Source: Rhodospirillales bacterium (GTDB taxonomy: Bacteria; Pseudomonadota; Alphaproteobacteria; ATCC43930; CGMCC-115725). Taken from it: a stretch of 64,000 nt of DNA. Under the pieces are notes generated by a model. It did no database searches, was not told the origin of the DNA, and worked only from the letters and a program-made list of their open reading frames with translations. Where the stretch lies: contig JAQGID010000069.1 in NCBI GenBank assembly GCA_028291405.1, forward strand, positions 1-64,000, given 5' to 3'. This document shows, in pieces, positions 1-64,000 of the stretch. A program made the position numbers and the translations under genes. Position 1 is the first letter of the stretch, and the number at the start of each line of letters is the position of its first letter.

Positions 1-69
1 CGCGCGTTGCAGCGGCTCATGGCGAAGGCAGAGCCCGCACGCACCAAACCAGCGAAAGGCAAGTTCTGA
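1..69 (+). CDS. C-terminal end of a probable ECF sigma factor (5' partial)
   Basis: The first frame of the window is open from base 1 to a TGA at 67-69 and gives 22 residues beginning RALQRLMAKA and ending in a basic tail. The R-A-L-x-R-L pattern is what usually follows the sigma region 4 helix-turn-helix in ECF sigma factors. Its stop overlaps the ATG of the next gene by one base (TGATG), so the two are translationally coupled. Because that next gene is an NrsF-type anti-sigma factor, an ECF sigma factor is the expected partner. Only the tail is visible, so the identification rests mainly on context. Confidence 0.55.
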   Translation, partial: RALQRLMAKAEPARTKPAKGKF

Positions 70-713
70 TGTCTTCGAGCGAAACCGACAGCCTAATCCA
101 GACCCTCGCCCGTCAGGCCGGAGCCGATCGCGACCGGACGCCCTTCGCTTTCGATCGGACTTTCCTGATCGCCGCGGCGCTGTCGCTCGCCGCCTCGGTC
201 GCGATGATGTCGGTCCTGGTCGGTCTTCGACCGGATCTGCTGGCCGTGGAGCAGCGCACGCCATTCGCCTTCAAGATCGCGAGCACGCTGTCGCTGGCCT
301 GCGGCGGGTTTTTTCTCGCGCGCCGCGCCGTCCGGCCGGGCAGCGCCGGCCTGTCGCTCTTGGCCCTGCTGCCGGGCGTGCTTCTGCTGGCGTTCCGCGG
401 TGCGACCGACCGATCGGGACTGCCGGTCATGGGGCACTCGGACGTCTCCGCGGCCGTCTGCGTCGGCACGATCCTGATGGTGTCGATGCCCGCGCTGTGG
501 CTGATCCTGCGCGTGCTCCGGACCGGCGCCGCCACCCGTCCGGGGATCGCCGGCGCGCTCGCGGGACTGCTCTCGGGAGCCTTGGGCGCGGCCGCCTATT
601 CGCTCGGCTGCACCAATGATGCCGGGCTCTTCGTCGCGATCTGGTATTCCGCCGCCATCTTGATCATGACCGGTCTGGGCGCCGCGATCGGCCGCCGCGT
701 GCTGGCGTGGTAG
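69..713 (+). CDS. nrsF: NrsF-family (DUF1109) membrane anti-sigma factor
   Basis: This 214-residue protein has a short cytoplasmic N-terminus (MSSSETDSLIQTLARQAG) followed by six hydrophobic segments at about residues 31-52, 66-84, 90-108, 126-148, 158-178 and 184-207. That is the usual size and topology of NrsF/DUF1109 proteins. Family-like features are the L-R-P-D-L stretch after the first segment and the LSGALGAAAY...C...FVAIWY region near the end. Members of the family hold an ECF sigma factor at the membrane until a stress signal is received. The start overlaps the stop of the upstream sigma-like frame by one base, supporting a sigma/anti-sigma pair. The signal sensed is not evident. Confidence 0.85.
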   Translation: MSSSETDSLIQTLARQAGADRDRTPFAFDRTFLIAAALSLAASVAMMSVLVGLRPDLLAVEQRTPFAFKIASTLSLACGGFFLARRAVRPGSAGLSLLALLPGVLLLAFRGATDRSGLPVMGHSDVSAAVCVGTILMVSMPALWLILRVLRTGAATRPGIAGALAGLLSGALGAAAYSLGCTNDAGLFVAIWYSAAILIMTGLGAAIGRRVLAW

Positions 714-725
714 CCGGGTGGTCTG

Positions 726-741
726 CTTCGGTCGACCGAAG
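726..741. repeat. 16-bp perfect palindrome downstream of the anti-sigma gene
   Basis: CTTCGGTCGACCGAAG reads the same on both strands and lies 12 bases after the nrsF stop. It could fold as a short hairpin ending transcription, but there is no T-run after it. The remaining bases up to about 997 show no convincing gene. Confidence 0.35.
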
Positions 742-997
742 AGGTCGCATGAGCCGACGGGCGAGAAACCCATCCGTTCGCGATTACATCCGACGATTAA
801 CGCCCGTTCTTCGGCGCCCCCCGCCATCACCTCGACTGTTATTATGGTATGGCTCGCCGACATCCCATGTCCGCTTCTGAGAGCTGCATCGCTCTGGCTG
901 AACGGCCGACATGGGCGAGAGCCGCCTGCTGGGGACCAGGTCCGCTCTTCCCAGCTGAGCAGCCGCCCCTTGACCCATTTGAGAACAGAATCGGTCG

Positions 998-1462
998 CTA
1001 GGGCATCGCCATGGGATCGAGCACGACGACGGGAATCTCGCGGCCGGCCGCCTTCTTCTGATAGTCCGTATAGGGCGTGAACAGCGCGGCCATCTGGTTC
1101 CAGGGCTTGGTTCGCTCGTCGCCGGTCGCGGTGCGCGCGGTCGCCCGCAACCGCTTGCTGCCGACTTGAACGTCGACGAGGGGATCGGCGACCAGGTTGC
1201 GGTACCAGCCGGGGTGGTCGGGCGCGCCGCCCTTGGAGGCGATGACGACGTAGCCGTCGCCTGTCGTGCCGTAGATCAGCGGGAAGATGAATTTCTCGCC
1301 GGAGCGGCGGCCGGTCGTGGTCAAGAGCAAGGTCGGGACGGGGCCGGAGGGATTGTTCGCGAAGATCATCATATGGCCGTCGGCGCCGTTGCTCGCCAAA
1401 TAGCGGGCGACGTGATCTTTGACCCAATCGGGAAGTTTGGCCGGGACTTTGGCGTCGGTCAT
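998..1462 (-). CDS. DDN/F420-type nitroreductase family protein
   Basis: The 154-residue protein (MTDAKVPAKLPDWV...) belongs to the nitroreductase/quinone reductase family PF04075, a split-barrel flavin or deazaflavin fold. Typical features are LLLTTTGRRSGEKFIFPLIYG, then V-V-I-A-S-K-G-G-A-P-D-H-P-G-W-Y-R-N-L, then a C-terminal Y..YQ..A.REIPVVVL segment. Length and motif order fit the full family domain. The start is the ATG at 1462 because CTGGAGA precedes it on the minus strand; the frame stays open upstream but that part is not family-like. Such proteins reduce nitro compounds or quinones with F420H2 or FMN, or bind haem-like ligands; the true substrate is unknown. It stands alone with no operon partner. 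Confidence 0.8.
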   Translation of the reverse strand: MTDAKVPAKLPDWVKDHVARYLASNGADGHMMIFANNPSGPVPTLLLTTTGRRSGEKFIFPLIYGTTGDGYVVIASKGGAPDHPGWYRNLVADPLVDVQVGSKRLRATARTATGDERTKPWNQMAALFTPYTDYQKKAAGREIPVVVLDPMAMP

Positions 1463-1975
1463 GGGCGAGTCTCCAGGGCGGGACTCATCAAGATCTAGTC
1501 GTGCGACGCGCGGCCGCAAGCCGCAACTCCTTCCGCTTCGCGCGTCCCGATACGTTTGCGTATTACAAAATATCCAAAAGATATAATATATGTCCGTAAC
1601 GACTTTTACGGAGATGTGGCGTGGCAGGTATTTCGAGTCAGACCGCCGGTCCGGCGCATTCAACGAATTTCCGGTTCCATATCATGAAAGGGCCTCCCAA
1701 GCCTCGCTACGAGCCCCACCTTTCGGCCGATGCCCGCCTGTATTTCGCCTGTTCTTTCAGGTACGCCTCGGCGGTCAGCCTAGAAAGTAGGCGCTCGGCC
1801 ACGTCGCCATTCAACCCGAATCGGATATATCGCGCGGGCGCTTGGCAGATCGCCCAGCCGTGATATTCTCCTCGGCAAGAATACGCGGCGGGCGGGGCAT
1901 TGTGGGCGATCGGTGTGGGACGTCCCGCATCGCGCCTTCCTCGTCCCGGCCGCCGGCTATCGGGAGGAGGACGCG
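1463..1975. other. 513-bp intergenic region with an AT-rich promoter-like patch
   Basis: No convincing gene is visible. Bases 1560-1595 are strikingly AT-rich for this genome and contain TATAATATAT, so a promoter for the leftward nitroreductase gene or the rightward ThDP-enzyme gene is likely here. No clear -35/-10 pair with normal spacing could be assigned. A minus-strand frame ending at 1707 is open for about 50 codons but has no start codon near it. Confidence 0.4.
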
Positions 1976-3868
1976 ATGAAGGAGCTGATCCGTCAATACA
2001 TCGATCAGGGGATTTCCCGTCGCAAGCTGATGACCGGCCTCAGCGCCGTCGGCCTCAGCACCGTCGCCGCCAAGTCGATCGCGCAGTCGCTGGCGCCGGT
2101 CGCCGGCGTCGTTCCCACGTCGCCGCCGGCCGGGGCGATGCGCGAGATGAAGGGGACGGGCGGGGCGCTCTTCGTGCAGCAGCTCAAGGCGGCCGGCGTC
2201 GAGTACATCTTCTTCAACCCCTCGACCGGCGACGCACCGATCTACGACGCGCTGGTCGACGAGCCTGCCATTCACCTCGTCAAGGGCGTCCAGGAAGGCG
2301 CCGTCGTCGCCATGGCCGACGGCTATGCCCGCGCGTCGGGAAAGACCGCCGTCGTCGTCGTGCCGAACATCGGCCTGCCGAACGCGATGACGCAGATGGT
2401 CAATACCTTCAAGGACCGTATCCCGCTGCTCGTCGTCGTCGCCGCCTTCGGCCAGGACCAATTGGGCCGCGACGGGCCGCAGGACTACGAGCACCAGGAG
2501 GTGATGGTCCAGCCCATCACTAAATGGTATTGGCAGGCGAACAGCGCCGCCGGTATTCCCGAGACGACGCGGCGGGCCCTCAAATTCGCCGCGACGGCGC
2601 CGGCCGGGCCGGTCTTCCTCGCGATCCCCGACAATCTCCTCCGCATGGAGGCGACCGCCACCATCATGGATCAGGCGCTGTTCGACGTGCCGATGCGGCT
2701 GCGGCCCGATGCCAAGGACGTCGAGGCGGTGGCGCGGCTGCTGATCGAGGCGAAGAACCCGATGATGTCGATCGGCGACGAGGTGACGCTGGCGCATGGC
2801 GAGGCCGAGGCGCTCGAGCTCGCCGAACTGCTCGGCCTGCCGGTCGCCGGCCAGGCCGAGTTCGGCACCTGGTCCAAGCCCTTCCCGACGCGCAGCCCGC
2901 TCTACCTCGGCACGGTGCTGGCGACGATGCGCTTCCCCGGCCAGATCGACGTCCACCTCAACCTCGGCAACCAGTACGGCGAAAAGGCGGCGCCCGGGAA
3001 AAAGCTGATCTCGATCCGCCGCGACCCGACGAGCCTGGCGCGCGTCACCCCGGTCGACATGGGCATCGTCGCCGATCCCAAGCTCGCCGCCGCCGATCTC
3101 GTCGCGGCGGTCAAGAGCATCGCGACCAAGGAGCGGCTGAAGCAGATCGCCGACGACCGCGGCGGCCGCGTCCGCACCTATACGAAAGGCATGTGGGATT
3201 TGCGCGGCAAGATCGCCCAGGACCTCTCCGACGGCGCGCCGATCCGCATGGAGCGGCTCGGCGTCGAGCTCGAGAAGGGGCTGGAGAAAGACACGCTCTA
3301 CGTCGCCGACGTCGATTCCGGCAAGACGCTGGAGCCCTTCATGGGATTCGGCGGCGCCGACAAGACCTATATCGGGACGGGGCCGAACGTTCTCGGCTGG
3401 GGCATGGCCGGCGGCTTCGGCGCCAAGCTGGCGCATCCCGACAAGCCGGTCGTCGCGGTCGTCGGCGACGGCAGCTTCCTCTTCAGCGGCCCGGCGCCGC
3501 TGTGGTCGATCGCGCGCTACAAGGCGCCGATCACCGTCATGGTGCTGAACAACCAGAGCTACAACAACGAGCGCAACCGCATCTGGACCTTCGGCGGCGG
3601 GGCGCAATTCAAGACCGGTCGCGACATGACCTGCTACAACGGCAGCCCCGACGTCGACTTCACCAAGACGGCGGCGGCGTATGGCGTCGAGGGCGAGACG
3701 GTCAAGGAGCCGGGGCAGATCCAGGCGGCGCTCGCCCGCGCCAAGGCCGCCAATGTCGACGGGCGGCCGTACTTTCTCGAGTTCCACATCCAGCGCGACG
3801 GCGTCGGCGCCGCCTCGGAATGGCACCCGCCGCTGTCGATCGCCAGCCTCCGCACGAGGAAGGTCTGA
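1976..3868 (+). CDS. Tat-exported thiamine-diphosphate-dependent enzyme
   Basis: This 630-residue protein has the three-domain layout of acetolactate synthase/benzoylformate decarboxylase-type enzymes. The Pyr domain carries the conserved activating glutamate (E107, in VQEGAVVAMADGYA). The PP domain has the cofactor motif GDGS at 497-500, with NN at 525-526, the normal spacing. Unusually, residues 14-19 read SRRKLM followed by a hydrophobic stretch (GLSAVGLSTVAA), a twin-arginine export signal. The enzyme would therefore be folded with cofactor in the cytoplasm and moved to the periplasm. The start at 1976 is preceded by GGGAGGAGG. The gene is followed after 2 bases by a secreted dihaem cytochrome c, suggesting oxidative decarboxylation or another 2-oxo acid reaction with electrons passed to haem. 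The substrate is unknown. Confidence 0.85.
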   Translation: MKELIRQYIDQGISRRKLMTGLSAVGLSTVAAKSIAQSLAPVAGVVPTSPPAGAMREMKGTGGALFVQQLKAAGVEYIFFNPSTGDAPIYDALVDEPAIHLVKGVQEGAVVAMADGYARASGKTAVVVVPNIGLPNAMTQMVNTFKDRIPLLVVVAAFGQDQLGRDGPQDYEHQEVMVQPITKWYWQANSAAGIPETTRRALKFAATAPAGPVFLAIPDNLLRMEATATIMDQALFDVPMRLRPDAKDVEAVARLLIEAKNPMMSIGDEVTLAHGEAEALELAELLGLPVAGQAEFGTWSKPFPTRSPLYLGTVLATMRFPGQIDVHLNLGNQYGEKAAPGKKLISIRRDPTSLARVTPVDMGIVADPKLAAADLVAAVKSIATKERLKQIADDRGGRVRTYTKGMWDLRGKIAQDLSDGAPIRMERLGVELEKGLEKDTLYVADVDSGKTLEPFMGFGGADKTYIGTGPNVLGWGMAGGFGAKLAHPDKPVVAVVGDGSFLFSGPAPLWSIARYKAPITVMVLNNQSYNNERNRIWTFGGGAQFKTGRDMTCYNGSPDVDFTKTAAAYGVEGETVKEPGQIQAALARAKAANVDGRPYFLEFHIQRDGVGAASEWHPPLSIASLRTRKV

Positions 3869-3870
3869 TC

Positions 3871-4386
3871 ATGCGCCGCTTCATCCTCATCGGCGCTGCC
3901 GCCGCGCTTGTGCTCGTCGCGGCCCCGCTCGCTGCCCAGCCGGTCGTCCAGCTGCCGGAGGGGGAGGGCCGCGACGTGGTCGCGACCGCCTGCTCGCAGT
4001 GCCATGCGCTAACCGCCATCACCCAGCTGCGGCAAGGGGAGCAGGCCTGGCGCTATCAGGTTTACGACATGGTCCTGCGCGGCGCCCAGATCGCGCCCTC
4101 CGAGATCGACGGGACCGTGAAGTACCTCGCGGCGAGCTTCGGCCCCGGCGTGCCGTTCCCCGGTCCGCCCGCCGCGCCGGTGACGCTGCCCGACGGCGCC
4201 GGCAAGGAGCTGGTCGAGGGCGGCTGCGCCCTCTGCCACGGGCTCGACCGCGTCGTCGCCGCCAAGCGCAGCAAGGGCGAGTGGAACGGCATCGTCAAGC
4301 GCATGGTCTTCTTCGGCGCGCCGCTGGCGCCGGACCAGGCGACGACGATCGCCGCCTATCTCGACAGCAAGTTCGGTGCCGACTGA
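3871..4386 (+). CDS. Secreted dihaem cytochrome c
   Basis: The 171-residue protein begins with a cleavable signal peptide (MRRFILIGAAAALVLVAAPLAAQ) and contains two c-type haem sites, C41-SQ-C44-H45 and C119-AL-C122-H123, each in a half of about 80 residues. The halves look like tandem copies of a small class I cytochrome domain. It starts two bases after the stop of the Tat-exported ThDP enzyme, so the two are co-transcribed and would meet in the periplasm. The simplest reading is that it accepts electrons from that enzyme and hands them to the respiratory chain; this is inference from context. The last 31 bases overlap the end of the ogt gene on the other strand. Confidence 0.88.
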   Translation: MRRFILIGAAAALVLVAAPLAAQPVVQLPEGEGRDVVATACSQCHALTAITQLRQGEQAWRYQVYDMVLRGAQIAPSEIDGTVKYLAASFGPGVPFPGPPAAPVTLPDGAGKELVEGGCALCHGLDRVVAAKRSKGEWNGIVKRMVFFGAPLAPDQATTIAAYLDSKFGAD

Positions 4387-4907
4387 TGAGCGCTGCTCTC
4401 GTGCGCCAGCAGCCACCGCTTGCGCTCGAGACCGCCGCCATAGCCGGTGAGCGAGCCGTCCGCGCCGATCACGCGGTGGCAGGGGACGACGATCCCGACC
4501 GGGTTGGCGCCGTTGGCATGGCCGATGGCGCGCACCGCCGTCGGGCGTCCGATGCTGGCGGCGAGCGACGTGTAGGTGACCGTCCGCCCGGCCGGGACGC
4601 GGCGCAGCGCCTCCCAGACGCGGCGTTGAAACGCCGTCCCGCCGGTCGCGACTGGAATGCGCTCGATCGCCGCGAGATCGCCGCCGAGATAGTCCGCGAG
4701 CGCCTCGCGGATCGGCGCCGCGACGCGGCCACGGGTGAGGCTGACCGTCGCCCCGCCATAGTGACGGCGGAAGAGAACCAGCATCCGGCTTTCATGATCT
4801 TCCCAGTCGAGCGCTCGCAGCCTGCCGTCGGCGTCGGCGACGACGAGCATGCCGCCGACCGGCGTCAGCAGAGTTTCCATGGTGAATGTCAGAAGTTCGG
4901 TCGACAT
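4356..4907 (-). CDS. ogt: Methylated-DNA--[protein]-cysteine S-methyltransferase
   Basis: The 183-residue protein carries the active-site motif V-P-C143-H-R-V-I-G, preceded by the helix-turn-helix and arginine-finger region (FQRRVWEALRRVPAGRTVTYTSLA...RAIGHANGANP). It transfers alkyl groups from O6-alkylguanine in DNA to its own cysteine, a single-turnover repair reaction. Length is normal for a free-standing Ogt/MGMT without an Ada N-domain. The start at 4907 is supported by GAGGAAC seven bases upstream. Its 3' end runs 31 bases into the cytochrome c gene, tail to tail. Confidence 0.93.
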   Translation of the reverse strand: MSTELLTFTMETLLTPVGGMLVVADADGRLRALDWEDHESRMLVLFRRHYGGATVSLTRGRVAAPIREALADYLGGDLAAIERIPVATGGTAFQRRVWEALRRVPAGRTVTYTSLAASIGRPTAVRAIGHANGANPVGIVVPCHRVIGADGSLTGYGGGLERKRWLLAHESSAHQSAPNLLSR

Positions 4908-5018
4908 CGGCGTTCCTCGTCAGCAATCGATGCCGCGAGGATGCCACGCCTGTCCGCTCGATTCTCTCCGGATTCGGACTCCGAATTGCGGCGGCGCCAA
5001 GCGGCCGATTGCGGCCGT

Positions 5019-6236
5019 CTAATGCGTGGTTTGGTGCACCATCGTGATCTCCGTCCCGGTGCGCGCCGATTCGAGGATCGCGAAGCAGACCTCCAGCGTC
5101 GCCAGGCCCCAGGCGCCGTCGTGAAACGGCGCCCGCCCAGTGACGATGGCATTGTACATCTCGGTGAGCTCGGCGATCCGTCCGCCCTGGGACTGCGCCA
5201 CGGCGATCTCGCGCCTGCCGTCCTTGTCGTAAACGTAGAGGCCGCCAGCCGATTGGCGGATGGTCGCATCCTCGCAGCTGACGACGATCAAGCCGAAGAA
5301 CGGCTGGTGCGGGTGCTGCTTGGCGGCCCAGCTGTTCTCGAGCCTGCCGGCCGTAGCGCCCCCATAGCGGCCTGCCTCCTTGCCTTGGGCAAGTACGGCG
5401 TCGCGCTCGGCCGGCGGACGGCCCATCAGATCGAGGAATTCCCGGCGTCGCCGCGGCGCCGATTGCCGGTCCCGGTCGTCGCCGCCCTCGCCGACCCAGT
5501 CGAACAGCTCGGCCGTGTCGAACAGGCTGCGCCCGTCATAGACCAGCGTCACCGGGACGCGCTCTGCAAGCTCGAGATAGCAGACGTAGCCGCCCGTAAC
5601 CCCTGTGACAGCGTCGGGGATCGTCGTCGCACGGACGCTCCGCACCGTTCCGCCGCCGATCTGCCGCACGATGTCGACGTGATGCGGCCCCTGGTTGAGT
5701 ACCGGTCCGTGCGTCGTCACCAGCTCGGCCATCTGCCGCGGCCGGTGATTGAATTCGTTGAAGTTCCAGCAATTGATCGCGCGCAGCGGCCCCAGCTCGC
5801 CACCGGCGACCAGTTCGGCGATCTTGCGGATCGGCGCATCGAAGCTGTGGGTATGGCCGGCGAGCAGCCGAACCCCGCCGCGCTCGGCAGCCTCGACGAT
5901 CGCGACGGCGTCGGCGAGGCTGAGCGCCATCGGCTTTTCGACGATGACGTGCTTGCCCCCCTGCGCCGCCAGCGTCGCGTGCTCGCGATGCATCTCGGCC
6001 GGGGTGGCGACGTAGACGACGTCGATGTCGGGACTGCGACAGAGCTCGGCGGCGTCCGCGAAGACCGCGCCGCCGAATTCCTCATGGAACCGCTGGCGTG
6101 CATGCGCCCGCGGGTCAGCTGCGGCGGCGATCGTCCAGGGCAGGCCCGGCGCCGCCTTGATATCGTCGAGCACCATCGCACCGGCTTGGCCCAGCCCGAT
6201 GATGCCGAGCCGCAAGCGCCGTGCGTCGCCTGCCAT
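5019..6236 (-). CDS. Gfo/Idh/MocA-family NAD(P)-dependent oxidoreductase
   Basis: The 405-residue protein opens with a Rossmann motif (LGIIGLGQAG, about residues 10-19), has the family E-K-P-M-A signature after a VIV strand near residue 100, and then a GFO_IDH_MocA C-terminal domain (HTHSFDAPIRKIAELV, NQGPHHVDIVRQIGG). The pattern and length are closest to Pht4-like dihydrodiol dehydrogenases, but the substrate cannot be read from the sequence and a sugar or cyclitol substrate is equally possible. It starts 9 bases after the stop of the DUF6481 gene, so the two are probably co-transcribed. An amidohydrolase and an ABC importer upstream on the same strand hint at a catabolic locus. Confidence 0.85.
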   Translation of the reverse strand: MAGDARRLRLGIIGLGQAGAMVLDDIKAAPGLPWTIAAAADPRAHARQRFHEEFGGAVFADAAELCRSPDIDVVYVATPAEMHREHATLAAQGGKHVIVEKPMALSLADAVAIVEAAERGGVRLLAGHTHSFDAPIRKIAELVAGGELGPLRAINCWNFNEFNHRPRQMAELVTTHGPVLNQGPHHVDIVRQIGGGTVRSVRATTIPDAVTGVTGGYVCYLELAERVPVTLVYDGRSLFDTAELFDWVGEGGDDRDRQSAPRRRREFLDLMGRPPAERDAVLAQGKEAGRYGGATAGRLENSWAAKQHPHQPFFGLIVVSCEDATIRQSAGGLYVYDKDGRREIAVAQSQGGRIAELTEMYNAIVTGRAPFHDGAWGLATLEVCFAILESARTGTEITMVHQTTH

Positions 6237-6245
6237 CTGTGTCGC

Positions 6246-6644
6246 TTACTTCCGCGCCTTGCGGGCGGCGTAGCGTGCGTCGCGGGCGGCTTTCTGCTCG
6301 CGCTCGCGCTCGATCTGGCGCAGCGCCTCGGCCTCGCGGGCGGCTTCGCGGGCGATTTCCTCTTCCTTGAGCGCGATGGCGCGGGCCTCTTCCTCGGCCT
6401 TGAGCCTGGCTTCTTCGGCAGCGCGCTCGGCGGCTGCGACCGCCTCGGCAGCGTCGCGGGCGGCCTTGCGCTCGGCGGCGCGCGCCTCGCGGGCAGCGAG
6501 CGCGGCGGCGCGTGCCGCCCGCCGCTCGGCCAATGCCGGGTCGTCGGCGGCCGGCTTCGCGAGGAATTTCTCCAGCGCGGCCTTCTTCGCCTTCGCGGCG
6601 GCGTTCAACCGGTCGGCGAAATTCGTGTCCTGAAACTTGGCCAT
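6246..6644 (-). CDS. DUF6481-like charged alpha-helical protein
   Basis: The 132-residue protein starts MAKFQDTNFADRLNAAAKAKKAALEKF, the N-terminal signature of DUF6481 proteins, and continues as an uninterrupted Ala/Arg/Glu-rich helix (AEAVAAAERAAEEARLKAEEEARAI...) to the C-terminus. It is predicted to be a long single helix or coiled coil, soluble, with no signal peptide. Function is unknown; small proteins of this kind are common in alphaproteobacteria. The ATG at 6644 was chosen because the family motif begins there, although the frame is open seven codons further. It lies 9 bases before the Gfo/Idh/MocA gene. Confidence 0.75.
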   Translation of the reverse strand: MAKFQDTNFADRLNAAAKAKKAALEKFLAKPAADDPALAERRAARAAALAAREARAAERKAARDAAEAVAAAERAAEEARLKAEEEARAIALKEEEIAREAAREAEALRQIEREREQKAARDARYAARKARK

Positions 6645-6790
6645 CGAGCGTCGGTGCCTATGCAATGATCGAGGGCAGCGGTTGTAACGGTCGGAGCCTC
6701 CAAGTTCAAGCGCGCACCGCTGCGGCCTTCAGGCAAACGAAGGGGACCGCGACGCCCAGGTCACGGCCCCCGACGAACTTCGCAGCGGAA

Positions 6791-7825
6791 TCAGACCAGT
6801 GCGGGCTCGCGCTTGGACTGGGCGGTCTCGACCGGGTCACGCAGATTGAGGATGCGGCGCGCGTTGCCGTAGAGGATCTTTTCCTGGTCCGCCTGCGCCA
6901 GGCCGATCTCGGCGAAGTACTTCAGCGCCGCCGCCGGGCTCCAACAGGGATAGTCGCTGCCATACATGACGTGATCGACGCCGTAGTATTCGACCGCGAA
7001 TTTCATGCCCAGCATGTGCGGCGAAACGGTATCGGTATACATCCGCTTGATGTAGGTGCTCGGCGGATGGGGCAGCTTCGCCTTGCCCGAGTTCTTGTCC
7101 ATGCGGCCGGACTGGTAGGGCAGTGCCCCGCCGGTATGCGACATGACGATCTTCAGCTCAGGATGGCGCTCCATGATGCCGGAGAGCACCATCCGATAGG
7201 CCGAGACGCTGACGTCGATGACGCGGCCGAGGCTGAGGTAGAGCGCCCCGTCGTAGCCGTCGAGGATATCGGTGAAGACGGCGTCGGTCGGATGCATGAA
7301 CATCGGGATGCCCAGCGCCTCGACGCGGTCGTAGAACGGTTCCAGCCGCGGGTCGTCGATCCGGCCGCCCTGGCCGACGCTGCCGGGCAGATTGATGCCC
7401 ATCAGCCCGAGCTTGTCGACCGCGTGGTCCATCACCTCGATCGCGATCTTGGTATCGACCAGCGGCACTGCCGCGCTCGCCCAGAGCCGCCCCGGGTATT
7501 TCTTCTGCGCCCCGGCCATCTCCTCGTTCCACAGCATCGCCGCATCGCGGCCCTCTTCGGCCGGCAGATCGGAGAAATGCACGGAGAACGGTCCGATCGA
7601 GCAGACGACGTCGACCTGATGGCCGAGACCGTCCATGTGCTCGAGCTGCTTGTCGAGGTCGAACCACTCGGCGCCGGCGCGGAACCGCGCATCGTCGCCG
7701 GCCTGGCGCCAATAGTTATAGCCGCCGTCGGCATTGCGCTCGGCTCGCGGATACCCTTTGCGGGTGCAGAGCTGCTCGAAGACCGACCTCGGCCACCAAT
7801 GGAAGTGGGAATCGATGATGCGCAT
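6791..7825 (-). CDS. Amidohydrolase-related (ACMSD-like) metal-dependent decarboxylase/hydrolase
   Basis: This 344-residue TIM-barrel protein belongs to amidohydrolase_2 (PF04909). It begins MRIIDSHFHWWP, giving the first two metal ligands H7 and H9. Further ligands lie in MFMHPTD and MSHTGG, and the conserved aspartate is in YGSDYP near the C-terminus. Relatives include aminocarboxymuconate-semialdehyde decarboxylase, gamma-resorcylate decarboxylase and 2-pyrone-4,6-dicarboxylate hydrolase. The start has a good ribosome site (TAGGAGA). It follows the ABC permease gene by 141 bases on the same strand, so it may process the imported compound, likely an aromatic or dicarboxylic acid. That link is inferred. 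Confidence 0.85.
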   Translation of the reverse strand: MRIIDSHFHWWPRSVFEQLCTRKGYPRAERNADGGYNYWRQAGDDARFRAGAEWFDLDKQLEHMDGLGHQVDVVCSIGPFSVHFSDLPAEEGRDAAMLWNEEMAGAQKKYPGRLWASAAVPLVDTKIAIEVMDHAVDKLGLMGINLPGSVGQGGRIDDPRLEPFYDRVEALGIPMFMHPTDAVFTDILDGYDGALYLSLGRVIDVSVSAYRMVLSGIMERHPELKIVMSHTGGALPYQSGRMDKNSGKAKLPHPPSTYIKRMYTDTVSPHMLGMKFAVEYYGVDHVMYGSDYPCWSPAAALKYFAEIGLAQADQEKILYGNARRILNLRDPVETAQSKREPALV

Positions 7826-7966
7826 GTCGGTCTCCTACCGGTTCGGCCTGTCTTATTACGGCAGGCGCACGCGTCGGGTGCGGGACCCGAATATCCAACA
7901 AGTCTACGGAGCGGCCCGATCCGGGTCAACCTGCCCGTCACACTGCGCGGCGCGGAGCGACAGGCC

Positions 7967-8749
7967 TCAGCGCGGTCCTGGCAACCTCACGTAGCGGCCG
8001 ACCAGGGCGTTGGCGCCCGCCGCAATGGCGAACATGACGATCAGCACGGCGTACATCTCGGGCGTCCGGAACTGGGAATAATACTGCATGATGAGGAAGC
8101 CGATGCCGCGGTTCGACATCTTCAGCTCGGCGAGCAGCGTGCCGATGATCGCTACGCCGAGACCAAGCCGCAGCCCGTTGGCGATCGGCGGGACGAGCGA
8201 GGGCAGGTAGATCATCCGGATCAACTGGCTGCGCGTCAGATTGTAGCTGCGCCCGACCTTGAGCAGCACGTGGTCGACCGTCCGCACGCCGGCTGCGACG
8301 CTGAGCGCAATCGGGAAGAAGCAGGACAGCGTGCCCATGGCGATCTTCGAGCCCGGCCCGATGCCGAACAGCACGAGCAGGATCGGCAAAAAGACGATCT
8401 TGGGCGTCGGCGCAAGATAATGGAGATAGCGCTCGTAGGCGGCGCCGGCGAAGCGGTTGGCGCCGAGCGCGAGCCCGATCGCAGCGCCCGCGATGCCGCC
8501 GATCACCAGCGCGACGACGATCTCCATCAGGGAGAAGGCGAGATTGTCGTAGAAGACCGGGCTCGTCAGGAGAGATGCCAGGGCCGCCATGATGCGGAAC
8601 GACGAGGGCACCACGCCCTGGTAGAGCAGTCCGGAGGCCGACACCGCCTCCCAGAGCAGCCAAAGGCCGAGCAGCGTCGCGATGCGGATCGGCGCCGCCG
8701 GGGACAGCCGCCGCCCTCGTTGGCTACCGATCACCTGGGATTCAGCCAT
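7967..8749 (-). CDS. ABC transporter permease (SsuC/TauC type), second of pair
   Basis: The 260-residue inner-membrane protein has about six transmembrane segments and the cytoplasmic EAA-type coupling loop (RSYNLTRSQLIRMIYLPSLVPPIANGLRLG). It is of the SsuC/TauC class that works with NMT1/SsuA-like binding proteins. The ATG at 8749 lies inside the 3' end of the preceding permease gene (19-base overlap), so translation is coupled. The frame is open much further upstream, but that part only mirrors the neighbouring gene. No ATP-binding subunit is encoded in this operon. Confidence 0.88.
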   Translation of the reverse strand: MAESQVIGSQRGRRLSPAAPIRIATLLGLWLLWEAVSASGLLYQGVVPSSFRIMAALASLLTSPVFYDNLAFSLMEIVVALVIGGIAGAAIGLALGANRFAGAAYERYLHYLAPTPKIVFLPILLVLFGIGPGSKIAMGTLSCFFPIALSVAAGVRTVDHVLLKVGRSYNLTRSQLIRMIYLPSLVPPIANGLRLGLGVAIIGTLLAELKMSNRGIGFLIMQYYSQFRTPEMYAVLIVMFAIAAGANALVGRYVRLPGPR

Positions 8750-9492
8750 CGCTCGACTTGCTCGGTGACGAAGAAGAAGGAGACGCTGGTCAGCACGACG
8801 AAGAAGATCGCGCCGAACATCGCCGGAATCTCCCAGCGCTGCGCGAGATCGTTGATCAACTCGCCCATGCCGCCGAAATTGATCAGGAACTCGACGCCGA
8901 CGACGCTGATGAGCGAGAAGATGAGACCCAACCGAACGCCGTTGCCGATCGTCGGCACCGCCGCCGGCAACATGATCTTCCAGAACAGCTGCGCCCGCGT
9001 CAGGCCGAAGCTGCGACCGACGTTGACAAGGACTTTCCGCGTGCCGTCGAGCCCCTCCTTGGTCTTGAGCACGACGGGCGGCAGGCCGGTGCAGAAGCTC
9101 ATCGCCACGATCGTCGCGGCGTTGCGACCGAAGATCACGAGGAACAGCGGATAGAGGAGCACGATCGGCGCCGAGGCGAGGCTCGCGATCCACGTCTCGT
9201 AGGCGCTCGCCGCCCAGCGCTTGGAATGCAGGAACCAGCCGATCGGCACCCCGACCGCGACCGCCAGCCCCGCTGCGGCCAGTGCCTCGCCGAAGGTCTG
9301 GAGAAAGCGCGGGACCAGCCCTTCCTCGCCGACCAGCATCGTGAAGCTTGCCGCGATGGTGCTTGGCGGCGGCGCGACCAGCGGGTTGAGCCAGCCGAGA
9401 GCGTCGGCCAGCTCCCACACCGCCAGCAACGCCGCCAGCGTCGCCAAGCCGACGAGCGGCGGCGCTGCCCGCGAAAGTCGAGTCTGCCGCAT
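8731..9492 (-). CDS. ABC transporter permease (SsuC/TauC type), first of pair
   Basis: The 253-residue protein has six predicted membrane helices and an EAA loop (GRSFGLTRAQLFWKIMLPAAVPTIGNGVRLG). It is related in sequence to the following permease, and the two probably form a heterodimeric channel. It begins four bases after the stop of the upstream binding-protein gene and overlaps the next gene by 19 bases. The stretch LNPLVAPPPSTIAASF near residues 35-50 is typical of permeases of the nitrate/taurine/sulfonate class. The substrate is unknown. Confidence 0.88.
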   Translation of the reverse strand: MRQTRLSRAAPPLVGLATLAALLAVWELADALGWLNPLVAPPPSTIAASFTMLVGEEGLVPRFLQTFGEALAAAGLAVAVGVPIGWFLHSKRWAASAYETWIASLASAPIVLLYPLFLVIFGRNAATIVAMSFCTGLPPVVLKTKEGLDGTRKVLVNVGRSFGLTRAQLFWKIMLPAAVPTIGNGVRLGLIFSLISVVGVEFLINFGGMGELINDLAQRWEIPAMFGAIFFVVLTSVSFFFVTEQVERWLNPR

Positions 9493-9496
9493 CCCG

Positions 9497-10465
9497 CTAC
9501 TTCGCCGCCGTCTTCAGCACGAAGTCGTAGAGACCCTTGATGTCGTCGGGCGTCATCGCCTTCGGAATCCGCTTCGCCGCGAGGGCCTCGTCGAGGACGC
9601 GCTGCTCACCCTTGATTCCGTCCAACTGGTGAAACTCGGGGCTGAAGAAATCCTTGGCGATGCGTGTGGCGACCGGCAGCGGTATGTTGGCGATCTCGGC
9701 GTAGGCCTGCAGCGCTTTCGGATCCGAATAGGCGTAGTCGACGGATTTGCGATAGGCCTGCATGAAGCGGACGAGCGCGTCGCGGTTCTTCTGGAGAGTC
9801 GCGAGATTGACCGCGATGACGCGAACGGTCTCGTTGCGGATCTCGGGCGAATCGTTGCCGCGTGCGATGATGACGACCTGCTTGTCGTCGAGCTCCTTCA
9901 GCGCGGCCGGCGGAGTCGACCAGCCGACGTCGACTTGCCCCGTCATCACCAGCGGGATGGCGTTCGGCGCCGCGCCGACTGGTACGAGCTTCGCGTCGCT
10001 GACTTCCGCCTGCTTCAGCAAGGTCAACAGGATGAGGTTGCTCGATGAGCCCGGGTTCGAGAAGGCGATGCTCTTGCCGTGTGTGTCTTTGAGACTTTTG
10101 ATCGGGCCATCCGCCTTCGCGTACCAGAAGATGTCGGAGGCGCCCGTCGCCTCCGGCGCGATGACCCGGATCGGCGCACCTTTGACATAGGCCGAGATCA
10201 TGCCGAGGAAGCCGGTCGCCATCGCCATGTCGACGCTGCCCGAAATCACCGCCTGCTCGTTTGCCGCGCCGCCTTCGGTATAAGTCAGCTCGATATCGAG
10301 CCCGACTTCCTTGAAGAAGCCTGCCTTGACGCCGATCTCGGTGATCGATGTGTCCCAGGCGCCGCGCTGCGGAATCGCGAGCTTCAGCGTCTCGGCCTGC
10401 GCCCCCGTCTGCGCCGCCGTGGCGGCGAGCGCGGTCGCGAGGACGACGGCAATGATCTGTTTCAT
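9497..10465 (-). CDS. ABC transporter substrate-binding protein (NMT1/SsuA-like), full-length paralogue
   Basis: The 322-residue secreted protein has a signal peptide (MKQIIAVVLATALAATAAQTGAQA) and the NMT1/SsuA-like fold: ETLKLAIPQRGAWDT opens lobe 1, followed by G-x-x-x-V-G-L-D-I-E-L. The lobe 2 entry DTHGKSIAFSNPGSSSNLILL carries a ligand-binding G-S-S-S turn. It is clearly paralogous to the next gene upstream (shared TYTEGGAxNEQAVISGSVD and DTHGK blocks). Placed four bases before two permease genes, it should deliver the substrate to them. The ligand is unknown; relatives bind sulfonates, nitrate, pyrimidines or aromatic acids. Confidence 0.88.
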   Translation of the reverse strand: MKQIIAVVLATALAATAAQTGAQAETLKLAIPQRGAWDTSITEIGVKAGFFKEVGLDIELTYTEGGAANEQAVISGSVDMAMATGFLGMISAYVKGAPIRVIAPEATGASDIFWYAKADGPIKSLKDTHGKSIAFSNPGSSSNLILLTLLKQAEVSDAKLVPVGAAPNAIPLVMTGQVDVGWSTPPAALKELDDKQVVIIARGNDSPEIRNETVRVIAVNLATLQKNRDALVRFMQAYRKSVDYAYSDPKALQAYAEIANIPLPVATRIAKDFFSPEFHQLDGIKGEQRVLDEALAAKRIPKAMTPDDIKGLYDFVLKTAAK

Positions 10466-10491
10466 CGTAAGCTACTCCCTGTGATTGCGTT

Positions 10492-11367
10492 TTATGGCTG
10501 GCCCGGCTTCCAGACGATATCGATGAGATCCTTGATGTCTTCTGGTTTCATCGGCTGCGGAATGCGCTTGAAATTGAAGGCGTCCTCCAGCGTCAGATCG
10601 AGCGATCGGATTTCGTAGGGCTGCATCGATGCCTTCGGGAAAAAGGTCGATGCTTCCTTCGCCATCTCCTGCGAGACATGCATGCCCTCGCCGTAATAGT
10701 CGAGCACCTTGGCATCCGAATAGGCCCAATTCAGCGATTTGTCGTAGGCCTTGGCGAAACGCACGACGAGGTCGCGGTGCTGCTGGATGAAGGCGAGGTT
10801 GGCGACGTTGACGCGCACCGTCTGGTTGCTGACCGCGGGCACGTCGTTGGCGCGGGCGATCACGACGATCTTGCCTTCCTTGATCTCCTTGAGGCCGAGC
10901 GGCAGCACCGAATGGCCGACGTCGATCTGCCCCGACATGACCTGGGTGAAGACGCCCTGGATGGCGCCGCCGGCGATCGTCTTGCCGTGTGTGTCCTGCA
11001 TGCTCTTGATGCCGCTGGTCGTAAGCGCGAAGAAGAAGAGATCCGGCGCGCCGGTCGCCTCGGAGGCGATGATGCGGATTCCGGCGCCCTTCACATAGGC
11101 CGAGATGATGCCGAGGATGCCCGTGCCGACCGCGATATCGACGCTGCCCGAGATCACCGCCTGCTCGTTGCTGGCGCCGCCCTCGGTATAGGTGATCGCG
11201 AGGTCGAGGTCCTGTTCCTTGAAGAAGCCCTGTTTCTGGCCCCACTCGGCGATCTCGGTGTCCCAGTTGCCGCGCTGCGGGATTGCCAGCTTGATCGTCT
11301 CCCCTCGCGCCGTCGCGGCAGTCGCGATGATCGCGCCGGCGACGGTGACGGCGATCGCTCGTTTCAT
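10492..11367 (-). CDS. ABC transporter substrate-binding protein paralogue with internal deletion
   Basis: The 291-residue secreted protein (signal MKRAIAVTVAGAIIATAATARG) aligns along its length with the next gene but lacks about 28-29 residues after DTHGKTIA (around residue 132). The missing part in the paralogue includes the SNPGSSSNLILLTLLKQ stretch, which in this fold forms a ligand-contacting turn and the first helix of lobe 2. The frame is intact before and after. The start at 11367 follows GGAGGAGA. It is the first gene of the importer operon. It could be a working protein with altered ligand specificity or a decaying duplicate. Confidence 0.83.
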   Translation of the reverse strand: MKRAIAVTVAGAIIATAATARGETIKLAIPQRGNWDTEIAEWGQKQGFFKEQDLDLAITYTEGGASNEQAVISGSVDIAVGTGILGIISAYVKGAGIRIIASEATGAPDLFFFALTTSGIKSMQDTHGKTIAGGAIQGVFTQVMSGQIDVGHSVLPLGLKEIKEGKIVVIARANDVPAVSNQTVRVNVANLAFIQQHRDLVVRFAKAYDKSLNWAYSDAKVLDYYGEGMHVSQEMAKEASTFFPKASMQPYEIRSLDLTLEDAFNFKRIPQPMKPEDIKDLIDIVWKPGQP

Positions 11368-11597
11368 GACGTCTCCTCCGACTGTCGCGATATCTCGCGT
11401 TGCCGCGATATTGCACGTCGGTGGGTACGACGCAAAGGCTGAAATGGCGGAGGATGGAGGGGACCCGCGCCTTCGTGAAGCGGGCGGGCATTGCTGCGAC
11501 CATCGAAATCGTCCACACTTATGAGTAGTAAACAAGTCCGGCCACGGCAGATGATCCGGCGCCCGGCCAACGGGCGGCGCCTGGGGAGGAGACCCTC

Positions 11598-13775
11598 ATG
11601 CAGATCAATTCCCGCTACCGCTCGGTCATTCCGTGCGTCGTGGCCGCCACGCTCGCGGCCGCATTGCCGGCGCGCGCGGAACCCGCCGATCCCGCCCTCG
11701 TCATCGGCGACAGCGATCTTGGCGGCGTCGTCAGCGGACCGAACGGACCCGAGGCCGGCGTCTGGGTGATCGCCGAGACCACCGACCTGCCGACCCGCTT
11801 CGCCAAGATCGTTGTCACCGACGATCGCGGCCGCTACGTCATTCCGGCGCTTCCCGAGGCGAATTATACAATCTGGGCCCGCGGCTACGGGTTGGTCGAT
11901 TCGGCGAAGCAGCAGAGCACACCCGGCAAGCTCGTCAACGTGATCGCCGTACCGGCGCCGAGCGCCGCGGCGGCGGCGGAATACTATCCCGGCGTCTATT
12001 GGTACTCGATGCTCAAGATCCCAGCGAAGAGCGAGTTCCCCGGCACTGGCGCGGCCGGCAACGGCATTCCCGAGGCGCTGAAGGACCAGCATTACTGGAT
12101 CGACATCGTCAAGAACTCGTGCCAGTCGTGCCATGCGCTCGGCACCAAGGGCGTCCGTACGCTCTCGAATGATCTCGGCGAGTTCAAGAACTCGACCGAG
12201 GCCTGGACGCGGCGCATTCAATCGGGTCAGGCGATGTCGTTCATGGTGGGGACGATCGCACGTCTCGGTCCCGACAAGGGACTGTCGCTCTACGCCGACT
12301 GGACCGACCGCATCGCCGGCGGCGAGCTGCCCGCGACGAAGCCGCCGCGGCCGCGGGGCGTCGAGCGTAACGTCGTGATCAGCGTCTGGGACTGGGCGAG
12401 TCCCAGAACCTATACCCATGACGCGATCTCGACCGACAAGCGCAATCCGACAGTGAACGCCAACGGGCTGATCTACGGTTCGCCGGAGGAAAGTACCGAC
12501 ATGGTGCCGGTGCTCGATCCCGTCGCCAACAAGGCGATGCTGCTCAAGCATCCCTATCGCGACCCGGCGACGCCGACCTCGAAGGACAACCCCGCCGGCC
12601 CCTCGGTCTATTGGGGAGACGAGCCGATCTGGGATAGCCATACGACGATCCACAACCCGATCATGGATGAAAAGGGCCGCGTCTGGTTCACCGCCCGCAT
12701 CCGGCCGCCGGCCGATCCCGCCTTCTGCAAGCAGGGCTCCGACCATCCCTCGGCGAAGGTGGCGCCGCAGGAAGCCTCCGGGCGCCAGCTCTCGATGTAC
12801 GATCCGAAGACCCAGAAATGGTCGCTGATCGACACCTGCTTCTCGACGCAGCATCTCTATTTCGGCCACGATTCCGATAATACCCTGTGGACCAGCATCG
12901 GTGGCGGTCCCGCCGGCGTCGTCGGCTGGCTCGACACCAAAATGTACGACGCCACCGGCGACGAGCAGAAGTCGCAGGGCTGGACGCCGCTGATCGTCGA
13001 CACCAACGGCAACGGCAAGCGCGACGCCTTCGTCAGCGACGCCGATCCGGTCGATTCGGCCAAGGACAAGCGCATCAACGTCGCGTGGTACGGCGTCCAG
13101 CCGAGTCCGATCGACGATTCGATCTGGGGCCAGTCGATGGACGTCGGCTTCTCGAACGTCGACAAGCCGGGGTATCTCGTCCGGCTAGTGCCGGGCAGCA
13201 ACCCGACCGAAACCGCGCTTGCCGAATTCTACCGGCCGCCGTCGCCGGGGTTCGGGCCGCGCGGCGTCGATCTCGATCTCGACGGCGTCGCCTGGACGGT
13301 GCTGTCGAGCGGCCACATGGCAAGCTTCGACCGCCGCAAATGCAAAGGCGCGCTCAACGGCCCGGCGGCGGCGACAGGCCAGCAATGCCCTGAAGGCTGG
13401 ACGCTCTATCAATTCCCCGGTCCGCAGTTCAACGGCGTCACCGACCCGGGCAGCGCCGAGCACGCCTATTACATCTGGGTCGATCGCTACGACACGCTGG
13501 GTCTCGGCCCGAACGTGCCGATCGCGACGACCAACGGCGGCGAGGCGTTGACTGCGCTCGTCGGCGGCAAGTTCGTCGTCCTGCGCGTACCCTATCCGAT
13601 GGGTTTCTTCAGCAAGAACGCCGACGGCCGCATCGACGACGCCAGCGCCGGCTGGAAGGGCAAAGGCCTGTGGACGACCTCCGGCACGCGGGCGATGTTC
13701 CACGGCGAAGGCGGCAAGACCTCGCAGCCGCGCGTCTTCCATCTGCAGATGCGGCCCGACCCGCTGGCGCGCTGA
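11598..13775 (+). CDS. Secreted carboxypeptidase-regulatory-like/haem c/beta-propeller protein
   Basis: The 725-residue protein has a signal peptide (to about residue 27). A carboxypeptidase-regulatory-like beta-sandwich follows at about 35-100 (GGVVSGPNGPEAGVWVIAET). One c-type haem site is present, C175-QS-C178-H179, and the remaining ~500 residues resemble a streptogramin-lyase-type beta-propeller (SMYDPKTQKW, TLWTSIGGG, LDLDGVAWTVLSSGHMASFDR). It should sit in the periplasm as a monohaem protein. The start has GGGGAGGAGA upstream. Related proteins are annotated only by their regulatory-like domain, and no substrate is known to me. It lies divergent from the ABC operon and convergent with the metal-uptake operon. 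A role in dehydrogenation of an imported substrate is speculative. Confidence 0.8.
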   Translation: MQINSRYRSVIPCVVAATLAAALPARAEPADPALVIGDSDLGGVVSGPNGPEAGVWVIAETTDLPTRFAKIVVTDDRGRYVIPALPEANYTIWARGYGLVDSAKQQSTPGKLVNVIAVPAPSAAAAAEYYPGVYWYSMLKIPAKSEFPGTGAAGNGIPEALKDQHYWIDIVKNSCQSCHALGTKGVRTLSNDLGEFKNSTEAWTRRIQSGQAMSFMVGTIARLGPDKGLSLYADWTDRIAGGELPATKPPRPRGVERNVVISVWDWASPRTYTHDAISTDKRNPTVNANGLIYGSPEESTDMVPVLDPVANKAMLLKHPYRDPATPTSKDNPAGPSVYWGDEPIWDSHTTIHNPIMDEKGRVWFTARIRPPADPAFCKQGSDHPSAKVAPQEASGRQLSMYDPKTQKWSLIDTCFSTQHLYFGHDSDNTLWTSIGGGPAGVVGWLDTKMYDATGDEQKSQGWTPLIVDTNGNGKRDAFVSDADPVDSAKDKRINVAWYGVQPSPIDDSIWGQSMDVGFSNVDKPGYLVRLVPGSNPTETALAEFYRPPSPGFGPRGVDLDLDGVAWTVLSSGHMASFDRRKCKGALNGPAAATGQQCPEGWTLYQFPGPQFNGVTDPGSAEHAYYIWVDRYDTLGLGPNVPIATTNGGEALTALVGGKFVVLRVPYPMGFFSKNADGRIDDASAGWKGKGLWTTSGTRAMFHGEGGKTSQPRVFHLQMRPDPLAR

Positions 13776-13791
13776 GTCGGAGGCGCTTCCG

Positions 13792-14103
13792 CTAAGGGAC
13801 GACGCGCGACACCGTCACCGGGCAACCGCAGAACGGACAGGCCGCGGTCTGCGTGATCGTCGTGCCGCGCGGCGCCGCTTCCTTGTCGAGCGCCGCCTCG
13901 AGCTGCAGGGCGATTGCCTCGTGCGCCTGATCGTTGCCGCCGCAGCGGTTCGCCAAAGCCAGCGCTTGCGCCAGATCCGGCGATGCCTGCTGAAGGCTGA
14001 GGGCGGCCGCGGCCCTGGCGTGCATTAGGCTGAAGCAGAAGCCGCCGACCGCCGCGGTCATTGCGCGAAAGAGCCGACGCCGATCCAGGTTGTGCTTGAT
14101 CAT
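13792..14103 (-). CDS. Small Tat-exported protein with CPFCGC motif, last gene of TonB operon
   Basis: The 103-residue protein begins with a twin-arginine-like signal (D-R-R-R-L-F-R-A-M followed by a hydrophobic run to about residue 36). The mature part is mostly helical (SPDLAQALALANRCGGNDQAH) and ends with C89-P-F-C92-G-C94-P-V, a likely metal- or thiol-binding knuckle. GGAGG lies nine bases before the ATG. It is the sixth gene of the operon holding tonB, exbD, exbB, the receptor and a DUF2946 protein, so a periplasmic metal-handling role is plausible. I do not recognise the family. Confidence 0.7.
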   Translation of the reverse strand: MIKHNLDRRRLFRAMTAAVGGFCFSLMHARAAAALSLQQASPDLAQALALANRCGGNDQAHEAIALQLEAALDKEAAPRGTTITQTAACPFCGCPVTVSRVVP

Positions 14104-14155
14104 GATTGCAAGCCTCCAGTGGTAATTCTCGAACGCTGACGGAGCGCCGCGCGGC

Positions 14156-14884
14156 TCATCGCACGGACACTGGGATGCGGATATCGACGACCGAGGCGAT
14201 CGGCTTGCCTTGATCCATGGCCGGAAAGAAGCGCCATTTCTGCAGCGTCTCGATCAGCGATCGGTTGAGCTCGGCGTCGCTCGTCGGCTCGATCAGCTCG
14301 ACGTGGGCGCTGCCGGTCGCCGAGATCTGGAACCGCGCTGTCGCAACCAGCTCGATGTTGCGGTGCCGCAGCGCCTCGGGGACTTCGGGCATCGGCTTGT
14401 AGATCGCCCGCGCGCCCGTCAATCCGCCGGCGGGCGCCGCGGCGGACGGCGCCGGCGCGTCCGGTTGCACCGGTGCCGCGGGCGGTGCGGTGGCTGGCTG
14501 CGGTGCCGCCTTGGGAGCCGGCTGGCGGCGCGGAACCTGCGGCTTCGGCGGCGGAGGCGGCGGTGCGGGCGCCGCTTTCACCGGCTCTTGCGCCGGCTCC
14601 GGCATTGGTTCCGGCACTGGTTCGGGCGGCGCAGGGGGCGGGGGCTCGGGAGCGGCCTCGGGCGGCGGTGGTGCTGTATCCGGCGGCGGGGCGACGCTCG
14701 GCGGGCTTGGCGGCGCCGGCAGCTCGAGCAACTCGACCGACACCGCAGCAGGAGCCGGCTTCGGTGGTGGCGGCGTCAGAAGCTGCAGGAAACCCATCAA
14801 CGCCAGCGCGGAGACCGCGAGCGCGAGCGGGACGAGGATCGGCAGCCGCGCCCGGGGATCGTCTCTCAGCAGGGCCGCTGCCAC
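14156..14884 (-). CDS. tonB: TonB family energy-transducing protein
   Basis: The 242-residue protein has a short N-terminus, one membrane helix (PILVPLALAVSALALMGFL), and a long Pro/Ala/Glu-rich periplasmic spacer (about residues 40-155). A C-terminal TonB domain follows (YPKPM-like IYKPMPEVPEALRHRNIE...VRFQISATGSAHVELIEPTSDAELNRSLIETLQKWRFFPA). It couples the ExbBD proton channel to the outer-membrane receptor encoded just upstream. I place the start at the GTG at 14884, four bases after the exbD stop and preceded by GGGAG. An upstream ATG at 14968 would lie wholly inside exbD. Confidence 0.9.
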   Translation of the reverse strand: MAAALLRDDPRARLPILVPLALAVSALALMGFLQLLTPPPPKPAPAAVSVELLELPAPPSPPSVAPPPDTAPPPPEAAPEPPPPAPPEPVPEPMPEPAQEPVKAAPAPPPPPPKPQVPRRQPAPKAAPQPATAPPAAPVQPDAPAPSAAAPAGGLTGARAIYKPMPEVPEALRHRNIELVATARFQISATGSAHVELIEPTSDAELNRSLIETLQKWRFFPAMDQGKPIASVVDIRIPVSVR

Positions 14885-14888
14885 GGCG

Positions 14889-15290
14889 TTACTCCCGCTT
14901 GACGGCGAACAGGAAATGCTCGCCGCCGGCAGCGCGCGCCCGCAGCATCGCCTGGACAACGACGCCATGGGGGGCCGCGCTGTCGGCGGAGACGACGACC
15001 TTGCCGTCCTGGCCGGCGAGCATCGGCTGCAGCGTTGCGCCGAGCGTCTCCAGCGTAACCGGTGTCTCGTTCAGCAGTATGTCGCCGTCGCGCGTCACCG
15101 TGAGGGTTACTGGATCATGTACCTGCAACGGCGTTGCCGCACCGCGCGGCAAATCGACGGCGAGGGCGTGCAGGTTCTGCAGCGAGAGCGAGGCGAGCAT
15201 GAAGGTCGCCAGCAGGAAGAACATCACGTCGATCAGCGGGATGATCTCGATGCGGCCGCGCCGCCGGGTCCTCGGCTTGCGGAGCTTCAT
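14889..15290 (-). CDS. exbD: ExbD/TolR biopolymer transport protein
   Basis: The 133-residue protein has the ExbD layout: a basic N-terminus (MKLRKPRTRRRGRIE), one membrane helix starting IIPLIDVMFFLLATFM with the essential proton-path aspartate, and a periplasmic domain ending in a basic tail. It forms the ExbB-ExbD proton channel that powers TonB. Its ATG overlaps the exbB stop (ATGA), and tonB follows four bases later, so the three are one translationally coupled unit. Confidence 0.92.
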   Translation of the reverse strand: MKLRKPRTRRRGRIEIIPLIDVMFFLLATFMLASLSLQNLHALAVDLPRGAATPLQVHDPVTLTVTRDGDILLNETPVTLETLGATLQPMLAGQDGKVVVSADSAAPHGVVVQAMLRARAAGGEHFLFAVKRE

Positions 15291-15982
15291 ATCGGTCGCG
15301 CTTCCGCGTCGCGGGGCAGGCGGAACACCGTCTCGTCGCGGCGCGACGGAACCGCGGGCTCCGCATCGAGGCGAAGGCGGTCGATGAGGCAGGTGCCGAG
15401 CCGCTCCATCTCGTCCATGATCTGCGACTGACGGTGCGAGAAATAGTTGAAGGCGAACAGCGCGACCAAGGCGATGAAGAGGCCGACGGCGGTGGCGATC
15501 AGCGCCTCGGCAACACCGCCGGTGACGCCCGTGGGATCGACGAGCCCCTGGTTGCCGAACAATTTGAAGGCACGGACCATGCCGGTGATGGTGCCGAGCA
15601 GGCCGAGCAGCGGCGCCGCCGTGACGATCGTCTCGAGGATCCACAGCCAACGGCTGAGCTGCTTCTCGATGAGACCGGCGGCGTCGGCGGCGCGCGACTC
15701 GACCCACCATGCCGGGTGGGTGCGGTTCTCCAGGATCACCTGGAAGAAACCGCGGAAATAGTTTCCTCGGCTCAAGGCGTCGACGCGCTCCTCCAGGGTC
15801 TGCCAGGAGAACTGATAGCTCTCGGCGAGCGCGACCAGCGAGGCAGGCAAGCGCGTTCGGGCCGTGAAGACGAAGCCCTTCTCGAGGACGACCACCGCCG
15901 CGATTAGCGCCAGCGCCAGCAGCGGGTAGATCATCGCGCCGCCGACTTGCAGGGCGGCGAGGAACCCCTGGAGATCGTTCAC
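15287..15982 (-). CDS. exbB: ExbB/TolQ/MotA proton channel protein
   Basis: The 231-residue protein has three membrane helices in the ExbB pattern: one near residues 15-35, and two forming the channel at about 115-140 (WLWILETIVTAAPLLGLLGTITGMVRAF) and 155-180 (GGVAEALIATAVGLFIALVALFAFNYF). The GLLGTITGM and EAL.ATA.GL motifs are diagnostic. The start is a GTG at 15982 with AGGAGC upstream. It lies 43 bases after the receptor gene and overlaps exbD by four bases. It supplies energy from the proton gradient to TonB. Confidence 0.92.
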   Translation of the reverse strand: MNDLQGFLAALQVGGAMIYPLLALALIAAVVVLEKGFVFTARTRLPASLVALAESYQFSWQTLEERVDALSRGNYFRGFFQVILENRTHPAWWVESRAADAAGLIEKQLSRWLWILETIVTAAPLLGLLGTITGMVRAFKLFGNQGLVDPTGVTGGVAEALIATAVGLFIALVALFAFNYFSHRQSQIMDEMERLGTCLIDRLRLDAEPAVPSRRDETVFRLPRDAEARPI

Positions 15983-16025
15983 GAGACGAGCTCCTTGACG
16001 GTCCGATACGCGCTTGCTTGCAAAC

Positions 16026-18413
16026 TCAGAACTCCTTCTTCATGCCGGCGTAGACGCTCCGCCGCGGCCCGAATTGCGGGGCGCCGACCCCGACCCCAGT
16101 GCCGTTGCGGATAACGTAGACCTCGTCCAGCACATTGACGAGATCGAGCCGCAACTCGATCTTGCCGGCGCGCGGCAGATCGAGCTTTTGCCCGACGCCG
16201 AAATTGACCTGCTCGTAGGAGGGCAGGGCATGGCCGTTCGGTGTGCTGCCCCCGGCGCGCAGGCCGCTGCCGGCGAGAACATCGACGCTGAAACGCGTGT
16301 CGTGCAGGAAATACGAAGCGCCGGCCGAAGCGGTCATCAGCTGGTCGTGATCGGTATGGATCGCGTTGGTCGCAATGAAGGCGAGATCGCCGGGATCGAA
16401 ATTGAACTGCCCGGAGACGATGTCCTTCGCCTTCTGCTGGGCGATCGCCAGATTGCCGTAGAACGAGAAATTCTTGACGTCATACGTCGTCGTCAGCTCG
16501 ATGCCGATGTTCCGCGCCGTCCGGTAGTTGAAGGCAGTGAGGATGATCGGCGCGCCGAACTGGCCCTCATCGATCAGATTGTGCGAGTGCTTGTAATATG
16601 CATCGAGGCCGGCCTTGAGCCCCGGGATGATCAGCTGCGAGACGCCGACGTCGAAATAATCGGCGCGCTCGGCCTTGACCGTGCTGTTGCCGTTGGCGAC
16701 GCCGGGCGGCTCCCCGGTCGTTCCGACGAACTGGGCGACGTTCGTGTTCGAAGCGAGCTCGAACGGCGGCGGCGTGAAGTAGCGAGCATAGCCGGCGTGC
16801 AGGGTCGTCGTCTTCGTCGCCTGAATCACAGCGTTGATGCGCGGGCTGATCTGGTTCTCGTGGGTATAGGCGTCGACGACATCGAACCGGCCGCCATAGT
16901 TGATGGTGAGCCACGACGTCGCGTGCCATTCATCCTGCAGGTAGAGCCCGTAGGTCCAACCCGTCTTGCCGGTGCTGTCGCTCAGCAGGAAGGGGGTGTC
17001 CGGGCCGCCGGCAGCCTCGACCAGCGAGTTGGTGCGCGCGATCGTCCGCTCGCCGGTCACCGTGAAGCCCGTGCGGAGCGTGTGGGTCGGTGTTATCTTG
17101 AAGCTGCTGTCGGTCTGGATGCCGGTCGCGATGCTACGCCGGTAGGCGTCCTGCGAGATGCCGTTGAAGGCGAGATCGCCCAGCGCCGGGTCGGGATGGT
17201 AGGTCAGGCTGCTGTAGCGGCTGAAGCCGGAGACTTGGACGTCGTAGTTCGTTCCCGATTTGAGGTAGGAGAGGACTCCGTAGGTGCTGCTCTCACGCTG
17301 GTTCTGATTGAGCGCAGCGGAGTCGAAGGCGGCGCTCCCGTTGACGGTGTTCGTCGGCGTCTGGCCGGGAATGTTGGGGATCTGGAAAGTTCCGCGATAG
17401 GTTCCCAGGATGGCGCTGACCTTGCTCGTCGCGTCGATCACGTAGTCGAGATAGGCAAATCCATGGCCCTGCTGCGTGTCGTCGTGCAGCGCATTATAGG
17501 ATCCCGTCGGCGCTTCGAGCCCGAGACCGCTCTGGAGGTAATCGCCGCTGACGAAATAGTTCAGCCGGCCATAGGATCCGCCGTATTCGGCGCCCTCCTG
17601 GAGGCGGCCGTAACTACCGCCGTAGACGCTGATCGACCCGCCCGGTTCGAACGCTCCGCTCTTCGTCTGGACGTCGATGATGCCGGATGTCCTGAGCCCG
17701 TATTGCGCCGGCAGCGCGCCGGTGATGAGGTCGACCGAGCTGGCGAAGCGCGGGCTCAGCGTCTGGCCGAACGAGCTGAGGCCTTCGGGAAGGATGATGC
17801 CGTTGATGCGGTACTGCACGTTCGCGTGCTCGTTGCGCACGTGAAACTCGCCGCTCGCCGCCGAATCCTGCGAGACGCCAGGCGCCCGGAGAATGACCTG
17901 GTTCAGCGGTGCATTTTCACCGCCGGGCTGGTTCTGAATTGCCGCATCGGTGATGCTGTAGGTCGAGGCGCCGATGCGTGGCTGAATCGCGATTCGCGCC
18001 TCCTCGAGGCGCTGGGCGACGACGTTGAGGTCGAGCGCCGCGCGCGCGGGCAGGGTCAGCTCGGCACTGGCGCCCTCGCTCGCCCCCACCGTTACGATCG
18101 CAGTCGCCGGATCGAAGCCCTGGTTCTCGGCGACCACCGCATAGGTTCCCGGCGCGATCCCGCTGAAGGAGAAATGGCCCTGCGCGTCCGCTGCAGTGCG
18201 GCCGAGCACCTGGCCGTCAGGCGTCTCCAACCGCAGCTGCGCCCCGCTCAGCGCGCGTGCCAGCGAGTCCTTGGCAATGCCCTCGACGACGCCGGCCGGG
18301 GGCGCCGCCCAGGCAAGGCCCGACCAGCCAACGAGAAATGACGAAACTCCAAGCACTAGGGCGCCATCGCGCAGCTTTGCTGCCGGCCATCGCACCGCGG
18401 TTCCCCGAACCAT
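16026..18413 (-). CDS. TonB-dependent outer-membrane receptor (likely metal or metallophore)
   Basis: The 795-residue protein has a signal peptide, an N-terminal carboxypeptidase-regulatory-like domain (about 42-115; GVVEGIAKDSLARALSGAQLRLE), a plug domain (LNQVILRAPGVSQDS...FHVRNEHANVQYRINGI) and a 22-strand barrel. It ends in the classic aromatic terminus (SVYAGMKKEF). It should import a substrate too large or scarce for porins. Its own operon supplies TonB, ExbB and ExbD. I chose the ATG at 18413 because GGAG lies seven bases before it; an ATG at 18437 has no clear ribosome site. A Zur-like operator ahead of the operon suggests zinc or a zinc carrier as substrate. That is inference. Confidence 0.9.
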   Translation of the reverse strand: MVRGTAVRWPAAKLRDGALVLGVSSFLVGWSGLAWAAPPAGVVEGIAKDSLARALSGAQLRLETPDGQVLGRTAADAQGHFSFSGIAPGTYAVVAENQGFDPATAIVTVGASEGASAELTLPARAALDLNVVAQRLEEARIAIQPRIGASTYSITDAAIQNQPGGENAPLNQVILRAPGVSQDSAASGEFHVRNEHANVQYRINGIILPEGLSSFGQTLSPRFASSVDLITGALPAQYGLRTSGIIDVQTKSGAFEPGGSISVYGGSYGRLQEGAEYGGSYGRLNYFVSGDYLQSGLGLEAPTGSYNALHDDTQQGHGFAYLDYVIDATSKVSAILGTYRGTFQIPNIPGQTPTNTVNGSAAFDSAALNQNQRESSTYGVLSYLKSGTNYDVQVSGFSRYSSLTYHPDPALGDLAFNGISQDAYRRSIATGIQTDSSFKITPTHTLRTGFTVTGERTIARTNSLVEAAGGPDTPFLLSDSTGKTGWTYGLYLQDEWHATSWLTINYGGRFDVVDAYTHENQISPRINAVIQATKTTTLHAGYARYFTPPPFELASNTNVAQFVGTTGEPPGVANGNSTVKAERADYFDVGVSQLIIPGLKAGLDAYYKHSHNLIDEGQFGAPIILTAFNYRTARNIGIELTTTYDVKNFSFYGNLAIAQQKAKDIVSGQFNFDPGDLAFIATNAIHTDHDQLMTASAGASYFLHDTRFSVDVLAGSGLRAGGSTPNGHALPSYEQVNFGVGQKLDLPRAGKIELRLDLVNVLDEVYVIRNGTGVGVGAPQFGPRRSVYAGMKKEF

Positions 18414-18494
18414 GAATCTGCTCCATCTGAAAATCACCGACGCAGGCGTCGGGTCACCAGGACACGACGGCTGCGCTCCGAAAGGCGGGCGATC

Positions 18495-18902
18495 TCAGAT
18501 GGTCGGGGGAGCACGCGTGCGGAAGAGGCTGAACGGCCGCGAGGGGAGTCCGTAGTCGCCCTCCCAGGTCGCGACGATGGTGGGAAGCATTGCCGGCGTC
18601 GCCACCGGCGCGATCTGCGGCACCAGGAAGGCGCCCGCCATGTGCAGGCCCCAGCATAGCAGGCAGTTGTCCTGATCGTCCGGGACCGCCGGCTTCGGCA
18701 GCTCCCCGGTGGCAGCGTGCCGATCGGCCGCAGTTAGGTCCGCTACCGGTAACGCCGGCGCGAAGGATCCGGCGAAGAGGTCGTTGTGATGATGCGTCGC
18801 GGCAACGAAGGCCTGCAACGCGATGGCAAAGAGGGCAAACAGCGCGCCGCGGCCAATGATGGCCGGTGCCTTGCTCGAATTCCTTGCGCGATGCAGCCAC
18901 AT
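18495..18902 (-). CDS. DUF2946-like secreted metal-associated protein
   Basis: The 135-residue protein has an N-terminal hydrophobic export segment (ALFALFAIALQAFVAA), then H37-H38-H39, and a D-N-C80-L-L-C83-x3-H87 cluster preceding a second hydrophobic stretch. This matches DUF2946-like proteins, small His/Cys proteins often encoded next to metal-related TonB receptors. The start has GCAGGAGA upstream. It is the first gene of a six-gene operon, and the operator-like palindrome at 18926-18937 lies 24 bases before its ATG. It probably binds a metal ion in the periplasm or membrane. Confidence 0.72.
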   Translation of the reverse strand: MWLHRARNSSKAPAIIGRGALFALFAIALQAFVAATHHHNDLFAGSFAPALPVADLTAADRHAATGELPKPAVPDDQDNCLLCWGLHMAGAFLVPQIAPVATPAMLPTIVATWEGDYGLPSRPFSLFRTRAPPTI

Positions 18903-18918
18903 AACGATCTCCTGCGGA

Positions 18919-18957
18919 GACCATTATGTTATATCATTTACATTGGCAAGAGGCGGA
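18919..18957 (-). promoter_or_regulatory. Zur-like operator overlapping a promoter
   Basis: ATGTTATATCAT (18926-18937) matches the core of the alphaproteobacterial Zur box ATGTTATAACAT at 11 of 12 positions and is nearly palindromic. It sits in the only AT-rich stretch of the region. On the minus strand TTGCCA is followed 15 bases later by CATAAT, so a repressor bound here would block the promoter of the DUF2946-receptor-exbBD-tonB operon. The consensus is from memory of the family; no search was run. Confidence 0.55.
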
Positions 18958-18976
18958 TCGCCTCCAGCGGTATCAG

Positions 18977-20188
18977 CTAGTGCGGCGCGTCAAGTCCCAG
19001 GACGACCGAGGCGTAGGTCGCCGCGAGGTTCTCCCAGCGCAGACCGATCTGCGCGTTGACTGCGTGGACGTCGCGGAAGGCGCGCTGGATCGGGCTCTCG
19101 TCGAACAGCCCGTGGCCGCCGCTGCTGTAGAAGATGCCGTCGACCGCCTTCATGAAGAGCTGTGCGGCAAAGCTGAGATCGCGGCCGTAACGCGCCTGCT
19201 GCTCGGGCGTCGGCTGCGCGCCGGAGCGGCCGATCGCGTTCAGCTCCAGCGCGTTCTGCGTCAGCAGGGCCTCGGCGGCATCGATCTGGGCGCCGGCCTC
19301 GACCATCCGCAGATGCATCGCCTGCGGACCGAAATTCGGCGGACCGAACTTGACCGCGCTGCGGTGCTTGGCGTTCTCGATATAGAACTCGACGGCGCCG
19401 CGCGCGATCCCGAGGGCGGGGGCGCAGATGTTGTAGGGGAACACTGCGAAGAGCGGCAGGCGGTAGATATGGCTGCGGTTGATCGCGCCGCCCGGCGCCG
19501 TCCCGGTGATCGTCGCCATGAGTGGCACGATGCGGTGGTCCGGGACGAAGATGCGGTCGATCACGATGTCGTTGCTGCCGGTGCCGCACAGCCCCGCGAC
19601 GTGCCAAGTGTCGTCGATGGCGAAATCGCGCCGCGGGATCAGGCACCAGGCGAGGGCCGGCGGGCCGCCGGAGGCGGGAAGGGGCGCCCCGATGACGGCC
19701 CATTGCACGTGGTCGACGCCGCTCGAGAAGCGCCAGCGGCCGGAGATGATGAGGCCGCCCTTGGTCGGCGCAACCTCAGCTTTCTCAGGGATAACGGCGC
19801 TCGACAGGATGGTGTCCTGCGCCTCGCCCCAGACCTCGTCCTGCGCCTCGCGTGGAAACATGCCAACCATCCAGCTGTGGCAGGCGATGACAGACAGTAC
19901 CCATGCGCTGGAGCCGCAAGCCCTGCCGATCTCGTTGCACAGCGCGAGCTGCGGGACACCGTAATCGAGCTCGTAGCCGCCGTAGCGTTCCGGCTGGAAC
20001 ATGCGGAAGAACCCGGCCTCGGCGAACTCCCGCATCGTCTCGGCGGGCAGGCGGCGCGCCTGCTCGGTCGCGGCGGCGCGCTCGCGGATGGTCGGCACCA
20101 TGTCGCGCGCGCGGTCGACAAGCCCGGCGAGGATCTTCGCCTTGTCGTGATCGCCGCTCTCCCGGATTGCACTAGTGTCGCTTGACAT
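18977..20188 (-). CDS. Flavin-dependent monooxygenase, acyl-CoA dehydrogenase fold (HsaA/HpaH-C2-like)
   Basis: The 403-residue protein has the N-terminal helical domain (LPAETMREFAEAGFFRMFQPERYGGYELDYG), a middle beta domain (GLIISGRWRFSSGVDHVQWAVIGA) and the C-terminal four-helix domain. It resembles group D flavoprotein monooxygenases such as HsaA and the oxygenase component of p-hydroxyphenylacetate hydroxylase more than CoA-dependent dehydrogenases; the SGRWRFSSG and AGLCGTGSNDI motifs are typical. These enzymes use reduced flavin from a separate reductase, which is not encoded nearby. GGGAGGAG precedes the ATG. It is divergent from hemC and its substrate is unknown. Confidence 0.8.
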   Translation of the reverse strand: MSSDTSAIRESGDHDKAKILAGLVDRARDMVPTIRERAAATEQARRLPAETMREFAEAGFFRMFQPERYGGYELDYGVPQLALCNEIGRACGSSAWVLSVIACHSWMVGMFPREAQDEVWGEAQDTILSSAVIPEKAEVAPTKGGLIISGRWRFSSGVDHVQWAVIGAPLPASGGPPALAWCLIPRRDFAIDDTWHVAGLCGTGSNDIVIDRIFVPDHRIVPLMATITGTAPGGAINRSHIYRLPLFAVFPYNICAPALGIARGAVEFYIENAKHRSAVKFGPPNFGPQAMHLRMVEAGAQIDAAEALLTQNALELNAIGRSGAQPTPEQQARYGRDLSFAAQLFMKAVDGIFYSSGGHGLFDESPIQRAFRDVHAVNAQIGLRWENLAATYASVVLGLDAPH

Positions 20189-20316
20189 GGTGCTCCTCCC
20201 TCGTTTTGATTTTAATTCTGTCGCAAGTTCTATTGCGCTACCAGCCTCCGGTCAAACGGCAGCCGTGCGCGCGCTTTTGCTAGGACAAGCCGGGCGGCGG
20301 GCGATAAGTTCGCGGC

Positions 20317-22722
<2,406 letters not shown>

Positions 22723-22781
22723 GTAACGCCGAGTATCGCCCGCCCTTGTCCGATCCACGCCTACCAAAGAGGATGGCAGCG

Positions 22782-24122
22782 ATGCCCGACCAGCCGCAGT
22801 CGCCGGCGCCCCGAACCCCGAACGATCTCGACGCCTTCTGGATGCCGTTCACCGCGAACCGGCAGTTCAAGGCGGCGCCGCGGCTGCTCGTCGCCGCCAA
22901 GGGCATGCATTACACCAGCGATGACGGCCGCCGCATCCTCGACGGTACCGCCGGTCTGTGGTGCTGCAACGCCGGCCATGGCGACCGCCGCATCGTCGAG
23001 GCGATCCAGGCGCAGGCCGGCGAGATGGATTACGCGCCGGCCTTCCAGATGGGCCACCCCAAGGTCTTCGAGCTCGCCTCGCGTCTCGCCGCGCTGATGC
23101 CGGGCGATCTCGGCAAGGTCTTCTTCACCAACTCGGGATCCGAGGCGGTCGATACCGCGCTGAAGATCGCACTCGCCTATCACCGCGTCCGCGGCGAGGG
23201 GCAGCGCACCCGATTTATCGGCCGCGAGCGCGGCTATCACGGCGTCGGCTTCGGCGGTATCTCGGTCGGCGGCATCTCGGGCAACCGCAAGTTCTTCGGG
23301 CCGATGCTGGCCGGCGTCGACCATCTGCCGCACACCCACCTGCCCGAGCGCAACGCATTCTCCCGCGGCGAACCGGAGCACGGCGCCGATCTCGCCGACG
23401 AGCTCGAGCGCATCGTCGCGCTGCACGACGCCTCGACGATCGCGGCCGTCATCGTCGAGCCGCTTGCCGGCTCGACCGGCGTGCTGGTCCCGCCGAAGGG
23501 CTACCTTGCGCGGCTGCGCGCGAGCTGCGACCGGCACGGCATCCTGCTGATCTTCGACGAGGTCATCACCGGCTTTGGCCGGCTCGGCGCGAGCTTTGCC
23601 GTCGAGCGCTTCGGCGTGCAGCCGGACATGGTAACGGTCGCCAAGGGCATCACCTCGGGAACCGTGCCGATGGGTGCCGTCTTCGCCCGCGATGCGATCT
23701 ACGACACCTTCATGACCGGCCCGGAAACCGCGATCGAGCTGTTCCACGGCTATACTTACTCTGGCCATCCGCTGGCCTGCGCCGCCGGCCTCGCGACGCA
23801 GCGGGTCTATGCCGAGGACGGTCTCTTCGAGAACGCGGCTTCGCTTGCGGCGTATTGGGAAGACGCCGTCCATTCCCTGAAGGGGCTGCCGCACGTCATC
23901 GATCTGCGCAATCTCGGACTCATCGCCGGGATCGAGCTGCAGCCGATTGCCGGACAGCCGACGAAGCGGGCCTTCAACGCCTTCCTGCGCGCCTATGAGA
24001 AGGGGCTGCTGATCCGTACTACCGGCGACATCATCGCGCTCTCGCCGCCGCTTATCCTGACCCGGGCGCATATCGACGAGATGTTCGGCATCCTCGCCGA
24101 CGTGCTGCGCGAGGCGGCGTAG
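22782..24122 (+). CDS. Omega-amino acid (beta-alanine)--pyruvate aminotransferase
   Basis: The 446-residue PLP enzyme belongs to class III aminotransferases. FWMPFTANRQFKAAPRLLVAAKGMHY, GTAGLWCCNAGHGDRRIVEA and the fork F-F-T-N-S-G-S-E-A are typical of beta-alanine:pyruvate transaminases. The PLP lysine is K288 in TVAKGITSG, preceded by IFDEVITGFGR. It would convert beta-alanine or 3-aminoisobutyrate, the end products of reductive pyrimidine degradation, to the semialdehyde. GAGG lies nine bases before the ATG at 22782; in-frame starts upstream (22746, 22773) have poorer spacing. Confidence 0.92.
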   Translation: MPDQPQSPAPRTPNDLDAFWMPFTANRQFKAAPRLLVAAKGMHYTSDDGRRILDGTAGLWCCNAGHGDRRIVEAIQAQAGEMDYAPAFQMGHPKVFELASRLAALMPGDLGKVFFTNSGSEAVDTALKIALAYHRVRGEGQRTRFIGRERGYHGVGFGGISVGGISGNRKFFGPMLAGVDHLPHTHLPERNAFSRGEPEHGADLADELERIVALHDASTIAAVIVEPLAGSTGVLVPPKGYLARLRASCDRHGILLIFDEVITGFGRLGASFAVERFGVQPDMVTVAKGITSGTVPMGAVFARDAIYDTFMTGPETAIELFHGYTYSGHPLACAAGLATQRVYAEDGLFENAASLAAYWEDAVHSLKGLPHVIDLRNLGLIAGIELQPIAGQPTKRAFNAFLRAYEKGLLIRTTGDIIALSPPLILTRAHIDEMFGILADVLREAA

Positions 24123-24161
24123 TCTTACAAATACTCCGCCCCGCCCGGGGGACGTCGAGGA

Positions 24162-24869
24162 TCAGCGCCGCAGTCCCAACCCCTTGAGGAACAGCGCCGT
24201 CGCTGTCGTCGTCGCCGTGGCCAGGGTCGCGTCGTCGACGCGACGCTTGCCGAGCACTGCGGTGATTTGCGTCGCGAAATCGGCGTAGGTCTGGGTCGTC
24301 GCCCAGAGCATGAAGAGGAGATGCGCGGGATCGACCGTGTCCATCCTGCCCTCTTCCATCCAGGCCTCGAGGATCACGCTCTTCGCCTCGACGTGGCGGC
24401 GCAGTCGCTGGCGCAGGAAGGGACGGACATGCGTCGCACCGCCGATCACCTCGATGGCCCAGAGGCGGGATCGGTCGGGGAAGTCGCGGGAGTATTCGAT
24501 CTTGCGGGTGATGTAGCGCTCCAGCGCGGTTGCGGGATCGGCGTCGGGCCGGATCTCGTCAAGGGCGTCGAGCCAGACCGTCAGCACGTTCTCCAGCACG
24601 CGTGTGTAAAGATCGCGCTTGGTCGGGAAGTAATAGTGGAGATTGGCCTTCGGAAGTAGCGCGCGTTCGGCGATCTCGCCGGTGGTGGCGCCGCTGAACC
24701 CTTTCTCGGCGAAGACCGCATCGGCCGCCTTGATGATCCGCGCGACGTTGCGCTGGCGGATGATGCCGCCGTCGTCGCTCGACGAGGCTCTGCTCCCTTG
24801 GGTGGATTCCGCCGCCTTCGTCTTGCTCATCCCGTCTCGCCGTGCTGTGGCCGAAGCCGTCCCCCGCAT
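24162..24869 (-). CDS. rutR: RutR-like TetR-family transcriptional regulator
   Basis: The 235-residue protein has an N-terminal TetR helix-turn-helix (RIIKAADAVFAEKGFSGATTGEIAERALLPKANLHYYFPTKRDLY, about residues 43-90). Its C-terminal domain is of the RutR/YcdC type (KIEYSRDFPDRSRLWAIEVI...FMLWATTQTYADFATQI). E. coli RutR senses uracil or thymine and binds TTGACCAnnTGGTCAA. Palindromes of that form lie in the two promoter regions flanking this part of the locus, so it is probably the local repressor, released by pyrimidines. GAGG is six bases before the ATG at 24869; a second ATG at 24830 is possible. Confidence 0.88.
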   Translation of the reverse strand: MRGTASATARRDGMSKTKAAESTQGSRASSSDDGGIIRQRNVARIIKAADAVFAEKGFSGATTGEIAERALLPKANLHYYFPTKRDLYTRVLENVLTVWLDALDEIRPDADPATALERYITRKIEYSRDFPDRSRLWAIEVIGGATHVRPFLRQRLRRHVEAKSVILEAWMEEGRMDTVDPAHLLFMLWATTQTYADFATQITAVLGKRRVDDATLATATTTATALFLKGLGLRR

Positions 24870-24962
24870 CTCGGGCCTCGATCATTGAACCGTCGAGGCT
24901 CCCGGTCAAATAAAATGCAATCGCCCATTTCTTGGCCATTTCTGCCGATTTTCGGCACGATA

Positions 24963-24992
24963 TTGAACGATCGGTCAAGTTCTGCCTACACT
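24963..24992 (+). promoter_or_regulatory. preT promoter overlapped by a RutR-like operator
   Basis: The palindrome TTGAACGATCGGTCAA (24963-24978) matches the RutR consensus at 11 of 14 specified positions. Its first six bases, TTGAAC, also form a -35 element with TACACT 18 bases downstream. Binding of the regulator here would block transcription of preT, preA, the carbamoylase and the ABC genes. The regulator gene itself reads away on the other side. Confidence 0.65.
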
Positions 24993-25031
24993 TGGAATCA
25001 GCTGAAAATTCCCACCGACAGCGAGGCATCG

Positions 25032-26393
25032 ATGGCAGGATCGCAAGTCACCGCTCATCCCGACATTGCCGCCGCGCGGCTGTCGCCCGAGGTCTATCGG
25101 GCGAATTTCGCCGACGTCCATCCGCCGCTCGAAGCCGATCAGGCAGTGGTCGAGGCAAACCGTTGCTATTTCTGCTACGACGCGCCCTGCGTCGAGGCCT
25201 GTCCGACCGGTATCGACATCCCGGGCTTCATCCGCAAGATCGCGACCGGCAACGTCGACGGCGCCGGCCTGCGCATCCTCGAGGAAAACATCTTCGGCGG
25301 CTCCTGCGCCCGCGTCTGCCCGACAGAGATCCTCTGCGAAGCGGCCTGCGTCCGCACCGAGCAGCAGGGCAAGCCCATCGCGATCGGTGCGCTGCAGCGC
25401 TATGCCACCGATCCGACGCTGGCGGCGGCGGTCCATCCTTTCACGCGAGCCCTCTCGACCGGTCGCCGCGTCGCGGTCGTCGGCGGCGGCCCCGCCGGCC
25501 TCGCCTGCGCCCATCGGCTGGCGATGCTCGGCCATGACGTCACCGTCTTCGAAGCTCGCGAGCGTCTCGGCGGGCTCAACGAATACGGCATCGCCGAGTA
25601 CAAGGTGGCGGACCATTTCGCCCGTGCCGAGGTCGATTTCGTCCTGGCGGTCGGCGGCATCGCGGTGCGCACCGGCGTAGCCCTCGGCCGCGATCTCTCG
25701 CTTGCCGATCTCCGCGGCGACTATGATGCCGTGTTCCTCGGCATGGGGCTTGCAGGGGTCAAGGCGCTGGAATGCGAGGGCGAGGAATTGCAGGGCGTCT
25801 TCAATGCCGTCGACTACATCGAGAGGCTGCGCCAGGCGGCGGATTTCGCGACGCTGCCGATCGGCCGGCGCATCGTCGTAATCGGCGGCGGCAACACGGC
25901 GATCGACATCGCGGTGCAGGCGAAGCGGCTCGGCGCCGAGGACGTGACGCTGGTCTATCGCCGGACGGCGGAGGCGATGAGCGCGACCGGCCACGAGCAG
26001 GAGTTCGCCCAGACGAATGGCGTCAGGATCAAGCATTCGGCGCAGCCGGTTCGCCTGACCGGCCGCGACGGCGGCGTCGCGGAGGCCGTGTTCGAATACA
26101 CTGCGACCCAGGGCGGTCGCCTCGTCGGCACCGGCGAGATTTTCGCGCTGCCGGCCGACATGGTGTTCAAGGCGATCGGCCAGGTCTTCGTAGCCGATCC
26201 GCTCGCCGAGGGCGGAAGCTCGCTGCTCGCGCTGGCGAATGGCAGGATCCGCGTCGACGCCGACGGCAAGACCTCGCTCGACAAGGTCTGGGCAGGCGGC
26301 GATTGTATCGCCGGCGGTCAGGATCTGACGGTGCAGGCGGTCGAGGACGGCAAGCGTGCCGCGCTCGCCATCCACCGCAGCCTCGCCGGGTGA
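25032..26393 (+). CDS. preT: NAD-dependent dihydropyrimidine dehydrogenase, flavin subunit PreT
   Basis: The 453-residue protein begins with an iron-sulfur domain (C-Y-F-C...APCVEACPTGIDIPGFI; CARVCPTEILCEAAC), followed by two Rossmann motifs (VAVVGGGPAGLACAHRL at about 155 and IVVIGGGNTAIDIAVQA at about 280). This is the arrangement of PreT and of the N-terminal part of mammalian dihydropyrimidine dehydrogenase. It takes electrons from NAD(P)H through FAD and 4Fe-4S clusters to PreA, which reduces uracil or thymine. The ATG at 25032 follows GCGAGGC. The preA gene starts 11 bases downstream. Confidence 0.93.
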   Translation: MAGSQVTAHPDIAAARLSPEVYRANFADVHPPLEADQAVVEANRCYFCYDAPCVEACPTGIDIPGFIRKIATGNVDGAGLRILEENIFGGSCARVCPTEILCEAACVRTEQQGKPIAIGALQRYATDPTLAAAVHPFTRALSTGRRVAVVGGGPAGLACAHRLAMLGHDVTVFEARERLGGLNEYGIAEYKVADHFARAEVDFVLAVGGIAVRTGVALGRDLSLADLRGDYDAVFLGMGLAGVKALECEGEELQGVFNAVDYIERLRQAADFATLPIGRRIVVIGGGNTAIDIAVQAKRLGAEDVTLVYRRTAEAMSATGHEQEFAQTNGVRIKHSAQPVRLTGRDGGVAEAVFEYTATQGGRLVGTGEIFALPADMVFKAIGQVFVADPLAEGGSSLLALANGRIRVDADGKTSLDKVWAGGDCIAGGQDLTVQAVEDGKRAALAIHRSLAG

Positions 26394-26404
26394 GGGGAGA
26401 CGCC

Positions 26405-27700
26405 ATGGCCGATCTCACGACGCGCTTCGCCGGGTTCAAATCGCCGAATCCGTTCTGGCTTGCCTCGGCGCCGCCGACCGACAAGGCCTACAACATCGTG
26501 CGCGCCTTCAAGGCGGGTTGGGGCGGCGTCGTCTGGAAGACGCTCGGCGAGGATCCGCCGGTCGTCAATACCTGCTCGCGCTACGGGGCGACCTCGTACA
26601 AGGGCAACCGCGTCGCCGGCTTCAGCAACATCGAGCTGATCACCGACCGGCCGCTGGCGATCAATCTCCAGGAGATCAAAGAGGTCAAGCGCGACTGGCC
26701 GGACCGCGCGCTCGTGGTCTCGCTGATGGTGCCGTGCGACGAGGAGAGCTGGAAGCGCATCCTTGCCGCAGTCGAGGAGACCGACGCCGACGGCGTCGAG
26801 CTCAACTTCGGCTGCCCGCACGGCATGTCCGAACGCGGCATGGGCTCGGCGGTCGGCCAGGTGCCGGAATACATCGAGATGGTGACGCGCTGGTGCAAGC
26901 AACACACGCGGATGCCGGTCATCGTCAAGCTGACGCCAAACGTCACCAGCATCCTCGGCCCCGCCCGGGCCGCGGTGCGCGGCGGCGCCGACGCGGTGAG
27001 CCTGATCAACACGGTCAACTCGATCGTCAGTGTCGACCTCGATCTGATGGCGCCCGAGCCGGTGGTCGACGGCAAGGGGACGCATGCCGGCTATTGCGGC
27101 CCGGCGGTCAAGCCGATCGCGCTCCATATGGTCGCCGAGATCGCCCGCGACCCGGAATGCCGCGGCATCCCGATCTCCGGCATCGGCGGCATAGAGAGCT
27201 GGCGCGACGCTGCCGAGTTCATCGCGCTCGGCGCCGGCACGGTGCAGGTCTGCACGGCGGCGATGCATTATGGTTTCCGCATCGTCGACGATCTGAAGGA
27301 CGGGCTGGCGCGCTGGATGGCGACCAAATCCTATGCCGGCATTGAGGATTTCAGCGGCCGCGCCGTCGCCAATGTGCGCGACTGGCAATACCTGAACCTC
27401 GAATACAAGACGATCGCCGCGATCGACCAGGAGCTCTGCATCAAATGCGGCCTGTGCCACATCGCCTGCGAGGATACGGCGCATCAGGCGATTGCGTCCT
27501 TGCGCAACGGGGGCGGGCGGCGCTACGAGGTAATCGCAGGAGAATGCGTCGGCTGCAACCTCTGCATGCATGTCTGTCCGGTCGACGGCTGTATCACGAT
27601 GCAGCGCGCCGACGACGGCAGTCGCGAGCGCAACTGGACGCAGCATCCCAACAACCCGATGGCCGTCGGGGCATCGCCGGTCGATGGCGCCGCGGAGTAG
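26405..27700 (+). CDS. preA: NAD-dependent dihydropyrimidine dehydrogenase, catalytic subunit PreA
   Basis: The 431-residue protein has an FMN-binding dihydroorotate-dehydrogenase-like barrel with ELNFGCPHGMSERGMG. C137 in that loop corresponds to the catalytic acid of dihydropyrimidine dehydrogenase (C671 of the pig enzyme). Two 4Fe-4S motifs follow at the C-terminus, CIKCGLCHIAC and CVGCNLCMHVCP. It reduces uracil and thymine to the dihydro forms, the first step of the pathway. GGGGAGA precedes the ATG. It forms an operon with preT upstream and the carbamoylase gene 11 bases downstream. Confidence 0.94.
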   Translation: MADLTTRFAGFKSPNPFWLASAPPTDKAYNIVRAFKAGWGGVVWKTLGEDPPVVNTCSRYGATSYKGNRVAGFSNIELITDRPLAINLQEIKEVKRDWPDRALVVSLMVPCDEESWKRILAAVEETDADGVELNFGCPHGMSERGMGSAVGQVPEYIEMVTRWCKQHTRMPVIVKLTPNVTSILGPARAAVRGGADAVSLINTVNSIVSVDLDLMAPEPVVDGKGTHAGYCGPAVKPIALHMVAEIARDPECRGIPISGIGGIESWRDAAEFIALGAGTVQVCTAAMHYGFRIVDDLKDGLARWMATKSYAGIEDFSGRAVANVRDWQYLNLEYKTIAAIDQELCIKCGLCHIACEDTAHQAIASLRNGGGRRYEVIAGECVGCNLCMHVCPVDGCITMQRADDGSRERNWTQHPNNPMAVGASPVDGAAE

Positions 27701-27711
27701 GCGAGGGCAGC

Positions 27712-28959
27712 ATGGCACACCCGGCCAACATCCAAGTCAACTGCGACCGCCTGTGGGACTCCCTGATGGAGATGGCGAAGATCGGCGCGACGGCCAAGGG
27801 CGGCTCGAAGCGCTTGGCGCTCTCCGACCTCGACAAGGAGGGCCGCGATCTCTTCGTCTCGTGGTGCAAGGCGGCGGGTTGTACCGTCACGGTCGACCGC
27901 ATGGGCAATATCTTCGCGCGCCGCCCCGGCCGTCTTGCCGATCTCCCGCCGGTCGTCACCGGCAGCCACCTCGATACCCAGCCGACCGGCGGCAAGTTCG
28001 ATGGGGTCTTCGGCGTCCTCGCCGGGCTCGAGGTGATCCGCACGCTCAACGATTCCGGCTACGAAACCGACGCGCCGCTCGAGGTCGCGGTGTGGACCAA
28101 TGAAGAGGGCTCGCGCTTTGCGCCGGCGATGGTCGCATCGGGCGTCTTCGCCGGCGTCTTCACGGAGGAATACGGCCACAGCCGCGCCGACCTCGACGGC
28201 AAGACGATCGGCGCCGAGCTCGAGCGCATCGGCTATCTCGGCGACCAGCCGACCGGCGGCCGTCCCTTCCGCGCCTTCTTCGAGGCGCATATCGAGCAGG
28301 GCCCGATCCTCGAGGCGACCAGCAAGACGATCGGCGTCGTCCAGGGCATCCAGGGCATGCGCTGGTTCGAGGTGACGCTGACGGGTGCCGAGAGCCACGC
28401 CGGCACGACTCCCATGGACCGCCGCAAGGACGCGATGCTGGGTTGCGCCCGCATCGTCGACCGCGTCAACAAGATCGCTCTCGACCATGCGCCGGGGGTC
28501 TCGACGGTCGGCTTGGTGCAGGTCAGCCCGAACTCGCGCAACACCATTCCCGGCAGCGTCTTCTTCAGCGTCGACCTGCGCCATCCCAGCGACGCGGTGC
28601 TGGCGACGATGACCGACGAGCTCAACGCTCTCGTCGCCGAGATCTGCGCCGGCCTCGGCCTCACCGGCGAGTGCAAAGAGATCTGGTCATCGCCGGCCGT
28701 CCATTACGACGAGGCTTGCATAGCCGCGGTGCGCCAGGCGGCTTCCGAGCTCGGCTATCCGCACCGCGACATCGTCTCGGGCGCCGGCCACGACGCGGGC
28801 TACATCAACCGCGTCGCGCCGACCGCGATGGTCTTCGTGCCTTGTGCCGATGGCATCAGCCATAACGAGATCGAGAGCGCGACGCGCGAGGACCTCGCCG
28901 CCGGCTGCAACGTGCTGCTGCGGGCGATGCTCGCGCAGGCGGCGGCCGAGACGCGATGA
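27712..28959 (+). CDS. Zn-dependent N-carbamoyl-beta-amino acid amidohydrolase (M20 family)
   Basis: The 415-residue protein belongs to the allantoate deiminase/N-carbamoyl amino acid hydrolase group of M20 enzymes. Metal-ligand motifs are TGSHLDTQPTGGKFDG, NEEGSRF, EAHIEQGPILE and the C-terminal CADGISHNE; GAESHAGTTPM is the dimer-domain signature. In this operon its job should be beta-ureidopropionase, cleaving N-carbamoyl-beta-alanine to beta-alanine, CO2 and ammonia. An L-carbamoylase or allantoate role cannot be excluded from sequence. Its stop overlaps the ATPase start (ATGA). Confidence 0.9.
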   Translation: MAHPANIQVNCDRLWDSLMEMAKIGATAKGGSKRLALSDLDKEGRDLFVSWCKAAGCTVTVDRMGNIFARRPGRLADLPPVVTGSHLDTQPTGGKFDGVFGVLAGLEVIRTLNDSGYETDAPLEVAVWTNEEGSRFAPAMVASGVFAGVFTEEYGHSRADLDGKTIGAELERIGYLGDQPTGGRPFRAFFEAHIEQGPILEATSKTIGVVQGIQGMRWFEVTLTGAESHAGTTPMDRRKDAMLGCARIVDRVNKIALDHAPGVSTVGLVQVSPNSRNTIPGSVFFSVDLRHPSDAVLATMTDELNALVAEICAGLGLTGECKEIWSSPAVHYDEACIAAVRQAASELGYPHRDIVSGAGHDAGYINRVAPTAMVFVPCADGISHNEIESATREDLAAGCNVLLRAMLAQAAAETR

Positions 28960-29786
28960 CGGTGCTCGAGGCGACGAGTTCCGTCGCGTCGGCACGCGAC
29001 CGTCCGGAACCGGCGGTCGAGATCTCGCATCTCAATCTGGTGTTCGGCGAGGGCAAGGCGGCGGTCCGCGCCCTGGCGGACGTCAACCTGACGATCGGCC
29101 GCGGCGAGTTCGTCTCGTTCATCGGCCCGTCCGGCTGCGGCAAGACGACTCTCATGCGCGTCGTCGCCGATCTCGAAAGCGCCGGCAGCGGCAGCGTCAA
29201 GGTCAACGGCGTCAGCCCGGCCGAGGCGCGTCTCGCCCGCGCCTACGGCTACGTCTTCCAGGCGCCGGCGCTTTACCCGTGGCGCAGCGTCCAACGCAAC
29301 ATTACCCTGCCGCTGGAGATCATGGGCGTCGACAGGGCGGAGCAGGCGCGCCGCGTCGCCCGAGTTCTCGACCTCGTCAATCTGACGGGCTTCGCGCGCA
29401 AGTTCCCCTGGCAGCTTTCCGGCGGCATGCAGCAGCGCGTCTCGATCGCCCGCGCCCTGTCCTTCGACCCGGCGCTGCTGCTGATGGACGAGCCCTTCGG
29501 CGCGCTCGATGAGATCATTCGCGATCATCTGAACGAGCAACTCCTGCGGCTCTGGGAGCGCACCCGCAAGACCGTGCTCTTCGTCACCCATTCGATCCCG
29601 GAGGCGGTGTTCCTCTCGACCAAGATCGTCGTGATGAGCCCGCGCCCGGGCCGTATTGCCGACGTCATCGACAGCGATCTGCCGCGCGAGCGCACCGTCG
29701 AAATTCGCGAGTCCCCCGAATTCATCAAGATCGCCCACCGCGTCCGCGCCGGCCTGCGTGCCGGGCATGGCGACGATGATGCTTGA
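28956..29786 (+). CDS. ABC transporter ATP-binding protein (pyrimidine importer)
   Basis: The 276-residue ATPase has Walker A (GPSGCGKTTL), the Q-loop (VFQAPALYPW), the signature LSGGMQQRVSIARAL, Walker B (LLLMDEPFGALDE) and the switch histidine (FVTHSIPEAVFLS). This is the SsuB/TauB/ThiZ subclass. It overlaps the carbamoylase gene by four bases and the next permease by up to 20, so it is made with the pyrimidine enzymes. It energises the two permeases that follow. Confidence 0.92.
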   Translation: MTVLEATSSVASARDRPEPAVEISHLNLVFGEGKAAVRALADVNLTIGRGEFVSFIGPSGCGKTTLMRVVADLESAGSGSVKVNGVSPAEARLARAYGYVFQAPALYPWRSVQRNITLPLEIMGVDRAEQARRVARVLDLVNLTGFARKFPWQLSGGMQQRVSIARALSFDPALLLMDEPFGALDEIIRDHLNEQLLRLWERTRKTVLFVTHSIPEAVFLSTKIVVMSPRPGRIADVIDSDLPRERTVEIRESPEFIKIAHRVRAGLRAGHGDDDA

Positions 29787-30699
29787 GATCGCGCGGCCAG
29801 GGACTCGCCACAATCCTTTCGCTCGCCTCGCCGCCGGGCGCATCTTGCCTGTGCTGGTCGTCAGCCTGGCACTCCTTGCGATCTGGTATGTCGCAACAAT
29901 CGGTCTGAACGCCCGCGGCGCCCTCGATCAGTACGAGCGCGACGAGCGAAACGACTGGACGATCGCCGAGTTGATCGCCGACACGATGCGCCAGGAGCGG
30001 CCGCTGCTGCCGGCGCCGCACCAGATTCTGGTCGAGCTGGACAAATCCGTGTTGCAGATCGCGCCGACCTCGCGCCGCAGCCTCGTCTATCACGGCTGGG
30101 TGACGCTCTCGGCGGCTTTCGTCGGCTTCGCGATGGGGACCTTGCTCGGTATCGTCCTTGCCATCGCCATCGTCCACGTGCCGGCGCTCGAGCACGCGCT
30201 GATGCCATGGATCATCGCCTCGCAGACAATCCCGATCCTGGCGATCGCGCCGATGATCATCGTCGTGCTCGGCTCGGTCGGTCTCGTCGGGTTGCTGCCG
30301 AAGGCGATCATCTCGGCGTACCTCTGCTTCTTCCCCGTGGCGATCGGCATGGTCAAGGGGCTGACCTCGCCCGACCCGCTGCAGCTCGACCTCATCCGGA
30401 CGTACAGCGCGACCGAGGGGCAGCTGTTCCGCAAGCTGCGCTTCCCCGCCGCGATTGCCTTCCTCTTCGCCAGTCTGAAAGTTGCGATTGCTTTGGCAAT
30501 CGTCGGGGCCATCGTCGGCGAGCTGCCGACCGGGGCGCAGGCCGGGCTTGGCGCACGCATGCTGTCGGGCTCGTATTACGGCCAGACGGTGCAGATCTGG
30601 GCGGCGCTGATCGTCGCGGCGATCGTCTCCGGACTCTCGATCGCCGCCGTCGGCCTCGCCGAGCGCGTCACCATGCGTGCGATGGGCAGTGCGCCGTGA
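29767..30699 (+). CDS. ABC transporter permease 1 (pyrimidine importer)
   Basis: The 310-residue inner-membrane protein has an N-terminal helix (ILPVLVVSLALLAIWYVATIGL), a hydrophilic stretch of about 50 residues (RDERNDWTIAELIADTMRQERP), then five or so helices with the EAA loop (YSATEGQLFRKLRFPAAIAFLFASLKVAIA). It is longer than typical SsuC-type permeases because of that periplasmic stretch. The start may be the ATG at 29767, 29776 or 29779, all inside the ATPase gene, and no ribosome site decides between them. It ends in a GTGA overlap with the second permease. Confidence 0.87.
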   Translation: MATMMLEIARPGTRHNPFARLAAGRILPVLVVSLALLAIWYVATIGLNARGALDQYERDERNDWTIAELIADTMRQERPLLPAPHQILVELDKSVLQIAPTSRRSLVYHGWVTLSAAFVGFAMGTLLGIVLAIAIVHVPALEHALMPWIIASQTIPILAIAPMIIVVLGSVGLVGLLPKAIISAYLCFFPVAIGMVKGLTSPDPLQLDLIRTYSATEGQLFRKLRFPAAIAFLFASLKVAIALAIVGAIVGELPTGAQAGLGARMLSGSYYGQTVQIWAALIVAAIVSGLSIAAVGLAERVTMRAMGSAP

Positions 30700-31799
30700 A
30701 GCGCAACGCGATCATTACTGTCGTCGCAGGCCTGATCGCGTTGTTCCTCCCGCTCGGCGCCGCCGGCAGCTTCCTCGCGCATCCGCTCGCCCTCGCGCTG
30801 TGGCTCGTCGCGATCGCCGCTGCTGTTGCGCCGCAGCTTCGCGCCCTCGGCCCAGCTGCTGTCGCGATCCTGACGACCATCAGCACCGCTCTCGGCGCCG
30901 CTGCGCTCTACCGGCTGATCCTGGCCGGCGCGATCGGCAGCGACGCGCTCGGCATCTGGGTCGGCACGATCCTGCTCTGCCTCATGCTATGGCGTACACT
31001 GCAGCACATCGCCGCCCTATGCGCCGCGACGCGCGGCACCGCCATCCGCCTCGCAGCGCCCATTCTCGTCGGGCTTTGGGCGTTGATCCTCTGGCAGATC
31101 ATCACCGTCGGCTTCGCGATCCCCGGCGTCCTGCTGCCGCCGCCGAGCGAGATCGGCGTCGCGATCGCCGCATCGCTGCCGGTGCTCGGCGTCGACTTCA
31201 TGCAGACCTTCGTGCGCTCGATGATCCCGGGCTACGTCATCGGCTGCGGCGCCGGGCTCGTCGTCGGCATCCTCGTCGACCGCGTGCCGTTCCTGCAGCG
31301 CGGCTTGCTGCCGATCGGCAATCTCGCCAGCGCCCTGCCGATCATCGGGATCGCCCCGATCATGGTGATGTGGTTCGGTTTCGACTGGCAGTCGAAGGCG
31401 GCAGTCGTCGCGGTGATGACCTTCTTCCCGATGCTCGTCAACGTCATTGCCGGCCTCGATGCGCTCGGCCGCGTCGAGCACGACCTCATGCGGACCTATG
31501 CCGCGAGCTACGGCCAGACGCTGCTCCGGGCGCGGTTGCCGGCGGCGCTGCCCTTCATCTTCAACGCGCTCAAGATCAATTCCACCCTGGCGCTGATCGG
31601 GGCCATCGTCGCCGAGTTCTTCGGGACGCCGATCTACGGCATGGGGTTCCGCATCTCGACGGCGGCGGGACGCATGGACATCGCCTTGGTCTGGGCGACG
31701 GTCGCGGTGGCGGCGCTGAGCGGGTCTGCCGCTTATGGTGCGATCGCCGTCATCGAGCGGAGCCTGACCTTCTGGCACCCCTCGCTGCGTAAAGCCTGA
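30696..31799 (+). CDS. ABC transporter permease 2 with N-terminal membrane extension (pyrimidine importer)
   Basis: The 367-residue protein starts at a GTG (30696) overlapping the previous stop. Residues 1-115 form an extra block with about four hydrophobic segments. The usual permease domain follows, with LPPPSEIGVAIAASLP and the EAA loop YAASYGQTLLRARLPAALPFIFNALKINS. The core is related to SsuC/ThiX-type permeases. It pairs with permease 1. The extra N-terminal membrane block is about 100 residues beyond the usual family size. Confidence 0.87.
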   Translation: MKRNAIITVVAGLIALFLPLGAAGSFLAHPLALALWLVAIAAAVAPQLRALGPAAVAILTTISTALGAAALYRLILAGAIGSDALGIWVGTILLCLMLWRTLQHIAALCAATRGTAIRLAAPILVGLWALILWQIITVGFAIPGVLLPPPSEIGVAIAASLPVLGVDFMQTFVRSMIPGYVIGCGAGLVVGILVDRVPFLQRGLLPIGNLASALPIIGIAPIMVMWFGFDWQSKAAVVAVMTFFPMLVNVIAGLDALGRVEHDLMRTYAASYGQTLLRARLPAALPFIFNALKINSTLALIGAIVAEFFGTPIYGMGFRISTAAGRMDIALVWATVAVAALSGSAAYGAIAVIERSLTFWHPSLRKA

Positions 31800-31833
31800 G
31801 GAGCCACCCGAGTTTACAAACAAGGAGGATAAA

Positions 31834-32859
31834 ATGCGGAGACTGGCGGGATACGGGGCGGCCGTCGCGATGTTCGCGGCGACGGGGATGGCGCGGGCAG
31901 CGGAGCCGGTGACGGTGCAGCTGAAATGGGTGGCCCAGGCGCAGTTCGCCGGCTACTACGTCGCCAAGGACAAGGGCTACTACAAGGACGCCGGCCTCGA
32001 CGTCACGATCAAGGCGGGCGGACCGGATGTGGCGCCGGTACAGATCCTCGCTGCCGGCGGCGCCGACGTCGTCGTCGACTGGCTGCCCGACGCGCTGGCG
32101 GCGCGCGAAAAGGGCGTCAAGCTCGTCAATGTCTCGCAGACCTTCCAGCGCTCCGGCCTCGAGCTCACCTGCACCAAGGCGAGCGGCATCAAGACGCCGA
32201 AGGACTTCCCCGGCCATACGCTGGGCGTCTGGTTCTCCGGCAACGAGTATCCGTTCCTTGCCTGGATGGCCAAGCTCGGCATCCCGACCGACGGCAGCCC
32301 CAAGGGCGTCAAGGTGCTGAAGCAGGGCTTCAACGTCGATCCGCTGCTGCAGAAGCAGGCGCAGTGCATCTCGACGATGACGTATAACGAGTATTGGCAG
32401 GTGATCGACGGCGGTTTCAAGCCGGCCGATCTCACCGTCTTCAAATACTCCGACGAGGGCGTCGCGACTCTCGAGGACGGGCTCTACGCCAATGGCGACA
32501 AGCTCGGCGACGGCCGCTTCGTCGACAAGCTCGCCCGTTTCGTCGCTGCATCGGACCGCGGCTGGGACTGGGCCTCGAAGCACACCGACGAGGCGGCAAT
32601 GATCGTGCTCGACAACGACACGACCGGCGCACAGACCGAAAAGCATCAGAAGCGGATGATGAAGGAGATCGTCAAGCTCTTCGCCGATTCGAAGAACCCG
32701 CTCGGCTATCTCAATCCGGACGACTTCGATGCGACGGTCACGGTGCTGCTGTCGTCGCAGTCCGATCCGGTGATCACCAAGAAGCCCGAAGGCGCCTGGA
32801 CCGGCGCCGTCTTCCAGGCCTCGAAGAAGTACTGGGATCCGGCGAAGGCGACGAACTGA
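31834..32859 (+). CDS. ABC transporter substrate-binding protein (THI5/NMT1-like, pyrimidine importer)
   Basis: The 341-residue secreted protein has a signal peptide ending near ARAAEP and opens with VTVQLKWVAQAQFAGYYVAKDKGYYKDAGLDVTI. That is the hallmark of THI5/ThiY/RibY-like binding proteins for pyrimidine-type or related ring ligands. AAGGAGG lies before the ATG. As last gene of the operon with preTA and the carbamoylase, it most likely binds uracil, thymine, a nucleoside or a dihydropyrimidine. A hairpin follows the gene. Confidence 0.88.
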   Translation: MRRLAGYGAAVAMFAATGMARAAEPVTVQLKWVAQAQFAGYYVAKDKGYYKDAGLDVTIKAGGPDVAPVQILAAGGADVVVDWLPDALAAREKGVKLVNVSQTFQRSGLELTCTKASGIKTPKDFPGHTLGVWFSGNEYPFLAWMAKLGIPTDGSPKGVKVLKQGFNVDPLLQKQAQCISTMTYNEYWQVIDGGFKPADLTVFKYSDEGVATLEDGLYANGDKLGDGRFVDKLARFVAASDRGWDWASKHTDEAAMIVLDNDTTGAQTEKHQKRMMKEIVKLFADSKNPLGYLNPDDFDATVTVLLSSQSDPVITKKPEGAWTGAVFQASKKYWDPAKATN

Positions 32860-32870
32860 CGCAAGGCCGC

Positions 32871-32896
32871 GGGGAGGGGAGTCAACCACCCTCCCC
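32871..32896 (+). terminator. Hairpin after the pyrimidine operon
   Basis: GGGGAGGG at 32871-32878 pairs perfectly with CCCTCCCC at 32889-32896 across a 10-base loop, starting 12 bases after the stop of the binding-protein gene. It lacks a strong T-run, so termination may be partial. It marks the probable end of the preT-preA-carbamoylase-ABC operon. Confidence 0.5.
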
Positions 32897-32933
32897 GTCC
32901 GACCACGGTGTCAGACGCTCGAAGCCCCTCGTT

Positions 32934-33101
32934 CTAGCGAAGCTCTTCGACGATGTGGTTGATCAGCGACCGCTCCGTCGTCCGCGGCGTCTGCGGTTGC
33001 CGGAAGGTCGCCGTGACGGCGGCGCCTTCGATGACGAGAATGACCAACAAGGCGAGCAAAGCCGCTACCGCCGCCGGACGTTCGATCGAATCATTTGCCA
33101 T
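32934..33101 (-). CDS. Small single-pass membrane protein, hypothetical
   Basis: A 55-residue frame begins MANDSIERPAAVAALLALLV and ends NHIVEELR. It has one hydrophobic helix (AAVAALLALLVILVIEGAAV) and a charged C-terminal tail. A strong ribosome site, GAGGGGG, lies seven bases before the ATG at 33101. I do not recognise a family. It is convergent with the pyrimidine importer operon. Confidence 0.55.
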   Translation of the reverse strand: MANDSIERPAAVAALLALLVILVIEGAAVTATFRQPQTPRTTERSLINHIVEELR

Positions 33102-33222
33102 GCCGAATCCCCCTCATCGACGATGAGTACAAACTCGTAACGGGGAAATCGTTCCGGGGTTCCGTGGCGAAGACACTTTGTTGACATATTCTCCCGCCGG
33201 TTGCTGCGGGCAATCGGCGAGA

Positions 33223-33378
33223 TCACGGCAGCGACGCCTTCAGCTCCGCGATCGTCGCGGGCGTGCTGTATTCCGCTTGCCCGACTCTGACCGGGCGGCA
33301 CACGCAGGCGTCGAGCAAGAGCATCAGCGAGATTGCGCTGAGAACCATCACGTTCCGATAGGCCAATCGATTGTTCAT
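33223..33378 (-). CDS. Small secreted or lipoprotein-like peptide, hypothetical
   Basis: A 51-residue frame begins MNNRLAYRNVMVLSAISLML and continues LLDACVCRP, a signal sequence followed by an imperfect lipobox (L-D-A-C). GGGAGGCGAC precedes the ATG at 33378. The mature part is only about 25 residues. The family is not recognised. Bases between it and 33101 show nothing. Confidence 0.45.
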   Translation of the reverse strand: MNNRLAYRNVMVLSAISLMLLLDACVCRPVRVGQAEYSTPATIAELKASLP

Positions 33379-33702
33379 GTCGCCTCCCGCTGGCGTCCCG
33401 CCAAATCGCTGATATGAGATAGGGGCAATGCGCGTGACACATCCCCAAAGGCGCAACCCGATGCAAACGAGCAATTCCGGTGGCTGTTCCGGGACACACA
33501 ACCGGAAATAGCGCCAGATCCCGCTGACCGCAGCAAACACCCATGAACCGACCGATCTCTTCCTCACATAGGTTGGTGCGGCCCCTGCGGTCCGTTGTTA
33601 GGTTCCGCTAGCCGGCGCCATGGTCGTCGGCCCTAGCAGTACGAAGATCCCCAAGACGCTGAAGGGGGCTCGTGCGCGCCTCGGAAAAAACGCGAGCGCG
33701 AC
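33379..33702. other. 324-bp intergenic region
   Basis: No convincing gene, repeat or clear promoter is visible. Frames here are short and lack ribosome sites. The region separates the small leftward gene from the rightward 73-residue protein gene, so promoters for both should lie within it. Confidence 0.4.
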
Positions 33703-33924
33703 ATGAGATCGGTCGAAATCCGCCTCCTGACCAGAAATCTTTCCCGAGAGCTCATCGCCATGCGGGAGTGGCTGGATCGCGCGGGCTTCGAGCCTTCGCA
33801 GTTCACCTACAACGCCAATCGCAACGGCTCGGAGGTCTTGGTCCACGTGACCTTCACGATGGAGCGCGAGGCCGCGACATTCGCCGAAAGCTTTTGCGGC
33901 GTCTTGGTGACCCCAGCCGGCTAG
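33703..33924 (+). CDS. Small conserved-looking hypothetical protein
   Basis: The 73-residue protein (MRSVEIRLLTRNLSRELIAM...) has no signal or membrane segment and looks like a small alpha/beta fold: helix RELIAMREWLDRAGFEPSQF, strands VLVHVTFTMEREAATFAESF. I recall similar small alphaproteobacterial proteins of unknown function with MREWLD and EA.AFA blocks. No strong ribosome site precedes the ATG. It is convergent with the UbiE-like methyltransferase gene 16 bases away. Confidence 0.6.
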   Translation: MRSVEIRLLTRNLSRELIAMREWLDRAGFEPSQFTYNANRNGSEVLVHVTFTMEREAATFAESFCGVLVTPAG

Positions 33925-33939
33925 TCGGGGGCTAGCAGC

Positions 33940-34659
33940 TCAGTTGCGCTTGCGTGCGGTGAAGCTACGGAAGATGTCGAAATACCGCTCGCCGCGGACC
34001 TCCTCGAAGCCGCAGCGGCGGAGAGCCGCGGTCACCGCCGCCGGGTCGACGCCGTTGGCGATCGTCTCCCAGTGGTAGATCATGAGCGACCTTGTCTCCG
34101 CGCGGCGGGCGACGACCCGCTGGATCGACGGGGCGAGATACGCGAAGTGCCGCGAGAAGAGGGCGCGGCTGAGCGGCCCCGTCGGCTTGCTCAGCTCGAG
34201 CAGCAGCAAGGTCGCACCGGCCCGCATGACGCGGTGAAACTCGCCGAACAGCCGGTCGATGTCGCCGATGTGGCGCAGCGCGTAGCCCATCGACAGGAAA
34301 TCGATACTCTCCTCGGCGATCGGCAATGACTCGGCAGTGCTTTGCACCACGCCGATCCCGATCTTGTCGCGCGCGATCTCGAGCATCGCCTCGCTGAGAT
34401 CGACGCCGACGATCGCCTCGGCGCCACCGGCCAGCCTCATCGCCTCCTTGGCGAGAAGGCCGGTGCCGACCGCGACGTCGAGGACTCGCAGGCCCGGCCG
34501 CAGCCCGGCCCGCCGCAGGCAGCGGCGCCGGTACCATGACCCGGAGCCGAGCGAGAAGATCTGATTGAAGCGGTCGTAGACAGGCGCCGTCTCGTTGAAG
34601 AGATCGCGAACCGGTCTCGCGCCTCCGATCGGCTGGTCGTCTTCCCTGAGCATAGACAT
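33940..34659 (-). CDS. UbiE/COQ5-like class I SAM-dependent methyltransferase
   Basis: The 239-residue protein starts near a V-R-D-L-F-N-E-T-A-P-V-Y-D-R-F-N block resembling UbiE. It has SAM motif I (VLDVAVGTGLLAKEA), then VGVDLSEAMLEIARDK and STAESLPIAEESIDFLSMGYALRHIGDI, and C-terminal features of the family. UbiE enzymes methylate the quinone ring in ubiquinone or menaquinone synthesis. Divergence at the GTGD motif (here VGTGL) means another acceptor is possible. The ATG at 34659 has GGAGG eight bases upstream. Confidence 0.85.
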   Translation of the reverse strand: MSMLREDDQPIGGARPVRDLFNETAPVYDRFNQIFSLGSGSWYRRRCLRRAGLRPGLRVLDVAVGTGLLAKEAMRLAGGAEAIVGVDLSEAMLEIARDKIGIGVVQSTAESLPIAEESIDFLSMGYALRHIGDIDRLFGEFHRVMRAGATLLLLELSKPTGPLSRALFSRHFAYLAPSIQRVVARRAETRSLMIYHWETIANGVDPAAVTAALRRCGFEEVRGERYFDIFRSFTARKRN

Positions 34660-34662
34660 CAA

Positions 34663-35027
34663 TTCATCCTCCGTCCGTAGTCTCGCCGGACAAGGACGGC
34701 GCGGGCAAGCGCCGTGCGGGAAGAGAATTGATTGGGACGCGACCTACAGCTGATGGCGCGTAATTCTTGGCCGCTGCCTCGCCGGGATTGCACCCTCGCG
34801 CAGATTGCACATTCGCCGCTTGCAAAATTATTTTACATAGATTAACCATATCAATCGACGATTTGGTTAATGCGAGAATCGACAATCGCGAGTGACCATG
34901 CCCCGGTCAAGAGGGCAGACGGACTCGATCCGGGACGATGAACTCGGGGTAAGCACGAGCGTGGTTGGGCGGCTGCCGGCGCAGTCGGACGCGGCACCGC
35001 AAGGCGCGGCTTTGTCGGAGAGCGACC
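34663..35027. other. 365-bp intergenic region with AT-rich promoter zone
   Basis: No supported gene. Bases 34818-34860 are the AT-rich part (TTGCAAAATTATTTTACATA). Reading left, TTGATA is followed 17 bases later by ATAATT, a plausible promoter for the methyltransferase. Reading right, TTGCAA with TAACCA at 17 bases is a weaker one for the small gene at 35028. Confidence 0.45.
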
Positions 35028-35213
35028 ATGGCAGACATGGTGAGTGTCACCCAAGAAACGGCGCAGACCTTGGTCGAGCGGTACGGCAGAAACGCCATGG
35101 TCCATGTCGAGGACCAGGTGAAGGTTGCGCTCAAGAGGTCCGATTGGATCTCGGTGAGATCGTGGCGCGCCGTCGGCTCCGAGATCGCCAGGCAGTTTCG
35201 CATTCCAGGGTAA
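35028..35213 (+). CDS. Small helical hypothetical protein
   Basis: The 61-residue soluble protein (MADMVSVTQETAQTLVERYG...) is predicted to be three short helices, with VHVEDQVKVALKRSDWISVRSWRAVGSEI in the middle. This resembles a group of small alphaproteobacterial proteins of unknown function that share an A..YG..A..H......A....D..S...W pattern. CGGAGAG lies seven bases before the ATG. A strong hairpin follows the gene. Confidence 0.6.
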   Translation: MADMVSVTQETAQTLVERYGRNAMVHVEDQVKVALKRSDWISVRSWRAVGSEIARQFRIPG

Positions 35214-35264
35214 TCTGCTCCGATCGTTTGATCCTCCCCGATCAAAAAGGGCGCCTGGAGAACT

Positions 35265-35294
35265 GAGGACGGCCGCGCGCTCGCGGCCGTCCTC
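35265..35294. terminator. Bidirectional hairpin terminator
   Basis: GAGGACGGCCGCG at 35265-35277 pairs perfectly with CGCGGCCGTCCTC at 35282-35294 across a four-base loop. It lies between two convergent genes (35213 and 35309) and is followed by pyrimidine-rich sequence on the plus strand. It probably ends transcription from both sides. Confidence 0.75.
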
Positions 35295-35308
35295 CTCTTC
35301 ATTGCATC

Positions 35309-36412
35309 TCACGATCGAAATGCCGGGACGACTTCCTTGCCAAAAAGGCGGATCGAGTTCTCGACCAGCGCGGGTGGCATGCTGCCGATCTCGTGATTGG
35401 TACAGAAGATGTCGTAGCCGATCAGCCGCTTGCCCGCTTCGAGCCGGCGGATCACCGTCTCGGGGCTGCCGACGATCGCCAGACCGTTCTCGATATTGAA
35501 CTCGTAGCTCGTCTGGGCCTGGCGCATCGTCTCGCCGCGCGCCTTGTCGTCCGGACGTTCGCTGTCGCGTCCCATGCCGCGGGCGTGGGCGCCCCAGCCG
35601 ATGCGGGTCTGCTCGATCGTGCCGCCGCCGACCGGCACCGCCCCACCTTGCCGGGCGAGCAAATATTGCCGCGCCTCGTCGTGCGCCTTCGCGTCGGTCT
35701 CGGCAACATGCACTTGGCGCTGGAGGAAGACCCGCGGCATCGGCCCGGGATGGCTGCACTCGTGCCAGATCTTGCGATAGAGATCGAATTTCCGCGCGAC
35801 GACGGCGTCGGTGTCGAGATTCTGCGAGACGTGGTAGTTGCCCTTGGCGGCGAACTCGATGGCGGCGTCGCTGTGCACCGCTGCCCAGATCGGCGGATGC
35901 GGCTGCTGGAACGGCTTCGGCTGCGGTAGCGCCTCGTCGAAATTGAAATACTTGCCGCGGAAGGTCACCTCGTCCCGGCTCCACGCCAGCTTCACGATCT
36001 CCATCACCTCGCCGGCGATCGCGGCGCGCTGGTAGTAATCCACGCCCCAGCGCAGGAACTCGTGCTCGTGCACGCCGATCCCGGTGCCGAACTCGACGCG
36101 GCCGCGCGAGAGATGGTCGAGCATGGCGATTTCCTGAGCCAGCCGGAGCGGGTGATAGAACGGCAGTTGCCACATCATCGCGCCGATGCGCAGCGTGCTG
36201 GTCGCCCGCGCCACGGCGGTGAGGTACACCGACGGTGCGGTGATGCGGCCGAGCGGCGAGTTCTGGTGCTCGATCACGAAATACGAATGCCAGCCGTCCG
36301 CCTCGATGCGCTGCGCCAGCCGGATGTGCTCGTCGTAGACGTCGGCCATCAGCTGCTGGCGGTCGCCATAGCCACCTACCGCGTCCCACAAGGCAAAATC
36401 GAGCTTCGTCAT
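35309..36412 (-). CDS. LLM-class (luciferase-like) flavin-dependent monooxygenase
   Basis: The 367-residue protein has the bacterial luciferase-like TIM barrel. Features are the early HIRLAQRIEADGWHSYFVIEHQNSP, VYLTAVARATSTLRIGAMMWQLPFYHPLRLAQEIAMLDHLSRGRVEFGTGIG, and a C-terminal GSPETVIRRLEA segment. It uses reduced FMN from a separate reductase to oxygenate an unknown substrate. AGGAGGA precedes the ATG at 36412. It stands alone, divergent from a hypothetical gene. Confidence 0.88.
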   Translation of the reverse strand: MTKLDFALWDAVGGYGDRQQLMADVYDEHIRLAQRIEADGWHSYFVIEHQNSPLGRITAPSVYLTAVARATSTLRIGAMMWQLPFYHPLRLAQEIAMLDHLSRGRVEFGTGIGVHEHEFLRWGVDYYQRAAIAGEVMEIVKLAWSRDEVTFRGKYFNFDEALPQPKPFQQPHPPIWAAVHSDAAIEFAAKGNYHVSQNLDTDAVVARKFDLYRKIWHECSHPGPMPRVFLQRQVHVAETDAKAHDEARQYLLARQGGAVPVGGGTIEQTRIGWGAHARGMGRDSERPDDKARGETMRQAQTSYEFNIENGLAIVGSPETVIRRLEAGKRLIGYDIFCTNHEIGSMPPALVENSIRLFGKEVVPAFRS

Positions 36413-36730
36413 CGCCGAATCCTCCTCCCGTCGGGGTCGTTCGCCCTCTCGCTTGAGCATCGTACCGCGGCGCCGATGTCGCATCGGCGGAAACTTGCCG
36501 GGTTGCTGCCGTCGTGGAAACGGTAAAAGCGGTCGTCCCTCAATGACGTTATTCGATGGCGATCCGAAGATCACGGGAGATCGACGGTGGCGGCGTCGCG
36601 GCGTGCCGACCCGAAGGGACGGAAAAAAGACGATGGTTCTCCGGCGAAGGCGCATAATTTCATCGTCGCGCACCCAGCGGGGCGTGGCGATGCGACGTTC
36701 CTGCGTACCGACGGGCGGCGAGGGCGAGCG
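36413..36730. other. 318-bp divergent intergenic region
   Basis: No gene, repeat or operator was recognised. Arginine-rich open frames occur on both strands but lack ribosome sites and homologous-looking motifs. Promoters for the luciferase-like gene and the 36731 gene should be here. Confidence 0.4.
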
Positions 36731-37156
36731 ATGACCGGATATGCGATGGTGCCGGACTCGGAAGGGCCGCGGCGCGAGTTCAGGATCACGGTGGGATTGC
36801 GCGCCGGATACGGCCCGCAGGGGCGGATCTACGACATCGAGGAGGCGGTGCGGGCGGCGCATCGCTGGATGGCCGAGCGGGCCAGGCAGGGCGGGCCGTT
36901 TCTCTCCGGCATGTTCACGCGCGGCGAGATCATCTATGCGCGTACCTCGTCGGCCGGCTCGGCCGGCATGGATCGCGAGCCCGTCGCGATCTTCTCGGGC
37001 GAGGCGCTGCATCTTGCGGCACAGCATCTCGACGATCCCGCCGTCGAGGCGATGCTGAACGAGCTGGCGGCCGCGATGGGCCGCGTCCTCGAGCAGGAGG
37101 AGGTCCATGTCGCCTATCGCGACCGCGTGTGGACCCTCACCGTTCTCAATCCCTGA
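36731..37156 (+). CDS. Hypothetical protein
   Basis: The 141-residue soluble protein (MTGYAMVPDSEGPRREFRIT...) alternates strands and helices: FRITVGLRAGYGPQGRIYDIEEAVRAAHRWMAERA, then EIIYAR and EPVAIFSGEALH, ending EQEEVHVAYRDRVWTLTVL. Codon use fits neighbouring genes. I do not recognise the family. The ATG at 36731 was chosen because the upstream in-frame part is arginine-rich and unstructured. It precedes a LysE-type exporter by 27 bases and may be co-transcribed. Confidence 0.6.
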   Translation: MTGYAMVPDSEGPRREFRITVGLRAGYGPQGRIYDIEEAVRAAHRWMAERARQGGPFLSGMFTRGEIIYARTSSAGSAGMDREPVAIFSGEALHLAAQHLDDPAVEAMLNELAAAMGRVLEQEEVHVAYRDRVWTLTVLNP

Positions 37157-37183
37157 ATTGTCTAACCGAGATAGGAGAAATCG

Positions 37184-37795
37184 GTGAGCCTCGACTTTCT
37201 GCTGACGTCGCTGATCGTCATCGCCTCGCCTGGCACCGGCGTTCTCTACACGCTGGCGGCCGGCCTCTCGCGCGGCTGCCGTGCCAGCGTCGTCGCCGCC
37301 TTCGGATGCACCCTCGGCATCGTCCCGCATATGGCCGCGGCGATCATGGGGCTGGCGGCGCTCCTGCACGCGAGCGCGCTCGCGTTCCAGACCCTCAAGT
37401 ACCTCGGCGTTGCTTATCTGCTCTTCATGGCGTGGAGCGCGCTGCGGGAAAAAGGGGCGCTGAAGGTCGAGAAGGAGGTCGGCACGCGCTCGTCCTTGCA
37501 GGTGATCACCTCCGCGATCCTGATCAACATCCTCAATCCGAAGCTGTCGATCTTCTTCTTCGCCTTCCTGCCGCAGTTCGTGAGTGCCGACGAATCGCAT
37601 CCGCTGCCGCGCATGCTCGAGCTGAGCGCCGTCTTCATGCTGCTGACCTTCTTCGTCTTCGTCGGCTACGGGCTCTTCGCCGCCGGGATCCGCAACCATG
37701 TCATCGCGCGTCCGCGGGTGCTGGTCTGGATGCGCCGAGCTTTCGCGGGCGCGTTCGTCGCGCTCGGTGCCAAGCTCGCGCTGGCAGATCGCTGA
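37184..37795 (+). CDS. LysE/RhtB-family amino-acid exporter
   Basis: The 203-residue membrane protein has six hydrophobic segments and the LysE signature SPGTGVLYTLAAGLSRGCRASVVAAFGCTLGI near the N-terminus, with TSAILINILNPKLSIFFFAFLPQFV in the middle. It should export an amino acid or derivative across the inner membrane. The start is a GTG at 37184 with AGGAGAAA upstream. Length is normal for the family. The substrate is unknown. Confidence 0.9.
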   Translation: MSLDFLLTSLIVIASPGTGVLYTLAAGLSRGCRASVVAAFGCTLGIVPHMAAAIMGLAALLHASALAFQTLKYLGVAYLLFMAWSALREKGALKVEKEVGTRSSLQVITSAILINILNPKLSIFFFAFLPQFVSADESHPLPRMLELSAVFMLLTFFVFVGYGLFAAGIRNHVIARPRVLVWMRRAFAGAFVALGAKLALADR

Positions 37796-37820
37796 AGACC
37801 TTCGTTGCCTCGCCGTCGGT

Positions 37821-39317
37821 TCACGCGGCATTCGGCGGCCAGTTGATCTCGGTCTCGCGATAGGCGCGCAATCCTTCCAGCAGACCGCCTTGCTGCTCAA
37901 GAAAGAGGCTGCGGGTAAGGCCCCGGATCAGCCGCGGGATCGCGTATTTGAGGCCGCTCGCCGAGGTCGAGTGCGGACCCATGCTGACGATGGCCGCGAA
38001 GCTGAAGGCATGGATCTTCGGAATGTGCGGCGCCGTGCCGGGCTCGCGCTCCTGAAGATCGTAATGGGGGCCGAGGTAGGGATAGAAGCCAAGCCGGTCG
38101 TGCGCGTCCGATGGCGGCGGGGTATAGCGATCGCGCCACAGCGCGAAATCTCCGACGAGACCGGTCATCTCGGGACGGCACGAGAAATCGACGGCCGATC
38201 CGGTGGCGCAGATGATTTCGTCGAAGACGAAGCTGCGATGCCGCGTCCGGATTTGGATCTCGTCGCCCGCCATTCCGACGTCCAGCCACGGCGAGCTGGG
38301 ATGGATCGCGAAATTCGCGTAGGCGAGGGCGCTGTCGTAGCTGTATTGCGCCGGCGGCTGGTCGACGGCGTCGAAGTAGACGTTCACGCCCCAGCGGATC
38401 GCATCGTCGAGATCGGGAAAGTGCTTGAGTAGCCCGGCGAACTCGATGTGGCGGTGCGGGTTGACGCTTGGCAGCTCGTCGCGGCGAAAGCACAGATCGA
38501 CACTGCGCGCTCCCGATGTGAGGGCGGTGATCGCGGCATCGAAGGCGGAGGCGCCGTGGCCCAGGATGCCGAGCCGCTTGCCGCGATAGGCGGCGAAATC
38601 GATCGCCGTGTTCGAATGCCGGCAGCGTTCCGGCGGCAGCGCAACGGCGATCTCGAGCGGGATCCGCCACTCGCCGGCGCCGTCGTATCCCGTCGCGAGG
38701 ATGACGCGGCGGGCCCGCAGTTGCTGCGCGCCCTGGGGCGTTTGCAGCGACAGGACCAACCAGGCATCTTCCGGGGCGATGCCGACGACCGCGACCTCGT
38801 TGCGCACCGGTAGGTTCAGCACCCGTCGGTACCAGCGCAGGTAATCCATCCAATCGCTGCGGCCGATGCGGTCGACTGCTTCCCAGCTGCCGGCGCCGAA
38901 TTTCGCCTCGTACCAGGATCGCGTCGCGAGGCTGGGAATGCCGTGCTCCACCCCGACGAGGTATTTCGGGGTGCGGAGCATCGCCATCCTGGCATAGGTC
39001 TCCCACGGCCCCTCGAACCCCGCCGGGTTGCGGTCGAGCAGCAGGATATTGGTGATGCCGTCGCGGATCAGCCCCTGCGCCGCCGCCATGCCGGACTGGC
39101 CGCCGCCGACGATCGCCACGTCGTAGACCGGCCCGCCGGATCGATCCGTCAGTGGCTTGACCCAGGCGCCCGCGGGATAGGCCAGCATCGCGAGGTCACG
39201 ATGAACCTGATCCTCAAGCAGGGTGAGGCGTTGTGCGGCGGGGCTCAGCGACATCGATCCGCACTCGTCATGGCGCAGGTATTGTCCATCGCCGGTCTTC
39301 CGCAAGAGTCGTGCCAT
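37821..39317 (-). CDS. FMO-like FAD/NAD(P)-binding monooxygenase
   Basis: The 498-residue flavoprotein has an FAD Rossmann motif (VAIVGGGQSGMAAAQGL, about 66-82), a second dinucleotide motif for NAD(P) (LGILGHGASAFDAAI, about 258), and the ICATGSAVDF ATG motif of flavin monooxygenases. It groups with putative FMO/BVMO-like oxidoreductases that have an N-terminal extension. The substrate is unknown. The first ATG (39317) is used; an ATG at 39254 is an alternative. It is followed tail to tail by the LysE gene. Confidence 0.82.
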   Translation of the reverse strand: MARLLRKTGDGQYLRHDECGSMSLSPAAQRLTLLEDQVHRDLAMLAYPAGAWVKPLTDRSGGPVYDVAIVGGGQSGMAAAQGLIRDGITNILLLDRNPAGFEGPWETYARMAMLRTPKYLVGVEHGIPSLATRSWYEAKFGAGSWEAVDRIGRSDWMDYLRWYRRVLNLPVRNEVAVVGIAPEDAWLVLSLQTPQGAQQLRARRVILATGYDGAGEWRIPLEIAVALPPERCRHSNTAIDFAAYRGKRLGILGHGASAFDAAITALTSGARSVDLCFRRDELPSVNPHRHIEFAGLLKHFPDLDDAIRWGVNVYFDAVDQPPAQYSYDSALAYANFAIHPSSPWLDVGMAGDEIQIRTRHRSFVFDEIICATGSAVDFSCRPEMTGLVGDFALWRDRYTPPPSDAHDRLGFYPYLGPHYDLQEREPGTAPHIPKIHAFSFAAIVSMGPHSTSASGLKYAIPRLIRGLTRSLFLEQQGGLLEGLRAYRETEINWPPNAA

Positions 39318-39660
39318 CGATCCCGCAATGCCGCCGGCGCTCCTGCCGGAGGGCCGGGCTGCGGGTGGGCATGCGCTGACTAGAAGTCGACCAACTGGTC
39401 AGCTTTTTAGGCAGTCCGGCGAGTGGGCGCGACGCCATCATCGCGATGCCGCGTGAGCGCTGGGGCGTGGTCTGCGGAACCGAAGCCGGTCCGGATCGGT
39501 CGCGCCGATCGTGGCCGGCGGCCTGAAATTGCAGGCTGGATGCAGGTGCATCCGAAGCCGGGCAGGGGCCGGCGCGAGGCTGTCGCGGTTTTGCGGAAAT
39601 CGCAGCCGGCATCCGGCGCATCGCCTCCGCGAGAGGTGATAATGAGGCGGAATGCAGGTG

Positions 39661-39684
39661 ACCTCCGGCGGAATTCCCGGAGGT
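39661..39684. repeat. Inverted repeat, 8-bp arms
   Basis: ACCTCCGG (39661-39668) and CCGGAGGT (39677-39684) are perfect complements around an 8-base spacer. Confidence 0.6.
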
Positions 39685-39714
39685 CTGGGTTCGGGTTTCG
39701 GGACCATCAGAGAT

Positions 39715-39742
39715 CGTCATCCCGGCGCTCTCCGGGATGACG
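39715..39742. repeat. Inverted repeat, 11-bp arms
   Basis: CGTCATCCCGG (39715-39725) and CCGGGATGACG (39732-39742) are perfect complements around six bases. The TCATCCCGG type of arm is common in dispersed bacterial palindromes. Confidence 0.7.
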
Positions 39743-39928
39743 AGAGGGGTACCGGGTGAGGATTGAGGGGTGCTGCCTCGCTTCCCGCTTCTCCATCCCG
39801 AACGGTCCATGATCCGTGCTCCTTTTCGAAGGGAAACGGACAATATATGTCTATTATGGTTTGATCGCAAGCATTTTTGTTTACGCCATCATCAGATCGG
39901 ATGGAATCGCCGTGGACTGATTCCCGCC

Positions 39929-40005
39929 GTCATTGCGAGCGCAGCGAAGCAATCCAGTGGCGGTAAGGGTCTGGATTGCTTCGTCGCTGCGCTCCTCGCA
40001 ATGAC
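39929..40005. repeat. Long dispersed palindromic element (REP-like)
   Basis: The left arm (39929-39957) starts GTCATTGCGAG and ends AAGCAATCCAG. The right arm (39971-40005) is its reverse complement apart from two 3-base insertions. The loop is 13 bases. The full right-arm sequence is a repeat I know to be scattered through many alphaproteobacterial genomes. The two insertions fall either side of a shared CGCAGCG core, so the arms differ by whole triplets. Confidence 0.8.
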
Positions 40006-40064
40006 GGAACTATATGTAAAATGGCTACTTACCTGACGCAGCATTCTCCCAAAACCCTTACTCT

Positions 40065-40083
40065 CCCATTGCTGCGCAATGGG
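40065..40083. repeat. Inverted repeat, 8-bp arms
   Basis: CCCATTGC (40065-40072) and GCAATGGG (40076-40083) are perfect complements around three bases. The following bases to about 40125 are also GC-rich and weakly self-complementary. Confidence 0.6.
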
Positions 40084-40138
40084 TCCCTCCGTCTCCCGCC
40101 CAAGAGCGGGCGAGGGGACTCTCGGCAGGCTCATTGGA

Positions 40139-40193
40139 AACCATTTTGAATGGTTATGTCGGGATCGCTCGCCGCGCGCGGCGAGCGATCCCG
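40139..40193. repeat. Two adjacent palindromes upstream of the 2OG-oxygenase gene
   Basis: AACCATT (40139-40145) pairs with AATGGTT (40149-40155). Immediately after, 40160-40193 is a perfect 34-base palindrome with no loop (CGGGATCGCTCGCCGCG and its exact complement). Both lie about 95-150 bases before the oxygenase start codon. They could be an operator pair, a terminator for upstream transcription, or another dispersed repeat. Confidence 0.7.
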
Positions 40194-40286
40194 GTTCGCA
40201 CGGGCGCGACCGTCTGGCATGGGGTTTGCGTAACTCCGCACGACCCGTCTTGCCGCATTCGTCTGAAGCCAGAAGGACCATCGCTC

Positions 40287-41300
40287 GTGACCCTGCTCAA
40301 CGTTCCCGTGATCGACATCCGGCCCTATCGCGAGGGTTCGGCGGCAGAGCAGATGGCGGTCGCAGGCCTGGTCGGCCAGGCCTGTCGCGACATCGGCTTC
40401 CTGGTAATTACCGGCCACGGCGTTCCTTCGGCGCTGATCGACCGGACGGATCGCGCCGCCTCGACGTTCTTCGACTTGCCGCTGGCCAAGAAAATGGCGC
40501 TGAAACGGCCGAAGGAGGACCAGGTCCGCGGCTATAGCGCGGTCGGCGACGAGGGGCTCTCCTACAGTCTCGACGAGGCGACGCCGGGCGATCTCAAGGA
40601 ATCGTTCTCGATCGGCCCGATCGATCCGCCGGACGAGCCCTATTTCACCGGCGCGGCAGCCGGGCCGCATTTCGCGCCCAATTTATGGGCCGACGAGATC
40701 CCCGACTTCCGCGCATCGTGGTCGGAATATTTCACCAGCATGTCCGAGCTTTCGGCGCAGCTGATGCGCATCTTCGCGCTGTCGCTCGACCTGCCCGAGG
40801 ATTTCTTCGACGACAAGATCGACCGCCACATCAGCATGTTCCGCACGCTGCGCTATCCCGAGCAGCGCGAGGAGCCGCGGCCCGGCCAGCTGCGCGCCGG
40901 GGCGCATTCCGATTACGGCAGCCTGACCATCGTCAGGATCGAGGACAAGCCGGGCGGGCTGCAGGTCATGAACAAGGCCGGCGCATGGGTCGACGTTCCC
41001 GCCATCCCGGGCTCGTTCGTCGTCAATATCGGCGATCTGATGATGCAGTGGACCAACGATCAGTGGATCTCGACGCTGCACCGCGTCGCTAACCCGCCGC
41101 GCGACAAATCCGACAGCCGCCGCCAATCGCTCGTCTTCTTCCATCAGCCGAATTACGACGCGATCGTCGAGTGCCTGCCGAGCTGCGCCGTTGCCGGCGC
41201 CGCGCCGAAATACGCGCCGATCTCGTCCGGCGATCATCTGCGCAACAAGTTCCTCAAGCAGACGACCTTCGGCGACAGCGCCGTAGAGGCGATCGCATGA
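40287..41300 (+). CDS. Isopenicillin-N-synthase-like 2-oxoglutarate/Fe(II) dioxygenase
   Basis: The 337-residue protein has the DIOX_N domain (VPVIDIRPY...GFLVITGHGVP) and the 2OG-Fe(II) core with iron ligands H207-x-D209 (AHSDYGSLTIV) and H265 (TLHRVANP). The 2OG-binding R-x-S is R279-Q-S281. The family includes thymine-7-hydroxylase, gibberellin and flavonoid oxygenases. The start is a GTG at 40287 with AGAAGGA upstream. It overlaps a VOC gene by four bases and heads a set with a BMP-type nucleoside/base importer and a cysteine hydrolase. That context makes a nucleobase or nucleoside a reasonable substrate, but this is not proven. Confidence 0.88.
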   Translation: MTLLNVPVIDIRPYREGSAAEQMAVAGLVGQACRDIGFLVITGHGVPSALIDRTDRAASTFFDLPLAKKMALKRPKEDQVRGYSAVGDEGLSYSLDEATPGDLKESFSIGPIDPPDEPYFTGAAAGPHFAPNLWADEIPDFRASWSEYFTSMSELSAQLMRIFALSLDLPEDFFDDKIDRHISMFRTLRYPEQREEPRPGQLRAGAHSDYGSLTIVRIEDKPGGLQVMNKAGAWVDVPAIPGSFVVNIGDLMMQWTNDQWISTLHRVANPPRDKSDSRRQSLVFFHQPNYDAIVECLPSCAVAGAAPKYAPISSGDHLRNKFLKQTTFGDSAVEAIA

Positions 41301-41698
41301 GCAGCGCCCCGACGCTCTCCTACGTCAACGTCTTCGCCCGCGACATCGAGGCGCTCAGCGGCTTCTACCAGGACGTCTTCGGCTTCCCCGAGATCGAGGC
41401 GATCCGCTCGCCGATCTTCCGCGGTCTCAGCACCGGCCGCAGCAGCATCGGCTTCAACGCGCTCGACGCCTACGATCTGCTGAAGCTGTCGGAGTTCGCC
41501 AACCCGACGGGCGTGAAGTTCTTGCTCAATTTCGACGTCGACAGCCCGGAGGCGGTCGACCGGCTCGTTCCCGTCGCGGTGGCCAAGGGGGCGAGGCTCA
41601 TCAAGGCGCCCTACAAGACCTATTACAACTGGTACCAGGCGGTTCTCTTCGATCCCGAAGACAACGTCTTCCGGATCAACCACGTGCTCGACGAATGA
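41297..41698 (+). CDS. VOC (glyoxalase/bleomycin-resistance fold) protein
   Basis: The 133-residue protein has paired beta-alpha-beta-beta-beta units: LSYVNVFARDIEALSGFYQDVFGFPEI at the start and AVLFDPEDNVFRINHVLDE at the end. The usual vicinal-oxygen-chelate metal positions are only partly clear. It could be an extradiol-type oxygenase, isomerase, lyase or binding protein. The ATG overlaps the oxygenase stop (ATGA), so it probably acts on the same compound or its product. Confidence 0.83.
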   Translation: MSSAPTLSYVNVFARDIEALSGFYQDVFGFPEIEAIRSPIFRGLSTGRSSIGFNALDAYDLLKLSEFANPTGVKFLLNFDVDSPEAVDRLVPVAVAKGARLIKAPYKTYYNWYQAVLFDPEDNVFRINHVLDE

Positions 41699-41737
41699 CG
41701 GCCGACCCGTTCAACGCAACGAACAAGGAATAAGACC

Positions 41738-42823
41738 ATGACGCTGCGCCCGAAGATCCTGCTGACGTCGCTTGCCATGGCGCTGGGATGCGCCGCCTCG
41801 GCCTATGCCGCCGGCTTCACGCTGCCGGCCCCGGCCAAGATCGCGTTCCTTTATTTCGCCGAGAAGAACGACGGCGGCTGGACGCAGGCCTTCGACGAGG
41901 CGCGGCCCAAGATCGAGAAATCGCTGGGCCAGCAGATGCCCTATGTCGAGAAGGTACCCGAGGTCGCCGGCCAGATCCGTCCGGCGGCCGAGCGCTTCAT
42001 CCAGCGCGGCTACAACGTCATCATCGGCACCGCCTTCGGCTATTCCGACACGTTCAAGGAGCTCTCGGAGAAATACCCGAAGGTCGCGTTCCTCAACGCC
42101 TCGGGCACGACCAACGGCCCGAACCTGGAGTCCTTCTATGGCCGCACCTACGAGAGCCAGTATCTCTGCGGCATGGTCGCTGGCGCGGTCTCGAAGACCG
42201 GCAAGCTCGGCTTCGTCGCGGCGCATCCGATCGGTCCCGTCAACTGGACGATCAACGCCTATGAGCTCGGCGCCCAGAAAATGAACCCGAACGCCACGGT
42301 GACCGTCATCTTCACCGGCGCATGGAACGACCCGGTCAAGGAGCGCGCCGCCGCCCAGGCACTTGCCGATCAGGGCATCGACGTCATCGGCCAGCACGTC
42401 GACACCCCGACGCCGCAGATCGTCGCGCAGGAGCGCGGCATCTACGGCACTGGTCATCACCGCGATCTGCGCGAGTTCGCGCCGAAGGCGACGCTGTGCT
42501 CTTCGGCCTGGACCTGGGACGCGTTCCTAGCGCCGGAGCTCAAGAAGATCGCTGCCGGGAACTGGCAGCCGAGCCCCTACGGCGCCTTCCCCGGCATCAA
42601 GGACGGCGGCACCGACATCGCGTGCTGCAATGCCGTGGTGGCGAAGGACGTGGTCGCCAAAGTCATGGCGGAGCGCAAGGCGATCGTCGGGGGCAAGCAG
42701 GTCTATGCCGGGCCGCTCAAGGACACCGCCGGCACGGTCCGCGTCGCCGAGGGTGCGGTGCTCGACGATGCCGGGCTCTGGAAGATGGATTGGTTCGTCC
42801 CCGGGGTCATCACCCAGAAATGA
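41738..42823 (+). CDS. BMP-family ABC substrate-binding protein (nucleoside/nucleobase type)
   Basis: The 361-residue secreted protein (signal ending near AAGFT) belongs to the basic membrane protein/PnrA-like family: FLYFAEKNDGGWTQAFDEARPKIE, ERFIQRGYNVIIGTAFGYSDT, PNLESFYGRTYESQYLCGMVAGAVSKTGKLGFVAAHPIG. Characterised members bind purine nucleosides or free purines such as xanthine. It lies 39 bases after the VOC gene and is followed by its ATPase and two permeases. Confidence 0.92.
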   Translation: MTLRPKILLTSLAMALGCAASAYAAGFTLPAPAKIAFLYFAEKNDGGWTQAFDEARPKIEKSLGQQMPYVEKVPEVAGQIRPAAERFIQRGYNVIIGTAFGYSDTFKELSEKYPKVAFLNASGTTNGPNLESFYGRTYESQYLCGMVAGAVSKTGKLGFVAAHPIGPVNWTINAYELGAQKMNPNATVTVIFTGAWNDPVKERAAAQALADQGIDVIGQHVDTPTPQIVAQERGIYGTGHHRDLREFAPKATLCSSAWTWDAFLAPELKKIAAGNWQPSPYGAFPGIKDGGTDIACCNAVVAKDVVAKVMAERKAIVGGKQVYAGPLKDTAGTVRVAEGAVLDDAGLWKMDWFVPGVITQK

Positions 42824-42836
42824 CGACCGGCCGATC

Positions 42837-44339
42837 ATGACGATCGCGCTGACGCTGACCGGAATCCGCAAGTCGTTCGACGGGTTTCTCGCCCTCGACG
42901 ACGCAGCATTCTCGGTCGGCGGCGGCGAGGTTCACGCGTTGCTGGGCGAGAACGGCGCCGGCAAATCCTCGCTGATGAACGTTGCCGCCGGGCTCTATGC
43001 GCCGGATAGCGGCGAGATCGCGATCGACGGGCGTCCCGTCGTCCTTGCCGGCCCGGCCGACGCGCGGCGCCACGGCGTCGGCATGGTGCATCAGCATTTC
43101 AAGCTGGTGAAGCCGTTCACCGTCGCCGAGAACATCCTGCTCGCCAATCCACGGCCCGGCTATCGCAGAGGGATGGCGGCGACCCGCGAGGCGATCGCCC
43201 GCCAGGCCGAGACGCTCGGCTTCGCGATCGAGCCGGATCGCCGCGTCGCCGATCTTTCGATCGCCGAGCAGCAGCAGGTCGAGATCGTCAAGGTCCTGGT
43301 CGGTGGCGTCCGCATCCTGATCCTCGACGAGCCGACCGCGGTGTTGACCGACGCCGAGGCCGATCGCCTGCTCGAAACGGTGCGTCGCCTGGCCGAGACC
43401 GGCGTCGCGGTCGTGCTGGTCACCCACAAGCTCTACGAGGTCAAGCGCCATGCCGATGCGGTCACGGTCATGCGGGGCGGGCGGACGGTCGCGACCGCCG
43501 ATCCGCGCACCGCAAGCACCGCCGAGCTGACCGAGCTCACGGTCGGCCAGACGACGCCGCTGCCGGCGCGCGCGAGCTTCGACCACGGCGGTACGCGGCT
43601 GAACGTCGGCGCCCTGACCTGTGCGCGCGCCGATGGGCAGGTGACGCTCGCCGATCTCAGCTTCTTCGTCCGCTCCGGCGAGATCTACGGCGTCGCCGGC
43701 GTCAGCGGCAACGGCCAGGCGGAGCTCGCCGAGGCGCTGGTCGGCATTCGGCCGCCGCTTGCCGGCGAGATCTGGGTCGAGGGCGCCGGCGATCTCGCCA
43801 AGGCCGCACCGACGGCGCGCCGGGATGCCGCCGTCGCCGCCATCCCGGCCGACCGCTTTTCCCATGCGCTGGCGGGCAGCCTGTCGATCGCCGAGAATTT
43901 CGCGGTCGGCGAGGTGCATTGCGGCCGCTATGGCGGCTGGCCGCTGATCGACCGAAACGCGATGCGCCGCGCGACGGCGGCGGCGGTCGCCGCTTTCGAC
44001 GTGCAGGGCGTCCGCAGCCTACGACAGAAGGCGGCGCTGCTCTCGGGCGGCAATGCGCAGAAGCTGGTGATCGCGCGTGAGTTCAGCCGCGAGCCGGCGG
44101 TCGTCGTCGCCCATAGCCCGAGCCGCGGCCTCGACGCGCGCGCCTGCGGTGCGGTGCATCAGCGGCTGCTCGCGGCGCGCGACGCCGGTGCGGCGGTCGT
44201 CGTGATCAGCGAGGACCTCGACGAGATCCTGACCCTCTCGGACCGGATCGCGGTGATGAGCCGCGGTCGCATCGTCGCCGAGTTCGACCGGCCGGCGGAC
44301 CGCCAGGCGATCGGCCGCGCCATGGTGGATCATGGCTGA
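42837..44339 (+). CDS. ABC importer ATPase with two nucleotide-binding domains
   Basis: The 500-residue protein has two fused ATPase domains of the sugar/nucleoside (RbsA/NupA) class. The first has a proper Walker A (GENGAGKSSLMN), MVHQHFKLV Q-loop and LILDEPTAVLT Walker B, but a degenerate signature (LSIAEQQQVEIVK). The second has a degenerate Walker A (GVSGNGQAEL) and a clear signature (LSGGNAQKLVIAREF). Such asymmetry is normal in the family. It overlaps the next permease gene by eight bases. Confidence 0.92.
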   Translation: MTIALTLTGIRKSFDGFLALDDAAFSVGGGEVHALLGENGAGKSSLMNVAAGLYAPDSGEIAIDGRPVVLAGPADARRHGVGMVHQHFKLVKPFTVAENILLANPRPGYRRGMAATREAIARQAETLGFAIEPDRRVADLSIAEQQQVEIVKVLVGGVRILILDEPTAVLTDAEADRLLETVRRLAETGVAVVLVTHKLYEVKRHADAVTVMRGGRTVATADPRTASTAELTELTVGQTTPLPARASFDHGGTRLNVGALTCARADGQVTLADLSFFVRSGEIYGVAGVSGNGQAELAEALVGIRPPLAGEIWVEGAGDLAKAAPTARRDAAVAAIPADRFSHALAGSLSIAENFAVGEVHCGRYGGWPLIDRNAMRRATAAAVAAFDVQGVRSLRQKAALLSGGNAQKLVIAREFSREPAVVVAHSPSRGLDARACGAVHQRLLAARDAGAAVVVISEDLDEILTLSDRIAVMSRGRIVAEFDRPADRQAIGRAMVDHG

Positions 44340-45444
44340 TCTGAAGGCGATGTCGGCGGGCGCCATGGTGGCGCCGCCGCTCAAGGCGCGACGTCTCGGC
44401 CGGCTCACGCTCGAGCTGCGTCAGAACCTGCCGGCGTGGAAACAGGCGGCGTTCCTGACGATCTGCCTCGTATTCGGGATCGCGGTATCGGTCGCGATCC
44501 TCGCCGCGGCGGGGATCGCGCCGGCGACGCTGTTCGACGAGATGATCGTCGAGACGCTGGGCAACGCCGACAGTCTGCGCGCCGTGCTGGTGCAGGCGAC
44601 GCCGCTCATCCTGGTCGGGCTCGGCGCTGGCCTCGCCTTTCGGGTCGGCTTTTGGAATCTCGGCATCGAGGGCCAGATGATCTGGGGCGGCATCGGCGCC
44701 ACCGCTGTCGTGATCTATGGCATTGGGCCGGAATCGCTGCGGCTCGTCTGCATGGGAATCGCGGCGGGGCTGGGGGGGCTGACGTGGGTGCTGCTGGCCG
44801 CCTGGCTCAAGCTCAGCTTCCGCGTCAACGAGATCATCGCGACGCTGCTGCTGAACTACGTCGCCGCCTATTTTCTTTTCCACCTGCTCTACGGCGCCTG
44901 GCAGGATCCGACCACCGCCTTTCCCCAATCGGTGCAGTACCGCAGCTTCGAGCGGCTGCCGGAGATCGGCTTCGGCGTCAGCTCCGGCCTCGCGATCGCC
45001 CTCGCCGCGGTGGCGGTCGCCTTCTGGCTGGTCCAACTCAGCCGCGCCGGATTCTACATGCGCTTCGTCAGCGCCAATCCCGGCATGGCGCGCGTCGTCG
45101 GCGTGCCGGTCGCCGCCGTCAGCATCGGCGCCATCGCCGCCTCGGGCGCGCTCGCGGGACTCGCGGGCTTCGTCAACGTCGCGAGCCAGGAGGGCAGGCT
45201 GACGCAATCGTTCTTCGACGGCTATGTCTTCGCCGGCGTGCTCGTCGCCTTCCTGTCGCGCAACGATCCGATCATCGCGGCGGTCGTCGGCTTCCTGCTC
45301 GCCGTGCTCTTCGTGACCGGCCAGACGCTGCAGGTCTTCTACCAGATCCCCTTCACGATGGTGCAGCTGATCCAGGCGATCATCGTCATCGCCGTCGCGT
45401 CCTCGGAGTTCCTGATCCGCCACCGCATGCGCTGGACCCGCTGA
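44332..45444 (+). CDS. ABC transporter permease 1 (NupB/YufP type)
   Basis: The 370-residue membrane protein has about nine hydrophobic segments and the BPD_transp_2 features PLILVGLGAGLAFRVGFWNLGIEGQM and RVNEIIATLLLNYVA. These are typical of nucleoside/BMP-linked permeases. It forms a heterodimer with the next gene product. It starts inside the ATPase gene and ends two bases before the next ATG. Confidence 0.92.
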   Translation: MADLKAMSAGAMVAPPLKARRLGRLTLELRQNLPAWKQAAFLTICLVFGIAVSVAILAAAGIAPATLFDEMIVETLGNADSLRAVLVQATPLILVGLGAGLAFRVGFWNLGIEGQMIWGGIGATAVVIYGIGPESLRLVCMGIAAGLGGLTWVLLAAWLKLSFRVNEIIATLLLNYVAAYFLFHLLYGAWQDPTTAFPQSVQYRSFERLPEIGFGVSSGLAIALAAVAVAFWLVQLSRAGFYMRFVSANPGMARVVGVPVAAVSIGAIAASGALAGLAGFVNVASQEGRLTQSFFDGYVFAGVLVAFLSRNDPIIAAVVGFLLAVLFVTGQTLQVFYQIPFTMVQLIQAIIVIAVASSEFLIRHRMRWTR

Positions 45445-45446
45445 CG

Positions 45447-46382
45447 ATGACCGACTTCCTGATCAACTGGATCGCCGGCATCCCGGTTACCGCCGCGCCT
45501 TACGCGCTGGCGGCGCTCGGCCTAATCATCAGCGAGCGGTCCGGCATCCTCAATCTCTCCGCCGAGGGGCTGATGCTGGTCGGCGCGATGACCGGCGTCG
45601 CGAGCTGCATCGTCCTCGGCGGCCACCCGCTGATCGCCCTCGTAATCGCGATGGTGGCGAGCAGCGTCGTCTCGCTGCTTTTTGCGATGCTGACCGTCGT
45701 CCTGCGCATCAACCAGGTGATCGCCGGCCTTGCGATCGTGTTCTTCTGCCAGGGGCTCACCGGGCTGATCGGCAATCTCGCCGGCTGGCAGAATCACCCG
45801 ATCGCCGGGCTCGACAAATGGACGATCGGGCCGTTATCGGAAATCCCGGGGATCGGGAAGATCCTGTTCATCCAGGATCCCGTCGTCTATCTCGCGATCC
45901 CAATCTTCTACCTCGTCAATCGCGTGCTGAGGTTCTCGATGGTCGGGCTCAACCTGCGCGCCGTCGGCGAGAATCCGGCGGCGGCGGATGCGGCGGGGGT
46001 CAGCGTCGCGCTCTATCGGATCGCCGCGATCGTCGCGGGCTCGGCGCTGGTCGGGCTGGCCGGCGCCTATATCTCGGTCGTCGGGGTCAAGCTGTGGTTC
46101 ACCGGCATGGTCGGCGGCCGCGGCTGGATCGCCGTCGCGCTGGTGATCTTCGCGCGCTGGGCGCCGTGGCCGGCGCTCGGCGGCGCGCTGCTGTTCGGCT
46201 GCATCGAGGCGGTGATCCCGCGGATCGCCGCCGCCGGCATCCGCGTGCCGCAATATCTCATGCTGATGCTGCCCTACCTCGCGACGATCGCCGTCATGGT
46301 CTGGGCCGGGGCGACGCAGCGCGGCGGCGCCGGCGAGCCCGGTGCGCTGGGACAGCCACACGTCCGCGAGGAGCGGCGCTGA
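45447..46382 (+). CDS. ABC transporter permease 2 (NupC/YufQ type)
   Basis: The 311-residue membrane protein has eight or so hydrophobic segments and the motifs ISERSGILNLSAEGLMLVGAM and VGLNLRAVGENPAAADAAGVSV, characteristic of the second permease of BMP-type importers. It follows permease 1 by two bases and precedes the cysteine hydrolase by 28. All four transporter genes and the flanking enzymes read as one operon. Confidence 0.92.
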   Translation: MTDFLINWIAGIPVTAAPYALAALGLIISERSGILNLSAEGLMLVGAMTGVASCIVLGGHPLIALVIAMVASSVVSLLFAMLTVVLRINQVIAGLAIVFFCQGLTGLIGNLAGWQNHPIAGLDKWTIGPLSEIPGIGKILFIQDPVVYLAIPIFYLVNRVLRFSMVGLNLRAVGENPAAADAAGVSVALYRIAAIVAGSALVGLAGAYISVVGVKLWFTGMVGGRGWIAVALVIFARWAPWPALGGALLFGCIEAVIPRIAAAGIRVPQYLMLMLPYLATIAVMVWAGATQRGGAGEPGALGQPHVREERR

Positions 46383-46410
46383 TCCGAGGCCGAGAGCAGG
46401 GAGGGTGACG

Positions 46411-47124
46411 ATGCAGATCCACGTCTACGGCAAAGAGCGGACCGTTACCGACGGGTTCGACGACTATCTCGATCCGGCGCGCACCGCGATCGTTTCGATC
46501 GACATGCACCGCGGGCATCTCGACCCGTCGCCGGACTGCCCGTGCCCGGCGCCGCGGGCGCGCGAGATCGTGGCGCCGATCGACGCGTTCCACGAACGGG
46601 CGCGGGCGCTCGGTGTCCCGGTGATCCACGTCCGGACGGTGCTGCGGCGTGGCGGCGTCGACGACGTCAAGGGGATCCCATCCGCGTGGCGCCGCACCTT
46701 CCCGCTCTATGTCGGGGCGATCCCGAACAGCGACGCGCATGCCATCGAGGGTTCGCACTGGACCGAGCTGATGACGCATGTCGGGCCCGAGGATCTGCTC
46801 GTCGAGACGAAGAAGCGGCTGTCGGTCTTCTACCCGACCGATCTCGATTTTCTCTTACGCAACCTGAAGGTAGAGACCGTCGTGCTGAACGGCGGCTTCA
46901 CCGATTGCTGCGTGCTGAACGCCGCCTTCGACGCGAGCAACCGCAACTACCATGTCGTCGTCGCGCGCGACCTCGTTCGCGGCACCGACGATGCCCTCGA
47001 GGGCGCCGCGCTGGCGATGGTCTCGCTTCATCTCGGCTTGGTCGTCGATTCGGCGGCGCTGCTCGCGGAATGGGGGACGCGCGTCAGCGGTCGAGGAAGC
47101 CCCAGCGCATCAGTCCCCGCTTGA
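46411..47124 (+). CDS. Isochorismatase-like cysteine hydrolase
   Basis: The 237-residue protein has the catalytic triad of the cysteine hydrolase superfamily: D31 (VSIDMHRGHLD), a lysine at 134/135 (VETKKRLS) and C167 (GGFTDCCVLNAA). Relatives hydrolyse ureidoacrylate (RutB), biuret, N-carbamoylsarcosine or nicotinamide. In this operon, after a nucleoside/base importer, a carbamoyl or amide product of ring breakdown is a reasonable substrate. GGAGGG precedes the ATG. Its 3' end overlaps the PhyH gene by 41 bases on the other strand. Confidence 0.88.
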   Translation: MQIHVYGKERTVTDGFDDYLDPARTAIVSIDMHRGHLDPSPDCPCPAPRAREIVAPIDAFHERARALGVPVIHVRTVLRRGGVDDVKGIPSAWRRTFPLYVGAIPNSDAHAIEGSHWTELMTHVGPEDLLVETKKRLSVFYPTDLDFLLRNLKVETVVLNGGFTDCCVLNAAFDASNRNYHVVVARDLVRGTDDALEGAALAMVSLHLGLVVDSAALLAEWGTRVSGRGSPSASVPA

Positions 47125-47986
47125 TGAATTGCTTCGCCCGCCGGCGCACCGAGGCGTTCCGGCGCGAGTCCCCGGCGGTGTGCTTGATCGCGTTCCACGG
47201 GTATTCCTGCGGCACCACGATGTGCGATTGGCGGAGGCCGAAGGCAATTCCATAGGCGCGCCGCGGGATCGGCGTCACATTGGTATCGGCGCCGTGCAGC
47301 GTCAGCCGGTGATGCACCACGGCGCCGCCAGCCGGCAGCGGGCAGTATCGCACCCGGCTCCCCGCGTCGACGGCGAGCGCCTCCAGCCCGTGAACGCCGG
47401 CATCGCCGCGGATCGGCTGGTGGACGTGAAGCGGTCCCTTGTTGCTGCCCGCGACGTATTTCAGGCAGCCGCTTTCTGGCGCGACGTCCTGCAGCGGGAT
47501 CCAGAAGCTGATTGTATGGTACCGCGTGCCGCGCGGATAGAACGCCTGATCCTGGTGCCACGGCGTCGGGGCGCCGCCGTTCGCCGGCTTGGTCAGGGCA
47601 TGGTCGAAGCGGAACGTCGCTTCCGGGCCCAGCAGCTGCCGCGCGATTGCCTCGCAATTCCGCCAGATCGCGGTGTCGCGCAGCTCCGGCCGGTAGGCAA
47701 CCGGTCCGAGAAGCTGCGGAATCTGCATCGTCTCGCTCGATTCGTCGCCGGCGAAATCGACCAGATAGCCGTCAGCATAGCCGACCCGTTCCTCGAACAT
47801 CCGATCGTAAAGCTCCGTCATCCGGCGGAGCTCCTCGGGGGTCGACACCGAGGGGATGGAAAGGAAACCCTCGTCGCGGAAGAAAGCGATCTGCTCCCGC
47901 GTCAATGTCACCGGATCGTGGCGGGAAATCGCTCCGCTGAACGAAGCGGCTTCTTTCGCCTTCCACTTTAGGACAGCCTGGACCAT
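47084..47986 (-). CDS. Phytanoyl-CoA dioxygenase (PhyH) family protein
   Basis: The 300-residue protein has the PhyH-type Fe(II)/2OG core: H144-x-D146 in TPWHQDQAFYP and the distal histidine H231 in RLTLHGADTN. LKYVAGSNKGPLHVH lies between, and an arginine for 2OG follows near RRAYGIAF. It hydroxylates an unknown small molecule. The ATG at 47986 follows AGGA at good spacing; ATGs at 47992 and 48052 are alternatives. The basic C-terminus (NASVRRRAKQFIKRGLMRWGF) is unusual. It lies at the edge of the polysaccharide locus, next to another iron oxygenase. Confidence 0.85.
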   Translation of the reverse strand: MVQAVLKWKAKEAASFSGAISRHDPVTLTREQIAFFRDEGFLSIPSVSTPEELRRMTELYDRMFEERVGYADGYLVDFAGDESSETMQIPQLLGPVAYRPELRDTAIWRNCEAIARQLLGPEATFRFDHALTKPANGGAPTPWHQDQAFYPRGTRYHTISFWIPLQDVAPESGCLKYVAGSNKGPLHVHQPIRGDAGVHGLEALAVDAGSRVRYCPLPAGGAVVHHRLTLHGADTNVTPIPRRAYGIAFGLRQSHIVVPQEYPWNAIKHTAGDSRRNASVRRRAKQFIKRGLMRWGFLDR

Positions 47987-48115
47987 CGGCATTCCTGCTG
48001 GATGCACTGCTGCCACGCGGTCCGCACGGTTGCTCTGATCGGCGACAGCCAACGCGAACGCAGGGGTAGGGTCGCAGTTCCGTCGGGGACGCGATATTTG
48101 ATGATCGTTTTTCGG

Positions 48116-48808
48116 CTAGGCGACGCCGCGCCAGCGCACGCCGGTCGCCACCGCGGCGATCAGCAGCCGCGAGAACAGCGCCATGTCGACCGGCATATCG
48201 CGGCGCCACACGTCGAGCAGGAGCACGCTCCGCACCGCGTCGCTCTCGTTGATCGCCTCATGCGGATAGGTGTCGTCCCACAAGAGCCACTCGCCGTCGC
48301 CGACGCGATGCTCCCGGCCGGCGATTTTCAGCACTGCCGCCGGCTTGCCGTCGGCGCGCCGCGGTACCGAGAGGCCCAGATAGAAGCGAAGCACGCCGCG
48401 GAACGGGCCACGATGGAGCGGAATGTGCTTGCCCGGCGCCATGAACGAGATCGAGGCCGAGAGGATGCCCGGGGTCGCGGCGACGATCGCGGCAAGGTGC
48501 GGGCAGGCTGCCATGTTCGCTTCGAACTCGACGCCATAGGCCTTGAGCACAAACATCCGCCAGTCGCGGCCGTCGTTTGCCGAGATCGCCCCCTGCTCCC
48601 GCATGATTTCATGAAAGCGCGGCACGCGGCCCAATTCGGCGGCGACGCGCTCGGCCTCGTCGCGGATTTCGCGCCAGGCCCCGGCGAAGGTAGCGGCAGG
48701 CGGGAAATACGCATGGGCGTCGAGGACGGGAGGCCCGGTGATTCGGCTGTCATAGACCCATCGGATGAGAATCGCCGCCTGATCGTAGAAGATGCCCATT
48801 GCTCCCAC
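48116..48808 (-). CDS. Aspartyl/asparaginyl beta-hydroxylase (LpxO-like) family protein
   Basis: The 230-residue protein has the Asp_Arg_hydrox fold: FMAPGKHIPLHRGPFRGVLRFYLGLSVP with the first iron histidine and 2OG contacts, then GEWLLWDDTYPHEAINESDAVRSVLLLDVWR with the second histidine. Bacterial members include LpxO, which hydroxylates lipid A acyl chains. It may modify an envelope component. The start is uncertain: GTG at 48808 has no ribosome site, and ATG at 48799 has GGAG only two bases away. Confidence 0.83.
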   Translation of the reverse strand: MGAMGIFYDQAAILIRWVYDSRITGPPVLDAHAYFPPAATFAGAWREIRDEAERVAAELGRVPRFHEIMREQGAISANDGRDWRMFVLKAYGVEFEANMAACPHLAAIVAATPGILSASISFMAPGKHIPLHRGPFRGVLRFYLGLSVPRRADGKPAAVLKIAGREHRVGDGEWLLWDDTYPHEAINESDAVRSVLLLDVWRRDMPVDMALFSRLLIAAVATGVRWRGVA

Positions 48809-48850
48809 CGGCTGGTCGTCGGAACCGCACCCCCCGGCCGTCGTCGAGCG

Positions 48851-49039
48851 TTAGCAGGCAGGTCCGCCCGTGCAATATCGCGGGGGAGGCTCCGGAACGG
48901 GCGTGAGGGACGGACCTGTGCCCGGGAGAGCGCTGCGCAGGGTCGGATCGGGACCATTGATCGAGGCGTCGTGGTCTTGCACGCAGCCGGCGAGGAGGAT
49001 AACGGCCAATGCAGCCGCTGCGAGAAGCTTGTGTCTCAT
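48851..49039 (-). CDS. Small lipoprotein, hypothetical
   Basis: The 62-residue protein has a lipoprotein signal (MRHKLLAAAALAVILLAGC) with lipobox L-A-G-C, giving a mature Pro-rich chain of about 44 residues ending CTGGPAC. GGAGGATC precedes the ATG at 49039. Two cysteines near the end could form a disulfide. The family is not recognised. It lies just downstream of the exopolysaccharide genes on the same strand. Confidence 0.65.
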   Translation of the reverse strand: MRHKLLAAAALAVILLAGCVQDHDASINGPDPTLRSALPGTGPSLTPVPEPPPRYCTGGPAC

Positions 49040-49228
49040 TCCGATCCTCCGCTCTCCGCGATGGCCGCTGCTACGCTCGCGGCGGCATCCTCTTCGCGAA
49101 CCGGTGCGGTAAGACTTGGTTCCGTGGATGCGGGGCGGCGTCAGGAGTTGCGCGGGGTGGTCAGCGGTCGAGCCGGACGGAATGGACAAAAGCCCTTTCG
49201 TCGCGCAAGCGCTGGATCGGCTCGGCTG

Positions 49229-50191
49229 TCAAGACGACCGGGTACCTGGCACCTCCTGGCTCTGGCGCGTGAAGAGGATGTCGCATTGCTCGGGCGGCAG
49301 CTCGGCGAGGGGCTCGAGCGGCGATGCCTCGCGCCAGTTCATGTAGAAATCGTAGTCGTAGCCGTTCGGAATGAGATAAGCGCGAAACCCTGCCGCCTGC
49401 ATTCGCATGAAGACATCCGACCAACCCTGCGGCTCGTCCTGCGCCGATGCCTCGACGATCAGCTGCACCGTCTTGGGATAGAGATCGATGGTATCGAGAA
49501 ACCGGCGCAGGACCGGCAATTCGCCGCCTTCGATATCCATCTTGATCAGCCGCAGCCGGGCGCGCTCCTCGGCCGTCAGGACGTGATCGAGCGGCGCGCA
49601 TTCGACGACGGCCTCTTCGGCGAAGCCGCGCGACTTCATCGTCGTCGCCGTTCCCGAGTTGTCGGCGGCGCCGCAATACAGCGTCAAGGTTCCAGCCTCG
49701 TCCGCGACCGCCAGGTTGACCGCACGGACGTTGGTCGCGGCGTTTTCACGAATGTGATCCGACAGCAATCGGAACGTCCGCGGCGACGCCTCGATCGAGA
49801 TCACCGAGCCGCCGGACCCTACGGCAGCCGATGCGAGCAGCGAGTCGTAGCCGATGTTCGCTCCGACATCGACGAAGACGTCGCCGTCTTTCAAGATCGT
49901 TTCGATCGTGCTCGAGACATTCGGCTCCCAGAATCCGAAATTGAGGATCCGCGATTGGATGAGATCGTTCGGATCGCATTTGAACCGCGCCCCGAAATAC
50001 GCCGTCCCCGGATAGCTCGCTCCCCATGCGATCAGCAGCCGCTTATAGGCGCGCGCCAGCAGGGCGGGCTGGAACGGCGATCGCCGGATCAGCGCAAAGA
50101 TCTTGTTCTGAAAGCTCATCGGTCGGGCCGAGCTGCGAGCGGCCGAGCGCATGATCGCGGGGGAAAGGGACAGGCGGTCGACTGATTCCAT
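49229..50191 (-). CDS. FkbM-family methyltransferase
   Basis: The 320-residue protein has the FkbM SAM-binding core: DVFVDVGANIGYDSLLAS (motif I, about residue 110), VISIEASPRTFRLL, and LIKMDIEGGELPVLRRF. FkbM-type enzymes O-methylate sugars or other hydroxyl groups and are common in polysaccharide loci. GAGGAGA precedes the ATG. It follows a glycosyltransferase gene by 30 bases and probably adds a methyl group to the repeat unit or chain end. Confidence 0.9.
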   Translation of the reverse strand: MESVDRLSLSPAIMRSAARSSARPMSFQNKIFALIRRSPFQPALLARAYKRLLIAWGASYPGTAYFGARFKCDPNDLIQSRILNFGFWEPNVSSTIETILKDGDVFVDVGANIGYDSLLASAAVGSGGSVISIEASPRTFRLLSDHIRENAATNVRAVNLAVADEAGTLTLYCGAADNSGTATTMKSRGFAEEAVVECAPLDHVLTAEERARLRLIKMDIEGGELPVLRRFLDTIDLYPKTVQLIVEASAQDEPQGWSDVFMRMQAAGFRAYLIPNGYDYDFYMNWREASPLEPLAELPPEQCDILFTRQSQEVPGTRSS

Positions 50192-50221
50192 CGGTGGTCT
50201 CCTCGCTACGGCGGGGCGGCG

Positions 50222-51244
50222 CTAGCGGCCGGCGCGCGGCGCGACAGCCTGCTGCCGGCCGGTCCCTTCACCCTGCTTGGTGAGCTTGGCGAACGAACGG
50301 CGGAGACGGTGCCGGAAGCCATGCCTCGGTTTCCGGTTCGTCAGCCGTATGTAGTCCCAGCGCTGCGGCGGCAGGCGGTAGAGTTCGTGGTCGCCCTCGA
50401 GCTTGAAGCGCATCCCCATGGCGAAGGCCGCGAGGATTGCCTTCACGGTCTGCCGACCGAGGCCGTTTCTGACCCCCTGGTTGAGGTAATTAAGCGCCGT
50501 GATCGTGAGACGGAAAGCGCTTTCGCCATATTTATAGCGCACGTAGATCGTGTTACGGACGATGTGGTACCAGCGGCCGCCGGTCCAGGTGACGCGTGCC
50601 GCCCCCGCCGACTGATGCACGATCTCGACGGTCGGCGTGTAGAGGATCTTCTGGCCGCCGCGCAGCAGCCGGCGGGCAAGGTCGCCTTCCTCGGAGCCGA
50701 AGAAGAGATCGCCGTCGAAGCCCCTGGCCGCCTCGAACGTCGCGCGGCGCACGGCAAAGCCGGTACCGCAGAAGGTGATCGCCTCGAACTCCTCGCCGGC
50801 GCGGGCAATCTGCTGCTCGCCGAAGTCCCAGGTCGAGCGGTCGAGCGCCATTGTCGTCGGCTGGACGATCCGAAACGCCAAGGTACCGACGTCCTGGCGC
50901 TGGTCGAGAAGCCGGAGAATCGATTGCAGCGCGTCGTCGCGCGCGAATGAGGCGTCGCTGTCGAGGCCGACGATCACCGGCGCCGAGCCGACCCAGCAGC
51001 CGAGATTGCGCCCGAGCGCGACGCCGACGTTCTGGCCGAGCTCGACCAGAGTCACCGCGTCCTTGCCGCGACAGAACGCGGCGATGCGGTCGAGGACAGG
51101 CAGCTCGCTGCCCTGATCGACGACGATCACGCGCTGCCTGACGTTGCGCTGGTCGAGCGCGCTGCCGATCGCCCGAATGACGTCGTCGTCGCGATTGTAG
51201 GAGACGATCACGACGTCGATGTCGCGGTTCTTGTCTTCGTCCAT
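50222..51244 (-). CDS. GT2-family glycosyltransferase
   Basis: The 340-residue protein has a GT-A fold: DVVIVSYNRDDDVIRAIGSAL at the start, VVDQGSE, and the metal-binding D-x-D-like VGLDSDASFA near residue 95. FGSEEGDLARRLLRGGQKI is the acceptor-side ED motif region. No signal or membrane helix is clear. It transfers a sugar from a nucleotide donor to the growing polysaccharide. It follows the polymerase gene by 37 bases. Confidence 0.9.
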   Translation of the reverse strand: MDEDKNRDIDVVIVSYNRDDDVIRAIGSALDQRNVRQRVIVVDQGSELPVLDRIAAFCRGKDAVTLVELGQNVGVALGRNLGCWVGSAPVIVGLDSDASFARDDALQSILRLLDQRQDVGTLAFRIVQPTTMALDRSTWDFGEQQIARAGEEFEAITFCGTGFAVRRATFEAARGFDGDLFFGSEEGDLARRLLRGGQKILYTPTVEIVHQSAGAARVTWTGGRWYHIVRNTIYVRYKYGESAFRLTITALNYLNQGVRNGLGRQTVKAILAAFAMGMRFKLEGDHELYRLPPQRWDYIRLTNRKPRHGFRHRLRRSFAKLTKQGEGTGRQQAVAPRAGR

Positions 51245-51281
51245 GGCTTCAACCTTCCTGCCCCGAGAAGCCGTAGAGCCC

Positions 51282-52688
51282 TCAGGTGGCGGCGAGTGAC
51301 GACGAGGTGGAATATCGCGTCGCGCGGGACGGGGTGTGGCGCACCGCGATGCAGACGGACGTCCTCGCGCCGAGCGCGAGGCCGAAGGCGAGCCAGATCA
51401 CGACGGGATTGAGGTTGGTGCCGACGAACGAAGCCGCGGCGATGATGCCGACGAGGAACCAGTGCACCGGTTGAAAGCCATGGCCGCCCGGCACCGGCGC
51501 GAAGAGCAGCAGAACGAAGGCGGCGAGGGCGAGCGTCCCAGGAATTCCGCTGTTCGACAAAAGGGTCAGCAGGATCGTGCTCGCGACGTGGCTGCCGATG
51601 CCGATGCCCAGCCCGAAGGTCTCGATGAGGATGTTTACCGCCATGGAGTTGGAGCCGCTGCGCTCGACATAGGACGAGCCCTGCGCCTTCTCGAAGACAA
51701 GCGTCGCCAGCATCTTGGAAATGAAATCCGCGTTGGCGGCGGCGTAGACGAGACCGGCGGCGACCGCGGCGATCAGCAGGCCGATCACGGCGATGCCGCG
51801 CCAGGTGAGCCGTGGCCGCCGCAGCTTCCCGGTGAGAAGCGGCACGATCAGCCGGCCGGCGACGAGAATTCCGAACAGCCCGATCATCGCGATTCCGGTT
51901 GTCGACTTCGAGAGCAGGATGACCACGACGCAACCCAGCGTCATGGCAAGCCAGGCGGGCGACCGGAGCGCGAGGAAGCGATGCCACGCGTAGAACAGGA
52001 ACCCCGCGAAATACGAGGCGCAAGAGGACGGTTCGGTAAATGGTCCGTTGACGCGCAGCCCCTCCAGCATCTCCTGTCCGCCGGCGTCCGGATGGGTCGG
52101 GTCCGATGCGAAGAACTCCTTGGGCCACCACAGGCCGATGTTGAAATTCAGCCATTGCCAGAGACAGAGCAACGTGGCCACGACCATCATCAGCAGAAGC
52201 GCGCGGTCGATGATCTTCGCCAGCTCGTCCGGCGAGCGGCGGCATGCCTGCAGCGCGAGCGACAGCGTCAAGGCAACATTGGCGAAGAGGTAAAACCCCT
52301 GCGACACGTTCTCGCGCCGGAACTCGTAAGGCGTCGCCGCCGACAGCACGAATCCGTCGGTTCCGCCAAGCACGAGCACGTGCCCCTGAAAGAACATGAC
52401 GGCGATCCAGAGCGAGACAACGCAAGCGAGAACGAAGGCGGCGAGGGCGGTGACGGCGGGGAGCATCTCCCGCGGTAACGCAACCCGTCCGAGACAGATC
52501 TCGATGCCGGTGCGGCCGATGATGAGAGCCGCCATGAAGAATCCGGGCTGCAGGCTGAAGCCGCCGACGATGAGGACGGCGGCTGCGATGAAGATCGTCG
52601 TCACCGGCGCCAGCACCAGGACCCAAGTCCACGGCAGCAGGATGATGAGCAGCTCGACAGGCAGGAAGACGGCTCCGGTGATCGTCAT
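51282..52688 (-). CDS. O-antigen polymerase/ligase-like (Wzy/WaaL) membrane protein
   Basis: The 468-residue integral membrane protein has about 12 hydrophobic segments and a larger periplasmic loop around residues 150-220 (FNIGLWWPKEFFASDPTHPDAGGQEMLEGLRVNGPFTEPSSCASYFAGF). This is the topology of Wzy polymerases and WaaL ligases. A second short motif, IETFGLGIGIGSHVAST, recalls the G-x-G-x-G region of the same class. In this locus, with Wzx-, Wzc- and priming transferase-like genes, a polymerase role is likely. Confidence 0.82.
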   Translation of the reverse strand: MTITGAVFLPVELLIILLPWTWVLVLAPVTTIFIAAAVLIVGGFSLQPGFFMAALIIGRTGIEICLGRVALPREMLPAVTALAAFVLACVVSLWIAVMFFQGHVLVLGGTDGFVLSAATPYEFRRENVSQGFYLFANVALTLSLALQACRRSPDELAKIIDRALLLMMVVATLLCLWQWLNFNIGLWWPKEFFASDPTHPDAGGQEMLEGLRVNGPFTEPSSCASYFAGFLFYAWHRFLALRSPAWLAMTLGCVVVILLSKSTTGIAMIGLFGILVAGRLIVPLLTGKLRRPRLTWRGIAVIGLLIAAVAAGLVYAAANADFISKMLATLVFEKAQGSSYVERSGSNSMAVNILIETFGLGIGIGSHVASTILLTLLSNSGIPGTLALAAFVLLLFAPVPGGHGFQPVHWFLVGIIAAASFVGTNLNPVVIWLAFGLALGARTSVCIAVRHTPSRATRYSTSSSLAAT

Positions 52689-52700
52689 GCGGCGGCCTCG

Positions 52701-53417
52701 CTAGAAGAAGGCGGCTTGGGCATGTGCCGTCGTCGCAAACACGTGCTGACGCTTGAATCCGGAGACGGAGCCTTCGAGGAACTCGACGCCGCGGCCGTTC
52801 AGGAGCTGTCGGCAGGCTCTCACCGCCTCGGCCTCGCCGTCGCGCTCGGCGTCGTCGAAGATGATGACGAACTCGGCCGCCAGGAGATGCTCGACGACGG
52901 CGGCGATGCCGGTGCGGTCATAGCGCATCGCCGCCGTGAAGGCGGGCGGCCCGTCGACGATGATGAGATCGTATTTGCGGCCGCCGCCGAAGACCGCGTC
53001 GCGATCGTAATAATTGGTCATGCGGCCGCCGACGGCGAGCGGCAACAGCTTCGCCTGAACGATCTCATGGCCGACGCGCCCGGCGACCTGCGCCGCCCAG
53101 AGCGGATCGTGCTCGATCGTGCGAACGCGGTATTTCGCTGCCAACGCTCGCTTCGCCTGGTCCAGCAGGATGGTCGTCTGGCCGGCACCGAGCTCGAGAA
53201 TCTCCGCCAGTCGAAGCTCCTGGACGCAGCGCATCACGAGATAGAGAAGGCTGTAGTTCGCGGCATGCCCGACGGGATAGTAGACGTCGTCCATCCCGGC
53301 CTTGGCGATGTCGCGCGTGAAGAGATCGCGATAGACGCTTTCGAGCTCCGGATACGTCTTGCTCTGCCGCGAGAGCGAGGAAACGATTCCGCGAAGTTTT
53401 CCCAGCTTAGGAAGCAT
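52701..53417 (-). CDS. Class I SAM-dependent methyltransferase-like protein
   Basis: The 238-residue protein has a Rossmann-type core: LAEILELGAGQTTILLDQAKRAL (motif I), YRVRTIEHDPLWAAQV, YDLIIVDGPPAF (motif IV) and VVEHLLAAEFVIIFDDAERDGE. The arrangement fits small class I methyltransferases in glycan loci. No membrane segment is present. It lies 12 bases upstream of the polymerase gene and is the first gene of this leftward block before a gap that holds a convergent small gene. Confidence 0.8.
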   Translation of the reverse strand: MLPKLGKLRGIVSSLSRQSKTYPELESVYRDLFTRDIAKAGMDDVYYPVGHAANYSLLYLVMRCVQELRLAEILELGAGQTTILLDQAKRALAAKYRVRTIEHDPLWAAQVAGRVGHEIVQAKLLPLAVGGRMTNYYDRDAVFGGGRKYDLIIVDGPPAFTAAMRYDRTGIAAVVEHLLAAEFVIIFDDAERDGEAEAVRACRQLLNGRGVEFLEGSVSGFKRQHVFATTAHAQAAFF

Positions 53418-53502
53418 GTTGCCACCCCGCGCTCCACGCCGGCAGGTTGTCCGGCGTGACGTCGAATGAAATCGTCAACCATTGCGCGATAGACTCGCGC
53501 GC

Positions 53503-53820
53503 ATGGCCGCCCCGTCCGACCCGTTCTTCGATGCGATGTACGAGCGCATGTCGCCCGGCGCGCGGTATCTCTTCACTGCGCAGCAGCTCGACGAGATCAA
53601 GAAGGCATTCGGCGCGCGGAGCTGGGGCAGCCATGCAGTCGATCTTCGGCTGACCGCCCCGGCCCTCCGACATTCCTATTATCTCGTGCTGCTCGCCGGT
53701 CGCGACCGCTGCCGCGTCGCGCGCGCGAGAATCCGCCTGCCGCGTGCCGCCGCGCTGTCTGCCGCGGCCGGCCTCGTGACGCTTGCCGTGCTGGCGGCGG
53801 CGCAAGCCTTCGCCGGATAG
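53503..53820 (+). CDS. Small membrane-anchored hypothetical protein on opposite strand
   Basis: The 105-residue protein (MAAPSDPFFDAMYERMSPGARYLF...) has a soluble N-terminal half with helix TAQQLDEIKKAFGARSW, a strand SHAVDLRLTAP...YYLVLLAGRDR, and a C-terminal membrane helix (AAALSAAAGLVTLAVLAAAQAF). It is the only plus-strand gene inside the minus-strand polysaccharide block. I do not recognise the family; it may be regulatory or a late insertion. Confidence 0.55.
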   Translation: MAAPSDPFFDAMYERMSPGARYLFTAQQLDEIKKAFGARSWGSHAVDLRLTAPALRHSYYLVLLAGRDRCRVARARIRLPRAAALSAAAGLVTLAVLAAAQAFAG

Positions 53821-53845
53821 AACGCCGGGCCGCCTCGACAGCAGG

Positions 53846-53945
53846 TCAGTTGTCACGGCGGCGCGTCCCATGGTCGAGGTACCAGCGGTAGGCATCGGCA
53901 AGACCCTCGCGCAATCCGATCCGCGGCCGCTCACGGCGCTCTCCT
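53846..53945 (-). pseudogene. C-terminal remnant of a GDP-fucose synthase/NAD-epimerase-like gene
   Basis: Reading left, the frame ending at the TGA at 53846-53848 gives RPRIGLREGLADAYRWYLDH followed by GTRRRDN. This closely resembles the last helix of short-chain epimerase/dehydratases such as GDP-L-fucose synthase (x-x-L-x-E-G-L-x-x-x-Y-x-W-Y-L). The frame enters the 3' end of the neighbouring glycosyltransferase in another reading frame and has no start codon or Rossmann domain. It looks like what is left after deletion of an epimerase gene. Confidence 0.6.
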
Positions 53946-55124
53946 GTCCTGTTCGTTTCCGGCTTCGCCACGCCGCGCGCTTGCCGCTCCGGCGCGCGCG
54001 GCCTTCGCCCATGTGGCGATCGTCGTCTTCAGGGCGGTCGCCTGCCGCCGCGTCGCGATGAGCGACCGCACGCGCGCCAGGAAATATCTGGCATCGACGT
54101 TCGATTGCAGGCGATCGTCGGTGGACAAAGACGGCCGCAGCGCGCGAAGGGAGAAGAACCCGGCCTTCAGAAGCGCGACGCTGATGCGAGCTTCGATCCG
54201 ATGCGCCAATCTGCGACGCAGACCGCGACCAGGGCCTGCGGCGACGTACACATCGTGCAACGCCGAGGCACTGCCGAAGCCGGCATAGAGACGCTGAAGA
54301 TAGTCCTCGGTCAGGCGCCGCCGCGGCAGGCAGTGCTGAAACGTCAGCTCCGGATCGTAATGAAGCCGCCATCCGGCAAGCGCGATTGCGAAGCTCAGCT
54401 CGGCATCCTCTCCGGCCCCCAGCTGCTTGCCGGACCGGCCGAGCAACGCCGGCCGAAATCCCGCGTCCACAAGCGCCGTCAGCGCTCGCTTGCGGAGCGA
54501 GAGTCCTGCGCCATAGAAGAAGCCCATCGGCTGATCGTCGCCGGGGACGGGGCGCTGCGGCCCGACTGCATAGCCCGACTGAAACCGTACGAACCAGCTC
54601 GGCTGTGCGCCGCCTTGGAAAACCGGGATGCCGCGCGCTCCGAGGATTCCGACGCGTGCGTCGCGCGAGAAATCGTTTACGACTCTTGTGCACCAGTCGC
54701 GGCTTACCAGGTTGTCGTCGTCGACGAAGGTGATGATCGCTCCGGCGGCCGTTGCGATGCCGCACAGGCGCGCATGACCCAGCCCCGGGCGCGGCTCATG
54801 GACGATCCGCAAAGGCGCCGAGGCGGCGGCGCTGAGCCATGCCGATCGAGCGGTCTCGGCCGTATCGTCGGTCGACGCGTTGTCGACCAGGACGACTTCC
54901 CACCGCAGGCCCGCCGGAACCTCTTGCCAAGACAGATGATCGAGCGTGCGCGAGATCCTGGATGCGCCGTTATGGCAACAGATGATCACCGAGATGTCGA
55001 TTTCATCGTCGGCCGATTCGGCGAGGGGACCGTCCCCAAAATCCAAGACCGCAGCTTCCGGGAGTCGTCGCAGCGGCGGAGGCGCCGCGAGTGGTGGAAG
55101 AGCGGCCTCGCTAAGTCGCTTCAT
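53931..55124 (-). CDS. GT2-family glycosyltransferase
   Basis: The 397-residue protein has a proline-rich N-terminal 40 residues, then the GT-A core ISVIICCHNGASRISRTLDHL, VVLVDNASTDDTAE and the metal motif VDDDNLVSRDW. ERRRLTEDYLQRLYAGFG-like helices follow the acceptor region (GKQLGAGEDAELSFAIALAGW). It adds a sugar to the polysaccharide repeat. Its C-terminal basic tail (AGAASARRGEAGNEQDRRAP) runs through the epimerase remnant in a different frame, so this end may have been altered by the same deletion. Confidence 0.88.
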   Translation of the reverse strand: MKRLSEAALPPLAAPPPLRRLPEAAVLDFGDGPLAESADDEIDISVIICCHNGASRISRTLDHLSWQEVPAGLRWEVVLVDNASTDDTAETARSAWLSAAASAPLRIVHEPRPGLGHARLCGIATAAGAIITFVDDDNLVSRDWCTRVVNDFSRDARVGILGARGIPVFQGGAQPSWFVRFQSGYAVGPQRPVPGDDQPMGFFYGAGLSLRKRALTALVDAGFRPALLGRSGKQLGAGEDAELSFAIALAGWRLHYDPELTFQHCLPRRRLTEDYLQRLYAGFGSASALHDVYVAAGPGRGLRRRLAHRIEARISVALLKAGFFSLRALRPSLSTDDRLQSNVDARYFLARVRSLIATRRQATALKTTIATWAKAARAGAASARRGEAGNEQDRRAP

Positions 55125-55178
55125 CCGCGGCCTCCTCGATCTTCGGGTGACGCTCGCCGATCGACATTCGTCGTCTGT

Positions 55179-56315
55179 TCACGCTAGGAGGTCGGTCATG
55201 ATCTGCAGGCAGCGGTCGCCGAAGGCCCGCCAATTCAGCCTGGTCGCGTATTCGTCGTAGCTGCGCAAGGCCATGGCCTCGTAGCGGCGGCGATCGCCGA
55301 AGATCTCGAGCATCGTGCGGCCGAATTCTTCAGCACTCGAGTCGGGCGGCAGGCAGACGCCGGTGACATTATCTTGAATGATGCTTGGAATGCCGCCGAC
55401 CCGCGTCGCGATCGAGGGGATTCCATAGGCAGCGGCCTCGCAGAAGACGATCCCGAAATTCTCGGCGGACGAGGGCACGAAGAGGAAATGCGCCTGGGCC
55501 ATCATGGCCTCGAGCCGCTCGCGATGATGGGGCTTCGACTTGTTCATCATGCCGTGAAAGCGCGCGAACTCCGGCAATTCGCCGCGATAGCCTTCAGCAC
55601 CGACGATGTCGAGGGCGACGTCGATACCGTGCCGACGTAGCCAACGGCATGTGGCGATCACCTTGGGCAGTCCCTTCCGACGCCACTCGCGGCCGATGAA
55701 GAGGACGTTCATCGTCTTCGTCGATCGGTTCGCGATGTAGCATTTCACGTCTTCGAATGGCTTCGCCACGATATTTGCGCCGAACGGAACGACGTGGACC
55801 TTGCCGGGATCGGCGCCGTAGTCTTCGATCGCCGAGCTCGCTGCCCACTCCGACGTATAAATGGCGGCCGCGGCAGTCTGCAGCGCGGCGCGCTCCTGCT
55901 CTTCGCCTTGTCGGACATATTCCGGAGCGCAGCGCGTGAAGTCTTCGTAGAAATCGAGGACGTTGCGGAACGTCGCGTCCGCACAGAAGATCACGGGACG
56001 TTTCGTTTCCAAGCGGGCGATGGCGTGCGATCCCGGGCCGAAGACGCAATCGACGTTCGCGTCGGAGATGCAAATTCGCGCTTGCGCAGCGAGGTCCTCG
56101 AGCACCGCGCGTTCCCGGTCGGCGCGGTAGATCTGCCCGGCGGCGCGGTAAGCGATTTTTTTCCACAAAAAGCGGCGCTGGGCGCCCTGATCGAGCGGGA
56201 AGGCGGGAACGACATCGCAGTTTCGCCCGCGCATCTCATGGAGAATTGCGTGCGGGTATCCCGACTGCACTGTGACGTCCTCGGCGTTGAGTTCGTAGAC
56301 GTAAGCGACTTTCAT
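55179..56315 (-). CDS. GT4-family glycosyltransferase, tandem copy B
   Basis: The 378-residue GT-B protein starts MKVAYVYELNAEDVTVQSGYPHAI. Its C-terminal nucleotide-sugar domain carries VLFIGREWRRKGLPKVI, then FLFVPSSAENFGIVFCEAAAYGIPSIATRVGGIP with the E-x7-E motif of GT4 enzymes. It is a clear tandem paralogue of the gene at 56382, with near-identical blocks throughout. It should transfer a second or alternative sugar with the same chemistry. Confidence 0.9.
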   Translation of the reverse strand: MKVAYVYELNAEDVTVQSGYPHAILHEMRGRNCDVVPAFPLDQGAQRRFLWKKIAYRAAGQIYRADRERAVLEDLAAQARICISDANVDCVFGPGSHAIARLETKRPVIFCADATFRNVLDFYEDFTRCAPEYVRQGEEQERAALQTAAAAIYTSEWAASSAIEDYGADPGKVHVVPFGANIVAKPFEDVKCYIANRSTKTMNVLFIGREWRRKGLPKVIATCRWLRRHGIDVALDIVGAEGYRGELPEFARFHGMMNKSKPHHRERLEAMMAQAHFLFVPSSAENFGIVFCEAAAYGIPSIATRVGGIPSIIQDNVTGVCLPPDSSAEEFGRTMLEIFGDRRRYEAMALRSYDEYATRLNWRAFGDRCLQIMTDLLA

Positions 56316-56381
56316 GCCGCGTCTCCCCCAATGTTGTCGGCTTGGCGGAGCGCCGCCACGCGACGGTTATCAAGCGCCGCG

Positions 56382-57524
56382 CTAGCTCGCTTCACGAGCA
56401 TCCCCCATGATCTCCAGGCAGCGTTCGCCGAACGCGTGCCAATTGAGCCGTGTCGCGTATTCCTCGTAGCTGCGGAGTGCCATCGCCCGGTATCGCGGGC
56501 GATCGGAGAAGATCTCGAGCATCACCTGACCGAAGGCGTCTGCGGTGGTCTCCGGCGGAAGACAACTGCCGGTGACGTCGTCGCGCACGATGCTCGGGAT
56601 ACCCCCGACGCGCGTAGAGATGGCTGGAATCCCATAGGCGGCGGCCTCGCAGAACGCCATTCCGTAGTTCTCCGCGGAAGACGGCACGAAAAGGAAATGC
56701 GCGCTGACCATCAGATCTTTGATCTTCGCGAGATGGTCGGGTCGCTGCTTGTTCAGCATGCCGTGGAGGTGTGCGAAGCCCGGAAGCTCGCCGCGGTAGC
56801 CCTGCGCTCCGACAATGTCGAGTACCACCGGAAGCCCTTGCGCCTGTAGCCAGCGGCAGGCGTCGAGCACCTTCGGCAGTCCCTTGCGCCGCCATTCGCG
56901 GCCGATGAACAGGATTCTCATCGTCTTCGTCGATCGGCTCTCGACCCGTGACTTGACCTCGCCATAGGGCGGCTCTACCAGGTTTGCGCCGAATGGGACG
57001 ACGTGCACCTTGCCGGGATCAGCGCCGTAATCGCGCACCGCCGAGTCCGCGGCCCATTTAGAGGGATAGATCGCCGCTGCCGCAGCCTGCAGGGCGGCGC
57101 GCTCTTGCGCTTCGCCCTGGCGTACGTATTCCGGCGCGCAGCCTGTGAAGTCGTCGTAGAAATCGAGCATGTTCCGGAATGTCGCGTCGGCGCAGAAGAC
57201 GATGGGCCGCTTCGTTTCCAGGCGAGCGATCGCGTGCGAGCCCGGCCCGAAGACGCAGTCGATGTTCGCGTCGGCGATGCGAAGCCGCACCTGGGCGGCG
57301 AGGGCGTCGAGGACGCGGCGCTCGCGGTCGGGTCGGTAGATCCGGCCGGTCGCGCGGTAGGCGAGCTTCTTCCAGAGAAAGCTGCGCTGCGCGCTGCGAT
57401 CGAGCGGGAAGGCGGGGACGACGTCGCAATCGCGCGCTCGCATCTCCTGCAGGATCGCATGCGGGCGGCCCGACTGGACGGTGACGTTTTCGGCGTCGAG
57501 CTCGTAGACGTATGCGATCTTCAT
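56382..57524 (-). CDS. GT4-family glycosyltransferase, tandem copy A
   Basis: The 380-residue GT-B protein starts MKIAYVYELDAENVTVQSGRPHAI and has the GT4 C-terminal motifs ILFIGREWRRKGLPKVLDACRW and FVPSSAENYGMAFCEAAAYGIPAISTRVGG. The last motif holds the conserved glutamates that contact the donor. It precedes copy B by 66 bases and follows the tyrosine-kinase gene by 12. High similarity between the copies shows a local duplication. Confidence 0.9.
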   Translation of the reverse strand: MKIAYVYELDAENVTVQSGRPHAILQEMRARDCDVVPAFPLDRSAQRSFLWKKLAYRATGRIYRPDRERRVLDALAAQVRLRIADANIDCVFGPGSHAIARLETKRPIVFCADATFRNMLDFYDDFTGCAPEYVRQGEAQERAALQAAAAAIYPSKWAADSAVRDYGADPGKVHVVPFGANLVEPPYGEVKSRVESRSTKTMRILFIGREWRRKGLPKVLDACRWLQAQGLPVVLDIVGAQGYRGELPGFAHLHGMLNKQRPDHLAKIKDLMVSAHFLFVPSSAENYGMAFCEAAAYGIPAISTRVGGIPSIVRDDVTGSCLPPETTADAFGQVMLEIFSDRPRYRAMALRSYEEYATRLNWHAFGERCLEIMGDAREAS

Positions 57525-57536
57525 GCGATGCCTTCG

Positions 57537-59831
57537 TCAGCCGATGCGGGCCGCACCCGCGGCCAACGCCGACGGGCGAGCCGTTTCGAAATAGCCCTCG
57601 ACGCCGGCGCTGCGGTGATAGGCGCTGCCGTATTGCGCGAGCTGCTTCATGCGGACCTGCGACAGCACGACCCCCGCGACGCGAGCGCCCGAGAAATGCA
57701 GCCGGTCGAGCGCCATCCTGATGGCGCGCCGCGGCGTCTTGCCCCAGCGGGCGACGACGATCGCGGCATCGACGAAGCCGGAGAGAACGAGCGCATCCGC
57801 GACGATGCCGACCGGCGGCGTGTCAAGAATCACGAGATCGAAGCGATCGCGGCTCGCCGAGACGAGGCTGCGCATCGCTTCCGAGCCGAGCAACTCGGCG
57901 GGGAAGTTGACGCGGCCTCCGGAGGGGATGACCTGCATTCCCGATACGGCGTCTTCATAGGTCGCTTCCTGCAGGGACCGGCGGCCCTCGAGAACGTCGG
58001 TCAGGCCGGCCGGGGCGACGACCCCCAGCGCATGGTTGACTGCCGGCCGGCGGAGGTCGCATTCCACGAGCAGCGTCGATCGTCCCGAGGCGGCGGCGAG
58101 ACGGGCGAGCGAGACGGCGAGGCTGGTCTTGCCTTCGCCGGGCAGGGCCGAGGTCACCATCAGGACTTTCGGCGAGCGGAGGCCGGGGCTTGTCGAGAGC
58201 GCGACACCGACCGAGCGCAAGGCTTCTGCATGCTCTCCGAGGGGGTTCTCGATGGCCTCGATCGACATGACGCGGGCGGCGTGATTGTCCCAGGACTTCG
58301 CGCGGGCAAAATAAGGAAGCAGCGCCAGAGCCGTGTGCCCGAGATCGTCGTACACCTCCTCGGGCGTATAGACCTCCTTGCGCGAGGCCTCGAGCGCGAT
58401 CGCGCTTGCGATGGCGATCAGGAAGCCGCTGATGCCGCCGATCAGCAGGACGATCGACATCCGCGGCGAGGCCGGGAACGCCGGGGCCGTCGCCGGCGCC
58501 TCGATGCGCGCATTGCCGATGAGCGCGAAGGATTCGATCGCGGCTCTGCCGGCGGCATCGAGGAAGGTCTGATAGAGCGAACGCGCCGTCCCGGCGTCGG
58601 CGACGAGCTGCTGCAACTCGGTGCTGGCGCGTGCGTTCGCCCGATTCGTCGTCGTCAGACCCGCGACGCTGTGCCTGATCGCGGCCTCGTTCGCCCGCGC
58701 GATGTCTACCCGGGCCTGCAGCCCGGCCATCTGCTGCTGAATCTCCCGTTCGAGCTGGACGTCGACCTCGTGCGACCGCGACTTCATCTCCTGAAGCTTC
58801 GGGTATTTCGCCGAATAGGTCGTGCCCAGCTCCGCGAGATTGGCCCGGATCTGGTTGCGCTGGTCGACGAGCGTCGCGAGGCTCGTCGAGACGGCCGCGA
58901 CCTTGGCGGCGGCTTCGCTGTCCTGCTTGCGGGCGAACGCCTTGAGATTGGCCAGCATGCCCTGCGCTTTCGCGCGCTCGGTCTGCGCCGAGACGAGCTC
59001 GGTGTTGAGCTTCGCGAGCGAGTCGTCGACCAGCGACTTGTCGCTGAGATCGACGATATTGTTCTTCTCCTTGAAGTCCTGCACCGCGGTTTCGGTTGCG
59101 ATCACCCGCGCCCGTAGCCCCTCGCTTCGCTGCAGCAGCAGCTCCGACATGTGGTCGAGCTCCGCCGAGCGGCCGTTGAGATCCTTGGCGGCGTAGGTCT
59201 CGGCGATCGCATTGGCGACCGCCGCCGCCTTCGCCGGATCGACCGAAGTGAACGACACGACGATCGTATAGGACTTGCCGTCGTTGGTGACGCTGAGGCG
59301 CTGACGGACCGCCTGTTCGGTTATCGCGGTCTGCTCGGCCGCCGTCGCGGTTCCCGACTTGGACCCGAACGGCAGCATGCCGCGGAGCTTGGCCGCGATA
59401 CCCGGCGGCCGGAGCGCGGCATTCCATTCGGGATCGCGAACGAGATCGAGCCGCTTCACCACCCGGCGCACCGTGTCCGGCGAGGTCAGTACGTCGATCG
59501 CGCTGCTGACCTGCGGCGTGTCGCGGCTGCTGATGCCGCCGGACAGGCCGCCGATCGTGCTGCTGCCGCTGCTCGAATCCTTGATGGTGAGGACGAGCGA
59601 AGTCTCCGCCTTGAAGCGCGGCGTCATCATCGTCCCGATGCCGTAGCTGAGGCCGGTGACGCTCACGGTGACCGCGACGATGAGCCAGCGCCGGCGCTTC
59701 GCCGCGAGCAGGACGCGGCGGATGTCGATGTCGCTTGCACTCGCAGCGCTTTCGACGAGCCCTCCGCCGTCCCGGCGCAGGGCATCGCGAGCGGCCGGCG
59801 CGGGCAGGGAATTCATATGTCGGATCTTCAT
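57537..59831 (-). CDS. Polysaccharide co-polymerase fused to BY-kinase (Wzc/ExoP-like)
   Basis: The 764-residue protein has a Wzz domain with two membrane helices (about residues 50-70 and 455-480) flanking a long periplasmic coiled-coil (about 200-400). A cytoplasmic tyrosine kinase domain follows, with Walker A (SALPGEGKTSLAVSLA, near 562), Walker A' (LLVECDLRRP, near 585) and Walker B (LVILDTPPVG, near 667). The tail has three tyrosines close together (QYGSAYHRSAGVEGYF), likely autophosphorylation sites. It sets chain length and coordinates export. GGAGGCGAGG precedes the ATG. Confidence 0.93.
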   Translation of the reverse strand: MKIRHMNSLPAPAARDALRRDGGGLVESAASASDIDIRRVLLAAKRRRWLIVAVTVSVTGLSYGIGTMMTPRFKAETSLVLTIKDSSSGSSTIGGLSGGISSRDTPQVSSAIDVLTSPDTVRRVVKRLDLVRDPEWNAALRPPGIAAKLRGMLPFGSKSGTATAAEQTAITEQAVRQRLSVTNDGKSYTIVVSFTSVDPAKAAAVANAIAETYAAKDLNGRSAELDHMSELLLQRSEGLRARVIATETAVQDFKEKNNIVDLSDKSLVDDSLAKLNTELVSAQTERAKAQGMLANLKAFARKQDSEAAAKVAAVSTSLATLVDQRNQIRANLAELGTTYSAKYPKLQEMKSRSHEVDVQLEREIQQQMAGLQARVDIARANEAAIRHSVAGLTTTNRANARASTELQQLVADAGTARSLYQTFLDAAGRAAIESFALIGNARIEAPATAPAFPASPRMSIVLLIGGISGFLIAIASAIALEASRKEVYTPEEVYDDLGHTALALLPYFARAKSWDNHAARVMSIEAIENPLGEHAEALRSVGVALSTSPGLRSPKVLMVTSALPGEGKTSLAVSLARLAAASGRSTLLVECDLRRPAVNHALGVVAPAGLTDVLEGRRSLQEATYEDAVSGMQVIPSGGRVNFPAELLGSEAMRSLVSASRDRFDLVILDTPPVGIVADALVLSGFVDAAIVVARWGKTPRRAIRMALDRLHFSGARVAGVVLSQVRMKQLAQYGSAYHRSAGVEGYFETARPSALAAGAARIG

Positions 59832-59847
59832 GCCTCGCCTCCGATTG

Positions 59848-60747
59848 TCAGCCGATGTCGCCGAGCGGGCGGTAGGAGGAGTTGATCGACCGGCGTGTCA
59901 GCCGATAAAGACCTTCGCAATGCTGCCGGAAGAAGAACGAGCTGCGCGTCTTCAGCGCCCGCAGCCGCGCCTCGACATAGGCCGGCAGCGCGGCACGGCC
60001 GTGCGCGACGGCGATCCGCCGGACCTCGTCGATCGTGCGGAGGAATTCCCGGTTGGAGACGCCCTCGTGCGTCATGTGCCCGAGGATCGCCGGATCGTAG
60101 ACGCCGACTCCGCCGGCCTTATGGAGCCGGAGGAACCAGTCGTATTCCATCGCATGATGATAGCGCGGCGAGAACAGACCGATCCGCTCGAAGGCGGCGC
60201 GGCGCGCGAGGACGGTCGGATGATTGAGGCTCGGCATGCGCAACGGCAGCTTGCGGGCGTAGTCGGGATCGCCGAGATAGCGGAAGCTCGGCACGCCGGC
60301 CTCGTAGAAGATGAGATCGCCGTAGACGAAATCGGCGCCGCTGCGGTCGAGCGCCGCGACGCCGCGCTCGATCTGGTCGGGCGAGAGCCAGTCATCGGCG
60401 TTGAGGAACTGGATCATCGTGCCGCGCGCCAGCGCGACGCCCTTGTTGAACGCGTCGGAAATGCCGCGGTCCGTCTTGCTGATCGAGAAATCGCTGGGTC
60501 TGAGGCGGCTCTTCAGCAGGGCGACGGTGCCGTCCGACGAGCCGCCGTCGACGACGATATGCTCGATGCTCTGGAAGGTCTGGCGGTGGACGCTGTCGAT
60601 CGTCCGCGCCAGCGTCGCGGCGGCGTTCAGCGCGACGGTGATGACGCTGACGAGCGGCCGGCGCTCGGCGGGGAAAGGCCCGCGGCGGCGCGCCAGCTCG
60701 CGATAATCGGCGAGCGACGGCGGCGATTGCTTCTCATCATGCGGCAT
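59848..60747 (-). CDS. GT2-family glycosyltransferase
   Basis: The 299-residue protein has a GT-A core typical of WcaA-like enzymes: VSVITVALNAAATLARTIDSVHRQTFQSIEHIVVDGGSSDGTV, and QFLNADDWLSPDQIE with the D-D metal site. The YDWFLRLHKAGGVGVYDPAILGHM region follows. GAGG six bases before 60747 sets the start; an ATG at 60759 that overlaps the flippase stop is an alternative. It probably adds a sugar early in repeat-unit assembly. Confidence 0.9.
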   Translation of the reverse strand: MPHDEKQSPPSLADYRELARRRGPFPAERRPLVSVITVALNAAATLARTIDSVHRQTFQSIEHIVVDGGSSDGTVALLKSRLRPSDFSISKTDRGISDAFNKGVALARGTMIQFLNADDWLSPDQIERGVAALDRSGADFVYGDLIFYEAGVPSFRYLGDPDYARKLPLRMPSLNHPTVLARRAAFERIGLFSPRYHHAMEYDWFLRLHKAGGVGVYDPAILGHMTHEGVSNREFLRTIDEVRRIAVAHGRAALPAYVEARLRALKTRSSFFFRQHCEGLYRLTRRSINSSYRPLGDIG

Positions 60748-60755
60748 GGCGGCCC

Positions 60756-62234
60756 TCATCGGACGTCGGGAGTGCGGGCGACCCGGACGACGGCGCCCGA
60801 GCGGAGCAGCCGCGCGCCGAGCCCCGGCAGCAGAGCGAGCGCAGCCGCCGCGTAGGAGACCGCGCCGACGGCGACGGCGGAGGCGAGAAGCGAGGGCAGG
60901 CCGAGCGTCGTGCCGAGCATTCGGCACCAGCTCAGCACGACCAGCGCCATCAGCGCGGCGGCAGCCCCGAACGGCGCCACGCGGCGCAGGATGGCGGCGC
61001 CGATACGGTAGCCGTTCCGCTCGAGGAGGATGAGATAGGTGACGCAGGCGGCGGCCTCGCGCAGCGCGATCGTCGCCACGACGCCGGCCAGACCGAAGGG
61101 CACGACGACGCAGAGCGCCAGGGCGAGGGCGATCGTCGAGCCGAGCGTCAGGCTCGTCCGCCACGCCATCTCGCCGCGCGCGAAGACCGCCGCGTCGAGG
61201 CAGGTCAGCACGGTCCAGGCGACGCCGATCCCGGCGGCGATCTGGATGATCGGGATCGCCGCCGCCCAATGCGGGCCGAAGAAGATCGGCACCATGATCG
61301 GGGCGACGACGGCGAGGCCGACGAAGCACGGCACGCCGATTGCGACGGTGATCTGCAGCACGTCGACGAGCGCCTCGGCGACGCCGCCGATGCTCTGCAG
61401 CCGCGCGAGATAGGGGATCGAGACCTGGCTGATCGAGCGCGCCGTCAGCCAGCTCATCATCTCCGTCATGCGCCAGGCCATGGTCAGGATGCCGAGCGCC
61501 TCGGCGCCCAACGTCGCACCGACCGCGACGCGCGGCAGCTGCTGATCGACGAAGATCAGCCCCTTGACCGAGACCGCGTGGCGCGCGAAGCCCGCGACGT
61601 CGCGGAGGTGGCGGCGGCGGAAAGCGACGCCGGGCCGCCGACCCGCGAGCCAGGAGAGGCACAAGGCCTGAGTCGACCACTGACCGATGTTCATCCCGAC
61701 GAGGCTCCAGACGCCATAGCCGCCGAAGGCCATCGTCAGTCCGACGCCTCCCGCGACGCAGGCGGAGCCGAGCGATACCGCCGCCAGGCAACGATATCGC
61801 GTCGCCCGCTGCAGCATGCTGCTCGAGACGCCGGCGACGCCGTAGAGGATCGGAAGAACGGCAAGGCCGAGCAGCAGCGGCGCGAGCGCCGGCTCGTCGT
61901 AAAAACGCGCGAGCGCCGCGCCGCCGAAGACCATCACAGCGGTGAAGACCGCCGCCGCAGTCACCTGCAGCCAGAACACCGCATTGACATGGCCGGGCTC
62001 GAGCTTCTCGGCGCGGACGATGTAGCCGGCGGTGCCGTCGAAGACGACGGTATAGGCGAGCGCCGTCACGACATTGGTCATCCCGACGAGGCCGTAGGCT
62101 TTCGGACCCAATTGCCGGGCCAGCAGCATGTAGACGAGGAAGCTGACGATCTGGCACGCCCAGTTTCCGGCGGACGTCCAGGCGACGGATTTCGCCAGCC
62201 GCATCGTTAGGCTCGTGGTGGGGGCCGAGGTCAT
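60756..62234 (-). CDS. Wzx-like polysaccharide flippase
   Basis: The 492-residue membrane protein has about 14 hydrophobic segments and the Polysacc_synt/MATE-like N-terminus (SVAWTSAGNWACQIVSFLVYMLLARQLGPKAYGLVGMTNVVTALAYTVVFDG). It moves lipid-linked repeat units across the inner membrane for polymerisation. Its ATG overlaps the stop of the upstream GT4 gene (ATGA), and the next GT2 gene follows nine bases later. This fits the Wzx/Wzy-dependent route suggested by the rest of the locus. Confidence 0.9.
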   Translation of the reverse strand: MTSAPTTSLTMRLAKSVAWTSAGNWACQIVSFLVYMLLARQLGPKAYGLVGMTNVVTALAYTVVFDGTAGYIVRAEKLEPGHVNAVFWLQVTAAAVFTAVMVFGGAALARFYDEPALAPLLLGLAVLPILYGVAGVSSSMLQRATRYRCLAAVSLGSACVAGGVGLTMAFGGYGVWSLVGMNIGQWSTQALCLSWLAGRRPGVAFRRRHLRDVAGFARHAVSVKGLIFVDQQLPRVAVGATLGAEALGILTMAWRMTEMMSWLTARSISQVSIPYLARLQSIGGVAEALVDVLQITVAIGVPCFVGLAVVAPIMVPIFFGPHWAAAIPIIQIAAGIGVAWTVLTCLDAAVFARGEMAWRTSLTLGSTIALALALCVVVPFGLAGVVATIALREAAACVTYLILLERNGYRIGAAILRRVAPFGAAAALMALVVLSWCRMLGTTLGLPSLLASAVAVGAVSYAAAALALLPGLGARLLRSGAVVRVARTPDVR

Positions 62235-63409
62235 CAGCCCGTCCGCACGGCGATGGGCTCGGCGACCGGCGCATAGGGGCCGGGGCCGACCCGCCGGCCG
62301 AAATAGACCTGCTCGATCTCGGCGAGCATCTCGTCGGGGGAGAGATAGTCGGAGGCGTCACGCGCATTCGTCGACATCGTCCCTTGCATGCCGGGGCGTT
62401 GCAGGATCTCGAGCGTCGCGGCGGCGAAGCCATCGACGTCCTCCAGCTCGACGAGGAAGCCGTTGAACCCGTGGCGCACGACCTCATGCGCCGTGCCGAC
62501 CCGCGTGCAGACAACGGGCACGCCGCAATAGAGCGCCTCCATCGGCGTCATCGCGAAAGAATCGTAGCGGCTCGGCGAGAGCAGGACCTCGAAATTATGA
62601 TAGTACTCGCGGGCGGCCCGCCACCCCAGCCACCGCACCATCGCCGCGACGTCGCACGACTCCGCAAGCTCGAGAAGCCTGGCACGCTCGCTGCCTTCGC
62701 CGATCATGATGAGATAGGCATCCGGCTCGGCCGCGCTGATCGTCGCCATCGCACGGATGGCGATGTCCGGGCCCTTCTGTGGCTCGAGCCGGCCGACGAA
62801 GCCGATAAGCTTGGCATTGCGCGGCAGACCAAGCTCGCTCCGCAGATCGCTGTCGAAGCGGAAATCGTCGGTGGTGAGGCAATTCGGGACGATCACCAGC
62901 CGGTCCTCCGGAATCCCGATGACGGTCCTGGCATGATCGAACTCGGCGATGCCGAGGCAGATGACCCGGTTCGTGACGCGCGCGAGGGTCCGCTCGATCC
63001 GGCGATAGACGCCGAGCATCCGCGGCGAGAACTCGTTCGTCGCCATCGTCGCGAAGGCATGCGGCGTATAGACGACGCCCGCCGTGCTCATGGGCGCGAC
63101 CATTCGAGCCAGCGCGCCGGCCTTCGAGCTATGGGCGTGAATGATGTCGAAAGGGCCCTGTTCGCGGAGATAGTTGACGATCGTCGCCAAGGATCCGGCG
63201 TCGCTCATGCTCGGCGAGCGGGTCATCGGCACCGGCCGCGCGACGACCGTGCCTTGCGTCTCGAACTCCTCGACGAGGGCCGGGTCGGCGCGCAGCGGCG
63301 AGTACAGTACATGGAGCTCGTGACCGCGTTCGGCGAGACCATGGGCAAGCGACGTCACGTGCCGGCCGACGCCGGCGGCGAGCGGTTCGCAAACATGCAG
63401 GAGTTTCAC
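62234..63409 (-). CDS. GT4-family glycosyltransferase
   Basis: The 391-residue GT-B protein starts at a GTG (63409) and reads MKLLHVCEPLAAGVGRHVTSLAHGLAERGHELHVLYSP, the G-G-x-x-R/H acceptor loop of GT4 enzymes. The C-terminal domain has IGFVGRLEPQKGPDIAIRAMA and VLLSPSRYDSFAMTPMEALYCGVPVVCTRVGTA with the donor-binding E motif. It lies between the flippase and the priming transferase genes and may add the second sugar. Confidence 0.9.
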   Translation of the reverse strand: MKLLHVCEPLAAGVGRHVTSLAHGLAERGHELHVLYSPLRADPALVEEFETQGTVVARPVPMTRSPSMSDAGSLATIVNYLREQGPFDIIHAHSSKAGALARMVAPMSTAGVVYTPHAFATMATNEFSPRMLGVYRRIERTLARVTNRVICLGIAEFDHARTVIGIPEDRLVIVPNCLTTDDFRFDSDLRSELGLPRNAKLIGFVGRLEPQKGPDIAIRAMATISAAEPDAYLIMIGEGSERARLLELAESCDVAAMVRWLGWRAAREYYHNFEVLLSPSRYDSFAMTPMEALYCGVPVVCTRVGTAHEVVRHGFNGFLVELEDVDGFAAATLEILQRPGMQGTMSTNARDASDYLSPDEMLAEIEQVYFGRRVGPGPYAPVAEPIAVRTG

Positions 63410-63446
63410 GGCAGCCCCCTTCCTTGCAGCTGTGCTCGGCGAGCCG

Positions 63447-64000
63447 TCAATAGGCGCCGCTGCCGCGGACGACCGCGCCGATCGTCTTGACGAGGATCAG
63501 GAGATCCCGCCGCAGGCTCCAATTGCCGACGTAGAGGCTGTCGAGCTCGGTGCGGCGGGCGTAGGGAACGAGGCCGCGGCGCGTCACCTGCCACAGGCCG
63601 GTGAGGCCGGGGCGGCAGCGCAGATAGTCATGAAAGCGCTCGCCGTACCGTTGGACCTCCGCCGCGGTGATCGGCCGCGGCCCGACGAGGCTCATGTCGC
63701 CGCGCAGGACGTTGAAGAGCTGCGGCAGCTCATCAAGGCTCGTCCGCCGCAGGAAGCCGCCGACCTTCGTAATGCGCGGATCGTTGCGCAGCTTGTGGAA
63801 TTGCCGCCACTCGGCCGCCGCCGATGGATTGGTCGCCAGATGATCGCGGAGCAGCTGATCGCCGTCCACGGTCATCGTGCGGAATTTCAGGCAGGAAAAC
63901 TCCCGGTTGCCGGCGCCGATCCGTCTTTGACGGAAGAGCACGGTCCCGCCGCCCTCGAGCCGCAGCAGCAGGGCGATGCACGAGAGCAGCGGCAGGAGGA
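63447..64000 (-). CDS. Undecaprenyl-phosphate sugar-1-phosphate transferase (5' partial)
   Basis: At least 184 residues are visible; the frame runs off the window end, so the N-terminus is missing. The core of bacterial sugar transferases is complete: a membrane segment ([28 protein letters not shown]), KFRTM, the catalytic/basic [38 protein letters not shown], and [11 protein letters not shown]. It primes synthesis by putting the first sugar-phosphate on the lipid carrier. WcaJ/ExoY-type proteins differ mainly in the missing N-terminus. Confidence 0.92.

Follow-up and report, generated by a model that had tools for sequence, protein, structure and literature searches.

Two gene sets in one window

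The window, by which we mean the whole stretch of 64,000 nucleotides analysed here, comes from a Rhodospirillales bacterium. Its segment 40287-47124 carries seven open frames, and each of their Pfam assignments exceeds the curated cut-offs:

40287..41300, +, 2OG/Fe(II) oxygenase, thymine-7-hydroxylase-like, GTG start (PF14226, DIOX_N, and PF03171, 2OG-FeII_Oxy)
41297..41698, +, VOC (glyoxalase-fold) protein (PF00903, Glyoxalase)
41738..42823, +, BMP/PnrA-type periplasmic binding protein, AtzT-like (PF02608, Bmp)
42837..44339, +, ABC ATPase, two ATP-binding domains (PF00005, ABC_tran, two stretches)
44332..45444, +, ABC permease 1 (PF02653, BPD_transp_2)
45447..46382, +, ABC permease 2 (PF02653, BPD_transp_2)
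46411..47124, +, isochorismatase-like cysteine hydrolase, accessory (PF00857, Isochorismatase)

Oxygenase and VOC frames share 4 bases at an ATGA junction, ATPase and permease 1 share 8. The remaining gaps are 39 bases from VOC to BMP gene, 13 from there to the ATPase, 2 between the permeases, and 28 before the hydrolase, or 22 with its alternative GTG start at 46405. The seven-gene operon of a preliminary description of this DNA is thus real, since frames, strand and domains all match. Its importer is complete: a Bmp domain over the Pfam cut-off with the cognate ABC ATPase and two permeases.

Between 21.2 and 32.9 kb, the same window holds a reductive pyrimidine pathway, whose genes stop 7.4 kb before the operon:

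21237..22655, -, dihydropyrimidinase (TIGR02033 over cut-off)
22746..24122, +, AptA-type omega-aminotransferase (NF052567 over cut-off)
24162..24869, -, RutR-like TetR regulator (best model TIGR03613, 189.8 bits, under its cut-off of 368)
25032..26393, +, dihydropyrimidine dehydrogenase subunit PreT, FAD/NAD type (matches glutamate-synthase-small-subunit-like models; named by its position beside PreA)
26405..27700, +, dihydropyrimidine dehydrogenase subunit PreA (NF006183 over cut-off)
27712..28959, +, M20 carbamoylase, candidate beta-ureidopropionase (TIGR01879 over cut-off)
28956..32859, +, second ABC importer (ATPase 28956-29786, two permeases with uncertain starts, binding protein 31834-32859)

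PreT adjoins PreA here and in Parvibaculum (locus L025), where the second importer has the same gene order, its ATPase being 76% and its binding protein 74% identical. A RutA over cut-off was not found in the window's genome.

A search of the window for palindromes resembling the RutR box yields 6 matches against 0.67 expected, and none of 100 shuffles reaches 6. Among them are:

22707..22722, +, RutR-box-like palindrome, 1 mismatch
39387..39402, +, RutR-box-like palindrome, 2 mismatches, some 885 bases ahead of the oxygenase start

A RutR box directly at the operon was not found: the best site in the 350 bases before the oxygenase scores 8/14, which is not a good one. A different palindrome, AACCATTTTGAATGGTT, occurs once in the window, at 40139-40155.

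Gene order and neighbours of the module

Neighbouring genes were called from open frames and tblastn at 81 VOC loci, 59 of which have oxygenase and BMP genes as well; we call these core loci. The preliminary description had proposed conservation of the neighbourhood as a check, and it is found: in 50 of the 59 these genes stand on one strand as oxygenase-VOC-BMP-ATPase-permease-permease, and the operon is therefore more than a chance assembly. The module is conserved in Comamonadaceae, Pseudomonas and relatives, Marinobacter, Parvibaculum and Tistrella.

Its neighbours point to pyrimidine catabolism. At least two of rutA-F lie beside 42 core loci, RutR alone beside 3, a reductive set beside 1, and neither beside 13; RutA is carried by 40. 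At one locus (L030), neighbours exceed the cut-offs for RutA, B, C, D and F and for malonic semialdehyde reductase (RutE). Among 150 genomes of the Variovorax family, 8 have the VOC protein, the same 8 have the BMP orthologue, and 9 have RutA, namely those 8 and one more. The hypergeometric probability of this VOC/RutA co-occurrence is 1.7e-12, uncorrected for kinship and based on a genus list compiled by hand. Of 57 core loci, 46 have a RutR-like box that matches at least 11 of 14 positions in the 300 bases ahead of the oxygenase, versus 36 of 1140 control windows; such boxes are also found at loci that have no adjacent rutA-F genes (L015, L025, L070, L075, L076, L081).

Most carriers of the module have in common with the Rut pathway (RutA-G, RutR) its locus and RutR-like boxes. 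However, in the rut genes of E. coli rutG follows rutF, an oxygenase, VOC protein and BMP importer are absent, and the module also occurs without Rut. The same three components lie outside the defining steps of the reductive pathway, but in Parvibaculum L025 a PreT-PreA-M20-ABC series runs straight into oxygenase-VOC-BMP, and in Tistrella PreA is found 28-33 kb from the VOC gene in three of three genomes without RutA. In this respect the preliminary description, which proposed a nucleobase route, is supported as to the kind of pathway but missed the association with Rut or with the reductive uracil pathway, the latter in the very same window.

Some carriers depart from this pattern. Six of 18 genomes checked, five MAGs and an isolate (L023), show neither RutA nor PreA over cut-off, nor do four other genomes from Alphaproteobacteria whose VOC copies are distant (38-55% identity). 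In two Paraburkholderia (L023, L060), no 2OG oxygenase adjoins a close VOC copy, which in L060 is followed by Rieske oxygenases. In favour of a pyrimidine module, other VOC copies adjoin importers of the NCS1 (Novosphingobium L082, with RutB-C-D), NCS2 (L013, L091) and NMT1 types.

Residues of the enzymes and the binding protein

The resemblance of the oxygenase to fungal thymine-7-hydroxylase (T7H), claimed from the start, holds in structure: the four T7H entries 5c3p/q/r/s are the top matches of its AlphaFold model (Z 38.3-39.4) and the closest natural structures. As a profile, T7H is the second-best PDB match and the best among characterised natural proteins. The Fe ligands and 2OG-binding residues of T7H (H214, D216, H271, Y194, R286, S288) are invariant in the 57 core oxygenases and 6 others aligned, and its substrate residues R190, Y217 and F292 are kept in 57/57. 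The latter are not specific to T7H, because in our alignment 9ovh, a reconstructed ancestral ethylene-forming enzyme, carries the same letters; we thus rejected these active-site letters as proof of a thymine substrate.

Two base contacts of T7H are not conserved: N87 is V in 56/57 core oxygenases, and E122 is S in 55/63 aligned oxygenases (V80 and S108 in the window). In T7H these residues face N1/O2 of the base, and their alanine mutants, still active on thymine, have lost much of their activity on 5-hydroxymethyl- and 5-formyluracil (PMC4787775). The loss of both agrees with a one-step oxidation and a VOC lyase acting after it.

The VOC protein is 70% identical to structure 2rbb (Z 23.0). 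In 47 aligned sequences, P0002 included, D16, F23, Y24, S38, T108, D119, E121, N123 and R126 are invariant. When residues 5-130 of its model are aligned with GlxI 1-126, Y9 and R126 take the positions of H5 and E122, which we take to be metal ligands of GlxI; with these two of four ligand positions mapped, the protein apparently lacks the usual metal site.

The best PDB matches of the BMP protein are AtzT (6pi5), which binds guanine, and a Brucella protein (3s99), which binds adenine. AtzT is a BMP-family purine-binding protein with an aromatic sandwich (PMC6834077). The window protein belongs to the same family and has such a sandwich, and its pocket residues W48, F100, W196, H220 and D222 are found in 58/58 core relatives. 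In contrast, the guanine contacts of AtzT, E165, N169, N218, N220 and S97, are replaced in nearly all of the 58 by V/Q/P, T, H, D and A, respectively. The purine ligand suggested at first fares badly, the glutamate that contacts guanine being lost; given also the pyrimidine context, we set aside a purine reading drawn from BMP homology alone. A simple replacement of RutG by this importer is weakened as well: RutG/UraA-like genes, resembling uracil permeases, lie elsewhere in 8/9 RutA genomes (seven matches of 645-688 bits and one split, in G494), all under a model cut-off that no control genome reaches either, E. coli included. The importer thus probably carries something other than uracil.

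The hydrolase is accessory. Its Asp-Lys-Cys triad (D33, K136, C169) is present in 31/31 sequences and is shared with BiuH and RutB of the same isochorismatase-like family, and the nearest solved structure is biuret hydrolase 6xjm; however, the window protein falls far under both models, scoring 57.4 bits for BiuH (NF050097, cut-off 370) and 37.2 for RutB (TIGR03614, cut-off 377.95). Only 37/59 core loci have it and 22/59 do not. Relatives (60-67%) on plasmids of Klebsiella, Pantoea and Rhizobium adjoin a DMT transporter, and in the first two also a nitrilase-like gene, with no oxygenase, VOC or BMP gene annotated nearby. On these grounds we set it aside as pathway core; its casting as a necessary last step is not supported. 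It may handle an alternative ureido product.

Possible role of the module

To our knowledge, the Rut and reductive pathways are unrelated, with only uracil and thymine (and, late, malonate semialdehyde) in common. It is thus most likely that the module makes uracil or thymine from an imported pyrimidine, and we consider it probable that the operon prepares an imported environmental pyrimidine for uracil or thymine catabolism; this judgment bears on the general claim of a pyrimidine module feeding that breakdown, and includes the import of nucleosides discussed below. Comparative genomics, by placing the operon in pyrimidine catabolism, supports the nucleobase uptake and oxidation first proposed; the operon and its conservation, its association with rut genes, the reductive pathway and RutR-like boxes, and the oxygenase fold and catalytic residues are what we show, the ligand, the oxidised position, the VOC role and the product what we infer. 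The BMP-type importer would take up a flat pyrimidine-like ligand, sandwiched by two tryptophans; the T7H-like oxygenase would oxidise a substituent, most likely a methyl; the VOC protein would act on the oxidised product or carry it off, with loss of a one-carbon group; the resulting uracil (or thymine) would be degraded in the window's genome via the reductive pathway and in most other carriers via Rut, with downstream control that may often fall to a RutR-type, uracil-sensing repressor. Nothing favours the ring hydroxylation originally suggested over oxidation of a methyl substituent.

That the oxygenase acts on the methyl group of thymine, or of another methylated pyrimidine, is a credible proposal that we hold tentatively. 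T7H itself oxidises thymine as far as 5-carboxyuracil. The oxygenase shares with the fungal T7H/iso-orotate decarboxylase salvage the fold, the Fe and 2OG residues, the Tyr/Phe base sandwich and Arg190. The module would likewise convert a 5-methyl pyrimidine to uracil, but it is bacterial, has two altered base contacts, has its own ABC importer and is tied to catabolism, and a VOC protein stands in place of the decarboxylase. The fold of iso-orotate decarboxylase is a TIM-barrel. More doubtful is a complete bacterial methyl-stripping route, in which the oxygenase would hydroxylate the methyl, perhaps once, a new metal-free VOC enzyme would remove the one-carbon unit, uracil would enter Rut or the reductive pathway, and in Paraburkholderia the place of the 2OG enzyme next to this VOC protein would be taken by Rieske oxygenases.

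Several observations count against the main reading. In the window, these are the 7.4 kb to the reductive genes, the lack of a near RutR box and a RutR-like regulator under its cut-off; elsewhere, the 13/59 core loci with neither gene set, the 6/18 genomes without RutA or PreA, the distant alphaproteobacterial VOC genomes also without them, and the Paraburkholderia VOC copies (L023/L060) with no adjoining 2OG oxygenase. N87 and E122 are replaced. Finally, the reductive pathway by itself lets a bacterium degrade thymine, so that demethylation would be redundant in such a bacterium.

Alternatively, the module could import pyrimidine nucleosides, the oxygenase hydroxylating C1' of the sugar to release uracil or thymine and a sugar lactone, as fungal nucleoside 1'-hydroxylases provide a precedent for such hydroxylation. 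BMP importers are often nucleoside importers, the N87/E122 to V80/S108 changes make the N1 edge less polar, the cargo is probably not uracil, and, the product being the same, all the context evidence fits. We nevertheless find it unlikely: the ligands in the two closest solved binding proteins are free bases, the base sandwich is retained in the BMP relatives, and the oxygenase is closest to a free-base enzyme.

It is improbable that oxygenase and VOC protein form a second ring-opening route whose ureido product the hydrolase cleaves. Novosphingobium L082, where oxygenase-VOC is directly followed by RutB-C-D in an operon without RutA, is what one would expect from it, as is the kinship of the hydrolase with biuret and ureidoacrylate hydrolases, but that genome has two RutA elsewhere, RutA is also present in 40/59 core loci, the hydrolase is missing where noted above, and the reductive pathway, with which the module is also paired, has, as far as we know, no ring-opening intermediate in common with Rut. 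Least of all do we expect a purine or s-triazine-like substrate, with a rut link due to shared nitrogen-source regulation only: guanine, adenine and 2-hydroxyatrazine are the ligands of the nearest binding proteins, an AMP nucleosidase gene follows the importer in Tistrella, and the hydrolase resembles biuret hydrolase, but the replaced guanine contacts, the near-exact co-occurrence with RutA in the Variovorax family and the RutR-like boxes before the oxygenase all speak against it.

We found no published description of the module in the literature on T7H, AtzT, Rut/RutR and uracil/thymine catabolism, within a limited coverage of subscription journals. Preparation of a pyrimidine for catabolism would thus be an undescribed uptake-and-oxidation step ahead of two known bacterial uracil pathways. 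The orphan structure 2rbb (2007) gains a candidate function, and the ligand of a BMP subgroup becomes directly testable. If uracil is the product, the module would be a bacterial counterpart of the chemistry of fungal thymine salvage, a chemistry shared with TET enzymes acting on 5-methylcytosine, and the VOC protein would have an unexpected part in it.

Conservation of the operon and its variants

The preliminary description claimed a compact operon of seven frames at 40287-47124 (+), encoding a 2OG/Fe(II) oxygenase, a VOC protein, a BMP-type binding protein, an ABC ATPase, two permeases and an isochorismatase-like hydrolase. All seven frames are found, closely spaced, with the oxygenase and VOC frames overlapping by 4 bases, and the Pfam domains of all seven proteins score above cut-offs. 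The VOC alignment was scanned against named bacterial genomes and the best 80 of 93 loci were kept, which makes these loci an incomplete census; 79 of them (L097 duplicates L015), together with L015 and L013, form a set of 81.

In this set, built on the best 80 of 93, oxygenase, VOC and BMP occur together in 59 of 81 loci, the core loci, and in 50 of these 59 the genes oxygenase-VOC-BMP-ATPase-permease-permease are consecutive on one strand. Among the other nine, four show no permease (L034, L040, L065, L067), three are divided between two strands (L073, L079, L080), L029 carries an insertion and is missing its final permease, and L084 is rearranged. A single run of genes in the latter, a MAG locus (2435-17788), holds an NMT1 importer, an amidohydrolase, three 2OG oxygenases, VOC, a BMP importer and two RutB-like hydrolases.

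In some loci a different nucleobase transporter stands next to VOC in place of the BMP importer: NCS1, accompanied by RutB-C-D, in L082 (Novosphingobium), and NCS2 in both L013 (Rhodococcus) and L091 (Gordonia), the latter also having an amidohydrolase, a luciferase-like monooxygenase and M20; several MAGs have NMT1-type importers there. An AMP nucleosidase gene adjoins the importer in Tistrella (L015, 14217-15788), and a 66% relative lies near an oxygenase-VOC pair of a Tepidamorphus MAG (L094, 2067-3800). The genome of the window carries a second oxygenase-VOC pair (L009, contig C244, 509-1890), whose VOC is 48% identical; a LysR-like gene comes next on the opposite strand, and no importer is seen in the 3.4 kb covered.

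Two pyrimidine pathways as neighbours

At locus L030 the module adjoins RutR, A, B, C, D, E and F, as recognized by curated models, RutR scoring above one and below the other of its two cut-offs. A YdfG-like reductase, under its own cut-off, lies downstream of the permeases; YdfG is described in PMC8113886 as able to reduce malonate semialdehyde within the Rut pathway. At least two rutA-F genes adjoin 42 of the 59 core loci (best 80 of 93); of the others, three have RutR alone, one the reductive set and 13 neither.

Loci with adjoining Rut genes, by genus (best 80 of 93; further genera also occur)
Variovorax: 13/15 isolates
Pseudacidovorax: 4/5
Pseudomonas: 5/6
Halopseudomonas: 3/3
Marinobacter: 3/3
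Pseudorhodoferax: 2/2
Xenophilus: 2/2
Hylemonella: 2/2

Of 150 genomes drawn from the Variovorax family, 8 carry VOC; these 8 also carry BMP, and RutA is found in them and in one further genome. This co-occurrence of VOC and RutA has a chance probability of 1.7e-12 if kinship is ignored. VOC and RutA share a contig, at most about 14 kb apart, in 7 of the 8.

No RutA above cut-off was found in the genome of the window, but the window itself carries a reductive-type set:

21237-32859: dihydropyrimidinase, AptA-type aminotransferase, RutR-like regulator, PreT/PreA, M20 carbamoylase
within 21237-32859: ABC importer with binding protein, alongside this set

In Parvibaculum sedimenti (L025), a PreT-PreA-M20-ABC set 70-81% identical to that of the window continues directly into oxygenase-VOC-BMP-ATPase-permeases-hydrolase. 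Three presumed Tistrella genomes are without RutA; in each, a PreA gene shares a contig with VOC, at a distance of 28-33 kb. When 18 genomes were checked for both markers, RutA was above cut-off in 9 (two picked as known carriers), PreA alone was present in 3, and 6, five of them MAGs, had neither.

RutR-type boxes

Boxes were scored against a RutR-type palindrome consensus; the E. coli rutR-rutA gap contains one site with 3 mismatches to it. Requiring at least 11 of 14 palindrome positions, at most 300 bases before the oxygenase, a box is present at 46 of the 57 core loci; of 1140 random windows taken from the same loci, 36 contain one. This count leaves out L051 and L078 (identified via coordinates), because their oxygenase starts too close to the locus end. 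The box is also present in L015, L025, L070, L075, L076 and L081, each with fewer than two adjoining rutA-F genes. Where RutR and oxygenase are divergent, it may serve RutR itself; it lies outside such a gap in L031, L048, L025, L070, L075 and L081.

The window has 6 such sites against 0.67 expected. One separates the dihydropyrimidinase from the aminotransferase and another is at 39387; none of the six is immediately upstream of the oxygenase. An insertion may have shifted the box away from the operon. A REP-like inverted repeat, seen by eye (39930-40010), and a perfect 34-base palindrome (40160-40193) lie between the 39387 box and the oxygenase. An FAD/NAD(P)-binding protein with a weak ArsO-type match is encoded at 37821-39317 (-), and its longest frame is preceded, at about 70 bases, by a RutR-like box; a 38% relative is close to oxygenase-VOC in L088.

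Ligand, enzymes and possible function

The closest solved structures to the BMP protein (P0003) are AtzT (6pi5, 220.9 bits) and the Brucella protein 3s99. According to PMC6834077, guanine in AtzT is sandwiched by Tyr45 and Trp194 and further contacted by Ser97, Phe98, Glu165, Asn218 and Asn220, and adenine is the ligand modelled in 3s99. When 58 core relatives of P0003 are aligned, the sandwich pair is Trp48/Trp196 and Phe100 is retained; the remaining contact positions read Ala99 (57/58), Thr171 (56/58), Val, Gln or Pro at 167 (44, 9 and 3 of 58), and His220 and Asp222 (each 58/58). Since the aromatic sandwich and Phe100 are kept while the other contacts are substituted, the pocket still suits a flat ring, and its ligand has probably changed. 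Uracil permease-like genes are located elsewhere in 8 of the 9 RutA genomes, so the cargo of the importer is probably a pyrimidine other than uracil.

The closest characterised natural enzyme to the oxygenase is the fungal thymine-7-hydroxylase, T7H. By sequence, 9ovh, a reconstructed ancestral ethylene-forming enzyme going by its entry title, ranks first (191 bits), followed by T7H (155) and 6jyv (129). Four T7H entries are the top structural matches to the AlphaFold model (pLDDT 88.3), with Z 38.3-39.4 and 1.6-2.2 A rmsd over 298-303 residues; TraH (Z 36.3) and the Caulobacter protein 3oox (Z 36.2) come next. The Fe and 2OG residues and T7H R190, Y217 and F292 are retained in 57/57 core oxygenases, and N87 and E122 are substituted, the roles of these residues being those given in PMC4787775. 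For the second, downstream oxygenase of Comamonadaceae, and for the oxygenase paralogue in the genome of the window, 6jyv outscores T7H.

The VOC protein (P0002) matches the orphan structure 2rbb at 70% identity (Z 23.0), then unassigned proteins, mitomycin-binding proteins and glyoxalases (Z 14-17, identity at most 22%). Aligned with glyoxalase I, its Tyr9 and Arg126 occupy two metal positions, and it is therefore likely to be metal-free. At the Paraburkholderia locus L060, a ferredoxin-type reductase and two Rieske oxygenases come after VOC, and a dihydropyrimidinase lies downstream. L060 (7273-12131) and L023 carry close VOC copies (74-82%) with the 2OG oxygenase absent alongside, and relatives of the L060 Rieske oxygenases and reductases are clustered in L023.

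The Asp-Lys-Cys triad of the hydrolase is retained in 31/31 sequences, and scoring with the models of biuret hydrolase (BiuH) and RutB falls well under both cut-offs. Relatives at 60% on Klebsiella and Pantoea plasmids (L010, L012) adjoin DMT transporters and a nitrilase-like hydrolase.

Both 2OG and Rieske oxygenases are known for methyl-group oxidation. As both types lie beside VOC, and no other characterised natural enzyme is as close as T7H, we tentatively propose, at somewhat less than even chances, oxidative removal of a methyl group from thymine or another methylated pyrimidine; the main rival is a nucleoside as the substrate. The Rut and reductive pathways have uracil/thymine as common input and malonate semialdehyde as common late product, with no shared intermediates between. 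Since the module accompanies either pathway, and these share only that input and the late product, it most likely delivers uracil or thymine as pathway input.
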